From positions 1 through 62,419 of IMG/VR virus record IMGVR_UViG_3300032285_003500: a DNA stretch of 62,419 nt; one strand, given 5' to 3'. How positions within the stretch are numbered: the stretch's first letter is position 1; every line of letters begins with the position of its first letter. Below, one piece after another: positions 1 to 62,419 of the stretch. The stretch is from a virus. Both the position numbers and the translations under genes were made by a program. The notes under the pieces were generated by a model. The model searched no databases, was not told the origin of the DNA, and saw only the letters and a list, made by a program, of their open reading frames with translations.

Positions 1-49
1 CGCACAAACTCCTTTCTATTTTCTGTTGATAATCTGCTCAGATAACCAG

Positions 50-55
50 TAAATA
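50..55 (+). promoter_or_regulatory. TAAATA late-promoter box for the glycan operon
   Basis: TAAATA followed by T, 25 nt before the ATG at 81. It matches the core of the T4 late promoter (TATAAATA). An AAGAGG Shine-Dalgarno follows at about 71-76, so the transcript would have a short leader. It is the only promoter-like signal before the nine coupled genes to 6964. Confidence 0.55.
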
Positions 56-80
56 TGGTAACAATAGACAAGAGGTACAC

Positions 81-800
81 ATGCAAATTTTGATTCCCAT
101 GGCTGGAGCAGGCAGCCGTTTTAGCAGTGCTGGCTACAGCCTGCCCAAACCCCTGATTGATGTGGCTGGTGAACCCATGATCAGTCGTGTCATAGACAAC
201 CTGGGCACCAACCATCAGTATTGGTTCATTGTTCAGGACAGTGTGTATCAGCAATACGGCCCACAGCTTAATGAAGTGGCCAGCAAAACCTATCGTCACC
301 ATTTCCTCAAAACAAATGGGCTCACACAGGGGGCCGCAGAAACTTGTCTGCTGGCAGAGCACCAGTTGGATCCAGAAGAGCCCTTGATGGTGGCTAATTG
401 TGATCAGTGGCAGGATTGGGACCCCCATCATTTTCAAGATTGGTTTATTCGCAACCCCAGCGACGGAACAGTGATCACTTTTTACAGCAACAGCATCAAA
501 AACAGTTATGTGAAAATTGACAGCCTGGGCTGGGTAATTGAAGCCAGAGAAAAGGAAGTGATCAGCAATCTGGCCACCACGGGTGTGTATATTTGGCGCA
601 AGGCCAAGTATTTTATTCAGGCTGCACATGAGATGATTGATCGTAATATCAGAGTCAACAATGAGTTTTATGTTTGTCCAGTTTATAACCAAAATTTGTT
701 CATGGGGCACAAGATCAACACCTATCACATCAACCGCCACTACCCCATTGGCACCCCTGAGGATTTGGACTACTATCTGGCTCAAGGCTTGATCAAATGA
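81..800 (+). CDS. Sugar-phosphate nucleotidyltransferase
   Basis: A 239-aa protein of the NTP_transferase (GT-A-like) family, which couples a nucleotide to a sugar phosphate to make an activated sugar donor. The N-terminus carries the nucleotide-binding signature MAGAGSRF at residues 7-14 and PKPLIDVAGEPM at 22-33. QGAAET lies near 83-88, and NCDQ at 106-109 has the metal-binding Asp108. The length fits single-domain enzymes. The next gene starts 4 nt before this one ends, and a cupin, a RuBisCO-like protein and glycosyltransferases follow, so a role in making a sugar donor for phage-directed glycan synthesis is inferred. The substrate sugar is not determinable from sequence. The start is supported by AAGAGG 5 nt upstream. 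Confidence 0.85.
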   Translation: MQILIPMAGAGSRFSSAGYSLPKPLIDVAGEPMISRVIDNLGTNHQYWFIVQDSVYQQYGPQLNEVASKTYRHHFLKTNGLTQGAAETCLLAEHQLDPEEPLMVANCDQWQDWDPHHFQDWFIRNPSDGTVITFYSNSIKNSYVKIDSLGWVIEAREKEVISNLATTGVYIWRKAKYFIQAAHEMIDRNIRVNNEFYVCPVYNQNLFMGHKINTYHINRHYPIGTPEDLDYYLAQGLIK

Positions 801-1126
801 AAGAATATGATCCCAGCACCTTTCAGGGTGGTTGGTTTATAGGAAACTTTGAACCCAACATCCTGCGCACAGCCGATTTTGAAGTGGGAGTCAAGACCCA
901 CAAAAAGGGCGAATACCATGAGCCTCACTATCATTCCATTGGCACGGAATACAATTATCTGATCAGCGGCACACTCATCATCAACAGCAGGGCGTTTGTG
1001 GGCCCCACAATATTTGTTGTGGAACCAGGAGAAGCAGTAGTGCCGCAATTTGAAACAGACTGTGTTTTGTGTATAATCAAGACGCCCAGCCTGCCTGGGG
1101 ACAAATATCTATTGGAGACCACATGA
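797..1126 (+). CDS. Cupin-fold protein, sugar-pathway type
   Basis: A 109-aa single-domain cupin. The metal-binding motif is visible as His41, His44, His46 and Glu51 (HEPHYHSIGTEYNYLISG), and a second cupin motif (PGEAVVPQFETD) covers about residues 77-88. Small cupins next to sugar nucleotidyltransferases are often sugar isomerases or epimerases or bind a sugar ligand, but a specific reaction cannot be assigned. It overlaps the previous gene by 4 nt (ATGA) and the RuBisCO-like gene by 4 nt, so all three are translationally coupled and probably act in one pathway. Confidence 0.8.
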   Translation: MKEYDPSTFQGGWFIGNFEPNILRTADFEVGVKTHKKGEYHEPHYHSIGTEYNYLISGTLIINSRAFVGPTIFVVEPGEAVVPQFETDCVLCIIKTPSLPGDKYLLETT

Positions 1127-2259
1127 AAATTCTTGTAAACCACAAAGACTTGAACAAGTATTTCTGGGCCACCTATCACGTCAAGAGCAAAACCAATCTC
1201 AACGACGCAGCCCACGAAATTGCTATTGGTCAGAGTATTGGAAATCCCAACAAGCGCAGCCTTTGGGAGACGGACCAAATGATTGAGGACTATGCTGCCA
1301 AGATCCTGGCCACAGAAAACCTGGATCAACAGGAAGGCTCTGTGGAGATTGGCTTCCCCTATGCTCTCATGGACTGGGATGGTGATGGAGTAAGTCAGCT
1401 GCTGTGCATCCTCATGGGAGGACAGATGGACATTGACAATATTCAAAAGTGCCAACTAAACAATCTGGAAATTCATCCTGACATTGAAAACAAGTTCTTC
1501 AAGGGCCCCAAGTATGGAATCACTGGCATCAGAGACTTTGTCAAGAATCCGGATCGCCCCTTGTTTGGAGGTATCATCAAGCCCAAGAACGGCATGACTC
1601 CTCATCAAGTGTTGGACATGACCAAGGAGTTGGTGGAGGGCGGGGTTCATTTCATCAAGGAAGATGAAATCATGAGCAACCCCAGCATCTGCCCACTCAG
1701 TGATCGTGTGCCTCTGATCAGCAAATATCTGGAAGGTAAAAATGTTGTCTACAGCTTTTGTATCAATGCTGACCCCATGCATGTTCTGGACCGTGCCCGT
1801 TTTGTAGCTGCCAACGGCGGCAACAGTGTTCACGTAAACGTGTGGAGCGGATTGGGTGTGTACAAGAGCCTACGGGATCTGGATCTGCCCTTGTTTATCC
1901 ACTATCAGAAGAGCGGTGACCGCACTTTCACCAGCAGCACACATGACTTCAACATTCACTGGGATGTGCTGTGCAAGCTGGCTGGACTGTCGGGTGTGGA
2001 CTTTATCCACGCTGGCATGTGGGGCGGTTATCTGAGCAACACTGATGAAGAACTGCACAAGACACTAGGAGTGCTGCGTTCACATAATGTGATGCCTGCA
2101 CTCAGTTGTGGCATGCACGCTGGATTGGTGCAACCCATCTATGAACGCTTTGGCAAGGACTGGATGGCCAATGTGGGCGGTGCTATTCACAGTGATCCAG
2201 GTGGCACCATGGCTGGCAGCCAGAAGATGCGCCAGGCCATTGAGGACTTGCGCATCTGA
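1123..2259 (+). CDS. RuBisCO-like protein (form IV-type)
   Basis: A 378-aa protein with the RuBisCO large-subunit fold signature. An N-terminal domain (about 1-120) is followed by a TIM-barrel part with GGIIKPKNGM (Lys153, Lys155, matching Lys175/Lys177 of plant RuBisCO) and GGVHFIKEDE (Lys179, Asp181, Glu182, matching carbamylated Lys201, Asp203, Glu204). IHY (His260, matching His294), FIHAG (His296, matching His327), Ser328 and a GG phosphate loop near 352-353 follow. The loop-6 Lys334 equivalent is Tyr303 and the Arg295 equivalent is Tyr261, so true CO2 fixation is unlikely. Known RuBisCO-like proteins act as enolases or isomerases in methionine salvage, or on apionate-type acids. The ATG at 1123 is chosen because it overlaps the cupin stop (ATGA) behind TTGGAG. 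The reaction here is unknown; the operon suggests a sugar-like substrate. Confidence 0.85.
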   Translation: MKILVNHKDLNKYFWATYHVKSKTNLNDAAHEIAIGQSIGNPNKRSLWETDQMIEDYAAKILATENLDQQEGSVEIGFPYALMDWDGDGVSQLLCILMGGQMDIDNIQKCQLNNLEIHPDIENKFFKGPKYGITGIRDFVKNPDRPLFGGIIKPKNGMTPHQVLDMTKELVEGGVHFIKEDEIMSNPSICPLSDRVPLISKYLEGKNVVYSFCINADPMHVLDRARFVAANGGNSVHVNVWSGLGVYKSLRDLDLPLFIHYQKSGDRTFTSSTHDFNIHWDVLCKLAGLSGVDFIHAGMWGGYLSNTDEELHKTLGVLRSHNVMPALSCGMHAGLVQPIYERFGKDWMANVGGAIHSDPGGTMAGSQKMRQAIEDLRI

Positions 2260-2261
2260 TC

Positions 2262-2849
2262 ATGAATCATCTGCCTGGCTGGATGACTGATGCAGAGCTT
2301 GCAGCCATCGATGATATCTGCAAGCTGGTACCCCTGGGAGCTCCTGTTTTGGAAATAGGCAGCTTCCTGGGTCGCAGCACCATACAGTGGGCAGCAAGAT
2401 TACCAGCCAGTCGCATCATATGTGTGGATACCTGGCAAGGGTATCCACAGGACTATATTGAAGATTGGTATTTGCAACAATGTAATGGCGATCATAGATT
2501 CTTGCGCAAAGACATCACATTGTTTCGTCAATTTTTGAGAAACACCAGAAGATTCACAAACGTGTATCCCATGCGAGTCAACAGCAGAGAATTTGAATGG
2601 GTGTGGGCTGAACCTCCAGGTGTGATCTTTATTGATGGAGATCACACTGAGGCAGGTGTAAAGGCAGACTTGGAAGCAGTTTATACTCGTTGGAATGCCA
2701 CCAGCGACACCATCATATGTGGGCATGACTACAATAGCCGGTTCAACAACCAAGTCAAACGCATGCTGGAACCCATGGCAGCAGCCTGGAACAAGCACAT
2801 TGAGAATCCCACCAACACCACCATTTTCTTACTCAAAGGAAAACAATGA
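2262..2849 (+). CDS. SAM-dependent methyltransferase (class I)
   Basis: A 195-aa Rossmann-fold methyltransferase of the Methyltransf_24 or cephalosporin-hydroxylase-like type. Motif I is EIGSFLGRS at 31-39, a strand ending in an acidic residue follows (CVDTW), and FIDGDH at 123-128 is the motif typical of this group. GHDY near 175 fits a metal or substrate site. Proteins of this type usually methylate sugars or small molecules in glycan clusters. It starts 2 nt after the RuBisCO-like gene and overlaps the next gene by 4 nt. Confidence 0.75.
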   Translation: MNHLPGWMTDAELAAIDDICKLVPLGAPVLEIGSFLGRSTIQWAARLPASRIICVDTWQGYPQDYIEDWYLQQCNGDHRFLRKDITLFRQFLRNTRRFTNVYPMRVNSREFEWVWAEPPGVIFIDGDHTEAGVKADLEAVYTRWNATSDTIICGHDYNSRFNNQVKRMLEPMAAAWNKHIENPTNTTIFLLKGKQ

Positions 2850-3307
2850 AACTGATTGCTCACAGAGGACTAGTAAATGGTCCTGATTCCCAACTGGAAA
2901 ATCATCCTGCTCAAATTGCAAAAGTTTTGGATCAGGCCTTGGATACGGAAATTGACGTGTGGTTCAAAGAGGGTGTATGGTGGTTGGGGCATGACAACCC
3001 CACTCATGAGGTCAGTTTTTCCTTTTTGAGTCATCCACAACTGTGGATACATGCCAAAAATTTTGAAGCAGCTGACCAGCTGATAACCTTGAGCCGTCAG
3101 GGACACTCACACAATTTCTTCTGGCATGACAAGGATGATAGAACCCTCACCAGCTGGGGATTCTGGTGGACTTATCCGGGACGTGAACTCAGCAAAAATA
3201 GTGTGGCAGTGATGCCCGAATGGCACACACCCAGGGAAGAGTTTGTCAGCTTGCTGTCCTTGGATTGTCATGCTGTCTGCACAGATTGGATCAATTTATT
3301 GAAATGA
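2846..3307 (+). CDS. Glycerophosphodiester phosphodiesterase-like protein
   Basis: A 153-aa protein with the N-terminal hallmarks of GDPD: HRG at 6-8, EN at 18-19, ExD (Glu35, Asp37) and GHD at 48-50. These are the catalytic His pair and metal ligands of the family. It is much shorter than bacterial GDPDs (about 230-300 aa), so it is a minimal or truncated TIM barrel. Similar short forms occur in phage and capsule clusters, where a role in removing or exchanging glycerophosphate-type groups can be imagined but is not shown. It overlaps both neighbours by 4 nt. Confidence 0.65.
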   Translation: MKLIAHRGLVNGPDSQLENHPAQIAKVLDQALDTEIDVWFKEGVWWLGHDNPTHEVSFSFLSHPQLWIHAKNFEAADQLITLSRQGHSHNFFWHDKDDRTLTSWGFWWTYPGRELSKNSVAVMPEWHTPREEFVSLLSLDCHAVCTDWINLLK

Positions 3308-3999
3308 AGGTAGCATTGTGTTTTGGCGGACTGCCACGCTATGTGACCCAAACACATGGGTATTGGCGCAATTGTATCCTGGACAAGTATGACACTGATG
3401 TTTTTGTGCATACTTGGAACGAATACAACTCCTGGCAGGGTGGATCAGGTGAGCAGAGGCTGACTGATCAGATCTGGAGTCTCTACAAGCCCAAGAGCCT
3501 TACTGTGGAACCCTCCATGAGCATTGACACCAGCATCTACAAACACAGAATCTGGCCCCACAGAACCACTCCACATGGTGTGTTGAGTCAATGGTATAGT
3601 GTGGGCCACAGTTTGAAGCAGCGGCAAAGTTATGAACAACACAACCACTTCAAATACGATATTGTGGTGAGGGCCAGATTTGACTGGTATCTGGAAAAAG
3701 TTGATTTTGAAATCAACAACTGTTGGAATATTGCACTCACACCCACCTTGTCAGGCCACAGATTCAAATTGCGTGATCAAATGCTCACTGGCATAAACGA
3801 TCAGTTTGGTTATGCCACCAGCGATGTGGCCACCTCAATGAGTGCATTATTTGACCGCATACCCTATTTGTATCAGAATGAGGGAGTTGATTTTTGTAGC
3901 GAACTGTTCCTCAAAGCGCATTTGGAACTGTGTGGCATACCAGTCAAGGAACATGCATTCCACAACGGAATGGTAAGATGGTGGGGAGTGAATCCATGA
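3304..3999 (+). CDS. Putative glycan-cluster protein, glycosyltransferase-like
   Basis: A 231-aa protein. The start MKVALCFGGLPRYV with a downstream DVFVHTW segment (about residues 27-35) resembles a group of uncharacterised proteins found in phage, giant-virus and capsule clusters and thought to be glycosyltransferases. IVVRARFDWYL lies near 120-130. No clear DxD metal motif was found. The ATG at 3304 overlaps the previous stop (ATGA), which is why this start is chosen over upstream codons. Function is inferred from context only. Confidence 0.55.
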   Translation: MKVALCFGGLPRYVTQTHGYWRNCILDKYDTDVFVHTWNEYNSWQGGSGEQRLTDQIWSLYKPKSLTVEPSMSIDTSIYKHRIWPHRTTPHGVLSQWYSVGHSLKQRQSYEQHNHFKYDIVVRARFDWYLEKVDFEINNCWNIALTPTLSGHRFKLRDQMLTGINDQFGYATSDVATSMSALFDRIPYLYQNEGVDFCSELFLKAHLELCGIPVKEHAFHNGMVRWWGVNP

Positions 4000-5078
4000 G
4001 TTTGAAAGTGGCCGTTTATACTGTGGCCTTAAATGAGAGAAAATTTGTGGAACGTTGGGTAAATGCCCACAAGGAACATGCTGCTTATATGGTGGTGGCT
4101 GACACTGGCAGCACAGATGGAACCATTGAGGCGCTTCGTGAACACGGCGTTCAAGTGCATTCCATTCAAATCAAGCCCTGGAGATTTGATGATGCCCGCA
4201 ATGCAGCACTGGCACTGGTTCCCAGCGACGCTGATGTGTGCATAAGCACTGACATGGATGAGCTGATGGCACCAGGCTGGTATGATGCCCTGTGTGCCAA
4301 TTGGGTGCCAGGACAAACAACCCGTTTGCGTTATAACTATGTGTGGAGTTTTGACGGGAATGATAATCCACAGCACAGCTTCATGGGCGACAAGTGTCAT
4401 GCCAGAACTCACTATCGCTGGAGACGTCCTGTTCACGAAACAGTTTTCCACACTGGCGGATCTGCTGAAAGCATTGTGACTGCTCCCCAAGTTGTTATGT
4501 GGCACAAGCAGGATCACAGCAAGAGCCGTGGACAATATCTGCCCTTGCTGGAACAAAGCCACAAGGAAAATCTGGAATGCAGTCAAACACTTTTTTGGTT
4601 GGCCAGGGAATATGCCTACTACAACAAGGGTGAAGAAGCAGTTGCGCATTTCCGCAAGTATCTGGACATGCCACATGCCACTTGGCATGAAGAACGTGCA
4701 GAAGCACAACGCTGGCTCAGCAAACTGCTGCCACATGACAAGCTTTATTGGCTCAGACAAGCCACTGCTACCGCACCCATGAAGCGTGAACCCTGGATGG
4801 ACTTGGCCGATCACTATTATGCAGAAGCTGATTGGTTGAACTGTCTCTGCAATGCTGTGAATGCTCTCAAGATTCTTCACAAAAGCGGAACCTATCTGGA
4901 CAGCCAGGATGCCTGGGGCAGTAAAATCCCTGATCTGGCTGGCATTGCTGCCTACAACATGGGCATGATGGAAGACAGTGTTCGCTATTTTGAACAGGCC
5001 GCATCCTTGAATCCCCAGGATCAGCGGATTCAAAATAATTTGAGGTCTGCACGTAATTCACTGGAGGCTAAAAAGTGA
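3996..5078 (+). CDS. Family 2 glycosyltransferase with C-terminal TPR-like region
   Basis: A 360-aa protein. Residues 1-190 are a GT-A glycosyltransferase domain: ALNERKFVERW at the start, ADTGSTDGT at 35-43 and DMDE at 86-89 as the metal-binding DxD. Residues of about 200-355 form helical repeats resembling tetratricopeptide repeats. SPBc2-type and phage glycosyltransferases with this layout transfer sugars to surface or virion targets. It is a clear paralogue of the gene at 5882, sharing the [18 protein letters not shown] segment and the C-terminal repeat plan. ATG at 3996 overlaps the previous stop. Confidence 0.8.
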   Translation: MSLKVAVYTVALNERKFVERWVNAHKEHAAYMVVADTGSTDGTIEALREHGVQVHSIQIKPWRFDDARNAALALVPSDADVCISTDMDELMAPGWYDALCANWVPGQTTRLRYNYVWSFDGNDNPQHSFMGDKCHARTHYRWRRPVHETVFHTGGSAESIVTAPQVVMWHKQDHSKSRGQYLPLLEQSHKENLECSQTLFWLAREYAYYNKGEEAVAHFRKYLDMPHATWHEERAEAQRWLSKLLPHDKLYWLRQATATAPMKREPWMDLADHYYAEADWLNCLCNAVNALKILHKSGTYLDSQDAWGSKIPDLAGIAAYNMGMMEDSVRYFEQAASLNPQDQRIQNNLRSARNSLEAKK

Positions 5079-5872
5079 AACCAAGGGCAAGTATTTGGAT
5101 TGTCACTTACAGAAACGAACAGGATTTGAATGCCAATCTGGACAGCTTGTTCCAGCACTGGCAGCCAGATCTCATGGACATTCAAGTAAATGTGATCAAC
5201 AATCACACACAGTTTAAATTGAACTCAGCACACTGGGATAAAGTTCAAGTGTGGCACAACAGACTGAGAAGTGATCAGAGTTTGGGCCATTTGAGTCGCA
5301 ACTGGAATCAGGCACTAGTGCAGGGTTTTGACAATCTGGATCATCCACGTGCGGAGTTTGTAATCAACAGCCAGGATGATGTGATCTGGCAGCCTGGCTG
5401 GTGTGCAAGTGTGCTCAAGGAGACAGAAACCTACAACCTGATCAGTCAGGGTGTGGGAGATGCTGTGGTGGTTTACAAAATAGATGCTGTTCGCAATATT
5501 GGATTGTGGGACGAACGTTTTTGTCCCAGCTTTTATCATGACGGAGATTATTTTTTGCGTGCTCTGATCTACAACAAACAATTCAGCAGTATCAATGATC
5601 CAGCACATGGCCGTATTTTAAATCCACTCCCCTATAATTTTGCTGTTGTGCCTGCTGCTAATGCTCCCAGGGTGGATGCAAAGAATTTGAGTTATGGAAA
5701 GGCACACCTGCCCTTTCTGGTATGGAAACAAAAATGGGCCACAAATCCCATACACTGGAGTCAGGAGTTGATTGACAATCCTCCCACAATTAGCCAATGT
5801 TACAATTACGTGCAATATCCACACTTTGAAACCAATCTGGCTGATCTTGCAGCCCGCAACTATCTTGTTTGA
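5075..5872 (+). CDS. Family 2 glycosyltransferase
   Basis: A 265-aa GT-A protein. IVTYRNEQDL near residues 9-18 is the nucleotide-binding start, and NSQDDV at 98-103 is the expected acidic metal site. A later DERFCPSFYHDGDYFLRA resembles the acceptor-side motif of rhamnosyl-type GT2 enzymes. The start codon is GTG: it overlaps the previous TGA (GTGA) and sits behind CTGGAGG. The sugar and acceptor are unknown. Confidence 0.75.
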   Translation: MKPRASIWIVTYRNEQDLNANLDSLFQHWQPDLMDIQVNVINNHTQFKLNSAHWDKVQVWHNRLRSDQSLGHLSRNWNQALVQGFDNLDHPRAEFVINSQDDVIWQPGWCASVLKETETYNLISQGVGDAVVVYKIDAVRNIGLWDERFCPSFYHDGDYFLRALIYNKQFSSINDPAHGRILNPLPYNFAVVPAANAPRVDAKNLSYGKAHLPFLVWKQKWATNPIHWSQELIDNPPTISQCYNYVQYPHFETNLADLAARNYLV

Positions 5873-5881
5873 GGAACAATA

Positions 5882-6964
5882 ATGAAAATAGCCATCTATG
5901 CTCCAGGATTGAATGAACAGAAACATGCTGCGGCGTGGGCTGACTCATGTGCCGAAGCAGACTATCGTGTAGTGATCGACACAGGCAGCACTGACGACAC
6001 CAAAAAGATCCTTGAGGAAAAGGGTGTATCAGTGTATGACGCCTGGATCCGCCCCTGGCGTTTTGATCTGGCCTACAATGTGGCCATGGCACTTGTACCC
6101 AAGGATGCAGATGTGCTGATCTGTCTACACATGGACGAAAGGTTGGAGGCCGGTTGGAGACAACTGATTGAAAGTCACTGGACTCCACAAACCACCAGAC
6201 TACGTTATACCTATGTGTGGAATTGGGCATCACCTGGAGTTCCCGGACGCATGTGGAGTGGCGATCGTATTCATGCTCGTCAAGGTTTCCTGTGGATGGG
6301 AGCCACGCATGAAGGATTGTGCAGCCGTGTTCCTGAAGTTCAAACACAGTGTCCTCAACTGAGAATTCTTCACTTTCCTGACTGGAAGGACAAAAAGAAT
6401 GATCTTGCACTCCTGGAAGAAGCAGTTCGTGAATCACCTCATGACGCTCGTATGCGAGCCTACCTGGGTCGTGAATACATGTATCAGAACATGAAGGAAA
6501 AGTGCATTGAAACTTATAAAGAGTTTCTCACCATGCCCAGCTGGAATGTGGAACGCGGGTTGGCCATGCAGCATTTGTCCACTGTGGACACTGACAACAA
6601 GGTGTATTGGCTCAAGAGTGCCACCATGGAAACTCCACATCATCGTGAGCCATTAGTGGAGCTGAGTCGCCACTATTATGGACAAGCCAACTGGAGTGAC
6701 ACCTACAAGTATGCCAAAAAGGCCTTGGCGATTGTGAACCATCCCATGGACTATAGCTGCACAGATGAGGCTTGGGGTTGGCTGCCACATGACTTGGCTG
6801 CCATTGGTGCTTGGAATCTGGGAATGCGCAAGGATGCTCTACAACATGCCAAGGATGCCCTAGCCAAGAACCAAGTTGACGAAAGACTTAAGAATAATTT
6901 GAAAACTATTGAAAAATGGTTTGTAGACAACGGTGTGCCCACAGAACCACAGAAGGCTGACTAG
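5882..6964 (+). CDS. Family 2 glycosyltransferase with TPR-like region, paralogue of 3996
   Basis: A 360-aa protein, the same length and plan as the gene at 3996. The GT-A domain starts [13 protein letters not shown], with DTGSTDDT at 33-40. The metal motif here reads HMDE (83-86) instead of DMDE, so the first acidic residue is lost, which may change metal use or activity. The C-terminal half has helical repeats. It is the last gene of the operon; its stop lies in the centre of a palindrome shared with the convergent IF-1 gene. Confidence 0.75.
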
Positions 6965-6974
6965 TCAGCCTTCT
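6951..6974. terminator. Perfect palindrome ending two convergent genes
   Basis: AGAAGGCTGA (6951-6960), CTAG, TCAGCCTTCT (6965-6974): 24 nt, fully self-complementary. It contains the stop codons of the glycosyltransferase (+) and of IF-1 (-), so both proteins end in KAD. It would form a hairpin in either transcript and probably acts as a bidirectional terminator, although there is no long U-tract. Confidence 0.6.
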
Positions 6975-7203
6975 TGCTGTGCTGCCGCTTCTGGCGATAG
7001 GTTATTCTGGCTCTAGTCAAATCATAGGGGCTGATTTCCACCGTGACCTGATCCATGTGATGGATGTTTATATTGTGAATTCTCAGCTTACCGCTGAGAT
7101 GTGCTAGAACAACGTGCTCGTTTTCTAGTTTTACTCTGAACAGCGCATTGGGACAAACCTCAATAACTGTGCCATTCATTGTGATGTAATCTTCTTTGCT
7201 CAT
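6961..7203 (-). CDS. infA: Translation initiation factor IF-1
   Basis: An 80-aa OB-fold (S1-type) protein that aligns along its whole length with bacterial IF-1. Family landmarks are present: [32 protein letters not shown], and the C-terminal [20 protein letters not shown]-1 binds the 30S A site and works with IF-2 and IF-3 in start-site selection. It is 8-9 residues longer than E. coli IF-1, with a basic tail ending KKAD. The start follows AAGGA at 4 nt, and a TAAATA late box lies 28 nt upstream. A phage copy implies adjustment of host translation during late infection (inference). Confidence 0.9.
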
Positions 7204-7231
7204 TCGGTCCTTGTGTGTTTGAATGCAGGAC

Positions 7232-7237
7232 TATTTA
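7232..7237 (-). promoter_or_regulatory. TAAATA late-promoter box for IF-1
   Basis: TATTTA on the plus strand, reading TGTAAATA on the minus strand, 28 nt before the IF-1 ATG. The spacing matches the other leadered late boxes in this window. Confidence 0.5.
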
Positions 7238-7285
7238 CATGGATAATTCTGAGCACATGCTGTATTTTGAGTAGTGTAATTCTGC

Positions 7286-7852
7286 TTATGACTGAATTTT
7301 ATCCGCAATGCCCAGTTTCACTGCTTGCTCAGCAGTCAAATACACATCATGCGCTGGCAACAAGTGTGTTTGGATACTTGCATCAGCCAAGCCGCTAAAT
7401 TTACGGTAGTGATCCATCATGCGAGCAGTGGTTTGTTCAAAATCTTGTTGAGCACTTATCAACTCATGCATTTTTCCTGTGGCAGAACCGCTCCATTGAT
7501 GACTCATTATGGTTGTGTTTTTTGTGAGTATTCTTGCATTGGCTGCACCTGCCATGAAAATCATCAAACCAGCTGAGCTGATTTGCCCAATACCCAGTGT
7601 GTGAACTGGAATACCACTATGACGCATGGTATCAATCACAGCAAACGCATCTGTGAGACTGCCACCCTGACTGTTCACCACAAATGTGAGATGCTTTAGT
7701 TTAAATCTCTTGTTGAGATTGTGCGCAAAGATAAACTTGATGGCATCTTCTGCAATGGATGCATCAATTTCCCCAAAAATATGAAATATGCCATGACGCT
7801 GAAGAATTCCATCAACATCCCAATCATTTGTGTCTTCTGGTTTACGTGTCAT
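7286..7852 (-). CDS. ClpP-like serine protease
   Basis: A 188-aa ClpP/crotonase-fold peptidase. The triad is visible: Ser93 in GQISSAG, His118 in IMSHQW and Asp169 in AHDVYLTAEQA, and the NSQGGS oxyanion strand lies at 60-65. The fold length matches ClpP, but the nucleophile elbow reads SSAG rather than ASMG, and the His segment lacks the usual QPLGG. Phage ClpP-like enzymes include prohead proteases and host-proteolysis modifiers; T4-type phages normally have a gp21 protease instead, so the role here is open. The start follows GGAGG at 11 nt. No TAAATA box was seen upstream. Confidence 0.85.
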   Translation of the reverse strand: MTRKPEDTNDWDVDGILQRHGIFHIFGEIDASIAEDAIKFIFAHNLNKRFKLKHLTFVVNSQGGSLTDAFAVIDTMRHSGIPVHTLGIGQISSAGLMIFMAGAANARILTKNTTIMSHQWSGSATGKMHELISAQQDFEQTTARMMDHYRKFSGLADASIQTHLLPAHDVYLTAEQAVKLGIADKIQS

Positions 7853-7984
7853 CTTGCAAACAGTCCTCCAAATACTTTGTTTATTTTGTGTTGACTACAA
7901 ACCCTTCAATTTACTGTGGCAATTTTTATGTTTGCTACTACTTGGTTTGGAACTCTCCAAGTGGATATAAGGATTCGCACACTA

Positions 7985-7990
7985 TATAAT
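7985..7990 (+). promoter_or_regulatory. Candidate -10 element
   Basis: TATAAT at 7985-7990 lies 37 nt before the ATG at 8027. No convincing -35 hexamer is seen 16-18 nt upstream, so this is a weak call. Confidence 0.35.
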
Positions 7991-8026
7991 ATAGTCTATA
8001 AAAAATGGAGGGAGAAGTCACGAGCT

Positions 8027-8422
8027 ATGCCAAACTGTATATACTATATCAGCTGGTTCACCTGGCTGGAAGAGGATGCCAACACCAATTGGGATTTTTG
8101 GTACCTCAAACAGGGTAGCCGGCTCAAGCCCAGAAAAACATCAGATCAATCCCACATTGATGCCGATGAGGTTGCTGATGCATTTACAGGAGCTCAGGCT
8201 GCCAAATTGGATAGCCTGGACGCCAATTTCATAAATGATGTGAAACTGCTGGCTTTTGTGGAAGCTGAATCAGATCAGGAGGCAAAGGATCAAATCCTGG
8301 CTGTGTTTCCAGATGCTGAGTTTGACAAATGTGAGCAGATCGATACAGACACACGAAATCAAATCATAGCCATGATAAATCGCACACTGGCCAGAGCAGG
8401 GGCTGATCAGGAAAAAACCTGA
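8027..8422 (+). CDS. Hypothetical protein, acidic
   Basis: A 131-aa protein beginning MPNCIYYISWFTWLEED. The N-terminal part is aromatic and the middle and end are acidic and helical (EVADAFTGAQAAKL, EAESDQEAKDQIL). No family is recognised. The ATG at 8027 is preferred because the upstream sequence is AT-rich promoter-like DNA and GGAGGGAG lies 15-20 nt upstream. It is an isolated plus-strand gene within a minus-strand block and ends in a strong hairpin. Confidence 0.55.
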   Translation: MPNCIYYISWFTWLEEDANTNWDFWYLKQGSRLKPRKTSDQSHIDADEVADAFTGAQAAKLDSLDANFINDVKLLAFVEAESDQEAKDQILAVFPDAEFDKCEQIDTDTRNQIIAMINRTLARAGADQEKT

Positions 8423-8428
8423 TCAGCC
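8401..8428. terminator. Bidirectional hairpin between convergent genes
   Basis: GGCTGATCAGG (8401-8411), six A, CCTGATCAGCC (8418-8428): an 11-bp perfect stem. AGTTATTTT follows on the plus strand, giving a partial U-tract. It lies between the ends of the genes at 8027 and 8436 and could end both. Confidence 0.7.
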
Positions 8429-8435
8429 AGTTATT

Positions 8436-8630
8436 TTACTGCTTGAAAGTTTTGGTAGCCCGAATCGCAGCATCCTTGGTGTGTGACACCTGAACAGGTA
8501 CCCAAATCTGGGGTACGGGCAAGCCGTTCTTCAAATACCAGTCACGGTCCACATCAGGAGAATCCATCTCCGCCCAAGTCACATACTTGCCGTCAAACGC
8601 ACGCTGAACAATATCAAAATTACGAGCCAT
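8436..8630 (-). CDS. Small hypothetical protein
   Basis: A 64-aa protein (MARNFDIVQRAFDG...). It is unrecognised, with a mixed charged composition and no membrane segment. It is supported as a real gene by a near-consensus sigma70 promoter (TTGACA, 17 nt, TATTAT), a GGGAGAT Shine-Dalgarno, and a hairpin just after its end. A short highly promoted early gene of this kind is typical of phage host-takeover proteins (inference). Confidence 0.6.
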   Translation of the reverse strand: MARNFDIVQRAFDGKYVTWAEMDSPDVDRDWYLKNGLPVPQIWVPVQVSHTKDAAIRATKTFKQ

Positions 8631-8683
8631 AGTCTAAATCTCCCTGTGTCACTCTGGGTGATCACTATTTGGAGGTTGTTCTC

Positions 8684-8722
8684 AGTATCACATGATACTA
8701 AGATTTGGGCACCATGCCCAAA
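8684..8722 (-). promoter_or_regulatory. Two dyads in the leader of the 64-aa gene
   Basis: AGTATCA-CA-TGATACT (8684-8699) and TTTGGGCA-CCA-TGCCCAAA (8704-8722) are two perfect inverted repeats just downstream of the sigma70 -10 (8726-8731). The second covers the expected transcription start, so it could be an operator or an RNA stem-loop at the 5' end of the message. Confidence 0.5.
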
Positions 8723-8725
8723 CTT

Positions 8726-8754
8726 ATAATACCCTAAATGGGCATTTGTGTCAA
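8726..8754 (-). promoter_or_regulatory. Sigma70-type promoter
   Basis: Minus strand TTGACA (8754-8749), 17-nt spacer, TATTAT (8731-8726). It drives the 64-aa gene and is among the best early promoters in the window. The -35 box touches the end of the upstream gene (stop at 8751). Confidence 0.7.
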
Positions 8755-9476
8755 GTCCACAAATTCATTCTCACTGCCACCAGCCGCATCAGCATGGCCT
8801 GATCTTCCTCCAAAAACTGTTGTTCCAGAGCATGAATATCGTGGATGATGTTCATGCTGGAATCCTGGGCCTGTGAGTCCAGATCAAAAATATCCTGATT
8901 TGTCTTACAAAAATGATCCCAACCACTTGCCTGGTAGGGATCCACACGACCAGGGCGGACGCTGGTCCACCAGTGGTAGAGTTCCACGATTTCTTTGCGA
9001 GTGATAGTTTGCTGTTCACAGCCTTCCTCCTCCAAAGGCTTCAGCAGATATGCCACACCAGCTTTGGGGTTCCGCACTGCAATCCGCAGCATACGCTTCC
9101 AGCGCGGCTTGAGTTGATTGTACCATTCAGGCAGGAAAATTGTGGCCATGTTGGCACACTCAATTTCCACAAAATCCACCAACAGCTGAAAGTTTGTGTG
9201 GATCATCAGCTCAGGTTTGTCATGATAACCAGGCTCCAAACCTGAGCTCACCACATGATAACGGTTTGTGGTACGATAGCGAATCCACCAGGTAATATTT
9301 TTGAGGGGTCTGCACCCTGCGCGCCAAATGTCCTCAATCCAATCAGGCACTGTTTCCTTGAGCCAAAAAGCCCAGGGCTGTTGCTGCTTGCAAAGCGTTC
9401 TCCAGTCACTCCACTCTTTGTGGGTGGCAGCCTGAGGCTTGTGCAAGTTCCAATAATCTTGGGAGAAAATGTTCAT
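8751..9476 (-). CDS. Hypothetical Trp-rich protein
   Basis: A 241-aa protein with many Trp and Tyr residues (EWSDWRTL, PWAFWLKETVPDW, ITWWIRY, LYHWWTSVRPGRVDPYQASGW). No recognised domain. No signal peptide or membrane helix. The WWTSxRP...DPYxASGW segment resembles one seen in other large-phage hypothetical proteins, recalled rather than searched. A possible TTGACA-containing promoter lies just upstream. Confidence 0.55.
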   Translation of the reverse strand: MNIFSQDYWNLHKPQAATHKEWSDWRTLCKQQQPWAFWLKETVPDWIEDIWRAGCRPLKNITWWIRYRTTNRYHVVSSGLEPGYHDKPELMIHTNFQLLVDFVEIECANMATIFLPEWYNQLKPRWKRMLRIAVRNPKAGVAYLLKPLEEEGCEQQTITRKEIVELYHWWTSVRPGRVDPYQASGWDHFCKTNQDIFDLDSQAQDSSMNIIHDIHALEQQFLEEDQAMLMRLVAVRMNLWT

Positions 9477-9484
9477 GTGGTGAA

Positions 9485-9511
9485 CCTATACGGATAGGAT
9501 TATTATGTCAA
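9485..9511 (-). promoter_or_regulatory. Possible sigma70-type promoter
   Basis: Minus strand TTGACA (9511-9506) with TATAGG 15 nt downstream (9490-9485). The -35 is perfect, but spacer and -10 are poor. It overlaps the end of the TrmH-type gene and would serve the 241-aa gene. Confidence 0.35.
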
Positions 9512-10158
9512 TACCAGCCCATCTGTGCAACCATCTGGCTGGCAGAAATAGCATAGGCCATACTAACATTGTGTGACCTGATCACGCCAGATTGTGGAAT
9601 GCTCACAGTCTCAGCCTTGAGTCGCGGGGCACGATCCAAGATACTCTGCGGGATTCCACTGTTTTCGGTTCCCAACGTGAGCATGGGCTTGTAGCCCTGT
9701 GTCTCAATACGCATGATATGAGTATTCCAGTCAAAATTATAAACGTTCTGTCCGCCCTGCTCCACGAAGATGGGTATAACCTTATGAGTGTGGCAGAAGC
9801 CTTCAAAAAGATCAGCATTCAACTCAGCGTTGCAGTCCACGCCCCACACCTTGTCCACGTGTGTATAATGGGCTGCTCCCACCAATCCTCGGTTGTCAAT
9901 CTTGCGACGACCAAACACAACTGCCCGTTCTGCGCCCATCAAGTGTGCGCTGCGGATCACAGTGCTGATGTTCATGTCACTTAGCACATTCAAACAGCAC
10001 ACCCAGAATGGAAACACGTTGTTCTGTGTGATAGCTTTGAGCTCAGCTACACTCAGTCCCTTGAGATGGTCATGCACATTATAACCGCTGTTGTTCTGCT
10101 CAATGAATAGCTCTCTAGTCTCACGAACGTTCAGGTCAATGTGTTTTTCTAAAGCCAT
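9508..10158 (-). CDS. TrmH/SpoU-family RNA 2'-O-methyltransferase
   Basis: A 216-aa SPOUT methyltransferase with the three family motifs: motif 1 around NISTVIRSAHLMGA (63-76), motif 2 LGTENSGIP near 162-170, and motif 3 IPQSGVIRSHNVSMAYAI near 188-205. These form the knotted SAM site. Family members 2'-O-methylate tRNA or rRNA. The target is not predictable; modification of host tRNA or rRNA, or protection against a tRNA-cleaving defence, are possibilities. It overlaps the end of the HRTDGP-repeat gene by 10 nt and is last in the operon starting at 11160. Confidence 0.85.
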   Translation of the reverse strand: MALEKHIDLNVRETRELFIEQNNSGYNVHDHLKGLSVAELKAITQNNVFPFWVCCLNVLSDMNISTVIRSAHLMGAERAVVFGRRKIDNRGLVGAAHYTHVDKVWGVDCNAELNADLFEGFCHTHKVIPIFVEQGGQNVYNFDWNTHIMRIETQGYKPMLTLGTENSGIPQSILDRAPRLKAETVSIPQSGVIRSHNVSMAYAISASQMVAQMGWY

Positions 10159-10577
10159 GTCAAATTAAACTCCACTTGTGCGGACTCGTCCCAAGGCCAG
10201 GCGATATCGCGCTGCTGCATCCAAGAGGTGATTTCCTCGGTGAGATTTTGTCCGCGGATCCACCAATACTGTGTGCCATAGGCATCTATCACCGCAGGCC
10301 CATCTGTTCTATGCCGGAGGCCGTTTACAATCCACTCCTTTATTCCATTTATATTAGTCACCGCAGGTCCGTCTGTGCGATGCACTTTGTTGTTCACATA
10401 CCATACCTGTGTGCCATTCGCATAAATCCCCGCAGGTCCATCTGTTCGATGCCGTTTTCCGTGTTCATACCACAATTGTGTGCCGTCCGCAAGTATCACC
10501 GATGGTCCATCAGTTCGATGAAACATGCTGTTCACACGCCACGTCTGGATTCCATCAGCTTCTACAGCTAGCACCAT
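10149..10577 (-). CDS. HRTDGP-repeat (MORN-like) protein
   Basis: A 142-aa protein made mostly of four copies of a 23-residue repeat with core HRTDGPA followed by a DGTQxWYxNGK-type strand. This is the beta-hairpin repeat common in large phages and giant viruses and related to MORN repeats. The C-terminal 30 residues are non-repetitive and end FNLTWL, the F-x-L-x-W ending also found on five other small proteins here. Such solenoids usually bind proteins or lipids; the partner is unknown. It overlaps both neighbours (TrmH start, 78-aa gene end). Confidence 0.7.
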   Translation of the reverse strand: MVLAVEADGIQTWRVNSMFHRTDGPSVILADGTQLWYEHGKRHRTDGPAGIYANGTQVWYVNNKVHRTDGPAVTNINGIKEWIVNGLRHRTDGPAVIDAYGTQYWWIRGQNLTEEITSWMQQRDIAWPWDESAQVEFNLTWL

Positions 10578-10804
10578 TTTAACACGAACTCTGTCATATC
10601 TTCCACAGTGTCAAAATAAAGAATATAATAAAGGTGTGAGGGACCTGAGGGGTATAATACAGCGTTTTGAGATCTGAACCAGTTGATCACTTGCTGGTAA
10701 TCCTCCCATTTACCCACCTCTGAGGCAATTGTTTTGCCAATCTTCCCCCACATATGAGAGCCAAGGTGGACTCTCAGCGGGGGCGGAGTGCCTGTTGCAA
10801 TCAC
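10568..10804 (-). CDS. Small F-x-L-x-W family protein
   Basis: A 78-aa protein ending YFDTVEDMTEFVLKWC. The ending (acidic loop, aromatic, F-x-L-x-W) matches the four tandem small genes at 48498-49599, and similar endings occur in marine T4-like phage proteins (memory). Function unknown. It starts 4 nt inside the end of the upstream gene and overlaps the repeat-protein start by 10 nt. Confidence 0.6.
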   Translation of the reverse strand: MIATGTPPPLRVHLGSHMWGKIGKTIASEVGKWEDYQQVINWFRSQNAVLYPSGPSHLYYILYFDTVEDMTEFVLKWC

Positions 10805-11160
10805 TGCACCAGCTCAATCAGATCACTGTAATAGTTGGCCACTTCGCTCAAGCCTCCACTGTGTCCCATCTGCCAGGCCTTGCTGTAAAGCAAATCTGCC
10901 TTATCATGCCCCTTCATGTGATAAAAGCTTTCCAGATCATCACGGAACTGATTCTCCAGCACTGCACTGCGAGCATGGTAGCTGGCCACCTGATTCAGGT
11001 GTTCTTTCATCACATGATCATAGTTTTCCAGCTGGTCTGCGTAAGCACGAAGTTGAGCTGGTGTGGCATCCCTACCCAGCAAAGGCTTGCGGGGACGCGA
11101 CGGGAAAGTATCACGATTCTGGTATGCATTGCTTTCCAGCTTGGTCCACACATCCTCCAT
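10801..11160 (-). CDS. Hypothetical helical protein
   Basis: A 119-aa largely helical protein (PAQLRAYADQLENYDHVMKE, ENQFRDDLESFYHMK). No family recognised. It is first in a four-gene early operon (119-aa, 78-aa, repeat protein, TrmH). The start is preceded by AGGAGAAG and a good sigma70 promoter. Confidence 0.6.
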   Translation of the reverse strand: MEDVWTKLESNAYQNRDTFPSRPRKPLLGRDATPAQLRAYADQLENYDHVMKEHLNQVASYHARSAVLENQFRDDLESFYHMKGHDKADLLYSKAWQMGHSGGLSEVANYYSDLIELVQ

Positions 11161-11188
11161 GGCTACTTCTCCTGTTTCTTACAGGGTC

Positions 11189-11216
11189 AATATAGCATAT
11201 ATTCAGCCCAGGTCAA
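11189..11216 (-). promoter_or_regulatory. Sigma70-type promoter for the 11160-9508 operon
   Basis: Minus strand TTGACC (11216-11211), 16-nt spacer, TATATT (11194-11189), then AGGAGAAG before the ATG at 11160. The -35 overlaps the stop of the adenine methyltransferase. Confidence 0.65.
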
Positions 11217-12385
11217 CACTTATTTTTGATAAGGAACTCTTCTATGGTATTGATTTCATTATCATCAAACCCAAAAATTGTATAAATTTCGGCATCATGC
11301 CAGCTCTTGTTTTCATCCAACAAGGGCATTTGATAGAGTGCTGTGGCATTAAAACCACCGCTTTTGGTGGAATTTACAAAAAATCTATAAGCATTGCTGG
11401 TAAAAAAACTCAGAGCATTTAGAGCTTTTTTCTTACTGGAATATGTGATTTGGAAGGCATTACCACCAGCAACATGAGTATTACTATACAAGATATATCT
11501 GTGTGGCTGATCTGGCTGGTAATAGTAACCACTGTTATTAAAGATCACATTATGACCTTGGAGGCTACTCACATCCTGTTTAGTAAACCAGGTTTCAGTG
11601 CTGCTATGAACCACTGGATTTACAAACTTGCCCTTGCTCTTTTCCGAGAACAAATCGTTCTCCCTGGGATGAGGACTACTATAAAGTCTCTGTAGCAGAG
11701 TTTTGGCAGGAGGAAAAGGACTCCCTTTCATTTTGGAACATATGGTATCAGCCAACTGTGACTCAGCACTGGTGTAAATCTTGTTTCCATCATATGCAGG
11801 TACTCCGTTCTTCTTTACAACAAATGCACAAATGCTTTCGCCCACAGCGAAATAATTGCTCACATCTTTGTTGAGCCACACAATTTGATTGCCAGCCAAA
11901 CAAGCCCGTGCGTCCTTGGCTACAGTAATATCCTGATCCATCCAACTGTTGGGGATCACAAACGCCAGATGCCCCTTGTCCTCCAGCAAATCTAGTCCAC
12001 GTTCTACAAAATTATACCAAATTTTGATACGTTTACTTTCATCACTTTGATAAGGTGGGTTTCCCACAATCACATCAAACTTCATATCACCCCAATCATG
12101 AGTCAAAAAGTCGCTGACCATCAAATGATCACTCACCAACTTTTTGTTGTTCCTGGCATAGTTTACCCTGAGAATGTTGGTTTCACAACCCCAGATTCGC
12201 TGTGCAATATTTGTGTGTGAATGACCAGCCATGCGCAGCCTACGCTCTATTTCCACAAGAAATTGACCACCGCCCATGGCAGGATCCAGGAAGCTGGTGG
12301 TTGAGCTCTGCCACACTTCAGGTGGAAGTTGATCCAGAATCTCAGTGACCAATGGCTGTATTTGGAATTTTAGACGACTGATCAA
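11213..12385 (-). CDS. N6-adenine DNA methyltransferase (Eco57I-like)
   Basis: A 390-aa DNA methyltransferase. Motif I is DPAMGGGQF at about 34-42, a catalytic NPPY motif is at 109-112 within VIVGNPPYQS, and VIPNSWM follows. The C-terminal half (about 200-390) has no methyltransferase motif and should hold target recognition. No restriction endonuclease is nearby, so it is an orphan, most simply used to protect phage DNA from host restriction. The start is TTG: AAGGA lies 8 nt upstream and no in-frame ATG is near. It has its own sigma70 promoter. Confidence 0.8.
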   Translation of the reverse strand: MISRLKFQIQPLVTEILDQLPPEVWQSSTTSFLDPAMGGGQFLVEIERRLRMAGHSHTNIAQRIWGCETNILRVNYARNNKKLVSDHLMVSDFLTHDWGDMKFDVIVGNPPYQSDESKRIKIWYNFVERGLDLLEDKGHLAFVIPNSWMDQDITVAKDARACLAGNQIVWLNKDVSNYFAVGESICAFVVKKNGVPAYDGNKIYTSAESQLADTICSKMKGSPFPPAKTLLQRLYSSPHPRENDLFSEKSKGKFVNPVVHSSTETWFTKQDVSSLQGHNVIFNNSGYYYQPDQPHRYILYSNTHVAGGNAFQITYSSKKKALNALSFFTSNAYRFFVNSTKSGGFNATALYQMPLLDENKSWHDAEIYTIFGFDDNEINTIEEFLIKNKC

Positions 12386-12410
12386 CTCTCGGATCCTTTA
12401 TAATATTTTC

Positions 12411-12438
12411 AATATAGATTGAATTGCTATTATGTCAA
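12411..12438 (-). promoter_or_regulatory. Sigma70-type promoter for the methyltransferase
   Basis: Minus strand TTGACA (12438-12433), 16-nt spacer, TATATT (12416-12411), 26 nt before the TTG start. Confidence 0.65.
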
Positions 12439-12446
12439 CACCTGGT

Positions 12447-12722
12447 TTATTGGGTAGCTGGGATCAGACCTACTCTCCCCACCAAATGGGGAGATAGCAA
12501 TGAAAGGATATTGGTATAGCCATCACAGAGCAGAATTTCTTGGACTGATCCTAGGATCGCAAGCGGTTTCTCGGTACTTGCTGCAAGTGTTGCTTGCACA
12601 TCCACTATCTCGAACACACAGTTCAGAAGCGGCAAAGTTGAACAGACAATTCCACTAACTGTTTCAACTCCTGGTTGTTCACTGAGGACGGTGAGAGCAA
12701 CCCATTTATAACCAAATGCCAC
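12447..12722 (-). CDS. Weak small hypothetical frame
   Basis: A 91-aa frame starting MAFGYKWVALTVLSEQPG. The start overlaps the end of the next upstream frame by 17 nt. There is no convincing Shine-Dalgarno and no recognised family. The hydrophobic middle (LPLLNCVFEIVDVQATLA) is not long enough for a confident membrane helix. It could be the second half of a frameshifted gene with 12706-12900. Low confidence. Confidence 0.25.
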   Translation of the reverse strand: MAFGYKWVALTVLSEQPGVETVSGIVCSTLPLLNCVFEIVDVQATLAASTEKPLAILGSVQEILLCDGYTNILSLLSPHLVGRVGLIPATQ

Positions 12723-12900
12723 ACATTTGAAAGATGATTTGAGTGCCCTCTGTTGCTACTGGGGCACATATTCCGGGTTCGCACTGGAGAGTTTTGTCAT
12801 CGGCAACCAGCGGTGCTTCCCGGTCGCTGATAAGCCCAGCATTTTTTTGCGTTCCTGATGGAGACCATCCCTTCCGCCACCAGCAGCCAATAGCTGGCAT
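12706..12900 (-). CDS. Weak small hypothetical frame, Cys-containing
   Basis: A 64-aa frame starting MPAIGCWWRKGWSPSG. It includes CEPGICAP. A TATAAT lies 11-16 nt upstream on the minus strand, but no -35 or Shine-Dalgarno was found. Unrecognised; low confidence. Confidence 0.25.
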   Translation of the reverse strand: MPAIGCWWRKGWSPSGTQKNAGLISDREAPLVADDKTLQCEPGICAPVATEGTQIIFQMCGIWL

Positions 12901-12958
12901 ATTCAAGCTTATTATATGTTTTTTCGTTGCTTATTATGTGAGGGATAGGCACAGCATT

Positions 12959-13678
12959 TCAAATGCTGCGCACACGAACCATCAAGTAAGTTGATAGATA
13001 TGGATGTTCAATCACCAAATTTCGCGCTAGAGCATGAACACTGTAATTGCCCTCCAACATCCGTTCCAATCTGAGAGCCTGGCTGTTCACAGTTTCATCC
13101 AAACTGAGACCTTGTTCAGGTAGCTCTTCTGTTATACCCAAATATTCCAGGTTCCATTGCACTGCTTCTCTCATGAATATCAGATCAGCATCGTTCAAAT
13201 AAACATCGCTCAAACTGCTTTCACTCAACCATTCCTTGACCTGCTGATCAGGTTTGGTGGGCACTTGCTTTATGTCCACATACTTGCGCAAATTGTTGGG
13301 AGTTACAACCTCCAATTTGCCCTTGGGTAACCGGAGACTGGTAAACTGCCACTCTTGTACATTTGTGAGTAGTGTGATCTCTTTGAGCAAGGACGTCAAA
13401 CGTTCGGGGAATTGGTCATTGCGCTTGAACTCTGCAAATGTGAGATAGTAGCCTTCCTTGCTGGGTGCAGGTGAAACATCAGTGTCCTGAACCTGTGTGG
13501 GGCTGCGCTCAATAAAGTTGCTCAAATCGTGTGCAGGATTTTCTTCAAAGGCATAAAAGCCCACCACAATCATGCGCTTGTCATCCAACTTGCTGTTGAA
13601 CTCGTCAATGGTGAGCATGGGTAACACCATGCCATCCAGATCACCTGCTCGGAGACCTTCTGTTATAAATTCGCTCAT
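12959..13678 (-). CDS. Conserved large-phage protein
   Basis: A 239-aa soluble protein beginning MSEFITEGLRAGDLDGMVLPM. From memory it resembles a protein found next to a partner like 13675-14169 in jumbo T4-like phages; no function is established. GFYAFEENPAHDLSNFIERS and VSPAPSKEGYYLTFAEF suggest an alpha/beta domain. It overlaps the upstream gene by 4 nt, so the two are co-translated and may form a complex. Confidence 0.65.
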   Translation of the reverse strand: MSEFITEGLRAGDLDGMVLPMLTIDEFNSKLDDKRMIVVGFYAFEENPAHDLSNFIERSPTQVQDTDVSPAPSKEGYYLTFAEFKRNDQFPERLTSLLKEITLLTNVQEWQFTSLRLPKGKLEVVTPNNLRKYVDIKQVPTKPDQQVKEWLSESSLSDVYLNDADLIFMREAVQWNLEYLGITEELPEQGLSLDETVNSQALRLERMLEGNYSVHALARNLVIEHPYLSTYLMVRVRSI

Positions 13679-14169
13679 AGTGTGGTGCCCTTTGCCAGCT
13701 GATCTTCTGCCTCGTCAGCATCATCTGCCTCCATGTCATACTGATCCAACATGTCCTGGTTCACAGCTTCCACAAAGCGGCGCGGGATACTCATATATAC
13801 GATCCAAATGGGTTTCTTTTTCATTCGGGGCTTTTTGGTTCCTGGTTCATAGTCACTGGGGCTTTTTACCTCCACTGGAACCTCTTCCTGGGCCTTTTGG
13901 AATTTGATACGAGTGCCATGGGGAGTAAGTCTTAATCCACCCTCAGGATCGGGCATTTGTTCATATTCATACTTGAATGCCACATCCACCCAGTATTTGC
14001 GAACCACAGGGCCTTTTACCAAAACCCCTTTGATCCAATTTTTAAAAACATACAGGTTACTGTCGTCGAGATAAGTCTCAACGTCAATCATGATGTCCAG
14101 CAGGTCGTCTTGACTGCTGAGTTTATCTACAATTTCACTTGCGTCGTTTTCGGTGATGATCTGAGCCAT
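13675..14169 (-). CDS. Conserved large-phage protein
   Basis: A 164-aa protein. The central part (VKGPVVRKYWVDVAFKYEY, LTPHGTRIKF, SPSDYEPGTKKP) resembles a conserved jumbo-phage protein recalled from Rhizobium/Agrobacterium T4-like phages. The C-terminus is acidic (DMEADDADEAEDQ). Function unknown; a virion or assembly role is plausible given a perfect TATAAATA late box 24 nt upstream. Confidence 0.65.
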   Translation of the reverse strand: MAQIITENDASEIVDKLSSQDDLLDIMIDVETYLDDSNLYVFKNWIKGVLVKGPVVRKYWVDVAFKYEYEQMPDPEGGLRLTPHGTRIKFQKAQEEVPVEVKSPSDYEPGTKKPRMKKKPIWIVYMSIPRRFVEAVNQDMLDQYDMEADDADEAEDQLAKGTTL

Positions 14170-14193
14170 ATTATCAAGTGTCCACTTTAGGAG

Positions 14194-14201
14194 TATTTAT
14201 A
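14194..14201 (-). promoter_or_regulatory. TATAAATA late-promoter box
   Basis: A full TATAAATA on the minus strand, 24 nt before the ATG at 14169. It drives the 13675/12959 pair. Confidence 0.6.
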
Positions 14202-14227
14202 TGGTGTCAGTGGTTACGGATATTGTC

Positions 14228-14264
14228 GTGTGCCAGGAACGATGCCCATTTATCCCTGGCACAC
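14228..14264. terminator. Inverted repeat after phoH
   Basis: GTGTGCCAGG (14228-14237) and CCTGGCACAC (14255-14264) form a 10-bp stem around a 17-nt loop, just past the end of phoH on the minus strand. There is no U-tract, so it may be a processing or mRNA-stability hairpin rather than an intrinsic terminator. Confidence 0.45.
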
Positions 14265-14277
14265 AACAATTCAGGCA

Positions 14278-15033
14278 CTAGTTGCGATACATGTCCAACA
14301 CTGTGTCAATGATTGGATGACGCTCAATATCTGCTGGTTTGAATTCACAAACAGCAATACCAGATCTGCTACGAGCGCGAGCCATCACATCTTTGAGACC
14401 GTTCAGTTCAAAGCCTCTGTCATGCTGCTGTATGTCGCCTGTGACAATGATTTTACTACCGTCTCCAATACGGGTCAGCAGCATTTGCATCTGATTGGGG
14501 GTGCTGTTCTGAAACTCATCTCCAATGATCCAAGCTTCTTTAAAAGTGCGACCTCGCATATATGCCAGTGGCGCAATCTCTATGATTCCATCTTCAATCA
14601 TAGTAAGCACTTGTTTTTTGGTGTAATATTCATAAAAATAATCCAGTATGGGCAGAACCCATGGTTGCATTTTTTCAACTAGTGTTCCAGGAAGGAACCC
14701 ATGTTGTTCATCAACACTAACTGCTGGACGGGTAATAATGATCTTTTTTACGTCACCACGCTTGAGGGCTTGAATTCCTGCAAGTGCAGCAAACATAGTC
14801 TTACCTGTGCCAGCAGGTCCCACAGCAAATACAATATCCAAGCTGGTGTCTTCCAGCTTATCAATATAAAACTCCTGGCTCAAATTTCGGGGCAGGAGTT
14901 GCACTTTGCTCTTGGTGTTTGTCTGGAATTGATCCAGTTCAACAATGTTGTTACGAACATGACGATCTCTGTGCATGTTGCGATCTTCTCTGGGATTTGC
15001 TCGGCTAGAGCGTTTAAATTTCCTGTTTAGAAT
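14278..15033 (-). CDS. phoH: PhoH-like ATPase, probable AUU start
   Basis: A PhoH/RhaA-family P-loop ATPase. Counting from the first ATG (14976), Walker A is GPAGTGKT at 53-60, and a Walker B-like GDEFQN with the family motif NSTPNQM follows. VTGDIQQ and the C-terminal part match PhoH. That ATG has no Shine-Dalgarno. An in-frame ATT at 15033-15031 lies 7 nt after a perfect AAGGAG, with an open frame to the ATG, giving 251 aa with a basic N-terminus (LNRKFKRSSRANPRED). ATT starts are known for bacterial infC. PhoH in phages is widespread, with an unclear role in RNA metabolism or phosphate stress. Confidence 0.8.
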   Translation of the reverse strand: MLNRKFKRSSRANPREDRNMHRDRHVRNNIVELDQFQTNTKSKVQLLPRNLSQEFYIDKLEDTSLDIVFAVGPAGTGKTMFAALAGIQALKRGDVKKIIITRPAVSVDEQHGFLPGTLVEKMQPWVLPILDYFYEYYTKKQVLTMIEDGIIEIAPLAYMRGRTFKEAWIIGDEFQNSTPNQMQMLLTRIGDGSKIIVTGDIQQHDRGFELNGLKDVMARARSRSGIAVCEFKPADIERHPIIDTVLDMYRN

Positions 15034-15040
15034 GGCGAAT

Positions 15041-15046
15041 CTCCTT
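15041..15046 (-). promoter_or_regulatory. Shine-Dalgarno that points to an AUU start
   Basis: AAGGAG on the minus strand (15046-15041), 7 nt before ATT (15033-15031) in the phoH frame. No ATG, GTG or TTG in any frame lies at usable spacing. Confidence 0.6.
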
Positions 15047-15132
15047 GCGAGAGTGGGGCACCAGGTCTATTTAGAACCTTGCCCGGTCAATAATCACACA
15101 CTTTATCCAAATATGTTTGCAGCAGCTATCCA

Positions 15133-15138
15133 TAAATA
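15133..15138 (+). promoter_or_regulatory. TAAATA late-promoter box for the giant fibre
   Basis: CATAAATATC, 29 nt before the ATG at 15168. No clear Shine-Dalgarno lies between box and start. Confidence 0.55.
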
Positions 15139-15167
15139 TCACAAACCGCGGACATCTGTTGAACAAT

Positions 15168-18100
15168 ATGACAAGTAACATCAATCCCTTTGCCATCAAT
15201 CCTAATGTGCCTGTTGCAAACAGCGACAACCCCAGTCAGGATCTACGCAATAATTTTCAGGCCATCAGCAATCAGTTTACCGTAGCTGCTCAAGAAATCG
15301 GCAGCTTACAAAATACTACTGTGCGGCTGGATGGTATTGTGCAAAGCGATACAGTTATTCTCACAAGTGATTTGGCCGGCACACTAGTGGTAACACGCTT
15401 GAGACCCAGTGATTTGGTCAATGCTTTTGAAGTGCCTGGAACGGGAGCCATGCGTGTGCCCGTGGGCAGCACATCACAAAGACCCAGCAGCAGCCCCTTG
15501 AAACCAGCCAAGGGTATGATTCGTTATAACACAGACGTGGAAACACTAGAATACTATCAGGGCAACAACTGGGTTCCATTTGGTGTCACAGGACCTATGG
15601 GACCCTCTGGCACAGCAGGCGCTCCAGGTGGACCCACAGGCTCCACAGGTGTAACCGGCCCAGGGGGTTTTGGACCCACAGGAGCCACAGGTGTTGCTGG
15701 CACGGCTGCAAATACTGGGGCCACTGGTGCCAGTGGATCAATTGGACCCACTGGCTATACAGGACCTGCTGGAACGGCAGCCAACACTGGTGCCACAGGT
15801 GCAACAGGTGTGGCTGGACCAGCTGGTGGACCCACAGGAGCTACTGGACCAGTGGGTAATGCAGCCCCTGGTGGCCCCAACCGCAGTGTTCAGTTCAACA
15901 ACAGTGGTGTGCTTGACGGCGACGCTGCTGTGACTTTTGACGGCAACCAACTGTTGGCCGATCAGTTGCTGGTGGATCAAGTGGGCATCAACAATGATGT
16001 GATCACCAATGTGCTCAACACCGGAGTGCTCAACCTCAATGCCAAGGGCCATATCAACAACATTCGTGTAATGAACACTGGAGGTGGATATGTCTCTGTG
16101 CCAAATATTACCATTGCTCCTCCCCCACTGGGAGGTGTGCAGGCCAGTGCAGTGGCCCGAATGGGTGCAGTGGTGGCAGTCCCTTATAATAGAGGTATTG
16201 GATACCTAAAAAATGATGTGCTGACTGTCACTGGTGGTATTCATGCAGTGCCCACTCTATTACAAGTTGACAGCGTTCGAATTGGAACTGCAACTATAAA
16301 TCCCAACAACACAGGCCGTGGTTATAAACCCAATGATTTGTTGACAGTTGTGGGCGGAAGTGGACCTGCTCCCGCCACACTAATTGTAACTCGTATAGGT
16401 CTAGTAGACGCCAATATCGTAAGTCCCGGCAGAGGTTACAAGGATGGCGAATCTGTAACAGTTTTCGGTGGTGGAGCCATCACACCAGCAGTTTGTGTCA
16501 TCAACGCAGAGCCCATCACAATTGAAAGTTGGGATCAAAGCCTTCCAGGCAGCACATCACTCACTTACGATTTGGATTATTTGGCTGCTCCCAGTGTTTA
16601 TACCTATGTGAGTGTTTATGTAAACAGCACTCTCAAAACATATCCCACAGATTACACACTCAGCACAGTGGGTTCGATTACTAGAATAACCTTTGCAGTT
16701 GCACCAGGATTGGGCAACACTGTCACAGGCCGCCTCAACAGTTTTGTGGGATCAGGATTTGCACAAACTTTCAACTTGAGCGGCAACGTGCCTTTGAGTG
16801 AAAGCGAGCAACTGCACGTTACCCTTGACAACGTTACTCAAACATTGAACGTGGATTACACACTTGTGGATCAGGGCATGATCACTCAATTGGTGTTTGG
16901 CACACCGCCTGGCACAAACAAGATCATCAAGGCCACACTGGGAGGACGTGTCACAGCAGTGGAAATTGTCAATCCTGGCAGCTACAGAGACATGCCCAAC
17001 ACTATTGCTAACACAACAGCAGGGGGATCAGGCACTGGCTTACTAGTGGAATTCAACACAACTGTTCAGGAAGTGCTGCTACAGAATCAAGGTCCTTATG
17101 ATCAACTGCCTGCTAATCTCACCAACAACAAAGTAACTGGTGGCAGTGGATTTGGAGCATACTTTGATCTCACCAGCGAGATAAACAGTTGTGTGATATT
17201 GGATCCTGGCAGTTATAGTCTGATACCCACTCTGATTGAAAATAATGTTACCACAACTGGACCTGGTTTGGGAGCCACTGTGAATTTGAGTTACGGTGTA
17301 ATGTATGTGGATGTGACCAATCCTGGAAGCTTGTATGAGCAAAGTCCAGAAGTGACAGTCACAGCAAGTCCCAGCCGTAACAATGCAAGATTGAGTGCTC
17401 AAATGACTGGCGCCAAGGTGCGTATTGGAGACTTGGTTGTGACTGGGTCTGCTGTGGGAACTGCGCCAGTGGTCACCAACGTTATCTATGTGACCATGGA
17501 TGGTGACGACAACAATGATGGTTTGAGTGAAGACAGAGCCAAGAAAACTATCAAGGCAGCCGCAGCCATTGCCAAACCCTATACCACTATCTTTGTACGT
17601 GCAGGAAATTATGTGGAACAAAATCCCATTTATGTGCCTGAACGTGTGGGTATTATTGGAGACAATCTGCGTAGGGTAAATCTCTATTATGGAAACCCAA
17701 CCAAGGACTTCTTTTGGGTAAACAATGCAGTTTATATTGCAGGTGTGAGCTTTCGTGGAGGACGGGCTCCAGGCTACTCCATTGCGTTTCCGCCACTGAG
17801 CAGTCCTTACCTGCCTCCAGGAGTGCGCGGTGGGGCCGGAATAATCAGCACATCCCCTTATGTGCAAAACTGCACTTGCTTTAACGGCACTGGTGGTGGC
17901 ATGAAGGTGGATGGAAATTTGGCCAAAGGCACCAAGAGCATGGTTTTGGACGCATTCACTCAGTTCAACCAAGGTGGTCCTGGTATTCACATTACCAATC
18001 AGGGCTATGCACAGCTGGTGAGTATATTCACAATCTGCACCAATATTGGAACCTGGGTTCAAAACGGAGGCACATGCTCCATCAGCAACTCAAACACCAG

Positions 18101-21100
18101 CTTTGGTGATATTGGTATTTTGGCTGACGGTATCAGTCCTTATTTGTTTGGTGGTAACATCAAAACAGGCACCGGCCGATTCAGAGTAGACAACATAACC
18201 ATCAACGGCATCAACAGCCGCCCTTATGTGGGCCTAGTAGCAACTATTGGTCCAGAATTCAGCTATGTGGAAAGCATTGAAGTTTTGGACGAAGGTCAAG
18301 GATACATCACACAACCAACTGTGGTGGTGGATCCGCCAGTGGGATATGCCTTCCGTCAAGCCACAGCTGAGGCCAATGTTTCTGCTGGAGTTATCAACAG
18401 CTTTACAATCACTGACAATGGGGCTGGCTACACAGGGCAAGCCTATGTGACTGTGTATGACGCAAGTGGTATGGCACCTCCATCCACCACAATTGTTTAT
18501 AGAGCACAAGAAATAACCATCAACAATCCAGGTGCTGGCTATGTGGTTGGTGACCAAATAACCATTGAAGGCGGAATTTATCCTACTGTGAGCGTGGACG
18601 AACCAGTTATTCTTACTGTTACAGGAATCTCTCTCACTGGCGGTGTGACAGCGGCCAATTTTTACAGCACTGGCAACTACAGCTCATTGCCAATTGTCAG
18701 CGGCGCACTCACAAGCACAAGTGGTGTGGGCAAAGGCTTCAGTTGCGGATTGAACTTTGGAATTTATCAAATACTCATGGATCCAGGAGGTGAAGGATAC
18801 ACAACCCCCATAGTCACCATCACAGGAGGTGGTGGAATCACTGCTCGTGCTGTGGCAGATTGGGACTCCAAAACTGGAACAATCAACACAGTGAGTATGA
18901 TCAACCAAGGCAACGGTTATATTTGCAAGCCTGATGTGATCATAACAGGTGGAGGCGGTGTGGGTGCCACAGCAATTTCCAATGTGGAAAACGGAACTAT
19001 CACCAGCGTGAGAGTCACCAATCCTGGTGTAAACTTTAGTAGCACACCCTCTGTATCCTTTACAGGTGGTGGTGGCAGTGGCGCACTCGCAGGAGTTATC
19101 TACTTCAAAACTGTGTATGCAACAGTCAACAACGGTGGTGTAGGATACACCGTAAACAATATTCTCACCATACTGGGTGGCACAGGTGCTCCTACTCGTT
19201 TGAGAGTCACTGCTGTGGACAATTTTGGTTCTGTAACAGAAGTGGAAATAGACAGTCAAGGTAGCTACAGCATGATGCCCAGCGTGGTGGCTGCCCCTGT
19301 GGTGGCTAGCCCCGTGGGGGGAACAGATTGCTTGATAGATCTGAGTCTGGGTCTTAATGACATAAGTTTGACCAGTGGTGGCAGCAGTTATGAAAGCGGT
19401 CCCAAGGTGAGAGTTGTGGGTGGTGGGGCAGAAAGCCGTAGCTTTACACAAGGCAAACTCTACTATGAAGGCTCTGGCACCCTATTGCCCACACAGCCCA
19501 GTATTGTTATCAGTGCCCTGGCTTATGGCAAGACATTGACACAGAGCATTGTGGCAGGAGTTCCTATTCCAACTCCGTTGTATCAGACGAATATTCCGCA
19601 AGTGTTTGATCCTGCCTTGAGTGCTGGCGGTTCATTGCTCACACAAGTGGTTCTGGGAACAAACAATTTTTGGGATATGGTCAGCAACTTTATCAGCACT
19701 TTGGCTCCCAACGGACCCAGTGAAAGTCCTTTTGATAATGCAAGCATGTTGTTGGAAATCAACAAAGCATTTTTACAATCGGAAACAGTTGCGTATGTAA
19801 ATCAAACCTATCCTGGTTTTGTTTATAATGAAGCTCTTTGCTACAGGGATGTGGGATTGATCATAGATGCAGTGAGTGTGGATGTGTTGGGTGGAGGTTA
19901 TGTGAGAAGTATCCGTGCTGGACAAGCCTACTGGAACGGTGTGGCCTCTTTGATTCCTGGAGAAACTACTCAAACATTGGCTGCACTCACCTATCTGACT
20001 GGGTTGTGTGAAGATGTGGTTGCCAACAATGCAGTGGTGCCGTTGCAGAGCATTGTTGCACAAACTATTATACCCTACTTGAGTGGTGGAACAAGAGCCC
20101 AAAGCAATATTGTAACCAGCTTTGGGATTATCAAATACATAATCAACAATGGAACAAGTCTAACAGGATTTGCCGATGCTAGCCAATTGTTGCAGGCCAA
20201 CAAGAACTTCCTGCAAGCAGAAGTGTTGGCATATGTGCTGACTCTCACCGGTCTCAATACAACTGAGTCTCAGCAGTTTGCCAACGATTTGGGTAATGTG
20301 GTGGAGGCTGTGGCTGTGGATGTGACAGCTGGTGGTGGGGTCAAAGCACAAAGCAGAGCCATGATGTATCCCAAGTATTACACTATAAGCAGTGCTACAC
20401 CACTGGTGCCCACAGGAGGAACTTTGGTTCCCAAAACAGCACTCACAGAGAGTCTCACCTATACGGAAGGACAGTCTTACTATAATGGAGCAACTTTGCT
20501 TATTCCCCCTGCACAGTTGACTCCAACTCTTAATGCAATAACTTATGCCAAGGAATGGGGTGCCAATCTTATTCAGGCTATTACCACACCACCAGTTGCT
20601 TATCCTTTGGCACCCTATCAGTTGACTGTGCCTCCTGTGACAAGTGGTAGCCTGTCTGGTGGAAGCATTGCAGAAGATTGTATGCGCACTTTGTTTGACA
20701 ATGTGAGTCGTTTCCTAAACGATGGAATTGACATGACAAATTATGCAAACGCATCAGCAATTTTGATCACTAACGAGACTGCACTAAAAGATGCTGTCAA
20801 GCTGTATGTGCAAACAACATACCCCACACTGCTCACACCCACACAGTTAAACTTGTGTGCCAGGGACGTGGGATACTTGGTGGAAGCAATAGCAGCAGAT
20901 ATCCTAAAGGGTGGAATCAGTCAAAGTTTGCAGGCTGGTAGAGCCTACTGGAGCGGGCTGAACTTGTTGATTACTACCACCCCTGTGGATACTGTGGCAC
21001 CTACACTGGATGCTATTGACTATTTGGCTGACCTGATACTGAATCCCGTCACAGGACTGCTGGTTCCTTATCTGACCCAGGTGGGTGATACTGCCACATG

Positions 21101-21716
21101 TTGCATTTTTGTAATGAAACAAATCATTGGCAATGGTCCAGCACTGGAAGGATTCAATGCTGCCAGTCAGCTGTTGCGTCTCAACAAAACTTTCCTACAA
21201 GCTGAGGTTTTGGCCTATGTTATCACAACCAATCCAGGACTGCTGACGCCTGTTCAACAAGCACTGTTCAGTAAAAATTTGGGTAATATTGTGGATGCAG
21301 TGGCAGGAGACTTGGTGGGTGCAGGATTGAGTCCTGTGGGTTATACAGTGGATAATGAAACCACTGTTGTGTTTGAAGAAGCAACCGATTATGCTCCACT
21401 AGACAACGAAATTGTCAACTTCTATCAAGTGAGTGTGGCAAGTGCAAGTGGACATACATTTGAATATGTGGGAGCAGGCACAGATATCAACACCTGCCTG
21501 CCACAACTGGGTGGGGTGCCGGTGCAGGCTAACGAAGTTGTCATGCGCAAGGGCGGTAGGGTCTACTACACTAGCACAGATCACAAAGGTGACTTCCGTA
21601 TTGGTGAAGGATTGGTTATCAACCAGAACACTGGCACACTCAGCGGACGTGTTTTTGCCAAGAGTTTGTTTGGTATTATCACTCCATTCGTGCTCAGCAT
21701 CGAGAATGCAGGATAA
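15168..21716 (+). CDS. Giant tail-fibre/adhesin with collagen-like and beta-helix parts
   Basis: A 2182-aa structural protein. It begins with a docking segment ([20 protein letters not shown]) shared with the genes at 33273 and 35240, then QRPSSSP...GMIRYNTD, a typical phage fibre element. A short Gly-X-Y stretch lies at about nt 15583-15870. The middle has many repeats of type NPGxGY...P.VTITGGGG, a right-handed beta-helix ([24 protein letters not shown], about nt 17490-18250), more GxGY repeats, then four or so helical units ([37 protein letters not shown]). The end, [18 protein letters not shown], is typical of large T4-like marine phage fibres. The ATG at 15168 is chosen because the late box lies upstream and the docking motif starts there. 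Confidence 0.85.
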
Positions 21717-21728
21717 CATCCTGCATTC
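21704..21728 (+). terminator. Hairpin overlapping the giant-fibre stop codon
   Basis: GAATGCAGGAT (21704-21714), AAC, ATCCTGCATTC (21718-21728): a perfect 11-bp stem with a 3-nt loop; the stop codon is in the loop side. CCCTTG follows, with no U-tract. The next late box is 6 nt downstream. Confidence 0.6.
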
Positions 21729-21733
21729 CCTTG

Positions 21734-21739
21734 TAAATA
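21734..21739 (+). promoter_or_regulatory. TAAATA late-promoter box
   Basis: TTGTAAATAG, 27 nt before the ATG at 21767. Confidence 0.5.
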
Positions 21740-21766
21740 GCTGATCAAAGAAATGGGATTCGGATC

Positions 21767-22102
21767 ATGGCTGTTTTGCCCCTCAATACGTTTAGAACTA
21801 TTACAAAAGAACTTACTGCTACTGCGCAAGAAATTTATGTGTGTCCTACTGGCGTCACTGGAATTGTTCTGCTTGCTCAAGTGGCAAATGTCAGTGAAGG
21901 CACTGCGTTTGTTACATTTAGTCACATGCGTCAAAGAACCGAAACAGAGCTGGTAAAGAATAGCCCCATTCCCACACAGGATGCCAGAGCTGTTTTGACA
22001 GGCAGATTGGTGTTGGAAGAAGGTGACCGTATCAGAGTTTTGAGTGACACCAACGGCGCCCTTAAGATCACTTTGAGCTTGGTAGAAAGCGCCAATCAGT
22101 AA
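21767..22102 (+). CDS. Small virion-associated protein, fibre-region
   Basis: A 111-aa all-beta-looking protein (MAVLPLNTFRTITKEL...EIYVCPTGVTGIVLLAQVANVSEG). It has the same size and apparent fold as the 109-aa gene at 39179: both start with a short extended segment, have a central I-x-L-V/A-Q core and sit just before a collagen-like fibre gene. The family is found between fibre genes in T4-like marine phages (memory). A neck, fibre-adapter or hinge role is possible, without direct evidence. Confidence 0.6.
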   Translation: MAVLPLNTFRTITKELTATAQEIYVCPTGVTGIVLLAQVANVSEGTAFVTFSHMRQRTETELVKNSPIPTQDARAVLTGRLVLEEGDRIRVLSDTNGALKITLSLVESANQ

Positions 22103-22106
22103 TGCT

Positions 22107-22112
22107 TAAATA
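22107..22112 (+). promoter_or_regulatory. TAAATA late-promoter box
   Basis: CTTAAATATT, 26 nt before the ATG at 22139. Confidence 0.5.
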
Positions 22113-22126
22113 TTCAAACATTTTAG

Positions 22127-26137
<4,011 letters not shown>

Positions 26138-26138
26138 A

Positions 26139-26165
26139 CCTGGGGATCAGCAATTGATCCCCAGG
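26139..26165. terminator. Hairpin terminator between fibre and dps
   Basis: CCTGGGGATCA (26139-26149), GCAAT, TGATCCCCAGG (26155-26165): an 11-bp perfect stem. In the minus direction it is followed by TTTATTTTT, so it reads as an intrinsic terminator for dps. In the plus direction it lacks a U-tract but ends the fibre gene. Confidence 0.7.
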
Positions 26166-26193
26166 CCCATACTCCAAAAACTTTGGAGAAGAT

Positions 26194-26640
26194 TTATTCT
26201 CTATTCTTTTTACTGGTGGCTCTCAAGAACCAACCATGCTTGGTGTGTGCTTCTAGACGCCCACCAATAAAGTTTTCCACTCCGCCATCATTGGCAATCT
26301 TGGCTTGCTCCATGGCCTTTTGTAGAGTCACAATCACCTGATCGTTTATTTCCATGAGACGGTCTACCATGCCACTGGCAGTGGGGATCTTTGTGTCCTC
26401 CTGCAGAGTCTGCAACTCTTGAAATCTCTTGTAGCTTCCTGGACTGTACTCGTCCAAGGCGCGAATATGTTCCGCAATCTCATCAATGGCTTCGAACAGT
26501 TCGTTGTAGATATCGCCAAACATCTTGTGTAGCTCGTAGAAGTCTCTACCTTCCACATTCCAATGACATCCCCAAGTTGTTATAAACATACCCATTGTGT
26601 CTGCTAGAACTACCTTTAAACTATTACCCAAGTCGCTCAC
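26194..26640 (-). CDS. dps: Dps-like ferritin (DNA-protection/iron storage)
   Basis: A 148-aa Dps-family protein. The inter-subunit ferroxidase ligands have exact family spacing: His26 (HWNVEG), His38 (+12), Asp53 (+27), Glu57 (+31). Dps dodecamers oxidise and store iron using H2O2 and can shield DNA. The GTG at 26640 is chosen because GAGGAAA lies 8 nt upstream inside the predicted transcript; an upstream TTG at 26661 would have its Shine-Dalgarno inside the promoter. The driving box is a perfect TATAAATA. Neighbouring SOD and IscA-like genes suggest an oxidative and iron programme. Confidence 0.85.
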   Translation of the reverse strand: MSDLGNSLKVVLADTMGMFITTWGCHWNVEGRDFYELHKMFGDIYNELFEAIDEIAEHIRALDEYSPGSYKRFQELQTLQEDTKIPTASGMVDRLMEINDQVIVTLQKAMEQAKIANDGGVENFIGGRLEAHTKHGWFLRATSKKNRE

Positions 26641-26672
26641 GTTCGTTTCCTCATAATACAAATAAGTTCTCC

Positions 26673-26680
26673 TATTTATA
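26673..26680 (-). promoter_or_regulatory. TATAAATA late-promoter box for dps
   Basis: A perfect TATAAATA on the minus strand, directly followed by GGAG. It lies 32 nt before the GTG start at 26640. Confidence 0.6.
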
Positions 26681-26686
26681 AAAGCC

Positions 26687-27187
26687 TTATGTATCCTTGC
26701 TGTCCAAAATATTGGCCACGGATACTAGTTGTGTGCTAATCCCAGCTTCCCTCAGCATCAGCTGGCTTTGCTCAATCTGGTCCTTCCACTTCTGATAAAA
26801 ATACTGGGTGGGATCTAAACACGCTTCATCCACTATCACATGCTTGAGGCCGCTTTGAATGATGGCTCTTGTGCAGTCTGTGCAGGGCCAATGTGTAACA
26901 GCAATAGTGCAACCATCGCAACTGATTCCATTTCGAGCACAACTGTAGATCACGTTCCGCTCAGCGTGTTCAAAGTACCAGTTCTTGAGTGGCTTCTCCA
27001 GTCTGGTAGGTTCACTATCTGATAGTCCACGAGGAATACCATTATAACCAAATCCACGTGGATTGCGGTTATCATCAAAAATCACGGCACCCACTTGCAC
27101 TTGGTCCTTGCTCCATCCCGCCACTTCGTGTGCCAATTTGAGCCAGCGACTTTGCCATTTTTGGTGCATTGTGTTATCCATTGACAT
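26687..27187 (-). CDS. Deoxycytidylate (dCMP) deaminase
   Basis: A 166-aa zinc-dependent deaminase that converts dCMP to dUMP for dTTP synthesis. The zinc site is visible as HAE (His74, Glu76) and PCTDC (Cys102, Cys105). VGAVIFDDN and GYNGIPRGL near 32-54 are family landmarks of T4 gpcd-type enzymes. A second ATG 6 nt downstream (27181) has better spacing from AGGT and may be the true start. A TTGGAC-17-TATCAT promoter lies upstream, so this is probably an early gene. Confidence 0.9.
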   Translation of the reverse strand: MSMDNTMHQKWQSRWLKLAHEVAGWSKDQVQVGAVIFDDNRNPRGFGYNGIPRGLSDSEPTRLEKPLKNWYFEHAERNVIYSCARNGISCDGCTIAVTHWPCTDCTRAIIQSGLKHVIVDEACLDPTQYFYQKWKDQIEQSQLMLREAGISTQLVSVANILDSKDT

Positions 27188-27194
27188 TACCTGT

Positions 27195-27223
27195 ATGATA
27201 CTCTATCTTAAATATCAGTCCAA
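27195..27223 (-). promoter_or_regulatory. Possible sigma70-type promoter for dCMP deaminase
   Basis: Minus strand TTGGAC (27223-27218), 17-nt spacer, TATCAT (27200-27195). It overlaps a plus-strand TAAATA box at 27209-27214, giving divergent early and late promoters in 30 bp. Confidence 0.5.
27209..27214 (+). promoter_or_regulatory. TAAATA late-promoter box
   Basis: CTTAAATATC, 33 nt before the ATG at 27248. Confidence 0.45.
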
Positions 27224-27247
27224 GTCAAGCATCTGAAGACCAGAGGA

Positions 27248-27505
27248 ATGGCATGTTATAATATTGTGGACCACCGGCATCACTGTAGCGACAGCAAATG
27301 TGATGCGGTCTTTGAACCGGTGGCCCACTCCAAAAAAACCAAAGTCGCAATTGACCTGTGCGATATACAATTTCTGCGCAAAACTACTGTTGCCAAGGCA
27401 ATAGTCAGAGCGCAAACTCTTGCACAAGATGTGACAGTTTGGCTCTATGATAGCGGCAGCATCAGCAAGGACGAGGTACGAGAATGTAAAAAATCCTCTT
27501 CCTAG
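27248..27505 (+). CDS. Small hypothetical protein, basic
   Basis: An 85-aa protein (MACYNIVDHRHHCSDSKC...). It has an N-terminal His/Cys cluster (HRHHC, C about 6 residues later) that could bind metal, then a strand-helix region and a charged tail. Unrecognised. Support is positional: a late box at the usual distance, and a hairpin directly after the stop. Confidence 0.45.
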   Translation: MACYNIVDHRHHCSDSKCDAVFEPVAHSKKTKVAIDLCDIQFLRKTTVAKAIVRAQTLAQDVTVWLYDSGSISKDEVRECKKSSS

Positions 27506-27520
27506 ATTTTGGTCTAGGAA
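27499..27520 (+). terminator. Hairpin after the 85-aa gene
   Basis: TTCCTAGA (27499-27506), TTTTGG, TCTAGGAA (27513-27520). The stop codon TAG lies in the left arm. There is no plus-strand U-tract. Confidence 0.45.
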
Positions 27521-27572
27521 TCCTCAAAAGTATTGCTGGCCAGAGCCTCTTGACGCATGAGCACCAAATCTA

Positions 27573-27580
27573 TATAAATA
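27573..27580 (+). promoter_or_regulatory. TATAAATA late-promoter box for speD
   Basis: A perfect TATAAATA. The start codon of speD is 110 nt downstream, the longest leader among the late boxes. Confidence 0.6.
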
Positions 27581-27690
27581 ATATTCCACGGCGGGGGAGA
27601 AGGGGGAACCGCTGAGAAGCTCCTTCCAATTGGGCTGAAAGGCCAAGTTGGCAACTGTGTTGTCGCAAACACTGTATAAGGAGTAGAACC
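27581..27690 (+). promoter_or_regulatory. Long, G-rich leader of speD
   Basis: About 105 nt between the late box and speD. It has two G5 runs (GGGGGAGAAGGGGG), possible stems GGCC/GGCC-type, AGTT-GGC-AACT and GTGTT-GTCGC-AAACAC, then AAGGAG before the ATG. It does not match a SAM riboswitch consensus I know, but its length and structure make cis-regulation plausible. Confidence 0.4.
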
Positions 27691-28116
27691 ATGGATGTTT
27701 TCGAACATTTCATCAAGGATCCCACTGGCACCTATGTGGGAAATCATCTGGTAGTTGACCTTTGGGGAGTGGTAAATCACAACGATCCAAATACTATAAT
27801 GGACTGTTTTACCAAGAGCTGCACAGATGCCGGCGCCACTGTGCTTTTTGAACATTGCCACATGTTTGGTGAGAACGAAGGCTATACTGGTGTAGTGGTG
27901 TTAAGTGAGAGTCATCTGAGCTTCCACACCTATTTTGAAGTAAATTTGGTCAGTTTGGACATTTTCATGTGCGGAACTGCCCATCCTGAACGTGCCATGC
28001 CCAGGATCAGAGATTTTTGGAAACCCAAGAGTGTAGACTACAATCATATTCGTCGGGGCATAGTCAGTGCCCACAAACTGCCTGTTCACCTGGCTGCTCG
28101 TATTCCCAACACCTGA
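27691..28116 (+). CDS. speD: S-adenosylmethionine decarboxylase proenzyme
   Basis: A 141-aa SpeD. The self-cleavage site is intact: SESHLS with Glu73|Ser74, where Ser74 becomes the pyruvoyl group, His75 and His79 next to it, and Cys94 in IFMCG. The enzyme makes decarboxylated AdoMet, the aminopropyl donor for spermidine. Some SpeD homologues, including viral ones, decarboxylate arginine or ornithine instead, so the substrate should be treated as open. AAGGAG precedes the ATG. A second, divergent SpeD-like gene is at 50717. Confidence 0.85.
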   Translation: MDVFEHFIKDPTGTYVGNHLVVDLWGVVNHNDPNTIMDCFTKSCTDAGATVLFEHCHMFGENEGYTGVVVLSESHLSFHTYFEVNLVSLDIFMCGTAHPERAMPRIRDFWKPKSVDYNHIRRGIVSAHKLPVHLAARIPNT

Positions 28117-28128
28117 AAGGAAGTTGCA

Positions 28129-28452
28129 ATGAGTATTTTGGACGAGTCTTTCCAGATCTTGAATTTTTTTGTCAAGGACACAGAAACTGAATTCCGTCTC
28201 TGGGGTCATCTGCAAACTGTTCAAGGAGCGAATGCTGCGTTTTGGAGCCTCAGCGGACAAAAGCACAAGCTGGACTTCAAAAATCACGGCATGTATAGTA
28301 GAGATCTTTTGAATGCCCATGGTAAACGTCATGAAAAAAAGGGATTTACAAAAGTAAGTTTGGAATCTCTAAGGGAGATATGGCCCAATTTTGACATTGT
28401 TTTTGAACAGGAATACACCAGTTTTGTACTTCAAGAAAGTGTGCAACTCTAA
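28129..28452 (+). CDS. WGR-like small protein
   Basis: A 107-aa protein. The segment FRLWGHLQT, then GQKHKLDFKNHGMYSRDLLNAHGKRHEKKGFTKVS, resembles a WGR domain (Trp-Gly-Arg nucleic-acid-binding module) in order and length, ending with the KxxKGF/Y feature, but the central WGR is WGH. The call is tentative. It lies 12 nt after speD behind AAGGAAG, so the two are co-transcribed. Confidence 0.4.
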   Translation: MSILDESFQILNFFVKDTETEFRLWGHLQTVQGANAAFWSLSGQKHKLDFKNHGMYSRDLLNAHGKRHEKKGFTKVSLESLREIWPNFDIVFEQEYTSFVLQESVQL

Positions 28453-28455
28453 ATA
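28450..28455 (+). promoter_or_regulatory. TAAATA late-promoter box for sodB-like gene
   Basis: CTAAATATC, overlapping the previous stop codon, 20 nt before the ATG at 28476; CGAGGT lies between. Confidence 0.55.
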
Positions 28456-28475
28456 TCAGAAAACGAGGTAACACA

Positions 28476-29024
28476 ATGGATTTGAGAAGCGCAGTAAATT
28501 TGGTTGAGAGTGCTCAAAAACAAGAGCCCATCAAGATGAGCCCCTTGCCCTATAAAAAGTCAGCTCTGGAGCCTGCTCTCAGTGAACAAAATGTGAATGT
28601 GCATTACAACATTCTCACAAAAAAGTATTTTACCAAATACGCAGAAACAGGTGATCTGTTCCAGAAGGCTGGTGCTCTGTTACACAATGACTACTATTGG
28701 GCTTGTATGCAGCCCTATGATTTAAAGAACAAGCCCAGCACAGAGTTTATGAACAAAATTGAAGCAGCCCATGGCAGCCTCAGCAAAATGCAAGATGCAT
28801 GGCTGGAAGCTGCGCTCAAGATTCAGGGCAATGGCTGGGTGTTTCTGATGACAGATTTGCAAATTCAAACGGTGCAGAATCATGTACTCAAAGCTGGTAT
28901 TATTTTGGCCTACGATCAATGGGAACACAGTCTCACAGACTATGATTTTGACCGTGAGAAAGCTTTGAAACAGTGGTGGAATGTTGTAAACTGGAGTCAT
29001 GTGGAAGAGTTGTCGCTGTCATGA
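28476..29024 (+). CDS. Fe/Mn superoxide dismutase
   Basis: A 182-aa SOD of the iron/manganese family. All four metal ligands are in place: His43 (NVHYN), His70 (LLHNDYYW), Asp147 and His151 (DQWEH). GNGWVFL and VNWSHV are further family landmarks. The helical hairpin between the first two ligands is about 20 residues shorter than in bacterial enzymes. A 22-residue N-terminal extension, MDLRSAVNLVES, resembles a T4 capsid-targeting sequence with a gp21-type cleavage site (LVE|S), so the enzyme may be packaged in the head. It overlaps the IscA-like gene by 4 nt. Confidence 0.85.
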   Translation: MDLRSAVNLVESAQKQEPIKMSPLPYKKSALEPALSEQNVNVHYNILTKKYFTKYAETGDLFQKAGALLHNDYYWACMQPYDLKNKPSTEFMNKIEAAHGSLSKMQDAWLEAALKIQGNGWVFLMTDLQIQTVQNHVLKAGIILAYDQWEHSLTDYDFDREKALKQWWNVVNWSHVEELSLS

Positions 29025-29353
29025 AACAAGCCATTCAGATTACTGAATCTGCTCAAACACACCTAAATCATCTGATTGTCCTCAATCCTGGGAAGCATAT
29101 ACGTGTGAGTCTCAACAACAAGGGTTGCAGTGGGCACAGTTATGTGTGGGATATAATTGATCAAAGTGACATCAAAAGATTTGATGAAAAGATCAACCTT
29201 GTGGGTGGGTTTTTAGTGATTGAAGCTCATAGTTTACTAAACTTGCTGGGAAGCACACTGGACTGGCAAAGTGCTCAGTTTGGTGAACAGTTTGTTTGGA
29301 GCAACCCCAACGTAAAAAACATGTGCGGTTGCGGAGAAAGTGTAGGTTTTTAA
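29021..29353 (+). CDS. IscA/ErpA-type iron-sulfur carrier
   Basis: A 110-aa A-type carrier (HesB-like). The conserved cysteines are Cys36 (GCSGHSYVW) and the C-terminal pair Cys102 and Cys104 (CGCGES); NPNVKNMC is typical. A-type carriers receive Fe-S clusters and deliver them to client proteins. The ATG at 29021 overlaps the SOD stop (ATGA), so synthesis of SOD and carrier is coupled. Confidence 0.9.
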   Translation: MKQAIQITESAQTHLNHLIVLNPGKHIRVSLNNKGCSGHSYVWDIIDQSDIKRFDEKINLVGGFLVIEAHSLLNLLGSTLDWQSAQFGEQFVWSNPNVKNMCGCGESVGF

Positions 29354-29355
29354 AC

Positions 29356-29949
29356 ATGAAGATTGAATATACCAAGAAGCTGTTTTTCAGGAAGTACAGC
29401 TATAAGCTGACTTTTTTGATTCAGGGCAAGAGTAGTGTTTGGTATAAGGCACCTTCTGAGATCCGAAAAATACCCAAATGGGTGCAAGATAACCTGTGCG
29501 ATAAAGATGTGAAAATCATCAAGAGATATCAGGGCTGGGATGACAACAAGGTTCGGTTTCATCAGTCGGTTTATTGCAAAGATCAGGACACCAAGGACAA
29601 GTTGCTGGCACAGTTTGGGCTACACATATTGGAAATATGCCAGCCCCTGGATAACAACCACAAAGACAACTTGGAAGTAAAAAATATTATTGAAGTGAGG
29701 AAAAATCTTATCTTCAAAAAATATCGTTATGCAGTCTACTTCAAATATGACAAAAAAAATGAAATATTCCATTGGCTGGAAAACTATTTCCAGGGCCATG
29801 CAACAGCCAAAGTCAGCGGAAACAAATGGTGGCCCAAGCTTTATCTGACAGATGAAACTGAAATAATGAGTGTGCGCCTGAGCTGGCAAGAGTGTATTGA
29901 CTACATCAAAACTGTGCGTTGTTTGGACGAGATCAGCATAGCGCCCTGA
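29356..29949 (+). CDS. Hypothetical protein with internal duplication
   Basis: A 197-aa basic protein. Two halves share a motif: YTKKLFFRKYSYKLTFL at the start and RKNLIFKKYRYAVYFKY near residue 115, suggesting an internal duplication of a beta-rich unit. From memory the FFRKYxYK motif recurs in marine phage hypothetical proteins. Function unknown. It starts 2 nt after the carrier gene. Confidence 0.55.
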   Translation: MKIEYTKKLFFRKYSYKLTFLIQGKSSVWYKAPSEIRKIPKWVQDNLCDKDVKIIKRYQGWDDNKVRFHQSVYCKDQDTKDKLLAQFGLHILEICQPLDNNHKDNLEVKNIIEVRKNLIFKKYRYAVYFKYDKKNEIFHWLENYFQGHATAKVSGNKWWPKLYLTDETEIMSVRLSWQECIDYIKTVRCLDEISIAP

Positions 29950-29954
29950 TAGCT

Positions 29955-29960
29955 TAAATA
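29955..29960 (+). promoter_or_regulatory. TAAATA late-promoter box
   Basis: CTTAAATATC, 31 nt before the ATG at 29992. An 11-bp inverted repeat starts at its last bases. Confidence 0.5.
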
Positions 29961-29987
29961 TCTGCAAACAGACACGGTTTGCAGATA
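29959..29987 (+). repeat. Inverted repeat at the late promoter
   Basis: TATCTGCAAAC (29959-29969), AGACACG, GTTTGCAGATA (29977-29987). A perfect 11-bp dyad that overlaps the late box and the expected transcription start: an operator-like arrangement or a 5' hairpin. Confidence 0.5.
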
Positions 29988-29991
29988 ATCT

Positions 29992-32900
29992 ATGACAAGC
30001 TATCCCTTTTGGGCTACAGAACCTAACCTTGGCACCTTCAACGAGGGCTACAGCTTTACTGAAAATCCTCTAGTGCTGGGGTTTGGGGAAAGTAATCCCA
30101 CACCCTCCAGTACTTTGACCGTGATACAACTCAACGGTAGTTTACCTGAGGGTATAACCTGGTATCAGTCAGGCAATACCATTGTTCTCAGTGGGTATTT
30201 GCGTCAAGTAAGTTCAGATCAAACATACCAGTTCACATTCAGAGTAAGTAATGGCTCTTATGTGAGCGACAGAACTTTCAGCTTGATTCTTGCCAACATA
30301 GCAGTGCAAGAGTTTTATTTTACAACTTCCAATATTAATCCCTTGATCTATTATTATCAGGAAGGAGTAGCCACAGGCACTGTTCAGGCAGTGAGTATTC
30401 CCGAAACCCCCATCACATATGCCGTCTATAACCCTGATCTGCCGCCGCAAGGTATCAGTATAAATGCACAAACTGGGGTGATCAGTGTAGATCTTACTTG
30501 GAAATCCTTGACTGCTTATCGGACTATAATCAGTGTAGAGAGTGACTATGTTATAAACAATGGTCGTCTTTACGTATGTGTGGTGTCTGGTATAAGTGGT
30601 GGTGTGGGTGGGCCGCTGACAGTAGGTTCTGGGATAGTTGACAGTGACTATCCAGCTTGGCAACCTTCCAGGTATTATCCACTCAACTCTGTTGTAACCA
30701 ACGATCTGGGTAAAATTTATGTTTGCACACAATATGGAAACAGTGGCACAAGTGGTCCCACTGGCACTGATGTGAATATTGTAGATGGCGGTGTAAAGTG
30801 GAGTTATTTGGATCAGGCATTGGTTTGGGATCAAGTACCTCCAAACACAAGTCATACAGTGAGTAGATCAATTGTAGCCCAAACAGGCAATGAAACCATT
30901 TACAAAACATTTGATATTGAATTACTGAGTAGGCCCTATGAACCTGTTTGGGTCACTCTTGCTGGTTCTTTACCGGATGGATATACAAATGGAAACTACA
31001 GCTATCAACTGGATGCATTTGATCCTGACTTACTGGCACTATCCTGGAGTAGCAGTAACCTGCCCACCTGGCTGAGTTTGAGTAATGTTGGATTGCTATA
31101 TGGCACGGCGCCTGTGGTAACAGCCACTACAGTATATTCTTTTAGCATTGAAGTCAGCGACGGTACCTATACAATCAGCAGATCCTTTACTATAAGAGTG
31201 GAAGATTTGATCATTGAGTTCAATTGGGTGAGTGATTCCAATCTGGGATTTTTGTTGGATGGCACCTTCTGCAACAAAAAAATTCAAGCTGTGAGTATCC
31301 GACCTTTAGCTCCTGTCAGCTACGGCCTATCTGGGGGAATGCTGCCTGTGGGCGTATTTCTGGATAATCAGTCAGGATTATTGGAAGGATTTGTGGAATA
31401 TCACGGGCAAGATAAAACCTACTTGTTTGAAGTGACTGCCACAGATGGTGTGGATGTGCTGATACGATTGTTTGAAGTTCAAGTAAAAGCCAGGAATCTG
31501 GGGCATTACTGGAGTTTGAGTGTGCCGTTGTTGGGAACAGATAAAGAACAATTCATTGTGGAAAATGGTGAAAATATTGTTCCCTACCAAGGATTGTATC
31601 TTCCCGAACATACTGGATGGGGCAGGGACACTCATCCCAAGGTTACAATTATCAACGGAGTAAAGGGTATCAATGCCGCAGACTTGCGCACATTGATAGC
31701 CAACTATACTCATAATTTCAATATCAGACTACAAGGATATCAGGTTATAGAGGGACAAGACCCCTCCTTCCAGCTTGTGGCAATTCAATGCCGAGACAGT
31801 GACAGTTTACAGATTTGGCAACCCTCCACGGCTTACAGAATAGGAACAAGAGTCAGCAATGCTGATGGCTACAAATATGTGGCTTTGAATTCGGGTATAA
31901 CTGGCAGTGTAATGATAAGAGGAGTGGGCAATTCCCTTACAGATGGTTCCATGATCTGGGCCTGGGATGGAGTACCCAATAGTATCAGCAATGCTTGGAT
32001 GCTGCCCTGGTATCCCTATCGCACCTACAACTTGGGCGATATCATGGAAAATGATGGCAGCAGATGGCAGGTAGTCACATCAGGTCGCACAAGTGGAGGA
32101 TTGGGGCCACAGATTCAAGATATGAATGATCAAGGCAGAGTCACAGATGGTGAAGTGACTTGGAGCCTTTGGAATTACAACACCAGCCCAAATCGTGGCA
32201 CATTTTGGCCCAGCAATGTGTATAACATGCGCAGAGTTCTAGAAACAGTGGGTTATAGTAACGCTTGGGGAACGGGAGCAAACGTGACTGTGACTGTGGA
32301 TTTCACTGGACAAGTGCGCAGTGCAACCATAGTAAGTGCTGGTGAGGGATACTACAATCCACCTGCATATACTCTCACAGGATCTGGAGGAGGAGCAGAG
32401 CTAGAATTTACTGTGGGTATTTTTGGAGCAGTGCCTGGTGCCAACAGCTTGGGTTATGTATTGGGCGAACAGATCCTGGTGGATTTGGGCAATGGCACAC
32501 CTGCAATTTTACAAGTGAGCGAAGTGGGACCATTTGGTAGAGTAGATCAAATATCTATTGTAAATCCTGGAAGTTTTGAGAGAATCCCAGTGGGGCCTAT
32601 TGCGTTAAGCACTGGAGTCAAGAGATTGAGTGTAAACTTTATTGCAGGGTTGAGCACTGTGAGTGTTATGACAGCAGGTTCAGGATATACACAAAACAAC
32701 ACATTTGTAAATGTGAGAGGCAAAGAGTTAAATGGGGATATGAATTATCTCTCCAACACGTTTGATTTGTACTTGCCCTTGGCCTATGCCACACCCCAAG
32801 GTATAGCCTCCTTTGATTTGAATCAGGTCAACCCTTATCAGGGGCAAATTGTGGAAGCCCATTTGTTGCAAGCAACTATTCAGGGTATCGCTTGGGCTGG

Positions 32901-33201
32901 TTACAGTAGATTTGATAATGATCAGGCTGTATTTGATGAGGACAGCACACGCTTTGTGGATGTGGATCCCAGCACCGAAACAACATTTGATCAAAACAAC
33001 ACTATTTGGGAAAATAATACTACCACCTGGGATCTGGCCAAGATAATTTGGCCACGCTGGAGCGACACAGTGTTTGACGGGGACCATACCATGTTTGACT
33101 ATTATCGAACACTATTTGATGGAACCTCACCCAGAACAGACAGTGTTTACAGCAAAACATTCCTGTGGTGGTTTGGCAAGCCCTTTGAAACTAACCAGTA
33201 A
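29992..33201 (+). CDS. Large virion protein with Ig/cadherin-like repeats
   Basis: A 1069-aa protein. It contains several putative-Ig (He_PIG/CADG-like) domains: LNGSLPEGITWYQSGNTIVLSG near 45-70 and SSSNLPTWLSLSN...LLYGTAP near 350. A repeat with WQPSRYYPLNSVV / WQPSTAYRIGTRV / WYPYRTYNLGDIM resembles carbohydrate-binding-like modules. A later part has SAGEGYYNPP and GSGYTQNNTF, the GxGY repeat seen in the giant fibre. The C-terminus has FDxDxTxFD repeats (DEDSTRFVDVD, DQNNTIWENN, DGDHTMFDYY). This is a fibre or baseplate adhesin by layout. Confidence 0.7.
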   Translation: MTSYPFWATEPNLGTFNEGYSFTENPLVLGFGESNPTPSSTLTVIQLNGSLPEGITWYQSGNTIVLSGYLRQVSSDQTYQFTFRVSNGSYVSDRTFSLILANIAVQEFYFTTSNINPLIYYYQEGVATGTVQAVSIPETPITYAVYNPDLPPQGISINAQTGVISVDLTWKSLTAYRTIISVESDYVINNGRLYVCVVSGISGGVGGPLTVGSGIVDSDYPAWQPSRYYPLNSVVTNDLGKIYVCTQYGNSGTSGPTGTDVNIVDGGVKWSYLDQALVWDQVPPNTSHTVSRSIVAQTGNETIYKTFDIELLSRPYEPVWVTLAGSLPDGYTNGNYSYQLDAFDPDLLALSWSSSNLPTWLSLSNVGLLYGTAPVVTATTVYSFSIEVSDGTYTISRSFTIRVEDLIIEFNWVSDSNLGFLLDGTFCNKKIQAVSIRPLAPVSYGLSGGMLPVGVFLDNQSGLLEGFVEYHGQDKTYLFEVTATDGVDVLIRLFEVQVKARNLGHYWSLSVPLLGTDKEQFIVENGENIVPYQGLYLPEHTGWGRDTHPKVTIINGVKGINAADLRTLIANYTHNFNIRLQGYQVIEGQDPSFQLVAIQCRDSDSLQIWQPSTAYRIGTRVSNADGYKYVALNSGITGSVMIRGVGNSLTDGSMIWAWDGVPNSISNAWMLPWYPYRTYNLGDIMENDGSRWQVVTSGRTSGGLGPQIQDMNDQGRVTDGEVTWSLWNYNTSPNRGTFWPSNVYNMRRVLETVGYSNAWGTGANVTVTVDFTGQVRSATIVSAGEGYYNPPAYTLTGSGGGAELEFTVGIFGAVPGANSLGYVLGEQILVDLGNGTPAILQVSEVGPFGRVDQISIVNPGSFERIPVGPIALSTGVKRLSVNFIAGLSTVSVMTAGSGYTQNNTFVNVRGKELNGDMNYLSNTFDLYLPLAYATPQGIASFDLNQVNPYQGQIVEAHLLQATIQGIAWAGYSRFDNDQAVFDEDSTRFVDVDPSTETTFDQNNTIWENNTTTWDLAKIIWPRWSDTVFDGDHTMFDYYRTLFDGTSPRTDSVYSKTFLWWFGKPFETNQ

Positions 33202-33240
33202 TGAACCTGAACAACGATCTGCACATACTAGATCGATCGC

Positions 33241-33246
33241 TAAATA
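33241..33246 (+). promoter_or_regulatory. TAAATA late-promoter box
   Basis: CTAAATATG, 26 nt before the ATG at 33273. Confidence 0.5.
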
Positions 33247-33263
33247 TGAGATTGAAAATCTAG

Positions 33264-35234
<1,971 letters not shown>

Positions 35235-35239
35235 AGAAA

Positions 35240-35665
35240 ATGGCAGTAATCAGCAGAATAAACCCCAACTTTCCCCTTCCTGGAATTGATCAACCCAGCA
35301 AGGGATTTAGAGACAATTTCACTGTTATAAAGAGTGAAATTGAAGCGTTACAAGGGAAAAAAATTCAATTGGTGGGAGAAGTCACCAGTATTCCTGTGAT
35401 GCTGGATAGTGGATCGGGAGTGGTCGCGATACCCACAGTAACCAAAATATTCAGGCAAAACTTCACCTTTGGCACACTGGTGGGCGGCATACTGACTGTT
35501 ACCCACAATTTGGGTCAACAATTTGTAATTGTGCAGATCAGCAACGAAGTTTATCAAGTGGTGGCTGCTGATAGTATAACTCTTACAAACACAAACACAG
35601 TCACCATTGATCTCACCAGTTATGGAGCATTTAGTGGCACTTGGTGTGTAGTTGTTCGAGGATAA
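35240..35665 (+). CDS. Short fibre protein with docking domain
   Basis: A 141-aa protein. The first 50 residues (INPNFPLPGIDQPSKGFRDNFTVIKSEI) are the same docking module as in the two long fibres; the rest is a small beta domain ending GTWCVVVRG. It may cap the docking site or be a degenerate fibre. It starts 5 nt after the previous stop and ends 35 nt inside the convergent HAD gene. Confidence 0.7.
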   Translation: MAVISRINPNFPLPGIDQPSKGFRDNFTVIKSEIEALQGKKIQLVGEVTSIPVMLDSGSGVVAIPTVTKIFRQNFTFGTLVGGILTVTHNLGQQFVIVQISNEVYQVVAADSITLTNTNTVTIDLTSYGAFSGTWCVVVRG

Positions 35666-36230
35666 GATCAGCTGCCTGACACAAGTCTTTGACTCTTGTT
35701 ACCAGCGGGTGCCAATCCTTTTGATTGTGCAGTGCTGAGATAAGGTAGCTTTTGTGGCCACATTCAGCACCAGTAATGGCATTCTTTATGTGGTCCTCTA
35801 CCCAAAATCCTGGAGGGTAGTTTTTCAAATATCCACGCTTTTCCTCAAAGTTGTTTGTGCAGTAAATTTCACTGAACACGTTACCAAAACAGGATTTTAA
35901 ATTTTCCTGTCTCATGTGCTGAACACGGTCTGTGGTTCCGCATGCAGTAATCGCTACAAGCTTCCCCACCTTCCGCAGCATTTCAATCGCCTGGGTGGCT
36001 CCTGGCATGGGTTCCAGTTCTGCAAAACCGCGATGGTGATGAAAATCCCAAACCAGCTGATTGGCTTCCCTGCTGCTGATGCCATATCTGGGCGCCAAGT
36101 CAAAGGCATGTTCATCAAACACACCAGCGTCTGCCACATGGGGCAGGTGTTGCTCCATGTAATTTACTAGGCCCTTTTCCCAGTTCAAACAAACACCATC
36201 AATGTCCAAAAGGATCACAGTATCAACCAC
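35631..36230 (-). CDS. HAD-family phosphatase/nucleotidase-like
   Basis: A 199-aa haloacid-dehalogenase-fold protein. Motif I is DIDGV (Asp9, Asp11), motif II ITACGTT near 94-100, a Lys follows and motif IV is WVEDHIKNA near 143-151. Phage members include 5'-deoxynucleotidases and polynucleotide phosphatases. It overlaps the clamp-loader stop by 8 nt, so it belongs to the replication operon. Confidence 0.75.
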   Translation of the reverse strand: MVDTVILLDIDGVCLNWEKGLVNYMEQHLPHVADAGVFDEHAFDLAPRYGISSREANQLVWDFHHHRGFAELEPMPGATQAIEMLRKVGKLVAITACGTTDRVQHMRQENLKSCFGNVFSEIYCTNNFEEKRGYLKNYPPGFWVEDHIKNAITGAECGHKSYLISALHNQKDWHPLVTRVKDLCQAADLILEQLHTKCH

Positions 36231-37158
36231 TTGTGATCATCTCCAGTTCACACAAACAAGCCGCAGCATTGATTTCTGGATCCGCTGCAAAAGCATGGTC
36301 CCGTAGCCTGTTTGCAATCACAACAATGGCCTGATTCTGCTGACGGTCAGTCTTGCCCCACCAGTCCAGATTACGATAGAGCAGTCTGTAAAACTCCTCA
36401 TAATCATTGGCACTCATCTTGCCACTCATCAACTTGCGAGCATCAGTGATCTGACCATTCTTGAATAGTGCCACAGCTTCCACCATGTATTCACTATTAC
36501 CGCCGCTGCTTTCCCCGCTGGGCCGCTTGAGCACACCGCCCACACAGTTCTGTTGCAGCATGTTGATACACTTGCGTAGATCTGGATAGGCCACATCAAT
36601 ATAGTCGTCCAGCACAGCCAAGTTGTCTTCGTTCAGATCCACACCTTCTGTGACCAAGATGGTGGCAATACGCTCCATGTAACGGCTGCGATCAATGGCT
36701 TGAATATCAAAACTCTGACAGCGACTCTTGATGGCTGGATTGATCTTGTGACCTTCGTTGGCAGTAAAGATAAAACGGGCCACACTGCTGTAGGCTTCTA
36801 TCATGTTCTTGAGCCCAGCTTGGCCGTTGGGAGTCACATAATCAAACTCATCAAACACCACATAGCGGAAGTTGCCCATGGGCATGGTGCTCACAAAGTT
36901 CTCCAAGTCACGGACAATGTCAATACCGTTGTCCACACAACCGTTGAGCAGCTTTATGTCGCTCTTGTCCACATCCAACAGTTCCAGGAGCATGAATGCT
37001 AGGCTGGTCTTGCCCACACCAGGACTGCCCACCAGCATGATGTTGGGCAGCTTCTTCTCCTTGACCCAACTTTCCACCTGCTCCTTTTGGTGGTCACTGC
37101 TCCAAACGTAATCCTCCAGCTTCTTGGGTCTGTGCCGTTCCACCCACAAGTCACTCAT
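36223..37158 (-). CDS. 44: Sliding-clamp loader large subunit (gp44/RFC-small type)
   Basis: A 311-aa AAA+ ATPase. Walker A GSPGVGKT is at 44-51, Walker B VVFDEFD at 100-106 (DEFD rather than DEAD), sensor-1 FTAN at 131-134 and the arginine-finger SRC at 145-147, as in T4 gp44 and RFC small subunits. It opens and loads the sliding clamp on DNA. The ATG at 37158 is chosen over an upstream TTG because GAGGAT lies 7 nt upstream and MSDLWVERHRPKKLEDYV matches family N-termini. The partner gp62 and the clamp are not in this window. Confidence 0.9.
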   Translation of the reverse strand: MSDLWVERHRPKKLEDYVWSSDHQKEQVESWVKEKKLPNIMLVGSPGVGKTSLAFMLLELLDVDKSDIKLLNGCVDNGIDIVRDLENFVSTMPMGNFRYVVFDEFDYVTPNGQAGLKNMIEAYSSVARFIFTANEGHKINPAIKSRCQSFDIQAIDRSRYMERIATILVTEGVDLNEDNLAVLDDYIDVAYPDLRKCINMLQQNCVGGVLKRPSGESSGGNSEYMVEAVALFKNGQITDARKLMSGKMSANDYEEFYRLLYRNLDWWGKTDRQQNQAIVVIANRLRDHAFAADPEINAAACLCELEMITSG

Positions 37159-37229
37159 ATTGCTATCCTCATGTTCATCATGTTCTGATTTTACAGATAC
37201 AAATGGTTGCGTCAAACTCCCGAGATGAT

Positions 37230-37251
37230 AAATGGGCCCTTAGGCCCATTT
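37230..37251 (-). terminator. Hairpin between groES-like and clamp-loader genes
   Basis: AAATGGGCC (37230-37238), CTTA, GGCCCATTT (37243-37251): a 9-bp stem just after the groES-like stop on the minus strand, followed by ATCATC. It is probably an attenuator or partial terminator that lowers clamp-loader expression relative to the co-chaperonin. Confidence 0.5.
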
Positions 37252-37582
37252 ATTCTTGCACCAACATGATGCTTTCGTTTTCAACCATTCTCACTACCAC
37301 AGGTTCTTCGCCATTTCGGTTCACTTTCACTCCCCGTGTCCAACGCCCATGTGCAATGAGCACTCTGTCGCCCACTTTTACATCTGACACGTCGTCGCCC
37401 ACTGCATAAACAGTAGCCCAGCGCGGATGAATACCACGTTCCTTGCCATCGTCATTGCCTATAATCAAGCCGCCTGCAGTTTTTGTTTCACCATATTCCA
37501 TGTCGTAAACCAACACTTTACCACGAAGTGGCTTAAGGTTACCGTCAACACTATGATCGAAAGGTTCAAGTTTATCAGTCAC
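37250..37582 (-). CDS. GroES-like co-chaperonin
   Basis: A 110-aa Cpn10-fold protein. LKPLRGKVLVYDMEYGE starts the barrel, ETKTAGGLIIGNDDG corresponds to the mobile loop that contacts GroEL, and YAVGDDVSDVKVGDRVLIAHG is the second half. T4 gp31 plays this role in folding the major capsid protein; the same use is inferred. A 15-residue acidic N-terminal extension is unusual. It starts 8 nt before the end of the upstream gene. Confidence 0.85.
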   Translation of the reverse strand: MTDKLEPFDHSVDGNLKPLRGKVLVYDMEYGETKTAGGLIIGNDDGKERGIHPRWATVYAVGDDVSDVKVGDRVLIAHGRWTRGVKVNRNGEEPVVVRMVENESIMLVQE

Positions 37583-37943
37583 TGTCTACAATTTTCCTCT
37601 TGTTTGGTGCAATGGCACCTTGATTTACTAAATCCTGCACTGTGGGAAAATTCACATCAGCAGCAGGAGTGGCTGGCTGACGTGCAGCACTGGGTCCCAT
37701 TTGATCAGCTTTGAGGTTGGTGCTCTGATTGATCTTTTCCTGCAGGGCACGCTTGGCAGCCCATTCTGCCTCCACTTGTTCCTGGGTTTTGAGAACTGTT
37801 CCGTTATCCCCCAGCAAATCCCCACGCACATTGGTGCGAGTGTTGCCTAGGGTGGGCTGCTTGGAGTTTTGAACTGCCAAAGCGCCAAAATCAATAGTTT
37901 CACCTCTCATGCTGAGAACTGGGCGACGTATAATGCGAGCCAT
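37575..37943 (-). CDS. Hypothetical phage protein
   Basis: A 122-aa protein beginning MARIIRRPVLSMRGETIDFGAL. It is basic at the N-terminus, with a predicted helix at 55-75 (EQVEAEWAAKRALQEKI) and a Pro/Ala-rich middle. Unrecognised. It lies between the polymerase fragment and the groES-like gene and overlaps the latter by 8 nt. Confidence 0.6.
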   Translation of the reverse strand: MARIIRRPVLSMRGETIDFGALAVQNSKQPTLGNTRTNVRGDLLGDNGTVLKTQEQVEAEWAAKRALQEKINQSTNLKADQMGPSAARQPATPAADVNFPTVQDLVNQGAIAPNKRKIVDSD

Positions 37944-37945
37944 TT

Positions 37946-38488
37946 TTATTCCTTGGGTAGTTTATTCTTATTTAAGACACGGTCTGGGTCAATTTTAAAG
38001 AACTCAGTCATGCTCAAATCATAGTCTAGAGGATTGATCTTGTTTATACCAATCAGATATAACACAAAACAACTGACACTGCTGCCACGACCCACTCCCC
38101 ATACTCTGTTTTCACTACGCCATTTGTCCACCAAATAGATCAAATGTTTGAAAATGTGCTCTGCTTGTAAATGATCAATTATGGCCAGTTCATCCATGGC
38201 ACGTCTCATCTGCACATCGTTTTTACAACGACTTAGCACATACTCGTTGAGATTGATTTCCTGATAACCGTTGGGAGTAAACCATTTCCTGGCCGCAGCA
38301 TCAGTGCTCTTGAATTCAAAGGGCCAGTTGTCCAAATATCTGCTTACTCTGGCAAATTGATCTTTGCTGACAAGATTCTGCCATTCAAAAATTGCATGAT
38401 CAAGTTTATCCTGATAGGCCAACTCAATAATCCCCTGATTACTCACATGACTTACTCCGGATGAGTCAAACTGCTGTAGCTTGTGCAT
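37946..38488 (-). CDS. DNA polymerase III alpha (DnaE) fragment-like protein
   Basis: A 180-aa protein. Residues of about 105-165 match the core of bacterial DNA polymerase III alpha: a helix (RAMDELAIIDHLQAEHIFKHL) then VGRGSSVSCFVLYLIGIN and NPLDYDLSMTEFF, equivalent to GPGRGSAAGSLVAYxLGIT...DPLxYxLLFERFL. The chain stops just before where the catalytic PDxDxD motif would follow, and there is no PHP domain. It cannot be a polymerase alone. It may be a remnant, a split subunit completed elsewhere, or a repurposed primer or clamp-binding factor. Confidence 0.7.
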   Translation of the reverse strand: MHKLQQFDSSGVSHVSNQGIIELAYQDKLDHAIFEWQNLVSKDQFARVSRYLDNWPFEFKSTDAAARKWFTPNGYQEINLNEYVLSRCKNDVQMRRAMDELAIIDHLQAEHIFKHLIYLVDKWRSENRVWGVGRGSSVSCFVLYLIGINKINPLDYDLSMTEFFKIDPDRVLNKNKLPKE

Positions 38489-38491
38489 CCA

Positions 38492-38788
38492 CTATGATAC
38501 GGGAGTAAAATTCTTATTGCGAGGATTTTTGTCTTCGGGCACAGGGTCATCAGGCAATGGGTCGGTGTTCACCACAACTGAATTGGGAGTGCTTTTTGTA
38601 TTGAGTGCCAAGAAACGCTCCTCTTGTTCCTGAAGAATGCTATCCAACAACAATTCCAATTGATCCCAAATCTGTGGATTTTCAATACCATTACGACGCA
38701 GGATTTGCATACGTTTCATAATTTCGCTCTTGCGCTTTTCCATCTCTTCAAAGCTGGCAGTCTTCAAGTTACTCTCTAGTGGATGCAT
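38492..38788 (-). CDS. Hypothetical coiled-coil protein
   Basis: A 98-aa protein. Residues 10-65 are strongly helical (FEEMEKRKSEIMKRMQILRR, QLELLLDSILQEQEERFL), then an acidic Pro-rich tail (DPLPDDPVPEDKNP). Unrecognised. It ends 3 nt before the polymerase fragment starts. Confidence 0.6.
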   Translation of the reverse strand: MHPLESNLKTASFEEMEKRKSEIMKRMQILRRNGIENPQIWDQLELLLDSILQEQEERFLALNTKSTPNSVVVNTDPLPDDPVPEDKNPRNKNFTPVS

Positions 38789-38791
38789 TTT

Positions 38792-39052
38792 TTACCCGCT
38801 TCTTGCACGTTTTGCAGCAAACATGGGATTGGTTATTTTCCAACCACTGCCACATTTACTGCAAAACAATTCAACGTTTTTGAATATGGCATTGTCTATC
38901 TGTAGCTGTGTTTGATTATTACAGTTTACACAGGTGAAGTCAAACTTGCTGTTGGGTGGATTTCCTTGGAGGTCAATGCTTTCTGCCACGTAATTCACCG
39001 TTTCACGACGAATACGCTTTTTACCTCCAGGAAACTCTATGATGTTGTTCAT
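38792..39052 (-). CDS. Zinc-ribbon protein
   Basis: An 86-aa protein with two CxxC pairs (CVNC and CSKC, about 27 residues apart), a zinc ribbon, and a basic C-terminus. Such ribbons in phages often act in transcription or DNA binding. The ATG at 39052 is preferred over a GTG at 39091 because the late box (39073-39078) lies between them. It is the first gene of a seven-gene operon to 35631. Confidence 0.65.
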   Translation of the reverse strand: MNNIIEFPGGKKRIRRETVNYVAESIDLQGNPPNSKFDFTCVNCNNQTQLQIDNAIFKNVELFCSKCGSGWKITNPMFAAKRARSG

Positions 39053-39072
39053 GTTGTGTGCCGCATCGCAAA

Positions 39073-39078
39073 TATTTA
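39073..39078 (-). promoter_or_regulatory. TAAATA late-promoter box for the replication/chaperone operon
   Basis: CTAAATATT on the minus strand, 20 nt before the ATG at 39052. Confidence 0.5.
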
Positions 39079-39147
39079 GAGGCTGATTCACATACAGCCT
39101 GGTAATGGGCTAGTTTTGGCGCTATCTGAAAGTTGTGCTTAGTAGCG

Positions 39148-39153
39148 TAAATA
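39148..39153 (+). promoter_or_regulatory. TAAATA late-promoter box
   Basis: CGTAAATATAG, 25 nt before the ATG at 39179; GCGAGAA lies between. Confidence 0.5.
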
Positions 39154-39178
39154 TAGCACATGACCAGCGAGAACTCAC

Positions 39179-39508
39179 ATGACATACACTACACCTAAAA
39201 TATTTGCTCAGGCCAAACCCAGTGACACGCTCAACAGCACCCTCCTTTATAGTGTGCCTGGAGGTGCAAGCGCACAGGTAACACTTTTTGTTTGTAATCA
39301 GAGCAACAGTGCGGAATTCTTCCGCATTGGACTAGTTCCTGCAGGATTTACACTAGCCACACAAAGATACATCGCCTATGACACTGCCATAACAGGCAAC
39401 GGTATATTCAGTGTTGCCAGCATTGGCTTGACTGGTGGTGACGCAATTTGGATACGTAGCAGCAACGGAAACCTGAGCTTCACTGCCACAGGCATGGAGT
39501 TTACCTGA
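39179..39508 (+). CDS. Small virion-associated protein, related in plan to 21767
   Basis: A 109-aa beta-rich protein (MTYTTPKIFAQAKPSDTLNSTLLYSVPGG). Size, position just before a collagen-like fibre and the core pattern (ITLFVCNQS.. FRIGLVP) are like the 111-aa gene at 21767. Probable structural or adapter protein; no specific function. Confidence 0.6.
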   Translation: MTYTTPKIFAQAKPSDTLNSTLLYSVPGGASAQVTLFVCNQSNSAEFFRIGLVPAGFTLATQRYIAYDTAITGNGIFSVASIGLTGGDAIWIRSSNGNLSFTATGMEFT

Positions 39509-39526
39509 TCACTGTGAAAACTATTC

Positions 39527-39532
39527 TAAATA
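39527..39532 (+). promoter_or_regulatory. TAAATA late-promoter box
   Basis: CTAAATATT, 27 nt before the ATG at 39560; CTAGGAC lies between. Confidence 0.5.
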
Positions 39533-39559
39533 TTCAACTATTTTCCTAGGACAAGTTTT

Positions 39560-42160
39560 ATGGACACTGGTAAACTTACCATTCGCGGCACAATAGACGC
39601 AAGCAATAACACTGCCAGCTTTGTTCTGCCCAAAGGCACGACTGCCCAACGCCCCTCCAGCCCCACTGGCGGCATGATGCGTTACAACACAGATATAAAT
39701 CAAATCGAAACATGGGATGGAAGCATTTGGGTGCGAGTGGGCGGCACTGGCACAACTGGTACAACTGGCTCAGGAGCCACAGGAGCCACAGGAGCCACAG
39801 GCTCCACAGGAGCTCCAGGATCTGCTTCCAACACCGGAGCAACTGGTGCCAGTGGAATAGGCCCCACAGGAGCTACAGGAGCCACAGGAGTCCCTGGATC
39901 TGCTTCCAACACTGGGGCAACTGGGGCTACAGGTCCTGTGGGCTGGACGGGTCCCACAGGCGTGGCTGGGGCTGCGGCCAATACTGGTGCAACTGGCTCA
40001 ACTGGAACAACTGGAGGCAGTGGTGCCACAGGAGCCACAGGGGCCAAAGGAGATTCTGGCTCTGCAGGAGTGCCAGGGCCCTCTGGAGTTACGGGCGCCT
40101 CAGGTTCACAAGGTCCATCAGGACCAACTGGAGTGCAGGGCCAAACTGGAGCCACAGGCAACCAGGGGTTGACAGGAGCCACTGGTAGAACAGGCGCCAC
40201 AGGTGCAACTGGCACAAACGGCACTGGGGTTACTGGAGCAACAGGCGCCCCTGGAACAGCCGCCAACACTGGTGCAACTGGGGTCACTGGCCCCACAGGG
40301 GGTGGAGGTGCAAGCCTGCCTATCAGCAGTGCTGATGTGACCTTCTTGCAGGCGGGCACTAGTGCAGTTTCACGCACTGGTCAGTCCAAGTATCGCGATG
40401 TGGTGTCAGTATTGGATTTTGGTGCAGTGGGTGATGGCACAACTGATGACACAACTGCCATACAGAATGCACTGAATACGAAAAAGAATGTTTACCTGCC
40501 ACCTGGAAGATATTTGGTCACATCCGGACTTGCCATGACTTCTAACGGTCAAAGGATGTATGGGGAAAGTGGTTTTGGTCCATTTGCCCTTACTGAGGTG
40601 TCGGCAGCAACAACCGCCTGCACTTTTATTGAATGGGGAGCTCCCAATGACGGTGCGGAAAGAAATGTTATCACCATTGATGAACTAGCACATTGCATAA
40701 TTGAATCCCTTGTTATTCGAAGAAGTCCTGCCCAATTTTCAAATCAGCTTACAAATGGCCACGCTGTGGTGTTTAAGAACTCATACTGTTCCGAAGTGAG
40801 AACATGCAGAATCACAGGCACGGGCAACGGCATTTCCATGTGGGGCACAGGCAATCAGGTGATCGATTGTGAACTGAGGGCGTTTTACGGAAGTTATGGG
40901 GTAAGATATTTTGGCACCGCAGCCAAACCCAGCCTTCGCGGTGTGCTTCAACGAGTTGTTTCAGATCAAGTAGATGCATTTGCTTACGGAGTTCCCACTT
41001 CTTTCACTCATGTGGAATATGACAGTTATGCTCACAGTCTGATCATTGAGGCATGTGCTCTGCTCCAAGGCAACACCGCAATTTATATGCATGATAGCAT
41101 AGGCCTAGCAGACTCCTGGCCCACGTGGATACATGCTTTTGACGTAGAGTGTGATCATCAATATGGCACAGGAATAATTTTAAGTGGAGGGGAAGGTTGT
41201 TTTATTACCACAAGTTGGATTGGCTCCACTTACTTGGGCAATGGCATTGTCACACAAGGAAATTGGCGCGGTGAACTACTGGTCACCAATAGCCGCATTT
41301 TGGGCAATGCCCAGTATGGCATTTTGTTGAATGCTGGCGTTGATGCATGCATAAACAACAATATTATCAGCGCCAACTCCCAACACACCGCAGGTTGTGC
41401 AAATGTGGGAGTGGGAGTCAATGTGAGCAAATTTGCTATCACAGGTAATAAGATTGGTGGCGACATCGTTGGCAACGTGGGTCCACAAACTTATGGTATA
41501 TACATTGTGGGTGGCACAACTGATTATTATCAAATAGTGGGTAATGTTATTGTTGGTAGCACCACTGCCATCTCGGATGGCGCTACTAGTGCCACCAACA
41601 AGATTGTTCAAGACTTTACTGTAAACGGCGGCGGCCTAAAAATGACCGGCAACCTGATTGCTGCCAGTCTTGTTCCACTGGCTGACAATACCTACGATCT
41701 TGGCGGACTGCCTGGATCTCGTTGGGCAAACGTTTATGCTGCCAACGGCACCATCAACACAAGTGACGCATCTTTAAAAACCAACATTTCTCCACTGCCC
41801 ACAGTATTGACAATTATTGAGGACATTGATCCCGTAACCTTCAAGTGGATTTCAGGTGGACTTGTGCAAGAAAAGAGAGTCACCCGGAAACAATTTCCTG
41901 TGCTGGGTGGTGAAGGATTTGTGGAACAAGATGTGGAGGAAACAGTTTATGTGGATAGACCGGGCAAGCGCACCCATTGGGGCTTCCTGGCATCTGATGT
42001 GAAGGCTGCCTTTGACAAAACTGGCATGGACTTTGGTGGTTATGTAAAAGATGAACAGGGCACTGAGCATCTGAGACCAGACCAGTTGATCCCCGTTCTG
42101 TGGAAAGCTGTGCAGGAATTGAAGGCAGAAATAGATATCCTCAAAGCTTCCAAATCGTAA
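39560..42160 (+). CDS. Tailspike-like fibre: collagen, pectate-lyase-fold, S74 chaperone
   Basis: An 866-aa protein. Residues 1-60 are a head-binding segment with [16 protein letters not shown]. Residues of about 60-250 are Gly-X-Y repeats. Then [22 protein letters not shown] and [10 protein letters not shown] begin a Pectate_lyase_3 right-handed beta-helix (about 285-690), the fold of phage depolymerases. The end is a Peptidase_S74 autocleaving chaperone: SDASLKTNI with the Ser and Lys, then [13 protein letters not shown], and a terminal coiled coil ([15 protein letters not shown]). A polysaccharide-degrading or receptor-binding role is inferred from the fold; catalytic residues were not identified. 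Confidence 0.85.
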
Positions 42161-42173
42161 CCATGCCCACTTG

Positions 42174-42199
42174 GGATGCTGTCTTACCTGACAGCATCC
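42174..42199 (+). terminator. Hairpin after the tailspike gene
   Basis: GGATGCTGTC (42174-42183), TTACCT, GACAGCATCC (42190-42199): a 10-bp perfect stem 14 nt after the stop. No U-tract. Confidence 0.55.
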
Positions 42200-42247
42200 T
42201 GCACATGATCCTTTGCCAATTTGGTGCTGCGGTAAGATCAGAACCTG

Positions 42248-42253
42248 TAAATA
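42248..42253 (+). promoter_or_regulatory. TAAATA box 7 nt before a start codon
   Basis: TGTAAATAG with its last base 7 nt before the ATG at 42261, and no Shine-Dalgarno. If used as a T4-type late promoter, transcription would begin at about the start codon. Confidence 0.45.
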
Positions 42254-42260
42254 GTCAGTC

Positions 42261-42839
42261 ATGACAGCCTACGTACAGATAATAGTTCCACAAGAATTTA
42301 CTCCACAGCAGATCAAAACTTGGTTTGCTACTGTGGAAAATAATTTGCCCAGTGGATTGATTAGCAGCACCAGCCTTGAACAAAAGGGCCAAGTGCGCAA
42401 CAGTAAGTTTTTTCACAAACAAACTGCCAATAAAAAACATGCATATGTGATCCCCCTTGTGCGCGATCTGGATGCCAGTGAAGTACACAGCATACTAAAA
42501 AACTGGTGCGAAATCTATAGTGATGGAGACTTCACCTTTGACTACAGTCAAAGTGAGGGCATCAAGAGTGCTCCTCCACCCAGCCTAGAACAACACAAGA
42601 TTGATCAAGTGTTGGATGCATGGGCCAAGCATCAGCATCAGGCTTGGATGAAACGCCACACTGATCAGGGTTGGAGATATGGTGTGCGACTCAGCAGCAA
42701 GCACAAGACCCATCCTTGGATACAACCTTGGGAAATATTACCATCCCAGGCACGGGAAATCAACATCAAGGGTGTAAAAGATCTGCTCCATATCCTCAAT
42801 GACTTTGGATATACCCTAGTGCAAAAAGCCGAATCCTAA
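42261..42839 (+). CDS. RyR-domain protein
   Basis: A 192-aa protein. The C-terminal 90 residues match the RyR domain: DQVLDAWAKHQHQAWMKRH, QGWRYGVRLSSKHKTHPWIQ, PWEILPSQAREIN, LLHILNDFGYTLV. In animals the domain sits in ryanodine receptors; in bacteria and phages it occurs in standalone proteins, sometimes linked to nucleotide-ligand sensing or defence. The N-terminal 100 residues are unrecognised. There is no Shine-Dalgarno, and the TAAATA box is 7 nt upstream, so a leaderless mRNA is likely. Confidence 0.65.
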   Translation: MTAYVQIIVPQEFTPQQIKTWFATVENNLPSGLISSTSLEQKGQVRNSKFFHKQTANKKHAYVIPLVRDLDASEVHSILKNWCEIYSDGDFTFDYSQSEGIKSAPPPSLEQHKIDQVLDAWAKHQHQAWMKRHTDQGWRYGVRLSSKHKTHPWIQPWEILPSQAREINIKGVKDLLHILNDFGYTLVQKAES

Positions 42840-42866
42840 GTAGACAAAATGCGCCTTTATCAGCTA

Positions 42867-42872
42867 TAAATA
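42867..42872 (+). promoter_or_regulatory. TATAAATA late-promoter box for the vWA gene
   Basis: TATAAATA spans 42865-42872. The ATG at 42943 is 70 nt away, leaving a leader with two hairpins. Confidence 0.55.
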
Positions 42873-42874
42873 TT

Positions 42875-42925
42875 CTGTCAGCAAAATGTTGACAGTTTAT
42901 AGTCGTGTGGCAGTCAAGTCCACAC
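42875..42925 (+). promoter_or_regulatory. Structured leader of the vWA gene
   Basis: CTGTCAGCA (42875-42883), AAA, TGTTGACAG (42887-42895) forms a 9-bp stem with one G-U. GTGTGG (42905-42910) and CCACAC (42920-42925) form a second stem. AAAGG follows 9 nt before the ATG. Confidence 0.45.
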
Positions 42926-42942
42926 AGTGAAAGGCAACAGTA

Positions 42943-43674
42943 ATGAACAATGTTCATATCGCAGCGGCATTCCCTGCACAAAATCTCCACACATTCAAAG
43001 CACACACCGCTGGCAATAACGGAACACTCATCGCAGTTATTCTGGATGAAAGTGGCAGCATGACAAGCTGCCGTGCAGCCACCATTAGCGGCTTCAACGA
43101 GTTTGTGCAAGGTCAACGTAGTGCCAGTGGGGCAGGTGAAGCTTATCTGAGCCTCATCAAGTTTGACGCTCCACATATCAAGAAGGTCTATGAGAACGTG
43201 CATGTGGGCAGTGTGCCCATGTTGAACAATGAAACCTATGCACCCAATGGTGGCACCAACCTCATGGATGCCATTGGTCAAACGCTCAACGGTGTTAACG
43301 CTGTGCTGGCTGGTCACGCACAGGAGGCTAGGCCTGGAGTGCTGGTGGTGATCATCACTGATGGTCAGGAAAACAGCAGCCGTGAATACAACGGTGATCA
43401 GATCAAGAGCATGGTGAAGGCTGCAGAAGAGTCAGACTGGACATTCACCTTCCTGGGCGCCAATGTGGACGCCTTCAGCATGGGCAGCACTTTTGGTATG
43501 AATGCCAGCAACAGCATCAACTACAGCACTTCCAGCATGGCCGCCACCATGGACGTGCTCACCAAAACAACTGTAAATCTGCGCACAGCCAAGATGGCTG
43601 GAACCAGCACTGCTGAAATCTACTCTCAGAGTCTATACAGCAATGCAGATCGCAGCCGCACCATGGGCAAGTAA
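42943..43674 (+). CDS. von Willebrand factor A-domain protein
   Basis: A 243-aa vWA-fold protein. The metal-ion-dependent adhesion site is complete: DESGS (Asp35, Ser37, Ser39), GGTNL (Thr near 105) and ITDGQEN. Phage vWA proteins are common but mostly uncharacterised; some bacterial ones pair with MoxR-type ATPases, none of which is next to this gene. A protein-binding or assembly role is inferred. Confidence 0.8.
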   Translation: MNNVHIAAAFPAQNLHTFKAHTAGNNGTLIAVILDESGSMTSCRAATISGFNEFVQGQRSASGAGEAYLSLIKFDAPHIKKVYENVHVGSVPMLNNETYAPNGGTNLMDAIGQTLNGVNAVLAGHAQEARPGVLVVIITDGQENSSREYNGDQIKSMVKAAEESDWTFTFLGANVDAFSMGSTFGMNASNSINYSTSSMAATMDVLTKTTVNLRTAKMAGTSTAEIYSQSLYSNADRSRTMGK

Positions 43675-43676
43675 TC

Positions 43677-44438
43677 ATGCGCGACCGTAATCAGCAATAT
43701 GAAGTGGTGGTGCGACCCAAAGGGCGCACACCAGCAGATGAATATCAGCACAGAGGCGAAACCTTTATTGAAGGTCGATCCAACAGCTGGTATGAGATTG
43801 AACTTGTAAACCATACTCATGTTCGTTGTCTAGCTGTACTCAGTGTGGACGGTGTAGGTGTAATTGATGGAGAATCAGCAAGTTATGACAGCAAGGGCTT
43901 TGTTTTGGAGGCCTATGGCCGAACCACAGTGCCTGGCTGGCTCATGAACAGTAAGCAGGCTGCCAAGTTTGTGTTCAGTAGTGTGGGCAAGAGTTATGCT
44001 GAACAATCCGGCAAGGGTGGTAATCCTGGTGTGATTGGTGCAGCATTCTTTCCAGCCAAGCATGACATGGTGACTAGTGCCACACTATTGTACCAAAACT
44101 CCCCTATGACTCAGGGAGTTCCTAACAGCGCAGTGCGTGCTTATAATTTAAGCACCCTTAGCCCAGTGTCCAACTCTTTGAGCAGTAGCAGTGCTAGTGT
44201 AGGCACAGGCTGGGGTGAGAGTGTGATGTTCAACACCACACAAACTCACTTCTCCAAGGCCAGCCACACACCGGCTGCTGTGATGGTGATCAGATACGAC
44301 AGTGCTGACAACTTGCAGGCCATGGGCATACGGTTGCGTGATCGTTACAGTAGTGGCAGTCAGGCATTTCCAGCCAACAGTCCAGGAGGCTACTGTAAGC
44401 CGCCGCCAGTTTGGGTGCGTAACAAAACAGGATCGTAA
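43677..44438 (+). CDS. Conserved hypothetical protein
   Basis: A 253-aa protein, 2 nt after the vWA gene. YEVVVRPKGRTPADEYQHRGETFIEG, then LAVLSVDGVGVIDGESASYDSKGFVL and VPGWLMNSKQAAKFVF, resemble a widespread bacterial and phage family of unknown function (recalled). The C-terminus ends with a Gly/Pro segment. No signal peptide or membrane helix. Confidence 0.6.
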   Translation: MRDRNQQYEVVVRPKGRTPADEYQHRGETFIEGRSNSWYEIELVNHTHVRCLAVLSVDGVGVIDGESASYDSKGFVLEAYGRTTVPGWLMNSKQAAKFVFSSVGKSYAEQSGKGGNPGVIGAAFFPAKHDMVTSATLLYQNSPMTQGVPNSAVRAYNLSTLSPVSNSLSSSSASVGTGWGESVMFNTTQTHFSKASHTPAAVMVIRYDSADNLQAMGIRLRDRYSSGSQAFPANSPGGYCKPPPVWVRNKTGS

Positions 44439-44442
44439 CAAG

Positions 44443-44464
44443 AATAGGGCAGAAATGCCCTATT
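44443..44464 (+). terminator. Intrinsic terminator
   Basis: AATAGGGCA (44443-44451), GAAA tetraloop, TGCCCTATT (44456-44464), then TTCTCC. It ends the vWA unit just before the alarmone-hydrolase promoter. Confidence 0.7.
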
Positions 44465-44494
44465 TTCTCCTGCCTGATCAAACAAATAAAGGTG

Positions 44495-44522
44495 TTGACA
44501 TCTAGTCTATATGTGCTATCAT
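44495..44522 (+). promoter_or_regulatory. Sigma70-type promoter for the alarmone hydrolase
   Basis: TTGACA (44495-44500), 16-nt spacer, TATCAT (44517-44522). The ATG at 44529 is only 6 nt after the -10, so the mRNA would be leaderless. Confidence 0.65.
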
Positions 44523-44528
44523 GAACTC

Positions 44529-45098
44529 ATGAACAGAGAACAACTCCTTCGCGATCCCCTGGTTGTGCGTGCCATTGAATTTGCCACGGCTGCACATGAG
44601 TCAATTGGGCAACGTCGCAAGTATAGCGATGAGCCATACATCGTGCATCCTCTGGATGTAATCGAGATCCTGCTCAAGTTCTCGTCACATCCAGTCACGG
44701 CTGAAATGCTCGCCGCCGCTGCGTGTCATGATGTGGTGGAAGATACGCCTGTGACGCTGGAGCAAGTGCAAGCTGAGTTTGGGCCAGATGTGGCAGTGCT
44801 GGTGGAGGCGCTTACAGATGTGAGCCGTCCTGAGCACGGTAATCGTCGCGCTCGCAAGGCTCTGGATCTGGCTCACACGGCTGCCGCCCCTGTGGCTGCT
44901 AAGACTGTCAAGCTGGCTGATCTTATCAGCAATGCTAGAAGCATTGTGGCGCATGACCCTGGATTTGCAAGGGTGTGGCTGCGTGAAAAGGCTGCCATTC
45001 TGGAGGCATGTGCTGATGCTGATCCTGGACTGTTGGCTGAAGCGCAGCGAGTGCTGAATGTGAGTCTGGCTGCACTTGCCCATCGCAGAGGCAAGTAA
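44529..45098 (+). CDS. Small alarmone hydrolase, (p)ppGpp 3'-pyrophosphohydrolase-like
   Basis: A 189-aa HD-domain protein of the SpoT-HD/MESH1 type. His23 (AHESIGQRRKYS), His40 (YIVHPLDV), His67-Asp68 followed by VVEDT (Glu71, Asp72), and KLADLISN with a later Asp follow the order of the Mn-binding (p)ppGpp hydrolases. No synthetase domain is present. The role inferred is removal of (p)ppGpp or related alarmones to blunt the host stringent response or alarmone-based toxins. The start at 44529 lacks a Shine-Dalgarno. Confidence 0.8.
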   Translation: MNREQLLRDPLVVRAIEFATAAHESIGQRRKYSDEPYIVHPLDVIEILLKFSSHPVTAEMLAAAACHDVVEDTPVTLEQVQAEFGPDVAVLVEALTDVSRPEHGNRRARKALDLAHTAAAPVAAKTVKLADLISNARSIVAHDPGFARVWLREKAAILEACADADPGLLAEAQRVLNVSLAALAHRRGK

Positions 45099-45143
45099 AA
45101 ATCACACCCTTGAGTTCAACATTCGACAGAATAGGAAGCAAAA

Positions 45144-45593
45144 ATGATTTATCTGGAAGGTGATCTAATCCAAGCACCACAGACTGTGATTGTGCATGGG
45201 TGCAACAACCGCGGTGTAATGGGCAGTGGAGTGGCACGACAAATTCGTGCTCGCTGGCCCTTGGCCTATGAAGTTTATAATATTCAGTTTACCCAGGCAG
45301 GTCTGGCACTGGGCTCGCTTGTGAATGTGCAAACTGAGGATGGAAAAATCATTGTCAATGCTATCACACAAGATGGCTTTGGTGGCGATGGTGCCATGTA
45401 TGTGAGCTATGATGCAATTGAGCAATGTTTTATTGCACTCAATGATTACATGAGGGACTGGAACCTGCAAGAGGCAGCCCTTCCGCGCATTGGCGCAGGC
45501 TTGGGAGGTGGTGACTGGCAGGTGATTGAACAGATTATCAATAGCACAGCCACCAACTACACTCCTGTGGTGTATGATTTCGTGCCCTTGTAA
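45144..45593 (+). CDS. Macro-domain protein (ADP-ribose binding)
   Basis: A 149-aa macro domain. HGCNNRGVMGSGVA at about 18-31 holds the Asn pair and Gly loop, and PRIGAGLGGGDW at about 115-126 is the phosphate loop. This resembles ADP-ribose-1''-phosphate phosphatases (Poa1 type). Such proteins remove ADP-ribose or process its derivatives; in a phage they may recycle NAD products or reverse ADP-ribosylating defences. AGGAAG precedes the ATG. Confidence 0.8.
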   Translation: MIYLEGDLIQAPQTVIVHGCNNRGVMGSGVARQIRARWPLAYEVYNIQFTQAGLALGSLVNVQTEDGKIIVNAITQDGFGGDGAMYVSYDAIEQCFIALNDYMRDWNLQEAALPRIGAGLGGGDWQVIEQIINSTATNYTPVVYDFVPL

Positions 45594-45629
45594 TATTTGA
45601 GTGATAGGTTTATACACATGCACTTGGAA

Positions 45630-45635
45630 TAAATA
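45630..45635 (+). promoter_or_regulatory. TAAATA box 5 nt before a start codon
   Basis: AATAAATAAG with its last base 5 nt before the ATG at 45641. No Shine-Dalgarno. Confidence 0.45.
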
Positions 45636-45640
45636 AGTGC

Positions 45641-46540
45641 ATGTGTATTATTATTGGCAAATGGTTTCCAGAAACTGGCTGGATTGGAATAAAAAACAGA
45701 GATCGCAACTATATCCCGGAAATCAGTTTCCGTAAAAAGCGCAGTGATGGTATAGAGATACTTTATTTTTGGGATGATGTTACCCAATACTGTGAGGGTT
45801 TGAACAGCGCAGGAGTTTGCGTGCTGAGTGCCAGTCTCATGGTCAAAGACGATGAAAAAGAAATCACGGTTCGTGTCAAGCAGCCCAGCAAAGATGGTGT
45901 AAAGATCAAGAAGGCTCTCAAGTGTGCTGACGTGCGCTCCTGTGCAGAAAGCTTGGTGGAACAAAAGTTGCCTGGAAATACTCTGGTGTTTGATAAAGAC
46001 ACTATGATACTCATTGAGGGTTGCTGGCGCCCAGGTGAATATGACAGCCAAGGGTATGACTACAAAATGCAGGAAATACCCACTCATGAAACGGTTATAA
46101 GAACAAATCATGGAGTTCTGTTGCCCTGGGCTGGTTATCAACGTGGGGATAGCCCTCAACAAACAATGAGCCGTATCAGCAGCGAAAGCAGACGCAATAT
46201 TGCACAACTGGCCTGCCAAGACTGCACTACTGCGCATGACGTGTTGGATAATCTCACAAAAGATTACACAGGTAACGGACAGTTGAATGCACTACGCACC
46301 AGCACAGACAAGAAAAAGATGCGCACCACCAGCCAAATACTAGTAGTGCCCCAAGAATGCACCATGTATGTGCGTCCTGTTCAAAGCAACATGGACTATA
46401 ATTTTTGGAAGTTGAATGACCCTGCACAACAGACCTGGGTTGAGCTACTCAGTAACAGAGTGCTGTATAATCATCTCAACAATGTGGACAGAGATGACAA
46501 GCCCACCTTTAAGAAAAATCTAAACCATAAAACTAAATAA
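45641..46540 (+). CDS. Ntn-hydrolase with N-terminal Cys nucleophile (C45/PVA-like)
   Basis: A 299-aa protein. Cys2 after the initiator Met (MCIIIGK) would be the nucleophile. NRD at 19-21, EGLNSAGVCVLSAS near 59-72 and RTNHGVLLPWAGY near 147-159 follow the order of penicillin-V-acylase, bile-salt-hydrolase and acyl-CoA:6-APA acyltransferase relatives. These cleave or transfer amide-linked acyl groups; acyl-homoserine-lactone hydrolysis is one activity in the superfamily. I recall similar proteins in other T4-like marine phages. The substrate is unknown. Probably leaderless. Confidence 0.7.
   Translation: MCIIIGKWFPETGWIGIKNRDRNYIPEISFRKKRSDGIEILYFWDDVTQYCEGLNSAGVCVLSASLMVKDDEKEITVRVKQPSKDGVKIKKALKCADVRSCAESLVEQKLPGNTLVFDKDTMILIEGCWRPGEYDSQGYDYKMQEIPTHETVIRTNHGVLLPWAGYQRGDSPQQTMSRISSESRRNIAQLACQDCTTAHDVLDNLTKDYTGNGQLNALRTSTDKKKMRTTSQILVVPQECTMYVRPVQSNMDYNFWKLNDPAQQTWVELLSNRVLYNHLNNVDRDDKPTFKKNLNHKTK
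46534..46539 (+). promoter_or_regulatory. TAAATA box upstream of the 70-aa gene
   Basis: CTAAATAAT overlapping the previous stop codon, 94 nt before the ATG at 46634. Weaker support because of the distance. Confidence 0.35.
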
Positions 46541-46583
46541 TTCTGATCCCAAGAACGAAAAATACTGATTGACGTACACATGC

Positions 46584-46612
46584 ACCGATGCTGGAAATCC
46601 AGTCCCATCGGT
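46584..46612 (+). promoter_or_regulatory. Leader hairpin of the 70-aa gene
   Basis: ACCGATG (46584-46590) pairs with CATCGGT (46606-46612), and inside it CTGG-AAAT-CCAG (46591-46602) forms a coaxial stem. The Shine-Dalgarno TAGGAGAT follows 8 nt later, so the hairpin could tune access to it. Confidence 0.45.
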
Positions 46613-46633
46613 AATCAGCTTAGGAGATCAGCC

Positions 46634-46846
46634 ATGATTGTTTATAGTGCTAGTCCTGATCAAGCTCTGGTTGTAGAACCAGGCGAACGTTTGGTTTATG
46701 GTGACAGTGAACACCTGCTCCAGGGTTTTGGAGAAGTGCATTTGAGCAGCACAGGACAACTTGTTGTAAATGGACAACCTGTAAACAGTGTGATCCGCCG
46801 TTATGTTTATGTGAGAAAGCTGGGTTATTCACAAAACCGCAGCTGA
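46634..46846 (+). CDS. Small hypothetical protein
   Basis: A 70-aa beta-rich protein (MIVYSASPDQALVVEPGERLVYG). The regular alternation of Gly/Asn turns and hydrophobic strands suggests a small barrel. Unrecognised. The start at 46634 is chosen because of TAGGAGAT 8 nt upstream. Confidence 0.55.
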   Translation: MIVYSASPDQALVVEPGERLVYGDSEHLLQGFGEVHLSSTGQLVVNGQPVNSVIRRYVYVRKLGYSQNRS

Positions 46847-46858
46847 GCCCTAAAAAGG

Positions 46859-46886
46859 TTGACAGGTTCACATGTGATGCTATACT
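46859..46886 (+). promoter_or_regulatory. Sigma70-type promoter for DNA ligase
   Basis: TTGACA (46859-46864), 16-nt spacer, TATACT (46881-46886), followed by AAGGAGA at 46897 and the ATG at 46909. The best early promoter in the window. Confidence 0.75.
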
Positions 46887-46908
46887 CAGGGCACACAAGG
46901 AGATACCC

Positions 46909-48243
46909 ATGAATTCACCAGCTGATGTAATTGAGCTGATTGCGGCCACCAACAGTCGCAATGAAAAGGAAGCTATTCTGCAACAAGCCTGGGACGAGGG
47001 TCAGCTGGAGTTTTTCACTGGTGTGAAAATGGCTCTGGACAACATGATCACTTTTGGTGTTCAGAAAGTTCCCTTGATTGAGGAAGATGATGGCACTGAA
47101 GGGGATTTTTGTTGGGCTGATTTCCAAATGCTGGCAGACAATCTGAGCAGCCGCAAGCTCACAGGCAACGCTGCACGTGATGCTATTCATGATGCTGCCC
47201 TGGTGGCCAATGCACGTGAATGGAATTTGTGGTATCGCCGTTTGCTGCTCAAGGACTTGAAGTGTGGTTTGACAGAAACCACCATCAACAAGGTGCTGGA
47301 TGCCAATGGCAAGTCAGGCAAGCTCTACAAGGTGCCAGTGTTCAGCTGTCAGCTGGCCAAGCCTGCTGACGACAATCCCAAAAAGATGGTGGGTGAAAAG
47401 CTGCTGGATCGCAAGTATGACGGTGTGCGTCTGCTCACAGTGGTCACACGCTCGGGTGATGTTCGTCAGTTCACTCGCAATGGTTTGGAAAACACCAACT
47501 TTGGCCATATTTGTGACATGCTAAAAGGATTGAGCAAGGTGCTCACAGAGGATGTGGTTTTGGATGGTGAAGTTATCAGCCACAACTTCCAAGCTCTCAT
47601 GAAGCAGGTGAATCGCAAAGACGATGTGAACACCAAGGACAGCCGACTCATGCTGTTTGACATTATTCCGCTCAAGGCTTTCCGTGCTGGAGAATACAAT
47701 GTGGCACAGGCTGATCGCCACAATGCATTGTGTGAACTGATCCCGCAATTTCAACAGCTCACAGATGGGGTGGTGAGTGTGGAGCCCAAGCTCAAGGTGA
47801 ATCTGAGCACTGACGCAGGACGCAAAGCCATGTCAGAGTTCAATCGTCAGGTGCTGGAAGAGGGCTTGGAGGGCGTGATGGTCAAGGATCCCACTGCTTC
47901 CTACAAAACCAAGCGCACAGATGGCTGGCTCAAGATCAAGCCCTTTCAAACTTACGACTTGACTATTGTTGCTGTTGAAGAAGGTCAAGGGAAATTTGAA
48001 GGCACCCTAGGCGCAATCGTTTGTGAAGGAGAGGACAACGGCAAACAGATTCGCGTAAACGTGGGCAGTGGCTACAGTGAAGAGCTGCGGGACCAGATCT
48101 GGAAGGCGGGCAAGCAGGTGTTGGGTCGTGTTGTGGAAATAAAGGGCGATGCCCTGACTATGGATCAGAATCAGCACACATGGAGCCTGCGCTTTCCTGT
48201 GTTCCTACAGTTCCGTGGTTGGAATCCGGGAGAGAAGATCTGA
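46909..48243 (+). CDS. ATP-dependent DNA ligase (T4 gp30-like)
   Basis: A 444-aa ligase. The adenylated Lys is Lys169 in RKYDGVR (KxDGxR). Motif III-like LDGEVI, motif IV EGVMVKDP and motif V WLKIKP follow, then a C-terminal OB-fold. The N-terminal 140 residues are the helical DNA-binding region of T4-type ligases (EWNLWYRRLLLKDLKCGLTETTINKVL). It seals nicks in replication and repair. The early promoter and strong ribosome-binding site imply early, high expression. Confidence 0.9.
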   Translation: MNSPADVIELIAATNSRNEKEAILQQAWDEGQLEFFTGVKMALDNMITFGVQKVPLIEEDDGTEGDFCWADFQMLADNLSSRKLTGNAARDAIHDAALVANAREWNLWYRRLLLKDLKCGLTETTINKVLDANGKSGKLYKVPVFSCQLAKPADDNPKKMVGEKLLDRKYDGVRLLTVVTRSGDVRQFTRNGLENTNFGHICDMLKGLSKVLTEDVVLDGEVISHNFQALMKQVNRKDDVNTKDSRLMLFDIIPLKAFRAGEYNVAQADRHNALCELIPQFQQLTDGVVSVEPKLKVNLSTDAGRKAMSEFNRQVLEEGLEGVMVKDPTASYKTKRTDGWLKIKPFQTYDLTIVAVEEGQGKFEGTLGAIVCEGEDNGKQIRVNVGSGYSEELRDQIWKAGKQVLGRVVEIKGDALTMDQNQHTWSLRFPVFLQFRGWNPGEKI

Positions 48244-48470
48244 TGAGCAAGGGAATATGGGAACTATCAGAGAACTGGGGTGTGGCCGAATTACAATTGG
48301 CGCTGTCGTCAGTGTATGACAAGAATTTGTTTGAAGAAATTATTGGCTCAATACACCCTATAGCTGATCTGGCTGCACAAGTGTTGCTGAATACACGTTA
48401 TCAGGATTATCTCTTGCATTTGGCCAAGTATGATTGGGACGTGCCAGCGGCCAATTTGGCATGGAACTAG
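48243..48470 (+). CDS. Small hypothetical protein
   Basis: A 75-aa helical protein (MSKGIWELSENWGVAELQLALSSV). Unrecognised. The ATG overlaps the ligase stop by 1 nt (TGATG). Confidence 0.5.
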   Translation: MSKGIWELSENWGVAELQLALSSVYDKNLFEEIIGSIHPIADLAAQVLLNTRYQDYLLHLAKYDWDVPAANLAWN

Positions 48471-48497
48471 GCTACAAAACTGACCAAGGAGCAAGCA

Positions 48498-48767
48498 GTG
48501 AGAATCCCCCTAGACTTGTTCAGTGACCAGGCCCAGGCTCAAGGGCTGAACGCAAAGATCTGGATGCCCTTTCAGGAGCACATGAGCCAATTACTGCATG
48601 ATCAGCTCAAAGCTGGTGGTGGGGATCTGGAAGATTTTGATACTGCGCTTAGGAAAAAGGTTTTGGCTGAATGGGGAGCAGAAACAGATTGGTTTGATCC
48701 AGAAAGCCCTCTCTATTTTAAAGATCAGGAAAGTCTAGTTCAATTTGTGCTGGCCTGGAGCAAATAA
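48498..48767 (+). CDS. Small F-x-L-x-W family protein
   Basis: An 89-aa protein starting at GTG behind AAGGAG. It ends LYFKDQESLVQFVLAWSK: an acidic/polar turn, then F-x-L-x-W. First of four consecutive small genes with this ending. Confidence 0.6.
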   Translation: MRIPLDLFSDQAQAQGLNAKIWMPFQEHMSQLLHDQLKAGGGDLEDFDTALRKKVLAEWGAETDWFDPESPLYFKDQESLVQFVLAWSK

Positions 48768-48768
48768 A

Positions 48769-48999
48769 GTGGAGTGTTGGCAAGCAGGCCACCAATGGAT
48801 ATTTAGAGGTAGCACAAAAGCAGAACACGCCCGGCTGGTGCAACTCTGCAGGCAGCTGATGGGCAAGAGTCATGGTGATGTGAGCAGTTGGTGGAGTGGT
48901 CATGTGCTTAACCCAAAAACTGATAATTTTGTTCTAGTGCCAGCGGTGATAGTGCGAGATCCGAATCTGACAGCAATGTTGAGGCTGATGTGGTGCTAG
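48769..48999 (+). CDS. Small F-x-L-x-W-like family protein
   Basis: A 76-aa protein with a GTG start 1 nt after the previous stop (GGAG about 10 nt upstream). It ends VIVRDPNLTAMLRLMWC, a weaker version of the shared ending (Leu instead of Phe). Confidence 0.5.
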   Translation: MECWQAGHQWIFRGSTKAEHARLVQLCRQLMGKSHGDVSSWWSGHVLNPKTDNFVLVPAVIVRDPNLTAMLRLMWC

Positions 49000-49046
49000 C
49001 GGATTCTGCTGTGATCAGCAATAGTTTGTATAACGTGGATAATAAA

Positions 49047-49280
49047 ATGGCACAACTGCCCTTTAAAATTACAGTGGAGAGATACTGTCCACTTGAGCTG
49101 GAGAAGATCATCAGCTGGTGCCATAAACAGTGGCCCTATACTTACGGTGCCACGTGGTATTATGGCTTGCAGTGTGAACCACTCATACGCCCGCACCTTA
49201 CTCCAACTGTGCGTTACACTCAGACTGTGTGTTTTCAAAGAGAAGAAGATGCATTGTGCTTCAGTTTGGCCTGGAGTTGA
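49047..49280 (+). CDS. Small F-x-L-x-W family protein
   Basis: A 77-aa protein with ATG at 49047 (weak GTGGAT upstream); an overlapping GTG at 48990 is possible and would add 19 residues. It starts with FKITVERYCPLELEKI and ends VCFQREEDALCFSLAWS, the clearest form of the motif (EEDAxxFxLxW), which I also recall in marine T4-like phages. Confidence 0.55.
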   Translation: MAQLPFKITVERYCPLELEKIISWCHKQWPYTYGATWYYGLQCEPLIRPHLTPTVRYTQTVCFQREEDALCFSLAWS

Positions 49281-49284
49281 CCCT

Positions 49285-49599
49285 ATGACTATTATAAGAT
49301 ATGAGCACAATGAGCCAGAAATGATGCATGCAGAGTGTTCAGATCTGGTCAAATATGTGCTATCACAGTGTGTATTTGTGGAATATGCACAAATTGAAAA
49401 AATCCCATGCATGGAACAATGGTGTGAGAGCACATTTGGAGAAAAACGTCCAGGATCCATACTGGCTGAAGCCATGGAAGGCATGTTGGATTATTTTGAT
49501 GGAGATTGGAGTTCGTTTTATCATCCCCGAGAACAGGGTATCTTGTTTTGGTTTAGTTCACATGCCCGCAGGGCGCAATTCATGCTCACTTGGTTGTAG
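49285..49599 (+). CDS. Small F-x-L-x-W family protein
   Basis: A 104-aa protein, ATG behind CTGGAG. It is acidic and ends ILFWFSSHARRAQFMLTWL. The last of the four tandem small genes. Confidence 0.55.
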   Translation: MTIIRYEHNEPEMMHAECSDLVKYVLSQCVFVEYAQIEKIPCMEQWCESTFGEKRPGSILAEAMEGMLDYFDGDWSSFYHPREQGILFWFSSHARRAQFMLTWL

Positions 49600-49623
49600 A
49601 CATAAGTCACATCCCCTGTAATA

Positions 49624-49629
49624 TATAAT
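49624..49629 (+). promoter_or_regulatory. Candidate -10 element for the UV endonuclease
   Basis: TATAAT, 21 nt before the ATG at 49651, with CTAGGAT as Shine-Dalgarno. No good -35 was found. Confidence 0.35.
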
Positions 49630-49650
49630 CAACAATCTAGGATCACTTTT

Positions 49651-50673
49651 ATGGACCAACGCATTGGCTTTTGTTGCAAGATGCTGCCTGAACAGACCTT
49701 TACTACAAAAAAGGATGCACAGGCCTGGCTGGATCTGCACAACTGCAAAAGCACCACTGTGGCCTATCTGGACAGGCTCAATCGCACTCACGCCATTGAT
49801 AAGATTTGCAGCATTATTCAACACAACCAGCGGGCACTCAGCGCACAGTTCAAGGCTATTGGCAGCTGGCCTCAAGAACTGCGCATGGTGCGTATTGGCA
49901 GTGAAATCCTGCCTGTGCGAACCTTTGAGCGCTACAGGGATGTGTATTTGGAACCAGTTGTGCGCAAGACATTGGAGGGCTTTCATGCTGTGGGCGAATT
50001 GGCACGCAAGCATGATATCCGACTGAGCACACATCCTGGGCAATTTTCGATTATTACAAGCGATAGTGAAAATGTGGTAAATCGAGCCATTGAAGACTTG
50101 GAATATCATGCTGAAATCTTTCGGCTCATGGGCTATGACAGCAGTGACCAACGACAGGAAATCAACATCCATGGTGGTCCACAGAGAGCAGACATGGTGG
50201 AACGATTCAGGGCCAGTGTGCGCCGGCTGTCCACAGACACTCGTCAGTGGTTGAGTGTGGAAAACGATGAATACAGTCATGGACTGGATGATCTGCTGCC
50301 CCTGGCAGACACTGTCAAGATTTGTGTGGACATCAATCACCACTGGATCAAAGAGGGTGTGTATTTGCAGCCGGATGATCCACGCATGACGCGAGTGGTG
50401 GAAAGCTGGCGTGGAGCACGTCCAGAAATTCATGTGGCCTACCCACATGAACTTGTGCTGGCAGGTCATGATGTGGAAACACTGCCTGACATGGCTGTGA
50501 TGGAAAGCAAAAAGATCAAACGTGGTAAACTGCGGGCGCACAGTGATCAAAGCTGGATCCCGGCCATCAGTCGTTATGCACTCACCTTCTGGGGCCTGGC
50601 TGACTTGTGCGTGGAAGCCAAACACAAAAACCTGGCCAGTAAAAATTTGTATAATCTTACCACAAAAGTTTAA
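49651..50673 (+). CDS. UV damage endonuclease (UvsE/UVDE-like)
   Basis: A 340-aa TIM-barrel endonuclease. IGFCCKM at the start, then MVRIGSEILP, DIRLSTHPGQF, EYHAEIFRLMG, EINIHGGPQ, LSVENDEYS and VDINHHW appear in the order of UVDE metal-site motifs (His, Glu, Asp and Asn ligands). UVDE nicks DNA 5' to pyrimidine dimers and other lesions without photolyase. T4 uses the unrelated endonuclease V, so this is an alternative repair route. Confidence 0.85.
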   Translation: MDQRIGFCCKMLPEQTFTTKKDAQAWLDLHNCKSTTVAYLDRLNRTHAIDKICSIIQHNQRALSAQFKAIGSWPQELRMVRIGSEILPVRTFERYRDVYLEPVVRKTLEGFHAVGELARKHDIRLSTHPGQFSIITSDSENVVNRAIEDLEYHAEIFRLMGYDSSDQRQEINIHGGPQRADMVERFRASVRRLSTDTRQWLSVENDEYSHGLDDLLPLADTVKICVDINHHWIKEGVYLQPDDPRMTRVVESWRGARPEIHVAYPHELVLAGHDVETLPDMAVMESKKIKRGKLRAHSDQSWIPAISRYALTFWGLADLCVEAKHKNLASKNLYNLTTKV

Positions 50674-50676
50674 ATA
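50671..50676 (+). promoter_or_regulatory. TAAATA box upstream of the SpeD-like gene
   Basis: TTTAAATACG overlapping the previous stop, 40 nt before the ATG at 50717. A TATACT at 50684-50689 could be an alternative sigma70 -10. Confidence 0.4.
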
Positions 50677-50711
50677 CGTCTATTATACTAGTCATCATAC
50701 AAGGAGATATC

Positions 50712-50720
50712 ATGAGATGA
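50712..50720 (+). promoter_or_regulatory. Two-codon minigene AUG-AGA-UGA before the SpeD-like gene
   Basis: AAGGAG (50701-50706 after the preceding C) is 5-6 nt before ATG (50712-50714), which reads ATG AGA TGA. The SpeD-like start (50717-50719) overlaps this TGA as ATGA. The Shine-Dalgarno spacing fits the minigene better than the main gene, so translation may reinitiate. Minigenes ending after a rare arginine codon can stall or sequester tRNA (known from lambda-type minigenes). Confidence 0.5.
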
Positions 50721-51100
50721 GTAAAAACCTACCAAGCTGGGGTAAGCATCTGGTTGTAGATGCAGCAGGAGCCACTGAGGCTATCAATGACAAGGACACT
50801 ATCGTTCGTTTCACCAAGCAACTGGTCAAGGACATTGACATGGTAGCATTTGGTGAACCCCAAGTGGAATGGTTTGCGGACCATGATCCCAACAAGGCTG
50901 GATTTACTCTAGTGCAGATGATCGAAACCAGTGCAATTGTGATTCACTTTGTGCCACGCACTTGGACCCTACACGCGGATATTTTTTCCTGTAAGGACTT
51001 TGACTGTGATACAGTAATCAATCTGTTGAAGGAATATTTCGGCGTCAAGGCTTGGAACACAAAGGTGTTTGAGCGCGAAGCCCCAGATCTTTCAGCTTGA
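50717..51100 (+). CDS. SpeD-like protein with altered cleavage site
   Basis: A 127-aa protein with the AdoMet decarboxylase fold: GKHLVVDAAGA at 9-19, GFTLVQMIETSAIVIHF at 62-78 and HADIFSCKDFD at 86-96. Against the cleavage motif ESHxxxH it reads TSAxxxH, so the Ser (Ser72) and the later His (His77) remain, but Glu and the first His are replaced by Thr71 and Ala73. It may still self-cleave, act on another amino acid, or regulate the canonical SpeD encoded at 27691. It is followed by a strong terminator. Confidence 0.7.
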   Translation: MSKNLPSWGKHLVVDAAGATEAINDKDTIVRFTKQLVKDIDMVAFGEPQVEWFADHDPNKAGFTLVQMIETSAIVIHFVPRTWTLHADIFSCKDFDCDTVINLLKEYFGVKAWNTKVFEREAPDLSA

Positions 51101-51102
51101 AA

Positions 51103-51130
51103 AAAAGGGCGGTAGAGATACCGCCCTTTT
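51103..51130. terminator. Strong bidirectional intrinsic terminator
   Basis: AAAAGGGCGGTA (51103-51114), GAGA, TACCGCCCTTTT (51119-51130), followed by CTTTT. A-rich and U-rich flanks on both sides make it work for the SpeD-like gene (+) and the leucine-rich-repeat operon (-). Confidence 0.85.
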
Positions 51131-51137
51131 CTTTTGA

Positions 51138-51413
51138 CTAGATTTCCTGGATTGACAGCACCAGATCATCACATCCACGGATAATGCGATGATATACTCC
51201 TGCTGGCACACACCAGCTATCGCCGGGCTGGATCATCTGGGGCATTTGGTTGTCCAACTGGAACTGCCAGCCGTCCCCTTGCACTACGGTGATCTTTCTT
51301 GTAGCATAGTCCCTGTGCCACACCAGTTCAGATTCCTGCACATCTAATGGGAAAGTGCGCTCAAATGACTTGGGGGCAGTGGGGTGATCCTGGTAGGGAA
51401 CAACCTCTACCAT
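51138..51413 (-). CDS. Small cupin, last gene of the repeat-protein operon
   Basis: A 91-aa protein with a cupin-like beta barrel: ELVWHRDYATRKITVVQGDGWQF, then MIQPGDSWCVPAGVYHRII, the second cupin motif (PGD...P...H). The first motif has only one His (WHRD). It starts MVEVVP inside the end of the last repeat gene with the same ATGGTAG overlap used through the array, so it inherited that junction. Function unknown. Confidence 0.65.
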   Translation of the reverse strand: MVEVVPYQDHPTAPKSFERTFPLDVQESELVWHRDYATRKITVVQGDGWQFQLDNQMPQMIQPGDSWCVPAGVYHRIIRGCDDLVLSIQEI

Positions 51414-52024
51414 TCTGCATTTCCTTCAAATCCAGCTTCATTTAGTTCGCTGGCACACTTGAGTATGTCACCTGGGTTGGTGGTGCCCTCATACTTCCTT
51501 AATATGATTAGGCATTGGGTTTGTAGTTGATAGCTATATTCATTGTTCACAAACATGTGTATGGTTTTTATAGGCAGCAGGCTCAACATGGCCAAGTGGG
51601 GGCTCCAAGTCACTCCCACCTTTTCTAAATTATCCGGCAAACCTTTTAAACTTTGCAATGGATTGTCCTGCACCCACAGTTGTTGCGCCTGGGGAGCATA
51701 CTCCAGTGATGTGAGTTTACAGCCCCTGGCATAAACTTCCGCTTTGACCACAGCCGGTCCACCAGCAAAGGTGGTGATGGGATTGCTCCTGCACACAAAC
51801 ATACCGCCCACTGTGCGTGGGCACCCTTTCAAAGTCTTGAGGCCTGAGTTGAGTAGGTTGAAGTCTTGGGTGACTGTGCCAAATTGCACAGGAAGTCGAG
51901 CCTTCTTGTGCATGAGTGTCACATTGCCATTCACATTCACCACGCCTGTGTCCTCTATATCAAAATCGCCTTCAATATAAAAATCCTTTTTGAGTGCTGT
52001 TTTGATCATATCTTTGTCTACCAT
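51407..52024 (-). CDS. Leucine-rich-repeat paralogue 9
   Basis: A 205-aa protein with four degenerate repeats (TLKGCPRTVGG, TFAGGPAVVKA, SLEYAPQAQQ, SLKGLPDNLEK). The C-cap has GTTNPGDILKC instead of NPADILRC. The most divergent member; it ends at the cupin gene. Confidence 0.75.
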   Translation of the reverse strand: MVDKDMIKTALKKDFYIEGDFDIEDTGVVNVNGNVTLMHKKARLPVQFGTVTQDFNLLNSGLKTLKGCPRTVGGMFVCRSNPITTFAGGPAVVKAEVYARGCKLTSLEYAPQAQQLWVQDNPLQSLKGLPDNLEKVGVTWSPHLAMLSLLPIKTIHMFVNNEYSYQLQTQCLIILRKYEGTTNPGDILKCASELNEAGFEGNAEW

Positions 52025-52590
52025 TCTGCATTCCCCTCAAATCCCGCTTCATTCAGTTCACTGGCGCAACGTAGTATGTCACCTGGGTTGTTGGTGCCCA
52101 TATATGGCTGCATGATTTTCCAAGCCTTTTCTCCAGCAAAAGTGCCACCATATTTTACTGGATAAGCGAACTTGACGTTTTTGTAGGTTAGTAATCTCAA
52201 CATGGGCAGATGGGGATTCCACATGAGGAAATAAAAACTAGCACCCTGGGGCAGATGTTCCAGTGATTTGAGCTCCGGTGACCTGACTCCAAAAGTTCCC
52301 CGCACAGTGTGGGGAGCACCTTCCAAGCTTTCCAATATTTCGGCTTTGACCAAAAAATCTCCGCCCACATACTGGGGACTACCCACCAAGCTGGTGAGTG
52401 TGGGTTGCTTGCCCAAGTGAAATCCGCGACTGACTTCCAGGAAGGACACTGGCAGCCGGCTAAAGATGTTGATAGCCTCAGCCATGCCCTTGACACTCAC
52501 CAGTCCCTGGTCATTTATTGTGACCTGCTCCATGGTGAGTGTGACGAAATTGGCTTTGAGAGCTGCAAAAATCTTTTCTTTGTCTACCAT
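52018..52590 (-). CDS. Leucine-rich-repeat paralogue 8
   Basis: A 190-aa protein, the shortest member, with three repeats (SLVGSPQYVGG, SLEGAPHTVRG, SLEHLPQGAS). The N-cap is unusual (TLTMEQVTINDQGLVSVKG). The last repeat lacks the Cys. Confidence 0.75.
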   Translation of the reverse strand: MVDKEKIFAALKANFVTLTMEQVTINDQGLVSVKGMAEAINIFSRLPVSFLEVSRGFHLGKQPTLTSLVGSPQYVGGDFLVKAEILESLEGAPHTVRGTFGVRSPELKSLEHLPQGASFYFLMWNPHLPMLRLLTYKNVKFAYPVKYGGTFAGEKAWKIMQPYMGTNNPGDILRCASELNEAGFEGNAEW

Positions 52591-53210
52591 TCTGCATTCC
52601 CTTCCAATCCGTGTTCGTTGAGCTCACTGGCACATCTTAGTATGTCAGCTGGATTGGTTGTGCCTGCATACTTTTCCAGAATACGCTTGCAATCCCTAAT
52701 CTTCTCCATGGGCTGGGAGGACATGGGGTATGCACTGAGTATGTCAATTTCCTGTGCTGTAAGAGTGCGCAGCAAAGGCAAATGTGGATCATAACTCACA
52801 GTCACCAGCTGCAAGCGTTTGGGAAGTCCTTCCAGGCTGGTCAAGGGATTATTAGCTAGGTATAGGTGCTTGGTTTTGGGGCACCCCTTCAAGTTGGTTA
52901 TTTGGCTGTGGTTGATCATGACTAGACCGCCCACTCGTTGGGGAGCCCCAGTCAAATCTTTGATAGGGTTGTGCGTGCTGGTGAATGCGTTGCCCACATA
53001 TGTGGGGCACCCTTCCAGTGTGGTCAACAAGCCAGTTTCCAGTTTAAAATTGTTGCTCACTCTGCCAAATTTCACAGGCAACTCTGTTATACCGGAAGTG
53101 AGCTCAATGCTGCCTTCACAGCTGACAACACCATCATCATCCACCCTGAGCTCACCAGCATACCAAAACCAACGGCGCACTTCCAGGAGGATTTTCATTT
53201 TGTCTACCAT
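52584..53210 (-). CDS. Leucine-rich-repeat paralogue 7
   Basis: A 208-aa protein with four repeats. TLEGCPTYVGNAF, NPIKDLTGAPQRVG, ITNLKGCPKTKHLYL and NNPLTSLEGLP are nearly the same as in paralogue 1, six genes away, so the two form a subfamily. The C-cap has ELNEHGLEGNAEW. Confidence 0.8.
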   Translation of the reverse strand: MVDKMKILLEVRRWFWYAGELRVDDDGVVSCEGSIELTSGITELPVKFGRVSNNFKLETGLLTTLEGCPTYVGNAFTSTHNPIKDLTGAPQRVGGLVMINHSQITNLKGCPKTKHLYLANNPLTSLEGLPKRLQLVTVSYDPHLPLLRTLTAQEIDILSAYPMSSQPMEKIRDCKRILEKYAGTTNPADILRCASELNEHGLEGNAEW

Positions 53211-53959
53211 TCTGCATTTCCTTCAAATCCTGCTTCGTTTAGTTCACTGGCACAACGAAGTATGTCAGCTGGATTTTGTGTGCCCTTGTATTTGTTGAGT
53301 ATTGTCCATACCGGTTTGGGAGCAGCCATCATGTCCAATTTTTTAGCCTGCAAGGTAATCAGTCGCAATAAAGGCAAATCCTTTTTATAATCGCACTCAA
53401 ATAAATGTCCCACCCTTTCTGGTGCGCCCTCAAAACTTTTAAGTGGGTTGAGCCGACAGTTGTATCTGTCCATGACCTGAGCAGGACCTCCCTCCAAACT
53501 GGTGAGCTTATTACTAGCACAAATGAAGCTGCCTCCCACCCACCTGGGAGCACCTTGCAAGCTTGTTAACTGATTATTGTCGCAGGCAAACCAGTCACCC
53601 ACTTTTTCAGGAGCGCCCTTCAAGCTGGTGAGCTGGTTGGCCATACAGCTGAATCCCCCATGCACTACACGGGGCGCACCCACAAGATCCTTGAGCAGGT
53701 TACCAAAGCAAAAAAAGTCACCATGTATGGTGTGAGGTGAACCTTTGAGACTGGTCACACCTTTTTCGTAACAGGCAAAATCGCCCTGGACTGTGCCAAA
53801 CTGCACATGGAATTGGCCTTGGCTGGCTTCCGCCCCCTTGAATGTCACATTACCCACCACATCCACTTCCCCGTTTTGGGGATTCACCTCAAAGGTGCCC
53901 TTGTTGCTGATTTTAAAATGCTTTCTTACCAATCTGCTGATTTGTTTTACATCTACCAT
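53204..53959 (-). CDS. Leucine-rich-repeat paralogue 6
   Basis: A 251-aa protein, the longest, with six repeats, several keeping the full FxCxxNxLTSLxGAP pattern. The N-cap is extended by about 20 residues (STFEVNPQNGEVDVVGNVTFKG-like region, residues 18-45). Confidence 0.8.
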   Translation of the reverse strand: MVDVKQISRLVRKHFKISNKGTFEVNPQNGEVDVVGNVTFKGAEASQGQFHVQFGTVQGDFACYEKGVTSLKGSPHTIHGDFFCFGNLLKDLVGAPRVVHGGFSCMANQLTSLKGAPEKVGDWFACDNNQLTSLQGAPRWVGGSFICASNKLTSLEGGPAQVMDRYNCRLNPLKSFEGAPERVGHLFECDYKKDLPLLRLITLQAKKLDMMAAPKPVWTILNKYKGTQNPADILRCASELNEAGFEGNAEW

Positions 53960-54570
53960 TCTGCATTTCCTTCAAATCCTGCTTCGTTTAGATCGCTGGC
54001 ACACTTGAGTATGTCAGCTGGATTTTTGGTTCCTGCATATTTTCTGATTATATCAGTGACCGAGTCAGGTGCATGTCCAATCCAGGGATGCGGATAAGTG
54101 ATCAATCTTAGCACAGGTAGCTGTGGATTCCAAGTACACCAAAATTCATCCCCCACATGCTCAGGAGCACCCCCCAAGCTGGTGAGCGGGTTATACTCGC
54201 AGTCAAACGTGTCTCCCACATGCTTGGGTGCCCCCATCAAACTGGTGAGTTTATTATGATGACAAATAAAGTCACCACCCACGTGCTGGGGAGCTCCCTC
54301 CAAGCTGGTGAGTTCACTGTTTGAGCAGATGAAATATCCTTTCACATGATGCGGTGCGCCCACCAGGCTGGTGAGAGATGAAAAAATACACCTGAAATTG
54401 CCAGATACAGTGCCAAAAGATACTGGTAGTTGTTTCACGTCGGTGTCCATTAACTGCACATCACCATGCACATTTACCTTGCCATCTGATCCAATATTGA
54501 CTTCACGATCAGGCCCACTTGTGTTGAAATATTTCCAAAACACCTTTTTGATTTGTTTTGTATCTACCAT
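53953..54570 (-). CDS. Leucine-rich-repeat paralogue 5
   Basis: A 205-aa protein with four consensus-like repeats. The last repeat and C-cap (HVGDEFWCTWNPQLPVLRLI, then PHPWIGHAP) closely match paralogue 3, two genes away. Confidence 0.8.
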   Translation of the reverse strand: MVDTKQIKKVFWKYFNTSGPDREVNIGSDGKVNVHGDVQLMDTDVKQLPVSFGTVSGNFRCIFSSLTSLVGAPHHVKGYFICSNSELTSLEGAPQHVGGDFICHHNKLTSLMGAPKHVGDTFDCEYNPLTSLGGAPEHVGDEFWCTWNPQLPVLRLITYPHPWIGHAPDSVTDIIRKYAGTKNPADILKCASDLNEAGFEGNAEW

Positions 54571-55244
54571 TCTGCATTCCCCTCAAATCCTGCTTCGTTT
54601 AGTTCACTTGCACAACGCAGTATGTCAGCTGGATTTTTGGTGCCTGCATACTTGTTTATTATGTAGTTTACCTTATATCCTCCACCCAAAAGTTGCACAT
54701 GGGGATACATGATGGTTCTCAACAACGGTAAATGTGGGTAGTATGTGCATATGAATTCCTGACCCACTTGCTCAGGTGCCCCTTCCAAACTGGTGAGATT
54801 TGGGCAATTCCTCCAGGAAAAAATCCCTCCCACATAAGTGGGGGAACCCTCCAAGCTGGTGAGTAATTCACCTCCGTCACCACCACCATAAAAACTGCCA
54901 CCCACATGAGCAGGAGCACCCAGCAAGCTCTCAAGTTTATTACCGCCGCATGAAAAATTATCACCCACATAATCAGGGGCGCCTTGCAAAGTGGTTAGTG
55001 CGTTTAACCAACAGGTAAAGCCTCCTCCCACACGACGGGGCGACCCTATCAAGGTGGTCAAAGATCTCTCATGGCACGAAAAAGCATCTGACACATCACC
55101 AAATTGCACAGGTAACTGTTTGACCTTCTTCTTTAGGAAGACTTGCCCCTTAACATCCACCACGCCATCAGGGTGTATGATCACATCACCCAGTATAGTA
55201 AAGTACTTCTGTAGTCTGGCCTTGATTTCTTCCACATCTACCAT
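54564..55244 (-). CDS. Leucine-rich-repeat paralogue 4
   Basis: A 226-aa protein with five repeats. One is expanded by a GGGDGGEL insert (SFYGGGDGGELLTSLEG), which would make a Gly-rich bulge on the solenoid. The C-cap has PHVQLLGGGYKV. Confidence 0.8.
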   Translation of the reverse strand: MVDVEEIKARLQKYFTILGDVIIHPDGVVDVKGQVFLKKKVKQLPVQFGDVSDAFSCHERSLTTLIGSPRRVGGGFTCWLNALTTLQGAPDYVGDNFSCGGNKLESLLGAPAHVGGSFYGGGDGGELLTSLEGSPTYVGGIFSWRNCPNLTSLEGAPEQVGQEFICTYYPHLPLLRTIMYPHVQLLGGGYKVNYIINKYAGTKNPADILRCASELNEAGFEGNAEW

Positions 55245-55906
55245 TGTGCATTTCCTTCAAATCCAGCTTCGTTTAGTTCACTGGCGCAACGTAAAATATC
55301 AGCTGGATTTTTGGTGCCTTCATATTTGCTGATTATATCAGACACTGAGCCAGGTGCATCTCTAATCCAGAGATCCTGATAAGTGATCAATCTTAGCACA
55401 GGTAGCTGTGGATTCCAAGTACACCAAAATTCATCCCCCACATACTCAGGTGCACCCTGCAAGCTGGTGAGGTTATTGTGTTGGCAAATAAAATCAGCCC
55501 CCACATGACGAGGTGCGCCTTGCAAGCTGGTGAGCAAATTATTGCCGCAATTAAAATCACCCTCCACATGATCTGGTGCGCCCTTCAAACTGGTGAGCTT
55601 ATTGTTGTAGCAATAAAAACTACCCTCCACGTGAACAGGTGCGCCCTGCAAACTGGTGAGCTTATTTGCGTAGCACTGAAAACTACCCTCCACGTGAACA
55701 GGTGCACCCTGCAAACTGGTGAGCAAATTATGGCTGCAATTAAAATGACCCTCCACATGACCAAATTGCACTGGTAACTGTTTAATCTGACGCTTTAATT
55801 CCACGTCACCTTGCACATCCACCACACCATCAGGGCGTCTGGTCACCTGCCCGCTGATTTTGAAGTATTGCTTGAGTACCTTTTTTATTTGGTTAGCATC
55901 TACCAT
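55238..55906 (-). CDS. Leucine-rich-repeat paralogue 3
   Basis: A 222-aa protein with five near-perfect repeats. Two adjacent ones (QGAPVHVEGSFQCYANKLTS and QGAPVHVEGSFYCYNNKLTS) are encoded by 60-bp units that differ at only a few bases (about 55609-55728), so the duplication is recent. Ends GNAQW. Confidence 0.85.
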   Translation of the reverse strand: MVDANQIKKVLKQYFKISGQVTRRPDGVVDVQGDVELKRQIKQLPVQFGHVEGHFNCSHNLLTSLQGAPVHVEGSFQCYANKLTSLQGAPVHVEGSFYCYNNKLTSLKGAPDHVEGDFNCGNNLLTSLQGAPRHVGADFICQHNNLTSLQGAPEYVGDEFWCTWNPQLPVLRLITYQDLWIRDAPGSVSDIISKYEGTKNPADILRCASELNEAGFEGNAQW

Positions 55907-56601
55907 TGTGCATTCCCCTCAAATCCAGCTTCATTCAGTTCACTGGCACAACGTAAAATATCACCTGGATTTTTGGTGCCCACATAGGGTGCGAATATTT
56001 TTCCGAACTTGCGTATAGTAATAATGGACACAGACGGCCCACCCTTGGCCACACCCATCACAGTCACTCTCCTAGCTTGCAAGGCGGGCAAAAATCCCAA
56101 TTGGGGATCATAGGATAGTTGTATCCAATCAATGTTCTCTGGTATATCTGCCAGACTCTCCAAGGGATTTTCATATACTGTCAATTGAACGTTGTCAGGA
56201 CAATGCTTCAAGTTCTTGAGTTGACAGTCTCTGGCCACCAGTTTACTGCCGATTTGAACACTCACATGTTCCAAACTTGTGATGGGATTTTTATAGCAAA
56301 TATAGTCCTTGCCCACTTGACGCGGCCCTCCTGCCAGTGATGTGACACCACTCCAGCTACAGTCAAATTCACCACCCACAATTTCAGGACAACCTTCCAG
56401 GCTGGATAATTTTGTGGCAATCCTAAAGTCACCTTTCACATGTTTGAATTTTATGGGCAATTGGGGTTCACTACCCCAATACTCCAGGTTACCATCATAG
56501 CTGACCACACCCTGGCTATCAATGCTATAGTCAGCGTTGGGTGTTCTGAATCCTGAGAATTCTTTGTACAACGTCTGCAGAATACGATCTTTGTCTACCA
56601 T
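55900..56601 (-). CDS. Leucine-rich-repeat paralogue 2
   Basis: A 233-aa protein with five repeats, several without Cys (SLEHVSVQIGS, NLKHCPDNVQ, SLADIPENID). The N-cap differs (KEFSGFRTPNADYSIDSQG). Ends GNAQW. Confidence 0.75.
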   Translation of the reverse strand: MVDKDRILQTLYKEFSGFRTPNADYSIDSQGVVSYDGNLEYWGSEPQLPIKFKHVKGDFRIATKLSSLEGCPEIVGGEFDCSWSGVTSLAGGPRQVGKDYICYKNPITSLEHVSVQIGSKLVARDCQLKNLKHCPDNVQLTVYENPLESLADIPENIDWIQLSYDPQLGFLPALQARRVTVMGVAKGGPSVSIITIRKFGKIFAPYVGTKNPGDILRCASELNEAGFEGNAQW

Positions 56602-57224
56602 TCTGCGTTTCCTTCAAATCCGTGTTCGTTTAGTTCACTGGCGCAACGTAGTATGTCAGCTGCATTTCCTGTGCCACAATATTTGTTGAGAATCGCTTCA
56701 CATAATTTGGTCTCTTCGTTTCGAGTGTACTTCCCTGGAGTGGAAACATAATACAGAGTAATTTTTTTTGCAACCAGTGCTCGTAGAAGGGGTAGATGAG
56801 CATCGTAAGTTACCAATAGACTTTCCAGGCGTGGAGGAATACCTTCCAGGCTGGTCAAGGGATTATTGACTAGGTTTAGGTACTTGGGTTTGGGGCACCC
56901 CTTCAAGTTGGTTATTTGGCTATTGAACATGACTATACTGCCCACTTGTTGGGGAGCACCAGTCCAATCTTTGATAGGATTGTTAATGCAAATAAACTGG
57001 TTGCCCACATATGTGGGGCACCCCTCCAGGGTTTTGAGTTGATTACTCTCCAGACGAAAGTTCTCGTCTACTCTTTTAAACTGCAAGGGCAATTTGCTCA
57101 TCCTGCTGGTCATCTGCACACTGCCTGCGCAACTGATCAAACCATCACTGTCCACAGTTACAGACCCATTATAGGCAAAATGGCGTCCCAAGTCGCGTAT
57201 TATTTGTTTGCTGTCTACCACCAT
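56595..57224 (-). CDS. Leucine-rich-repeat paralogue 1
   Basis: A 209-aa protein with four repeats, closest to paralogue 7. It begins MVVDSKQI, with one extra Val, and overlaps the upstream gene by 10 nt (ATGGTGGTAG) instead of 7. First member of the array. Confidence 0.8.
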   Translation of the reverse strand: MVVDSKQIIRDLGRHFAYNGSVTVDSDGLISCAGSVQMTSRMSKLPLQFKRVDENFRLESNQLKTLEGCPTYVGNQFICINNPIKDWTGAPQQVGSIVMFNSQITNLKGCPKPKYLNLVNNPLTSLEGIPPRLESLLVTYDAHLPLLRALVAKKITLYYVSTPGKYTRNEETKLCEAILNKYCGTGNAADILRCASELNEHGFEGNAEW

Positions 57225-57784
57225 TTACCACCACCACTTAGTCCGAGACTTTTACTGTACCTGGGAAGTCTGCACGACCAGTATCTGGCACTCATGCGGT
57301 CATTGGCTTGTTCACAGCGATGACGTGCCGCAAAATTGGCACGGGCTTGTGGATCAGCCAGTTTAACTTTCAAACGTCCAGTGGCATCACCAAAGCTGAT
57401 TTTTTTGACCTTGTCAGTGCTGGGGTTCTTCACATAAACATAAAACTTTTTACTGCCACCACGATGAACTTTGCCCAACTGCACTTTCTTGCCCTTGTAT
57501 TCGGCTTCCAACAGGGCCTCATGCATGTGCTCAGTGAGTGGCACATCCAAGGGCACACGAACACCCTCATAAATGGCCCAAGTGCCTATGTCTGTAAGCA
57601 GCAGTTCCTGATCATCCTCGTGAAACTGGATGCCTTCTGCCATCATGGTTCGTGCATGTTCAAAAAACTGGCACCAGCTGTCGCTCAACATACGGAACAT
57701 GTTATCTTCCAGGGGGATTTCACAGCAGACGTGGTTTTCCAGTAGTGTCTTGTAATCTGTTTGTGTAAGTTCGTGTATCTTCAT
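57215..57784 (-). CDS. Phage protein with basic Cys-containing C-terminal domain
   Basis: A 189-aa protein. It begins MKIHELTQTDYKTLLENH. The C-terminal part (GGSKKFYVYVKNPSTDKVKKISFGD, then ARANFAARHRCEQ and ARYWSCRLP) matches a small basic domain recalled from many marine phage virion proteins (DUF5872-like). It ends GGGKWW; the WW codons with the stop form the overlap used by the first repeat gene. The N-terminus may be a capsid-targeting sequence (LLE|N). First gene of the repeat operon, with a late box 7 nt before its ATG. Confidence 0.65.
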   Translation of the reverse strand: MKIHELTQTDYKTLLENHVCCEIPLEDNMFRMLSDSWCQFFEHARTMMAEGIQFHEDDQELLLTDIGTWAIYEGVRVPLDVPLTEHMHEALLEAEYKGKKVQLGKVHRGGSKKFYVYVKNPSTDKVKKISFGDATGRLKVKLADPQARANFAARHRCEQANDRMSARYWSCRLPRYSKSLGLSGGGKWW

Positions 57785-57791
57785 GGTGTGT

Positions 57792-57797
57792 TATTTA
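57792..57797 (-). promoter_or_regulatory. TAAATA box 7 nt before a start codon
   Basis: Minus strand TTTAAATAAC, 7 nt before the ATG at 57784, no Shine-Dalgarno. Back-to-back with the plus-strand box at 57815 in a 41-nt intergenic gap. Confidence 0.45.
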
Positions 57798-57814
57798 AAC
57801 ACAAACAGGATTGG

Positions 57815-57820
57815 TAAATA
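57815..57820 (+). promoter_or_regulatory. TAAATA box 5 nt before a start codon
   Basis: GGTAAATATC, 5 nt before the ATG at 57826, no Shine-Dalgarno. Confidence 0.45.
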
Positions 57821-57825
57821 TCATC

Positions 57826-58452
57826 ATGAAGATAGTTGATTTACTCTTACAAGAGTCTCGCTCCACTCCCGTGATCTGTGTGGATGTGCAGCCTGAATAT
57901 AGTGGCATCATGGATGGGGATGAAAGTCCTGTGTTTGAACAGATCATACAATTTGTGAATAACCAAACTGGTCCTGTGCTCATGTTTGTGAACGCCGAAG
58001 ATCAGGGTTTGAGCGGTGATACTGTGGCATCTGTGAAAGAGTATTGGCAAGATAGTGGCTTTGATCCAGATAATTGGCGCAGAGTTACCGTTGTGGACAA
58101 GGGATATGGATACTTGAGAGCCTGGATGGATCAGGGCATTGATGCTAGAGCAATCATTCGCACCATACGTGAGATGTACAAGCAAAAAGTGGATGATAGT
58201 AGACTACTTTTTGATGGTGAAGATTCTGACACCTATCAGGGTGACATGCAAAATCTGTTGGGTGTAGACTATGATGATGTTGTGTTATCAGATCCGTTGA
58301 TTACCCAATGGACCAGCATTGCTCAGCTCAAACGTTTTAGTGGCGCTTACATTGTGGGTGGTGGAAGAGACGAATGCTTGAGAGAGGTGGAACTGCTCAT
58401 GAATGCCTTCAACATAAAATACAAAAGAATTGACAGTTTGGTGTACGGATGA
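57826..58452 (+). CDS. Isochorismatase-like hydrolase
   Basis: A 208-aa protein with an isochorismatase/cysteine-hydrolase fold: VICVDVQPEYS near 15-25 (Asp at the first strand), VLMFVNAEDQG, and AYIVGGGRDECLREVELLM near 175-193 with the Cys that would be the nucleophile. Family members hydrolyse isochorismate, nicotinamide or carbamate-type bonds; the substrate is unknown. The N-terminus MKIVDLLLQES looks like a T4-style capsid-targeting sequence with cleavage site LQE|S, so it may be a packaged protein. Overlaps the next gene by 4 nt. Confidence 0.65.
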   Translation: MKIVDLLLQESRSTPVICVDVQPEYSGIMDGDESPVFEQIIQFVNNQTGPVLMFVNAEDQGLSGDTVASVKEYWQDSGFDPDNWRRVTVVDKGYGYLRAWMDQGIDARAIIRTIREMYKQKVDDSRLLFDGEDSDTYQGDMQNLLGVDYDDVVLSDPLITQWTSIAQLKRFSGAYIVGGGRDECLREVELLMNAFNIKYKRIDSLVYG

Positions 58453-60347
58453 AGATACAAGATTTGCTCAACAAGCCCACCATGACTGTGGGTCAGCTCA
58501 GTAAAAAATATCACACAGCTCCCAGCGCAGTGGAAACTGAACTCAGCAAGGGTGTGAAAGTGGAAATGGAGCACACCAATAATATTCAAGTGGCTCGTGA
58601 GATAGCCTTGGATCATTTGGGTGAAGATCTCTACTATTATGACAAGTTGAGCAAGATAGAAAAGCCACTGGCAGAAGCCTTGGACCAATATTCCCCAGTG
58701 GAGGATCCCACACCCAGTGAACTCAAGCTGCTGGCTCGCCGCAACAAATATCATAGTGCTAGATTTGTTGTTTACAAGCCTGACCGTGAAGGTACCACCC
58801 ACTGGATAGCTGCTGATAGTGAACACTTCACACACCACAGCATGGCACCAGCCATGGGAGCTTGGTTGATCAGAGGATATGTGCAATACCTGGGTGATAA
58901 TGAGTACGCCTATCGCAGCATGGAAGTTTACAGCCCCAAAACAGTGGATCATCCCCTGTTCAGAACCTGGGAGCGGGCAGGAATTCAAAATGGCAACCCT
59001 GAAGTTGTAGAATCATATTCCTCTCACCTGAAGGAAAGCGCCATTGATTTGAGCCAGGGTGGTAGAGCTGTCAAGGACCTTAGAGTGGAAGGCGTGGTCA
59101 AGATGGCTCGCAAACAACCAGTGCGAGGGCTAGTGTTTGGCAGACACATTTATTGGTGGCCAGCTTCAAATGCCACTCATGGTGAAGTGGCAGCACAGTT
59201 GGGGTTCACAGATTATGTGGACTACAGACTCATGCTCAGCAAAGAGAACGATGAGTTAAGACTTAGAGGTGATCCTGTGGAGATCCAACAATGGATGCAT
59301 CATGTCAAAGCGTGTCCCCAGCTGAACAAGCTCACCCAATCAGATCAATTATACTTCCATGCAGGCAGCCATGGGTGGGTCACAGGTGCTGAATTTATTC
59401 AGATCGTATCTGATGAACCAGTTTCAGAAGCTTGGAGCAAGAAATACAAAAAGAGCATCAACTGTGCCAACCCCAAAGGATTCAGCCAACGTGCTCACTG
59501 TGCAGGCAGGAAAGCCAGATCAGCACACAGAAAAACTAAATCCACAAGTGTGAGTGAGGCTACCACCAGAACCAGCAAACAAGGCGCACCAGGCACTCTC
59601 AAAGCCAAGATATCAGGCAAAGTCACATGTGACAAAGTGCAAAAACTCAAACACAGAAGAAATGCCACCCCACATGATGTGAGTCAAGCCAACTGGTTTA
59701 TAAACATGCATAATTGTGAAGAATCTGTGCGCTTGAGTGAAATTTTCCAGGAGCCTGCGCAACCGGCAGACTGGAAAAAATTCCAGCACGGCAAATACAC
59801 TTCCTGGGAAACAGAGTTTTATCTACTCAACAAATTGATAAAAGTTGAAGTTCATGGTGATTACAACCAGACTGGCGCACTATTTGTCACACGCAATACA
59901 GATTTGGATTTGCCCAAGACTTATCAAGGATATCAAGTCATATTCAGAGTGGCTGGCAGCACAGAAGTCACCGGCGAAATGGGTGCATCCGCTGCCAAGG
60001 TATTCGAAGATGTGGTGAGCGTGTTCCGAGGGTTTTTTGACACGCATGACTGGGACTATATTCTGTTCACAGGTCAAGAAGGCAGCAGAGATAGTTTATA
60101 CGACAGGATAGCTCAACGGTTGGCCCGTCAAGTGGGTGCCAAAGTGGCCACCTACAGAAGTGAGTTTCTCATATACAAACCTGGTGACGGATTAGCCGAA
60201 CAGGGAGGAGTGGGACTTGTGGTGCCGGGTGTGAACATGCCAGCCGGCATGCATCCAGATGAGATTCGCCGTCAGGCCCGAAAGTTTGGTTTTAAAACAA
60301 CCAAAGATGGTGTACCTCCTGTGACAAGAACTGACGGAAAATATTGA
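58449..60347 (+). CDS. Large phage protein, possible packaged fusion
   Basis: A 632-aa protein. It begins MKIQDLLNKPTMTVGQLSKKY, similar to its two neighbours. Residues of about 80-190 have YHSARFVVYKPD and APAMGAWLIRGYVQYLG. Near 338-365 is the Cys-containing basic motif KKYKKSINCANPKGFSQR followed by AHCAGRK, recalled from many marine phage proteins. Near 430, RLSEIFQEPAQPADWKKF looks like a second targeting-type N-terminus inside the chain, followed by a C-terminal alpha/beta domain (about 440-610, FTGQEGSRDSLYDRIAQRLAR). This suggests a fusion of two virion proteins. No enzyme motif recognised. Confidence 0.6.
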   Translation: MKIQDLLNKPTMTVGQLSKKYHTAPSAVETELSKGVKVEMEHTNNIQVAREIALDHLGEDLYYYDKLSKIEKPLAEALDQYSPVEDPTPSELKLLARRNKYHSARFVVYKPDREGTTHWIAADSEHFTHHSMAPAMGAWLIRGYVQYLGDNEYAYRSMEVYSPKTVDHPLFRTWERAGIQNGNPEVVESYSSHLKESAIDLSQGGRAVKDLRVEGVVKMARKQPVRGLVFGRHIYWWPASNATHGEVAAQLGFTDYVDYRLMLSKENDELRLRGDPVEIQQWMHHVKACPQLNKLTQSDQLYFHAGSHGWVTGAEFIQIVSDEPVSEAWSKKYKKSINCANPKGFSQRAHCAGRKARSAHRKTKSTSVSEATTRTSKQGAPGTLKAKISGKVTCDKVQKLKHRRNATPHDVSQANWFINMHNCEESVRLSEIFQEPAQPADWKKFQHGKYTSWETEFYLLNKLIKVEVHGDYNQTGALFVTRNTDLDLPKTYQGYQVIFRVAGSTEVTGEMGASAAKVFEDVVSVFRGFFDTHDWDYILFTGQEGSRDSLYDRIAQRLARQVGAKVATYRSEFLIYKPGDGLAEQGGVGLVVPGVNMPAGMHPDEIRRQARKFGFKTTKDGVPPVTRTDGKY

Positions 60348-60379
60348 ATCACTAGCAGTGTTCCCTCACAATTGAGGTA

Positions 60380-61066
60380 ATGCTCAGTATCAAACAACAA
60401 CGGTTACTGGAACTGTCTCAACAGCCCCTGTTACCCCATACTCACGTGCAATATCTGGAACATCTCAAGGCTCAGGGGGTCAACCCCCGGGTTGTTTATG
60501 ATCTGGGTAGTTGTGTGCTACACTGGTATAATGTGGCACATGAAATTTGGCCTGATGCCCAGTATCATGTGCTGGATGCCATGGACAGTGCAGAGTTCCT
60601 GTATCAGGAGCAGCAGTTGCCCTATCACATTGGTGTGCTCAGCAACAGTGATCGCAAAACTGTCACATTCTGGCAAAATGACTATCATCCAGGTGGCAAC
60701 AGCTATTACAGAGAAAATCCTGAGATCAACTTGGAAGTGGACCAGTATTTCAATGACAGCCACAAGCGTGTTTTGCAGTGTAGCACTCTGGACACTATCA
60801 TAAGTGTAAACCATTGGCCTGTGCCGGATTTTGTAAAAATGGATGTGCAGGGTGCAGAGCAGGATGTGTTGTTGGGCATGACCAACACACTAGCCCATGT
60901 GCAACATTTGATACTGGAACTGCAAAATGTGGAATACAACAAAGGTGCTCCGCTCAGCCAGCATGTGATCTCCTGGTTGGAGCGACGTGGATTTGATTGT
61001 GTGGCTCCTTTGTTTAGTAATAATGGTGCTGATGGCGACTATCATTTTACAAGGAAGAGTTCATGA
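60380..61066 (+). CDS. FkbM-family methyltransferase
   Basis: A 228-aa SAM methyltransferase of the FkbM type: VVYDLGSCVLHW near 37-48 as the SAM loop, YHVLDAMDS, and DFVKMDVQGAEQDVLLG near 151-167, the family hallmark. FkbM enzymes 2-O-methylate sugars in glycans. A small hairpin CCTCA-CAAT-TGAGG (60364-60377) covers the GAGG just before the start. It overlaps the next glycosyltransferase by 4 nt. Confidence 0.8.
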   Translation: MLSIKQQRLLELSQQPLLPHTHVQYLEHLKAQGVNPRVVYDLGSCVLHWYNVAHEIWPDAQYHVLDAMDSAEFLYQEQQLPYHIGVLSNSDRKTVTFWQNDYHPGGNSYYRENPEINLEVDQYFNDSHKRVLQCSTLDTIISVNHWPVPDFVKMDVQGAEQDVLLGMTNTLAHVQHLILELQNVEYNKGAPLSQHVISWLERRGFDCVAPLFSNNGADGDYHFTRKSS

Positions 61067-62419
61067 AGATAGCATTTGTAGACACTCTGGGATTGCCCTA
61101 TGACGGCAACACCATAAACAATCGTGGATTGGGTGGCAGTGAAAGTGCTGTGATCTATTTGAGTGCAGAGCTGATCAAGTTGGGCATGGATGTGACAGTA
61201 TTTTGTCATTGTAATGCTGATGATGCCAGGCCTGGAGTGTACAACGGAGTCAAATATATACCACTCCCTGAAATAGCCAACCATGCTTGTGATTTTGATG
61301 TGGCCATAGCCAGCCGTAGTGTAGAGACCTGGCTACCCCCAGAATTGCGTGCCAATGTGAGCAGCAAAGTAGATTTGAATATTTTTGATCGTTTGCAGGA
61401 GCGTGCCCGGTTCAAAGTGCTGTGGATGCATGACACCTTTTGCTATGGCGATCAGGTTGTGGAGCATTTGGTTGTGCATGGTTGTATTCATGAGCTGTTT
61501 GTGTTGAGTGATTGGCATCTGAGTTATGTGCTCAACTGTGACCACGGTGCTCGTCGCAACTTTGAAGTGCTCAAGAACAAAACTTTCCTTACTCGCAACG
61601 GCGCCAAGAACTGGCTGCCCTGGATTGATCCCAGCCAAAAAGACCCCCATCAGTTTGTATATAACAGCAGTGTCAGCAAGGGTATGGCTCCCTTGCTGGA
61701 ACAAATTTGGCCACACGTCAAGCAGAACATTCCCGAAGCCAAGCTGAAAATCATTGGTGGCTACTACAGGTTCCGCCCTGAAGATCCGCCTGATGAACAA
61801 GAACAAAAGTGGCGCTTGTTGAAGGACACTTTTGATGGCAAGCAGGGTGTTGAGTTCACTGGAATCATTACTCAACAACAGATTGCACAGACTCTGGCTC
61901 AGAGCAGCCTCATGCTCTATCCTAGTGCGTTTCCTGAAACTTTTGGTATCAGCGCACTGGAAAGCCTGAATGCTCTCACCCCACTGGTAACCTGCAGATT
62001 TGGCGCACTGGAAGAGGTAGCCATTGACCAAGCCTGTTATAAAATGGACTATGCTATTGCACCCAATGGGTTGTTTCCCAACATAAACAGTGAACAGCAG
62101 GTCAAAAAGTATGTGGAATTGGTGTGCTGGGCACACAGCAACAAATATCTGCTGCAACAGAAGCAAAACTTCTGTCGTATTGTTCAGCCCCTGATTGGAT
62201 GGGATACGGTGGCCCTTCAGTGGAAGCAACACTTGTGCAAAGTGTCGGGCAGATATTTGTTGTCACATGAATTTGACAAAGTTTCACATGCAAAACTTCG
62301 CTGGCAGCAAGTGTTTGGTCGCAGATACACAAACCTGGAAGATCATAACACTGTTAGTAAACCACAGCAGCCCATTGTTGTGATCACACCCTTTTACAAC
62401 TGCCAATCATATATTGTAA
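61063..62419 (+). CDS. Glycosyltransferase family 4, fused to a second GT2 domain (partial)
   Basis: Open at the window end, at least 452 aa. The N-terminal GT-B domain begins MKIAFVDTLGLPYDGN, with GLGGSES near 23-29, and ends with FPETFGISALE near 290-300, the E-x7-E motif of GT4 retaining transferases. From residue 437, PIVVITPFYNCQSYIV is the start of a GT2 domain. Two linked transferases of different fold would add successive sugars. The start overlaps the FkbM stop (ATGA). It belongs to a second glycan cluster that continues beyond the window. Confidence 0.8.
   Translation, partial: MKIAFVDTLGLPYDGNTINNRGLGGSESAVIYLSAELIKLGMDVTVFCHCNADDARPGVYNGVKYIPLPEIANHACDFDVAIASRSVETWLPPELRANVSSKVDLNIFDRLQERARFKVLWMHDTFCYGDQVVEHLVVHGCIHELFVLSDWHLSYVLNCDHGARRNFEVLKNKTFLTRNGAKNWLPWIDPSQKDPHQFVYNSSVSKGMAPLLEQIWPHVKQNIPEAKLKIIGGYYRFRPEDPPDEQEQKWRLLKDTFDGKQGVEFTGIITQQQIAQTLAQSSLMLYPSAFPETFGISALESLNALTPLVTCRFGALEEVAIDQACYKMDYAIAPNGLFPNINSEQQVKKYVELVCWAHSNKYLLQQKQNFCRIVQPLIGWDTVALQWKQHLCKVSGRYLLSHEFDKVSHAKLRWQQVFGRRYTNLEDHNTVSKPQQPIVVITPFYNCQSYIV

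Follow-up and report, generated by a model that had tools for sequence, protein, structure and literature searches.

Nine tandem genes for predicted leucine-rich-repeat proteins in a phage genome, a candidate repertoire of binding proteins

Why would a virus of bacteria carry, side by side, nine related genes for small leucine-rich-repeat (LRR) proteins? The genes lie in a stretch of 62,419 nucleotides (IMG/VR record IMGVR_UViG_3300032285_003500), analysed at its full length and called the window below. An earlier note, made from the sequence alone, had described nine intact paralogues with conserved N- and C-caps and three to six repeats differing in surface residues, and had proposed that they form a modular, diversifying recognition array. 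First, we checked whether this observation is real, and it was confirmed, with one correction concerning the caps. Nine consecutive, uninterrupted minus-strand ORFs, named g1 to g9 in order of transcription, lie exactly at 51407-57224. They encode proteins of 190-251 aa with three (g8) to six (g6) repeats, counted by eye, most of them of 21 aa and some of 19-24, and all neighbours overlap by 7 nt. Judged from sequence, they form one operon with an upstream phrog_7595 gene and a downstream cupin gene. The features of the locus are given below, where G004, G005, G006 and L234 are our handles for phages carrying comparable arrays.

57792..57799, minus strand: TTTAAATA, one mismatch from the T4 late promoter core, with TAAATA kept at the same spacing in the related phage G006; weak evidence
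57215..57784, minus strand: first gene of the operon, 189 aa, phrog_7595 family (unknown function), its end overlapping the start of g1 by 10 nt; relatives in Methylophilales, Pelagibacter and Flavobacterium phages, and the same gene upstream of the array in G006
56595..57224, minus strand: g1, LRR protein, 209 aa, 4 repeats
56835..57011, minus strand: solenoid segment of g1, up to 92% DNA identity to g7, with the N-cap at about 0.55 and the downstream segment at about 0.45; recombination tract
55900..56601, minus strand: g2, LRR protein, 233 aa, about 5 repeats
55238..55906, minus strand: g3, LRR protein, 222 aa, 5 canonical 21-aa repeats
55379..55444, minus strand: 66-nt stretch of g3 identical to g5 (about 54094-54159), inside a 95-97% identical segment with flanks mostly at about 0.5-0.7; recombination tract (coordinates within a codon or so)
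54564..55244, minus strand: g4, LRR protein, 226 aa, 5 repeats; body 81% identical to a gene of phage G004, tail 42%
53953..54570, minus strand: g5, LRR protein, 205 aa, 4 repeats
53204..53959, minus strand: g6, LRR protein, 251 aa, 6 repeats; body 76% identical to a gene of phage G006, tail 39%
52584..53210, minus strand: g7, LRR protein, 208 aa, 4 repeats
52018..52590, minus strand: g8, LRR protein, 190 aa, 3 repeats
51407..52024, minus strand: g9, LRR protein, 205 aa, 4 repeats
51138..51413, minus strand: cupin-like gene, 91 aa, last gene of the operon, starting in the same 7-nt overlap as the LRR genes (Cupin_2 E 7e-4, below the curated cut-off); same gene at the end of the array in G005, G006 and L234
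51103..51130, no strand assigned: 12-pair GC-rich stem-loop with T/A flanks between convergent genes, likely a two-way terminator of the operon, from a consensus match only

To determine which parts of the proteins are conserved, we aligned the nine sequences. The alignment has 41 invariant columns, many of them in the last 33 aa. Median pairwise identity is 0.35 in the N-cap, 0.37 in the LRR, 0.30 in the segment before the tail and 0.79 in the 33-aa tail, indicating that the claim of conserved N- and C-caps holds only for the C-tail, the N-cap varying as much as the solenoid. The C-tail occurs in these nine ORFs and in no other six-frame ORF of the window. At the DNA level, a repeat search found nine copies of a 131-nt junction unit and 18 copies of a 46-nt repeat unit. 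Synonymous sites between paralogues are near saturation (pS about 0.75-0.8 in N-cap and LRR) while frames stay open and core positions conserved, so this is selection, and both chance and recent duplication were rejected.

We then asked whether the proteins are LRR proteins. As expected of LRR proteins, which have tandem repeats of about 20-29 residues with a hydrophobic/Asn framework and one main strand per turn, they have tandem repeats mostly of 21 aa, with one main strand per turn in the g1 model, where the main strand of a canonical repeat is positions 14-18, whereas strands are short in the g3 model. AlphaFold2 gave confident LRR-like solenoids for both (g1, pLDDT 95.2, pTM 0.90; g3, pLDDT 96.3, pTM 0.90), in which the last 33 aa form a short helical tail. 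The best PDB sequence matches are LRR proteins. In profile searches LRR_4 stayed below its cut-off and no Pfam LRR or FNIP family reached its own. A Foldseek search of the PDB with the g1 model gave no hit at E 1e-3 or better (best E 0.12, several top hits being LRR proteins), and the best hit in BFVD, at E 7e-6, was to an unnamed viral protein. Pfam, PHROGs and PADLOC gave no function for the proteins tested. By eye, no signal peptide or membrane segment was seen. No diversity-generating retroelement (a reverse transcriptase with template/variable repeat) was noticed in passing among the window proteins scanned, the contig being a fragment.

The note had named evenly spread variation and single-copy homologues in all relatives as outcomes that would contradict its reading, and neither was found. 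Repeat positions 14, 16 and 18, alternate residues of the modelled strand that would lie on the concave face in a standard LRR, are the most variable in the window and in G001, a large phage of IMG/VR, and they dominate, together with position 19 or without it, in the window and in nearly all other arrays tested. Concave pN exceeds the pN of other exposed positions in 21 of 21 arrays tested. In G001, pN/pS at these positions is 1.36-1.44, against about 0.5 for other exposed positions and below 0.1 for the core. However, exposed positions of any solenoid can drift under weak constraint, and the window and its relatives are near synonymous saturation, so ratios of 0.9-1.0 do not prove positive selection. 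Between orthologues the concave face is under mild purifying selection (pN/pS 0.48, from small counts). Positive selection on the face is thus suggestive in G001 but was not confirmed between orthologues, and divergence appears after duplication and by recombination rather than by continuous fast point change.

To study how the array changes, we compared it with those of other phages. Searches with the C-tail in IMG/VR and INPHARED found nothing, and a clamp-loader search for close phage relatives found none; the relatives surfaced only through repeat-pattern scans because their tails differ. At the syntenic locus G006 has five genes instead of nine and L234 has a replaced cassette. G004 has an array of nine genes. 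Paralogues within the window show recombination tracts, between g3 and g5 and between g1 and g7. Tail identity is 0.79 within the window and 0.41 to relatives, although the g4 and g6 bodies match relatives at 0.81 and 0.76, and the DNA identity of g4 and its G004 partner falls from 0.83-0.97 to 0.52 at the tail, so the tail is genome-specific and bodies are exchanged. We considered that the tail merely carries the translation signal of the next gene. This is partly true, since its last seven residues also encode a Shine-Dalgarno-like stretch and the next start codon, which explains part of the tail conservation. However, the tail is found only on LRR proteins, differs between genomes over most of its length and is also carried by the lone LRR gene of G004, so gene-overlap signals alone do not explain it. 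Finally, tandem capped-LRR arrays are not unique to this phage and its relatives but recur in many large environmental phages (51 clusters of two or more genes).

Taken together, the interpretation given in the note is partly supported: a modular, diversifying set of solenoids is supported, a conserved N-cap is not, and the decoys, inhibitors of host defence or surface binders that it suggested remain conjectures. Its statement that no described phage system is built this way agrees with our literature search, in the limited collection of papers searched. Our preferred explanation, held tentatively and at somewhat less than even odds, is that one operon makes nine small LRR-like proteins, that each concave face (positions 14, 16, 18 and probably 19) binds a different protein in the infected cell, most likely host proteins and plausibly defence components, and that the common helical tail docks all nine onto one common partner or location. 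In this view, the set changes by gene gain and loss, repeat-number change, recombination between paralogues and exchange of bodies between phages, while the tail stays genome-specific. The analysis establishes the anatomy, the tight gene overlaps, the modelled fold, the concentration of variation, the recombination, the turnover of copy number and cassettes and the discordance of tail and body, whereas expression, translational coupling, binding, one common tail partner, intracellular action, host targets and any anti-defence function are inferred.

Other explanations could be proposed, each of which seems to us less likely. An unlikely one is that the LRR proteins are loaded into the capsid and ejected with the DNA, like T4 IPI or Alt, to act at the start of infection, the C-tail replacing here the N-terminal capsid-targeting leader of other lineages. 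Indeed, LRR arrays of many other large phages begin with a short leader of the form MK..(I/L)..(F/Y)..(F/N)xE, resembling T4 capsid-targeting sequences and found in 111/217 LRR proteins, 126/949 other ORFs and 5% in internal controls (8/9, 7/79 and about 1% or less in G001 by a stricter pattern), and 13 of 22 arrays of three or more genes have it in most members. T4 internal proteins carry 10-19-residue N-terminal leaders and are otherwise diverse, and IPI inhibits a restriction enzyme (PMC3012670; PMC9026906). The TAAATA late-promoter-like element kept upstream of the operon would fit as well, but it lies too close to the start codon for an ordinary untranslated leader. Against this, the window proteins and their close relatives lack the leader: none of the three window N-termini tested fits the pattern, and all nine begin MVD or MVVD. 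Moreover, the leader is a loose pattern, and none of the other bearers tested had a head-protein annotation. It is also unlikely, slightly more so, that these are virion surface or appendage proteins that bind cell-surface structures and tune host range. Two LRR clusters of G001 lie beside genes that look, by eye, like tail-fibre and baseplate genes, an LRR-like protein lies in the tail module of a Vibrio mediterranei phage and is its most diverse protein (PMC10945359), and internalin-J is the best PDB sequence match. However, the window array is several kb from the collagen-like fibre genes and lies among DNA-metabolism and unknown genes, no signal, trimerisation or virion-anchoring domain was found, and nine co-made different adhesins are unusual.

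The proteins could also be adaptors or scaffolds, each binding a different phage protein and bringing it to a place set by the tail, without any arms race. The constraint on orthologues agrees with this, and tail and partner would co-evolve within each phage, but gene number and cassettes change between close relatives, which is unexpected for fixed assembly roles, and we consider it unlikely. Neutral or selfish tandem duplication, with expansion by slippage and unequal crossing over and no function for the diversity, is very unlikely. Although 63-nt repeat units and junction repeats make duplication and loss easy, all nine frames are open at saturated synonymous divergence, core pN/pS is about 0.1 in G001 and among orthologues, variation is concentrated on one face in 21 of 21 arrays and the tail is conserved also in a lone copy.

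A broader hypothesis, unlikely on present evidence though not excluded, is that tandem capped-LRR arrays are a general, undescribed class of phage recognition repertoire. Bodies with diversified concave faces would be shuffled as cassettes within and between phages, while a genome-specific tag, a tail here and a capsid-targeting-like leader in many other lineages, would send all of them to one place, in many cases into the capsid for injection, where they would bind and neutralise host defence proteins. Many phage genes in large genomes have no known role. If these arrays are binding repertoires, they are the phage counterpart of LRR receptor families, made for offence, and give a ready set of candidate inhibitors for finding unknown bacterial defence proteins. 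The tail/body discordance predicts one common partner for all nine tails, and the leader of other lineages predicts LRR proteins inside heads.

LRRs in viruses have been catalogued (Matsushima et al. 2021, cited in PMC10945359). Among the systems compared, the closest are LRR-solenoid genes of large phages (G001 and G003 of IMG/VR, the 735-kb phage LR756501 and Vibrio phage VB_VaC_SRILMA), which have the same 21-aa LTSLxGxPxxVGGxFxCxxNx repeat. G001 and LR756501 also share the N-cap motif DG.(I/V)DV.G.V or a variant of it and have tandem copies. Their C-terminal caps differ, many have an MK..F..E leader, and we found no functional description of them. The T4 internal proteins (IPI, IPII, IPIII, Alt) are likewise a diverse set sharing a short targeting tag, one of them being an inhibitor of a host restriction enzyme, but their folds are unrelated and their tag is N-terminal. 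Bacterial LRR effectors and surface proteins (SspH/IpaH, internalin J) give the best PDB sequence matches, at E 4e-7 to 8e-7 and confined to the repeats. The window proteins have no catalytic NEL ubiquitin-ligase domain, the last 33 aa being a short helical tail, and their N-termini, MVDxxxI, show no signal sequence by inspection and no wall-anchor domain was found, so that neither the IpaH/SspH nor the internalin architecture applies. The LRR multigene families of giant viruses and Dictyostelium (FNIP/FGxxFN proteins, PMC9525666) include virus-encoded families proposed to recognise many ligands, but their repeat motif is different (FGxxFN, PF05725, without a match here at E 10 or better), their hosts are eukaryotic and some are fused to F-box or kinase domains. 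The FGxxFN LRRs have themselves been compared with the variable lymphocyte receptors of jawless fish (PMC9525666). In these receptors, LRR modules vary on the concave strand as in the window array, but they are assembled somatically, whereas here the variants are germline paralogues and phage-phage recombinants.

The clamp loader encoded on this 62,419-bp fragment of a phage record from IMG/VR is closest, at 47.6% identity, to those of PA5oct-like jumbo phages. The array and its immediate neighbours comprise the following features:

57215-57784: phrog_7595 gene, upstream of the array
51407-57224, minus strand: nine ORFs (g1 to g9, in order of transcription), which fill this interval without a gap
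51138-51413: cupin-like gene
51103-51130: 12-pair stem-loop following the cupin-like gene

Each of the nine ORFs overlaps the next by seven nucleotides, ATGGTAG, which encode the end of one protein (Glu/Gln-Trp-stop) and the start of the next (Met-Val-Asp). The preceding codons read GAAGGAAAT or a purine-rich variant and look like a Shine-Dalgarno sequence. The same overlap joins g9 to the cupin-like gene, and a ten-nucleotide version joins the phrog_7595 gene to g1. From this arrangement we infer one operon of eleven genes with coupled translation.

The nine proteins have 190-251 residues and contain 3-6 repeats, mostly of 21 residues (LTSLxGAPxxVGGxFxCxxNx), with an N-terminal helix and strands and a helical C-terminus. 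AlphaFold2 models of g1 and g3 are confident (pLDDT 95.2 and 96.3, pTM 0.90). In the g1 model, the main strand of a canonical repeat covers positions 14-18, so that positions 14, 16 and 18 should point to the concave side if the geometry is that of a standard LRR. The best PDB sequence matches are the repeats of internalin J and SspH/IpaH, but no solved fold matches at E 1e-3, so the predicted solenoid is LRR-like with unusual geometry. A block of unnamed viral proteins in BFVD (A0A8D4GM21, A0A8D4GLZ7, A0A8D4GM51, A0A8D4GP65) is structurally similar to the g1 model (E 7e-6 to 5e-4) and could be another multigene LRR family. Searches of Pfam and PADLOC gave no function, and PHROGs gave only families of unknown function.

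To determine which parts of the proteins are conserved, we compared the nine paralogues segment by segment. Median pairwise identity is 0.35 for the N-cap, 0.37 for the solenoid, 0.30 for the segment before the tail and 0.79 for the last 33 residues. The earlier note had proposed that the paralogues share both N- and C-caps; the conserved N-cap is therefore not confirmed. Within the repeats, the most variable positions are 14, 16 and 18 (3.5-3.75 bits), and the same three lead in the arrays of another phage, G001 (195 kb). In G001, where divergence is lower, pN/pS at these positions is 1.36-1.44, against about 0.5 at other exposed positions and below 0.1 at core positions. Across 21 arrays, not all of which are independent, the presumed concave positions change more than other exposed positions in all 21, and six exceed a ratio of 1, although saturation limits the strength of these ratios. 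The paralogues also show traces of recombination. g3 and g5 share 66 identical nucleotides inside a 95-97% identical segment with flanks mostly near 0.5-0.7, and g1 and g7 share a solenoid segment at up to 0.92 identity with flanks near 0.55 and 0.45. Synonymous distances change abruptly at these places.

Pattern scans for the repeat peptide, with one follow-up search, brought in three syntenic relatives and one relative with a large array. The first, G006 (3300032279_000064, locus L233), has the complete locus, with the phrog_7595 gene, five LRR genes and the cupin gene, so that gene number at the syntenic locus is nine here and five in G006. G005 (3300032301_000398) has the same cassettes but ends within the array. 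L234 (3300009154_003182) has an orthologue of one cassette at over 90% identity and of a second that is mosaic, but the cassette next to the cupin gene is another one (47% identical) and the cupin gene differs too. The relative with the large array, G004 (3300010885_013533), has nine tandem genes and one lone copy elsewhere. MoxR-like ATPase, VWA and DUF2201-like genes lie directly upstream of its nine-gene array (locus L236:11420-16000), an arrangement reminiscent of vWA-MoxR conflict systems. Nonsynonymous change between orthologues is constrained, with pN/pS of 0.48 at concave positions, where the sample is small, 0.37 in the caps, 0.32 at other exposed positions and 0.08 in the core. Together with the paralogue data, this suggests that each copy, once diverged, keeps its face.

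We next compared the C-terminal tails. Tails in the window read GTKNPADILRCASELNEAGFEGNAEW, while those in the relatives read GQGKPGAIKAAAELIRAGYKDNARW. Tail identity averages 0.79 within the window, 0.67 within G004, 0.64 between G004 and the other relatives, and 0.41 between the window and all of them. Yet g4 is 81% identical in its body to a G004 gene with tails only 42% identical, and g6 is 76% identical in its body to a G006 gene with tails 39% identical. For g4, the DNA identity is 0.83-0.97 up to about codon 185 and then falls to 0.52. The simplest reading is that bodies move between phages and receive, or are made to match, the resident tail. The tail is found on no other protein in the window or in the related records searched, and the lone G004 copy carries it, so it has a protein-level role beyond holding the start signals of the next gene. 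We infer a common partner or destination.

Taken together, the array described in the earlier note is real. The note's reading of it as a diversifying binding repertoire is partly supported, and the array is best explained as a phage-encoded repertoire of binding proteins with a shared tail. The gene layout, the distribution of variation, the recombination tracts and the discordance between tails and bodies are shown, whereas the coupled translation, the binding itself, the common partner and any anti-defence role are inferences.

Other genes and elements of the window are the following:

1144-2259, plus strand: RuBisCO-like large-subunit protein (PF00016, E 1e-32; best PDB match 2cwx, ribulose bisphosphate carboxylase, E 2e-34), predicted from sequence alone, with the KxDE metal motif present by eye
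15117-21716, 22139-26137, 33273-35234 and 39560-42160, plus strand: several very long proteins with collagen-like (GxT/GPT) stretches, probably tail fibres
58449-60347, plus strand: DUF5661 protein, whose counterpart in G006 also carries a deaminase domain
14194 (minus), 26673 (minus), 27573 (plus) and 42865 (plus): four exact TATAAATA sites, against 0.6 expected

Near-matches or matches to the latter lie upstream of 13 of 55 genes, against a 4% background, indicating that T4-type late promoters are likely.

To examine whether such arrays are more widespread, we counted the clusters in the loci found by the repeat scans. There are at least 138 distinct clusters of such genes, at least 51 with two or more genes, 26 with three or more and 10 with five or more, up to nine; these are lower bounds, since the scan was conditioned on one exact peptide and sees fragments. 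Examples are loci L104 (319-kb contig, nine genes), L184 (eight), L179 (seven) and L174 (597-kb contig), and the 735-kb phage LR756501 has several tandem copies. G001 alone has at least four separate clusters of LRR paralogues (loci L013, L016, L018 and L019), two of them beside tail or baseplate-like genes. Gene spacing within an array is often nearly constant (-4, -7, +10 or +14-19 nt). Homologous capped-LRR genes also lie in Flavobacterium chromosomes, as a tandem group beside a recombinase-like gene and as a single gene near brxL of a BREX system (L021:6423-9908; L022:7935-8606).

Many arrays (L104, L059, L126, L137, L140, L153 and others) have members that begin with a shared leader, MK..(I/L)..(F/Y)..xE, resembling the T4 capsid-targeting sequence. 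Such a leader was found in 51% of LRR proteins, 13% of other ORFs and 5% of internal controls, although none of the other bearers tested had a head annotation. The window lineage lacks the leader. T4 internal proteins are a diverse set sharing only a targeting leader, and one of them, IPI, inhibits a restriction enzyme (PMC3012670, PMC9026906).

Two jumbo-phage reviews contain no mention of LRR, but we claim no priority in view of the survey of LRRs in dsDNA viruses by Matsushima et al. Single LRR proteins have been reported in phages, namely a BspA-like protein in vB_VhaM_pir03 and a highly variable LRR protein of the tail module in a Vibrio mediterranei phage, and viral LRR families are known from giant viruses (PMC9525666).
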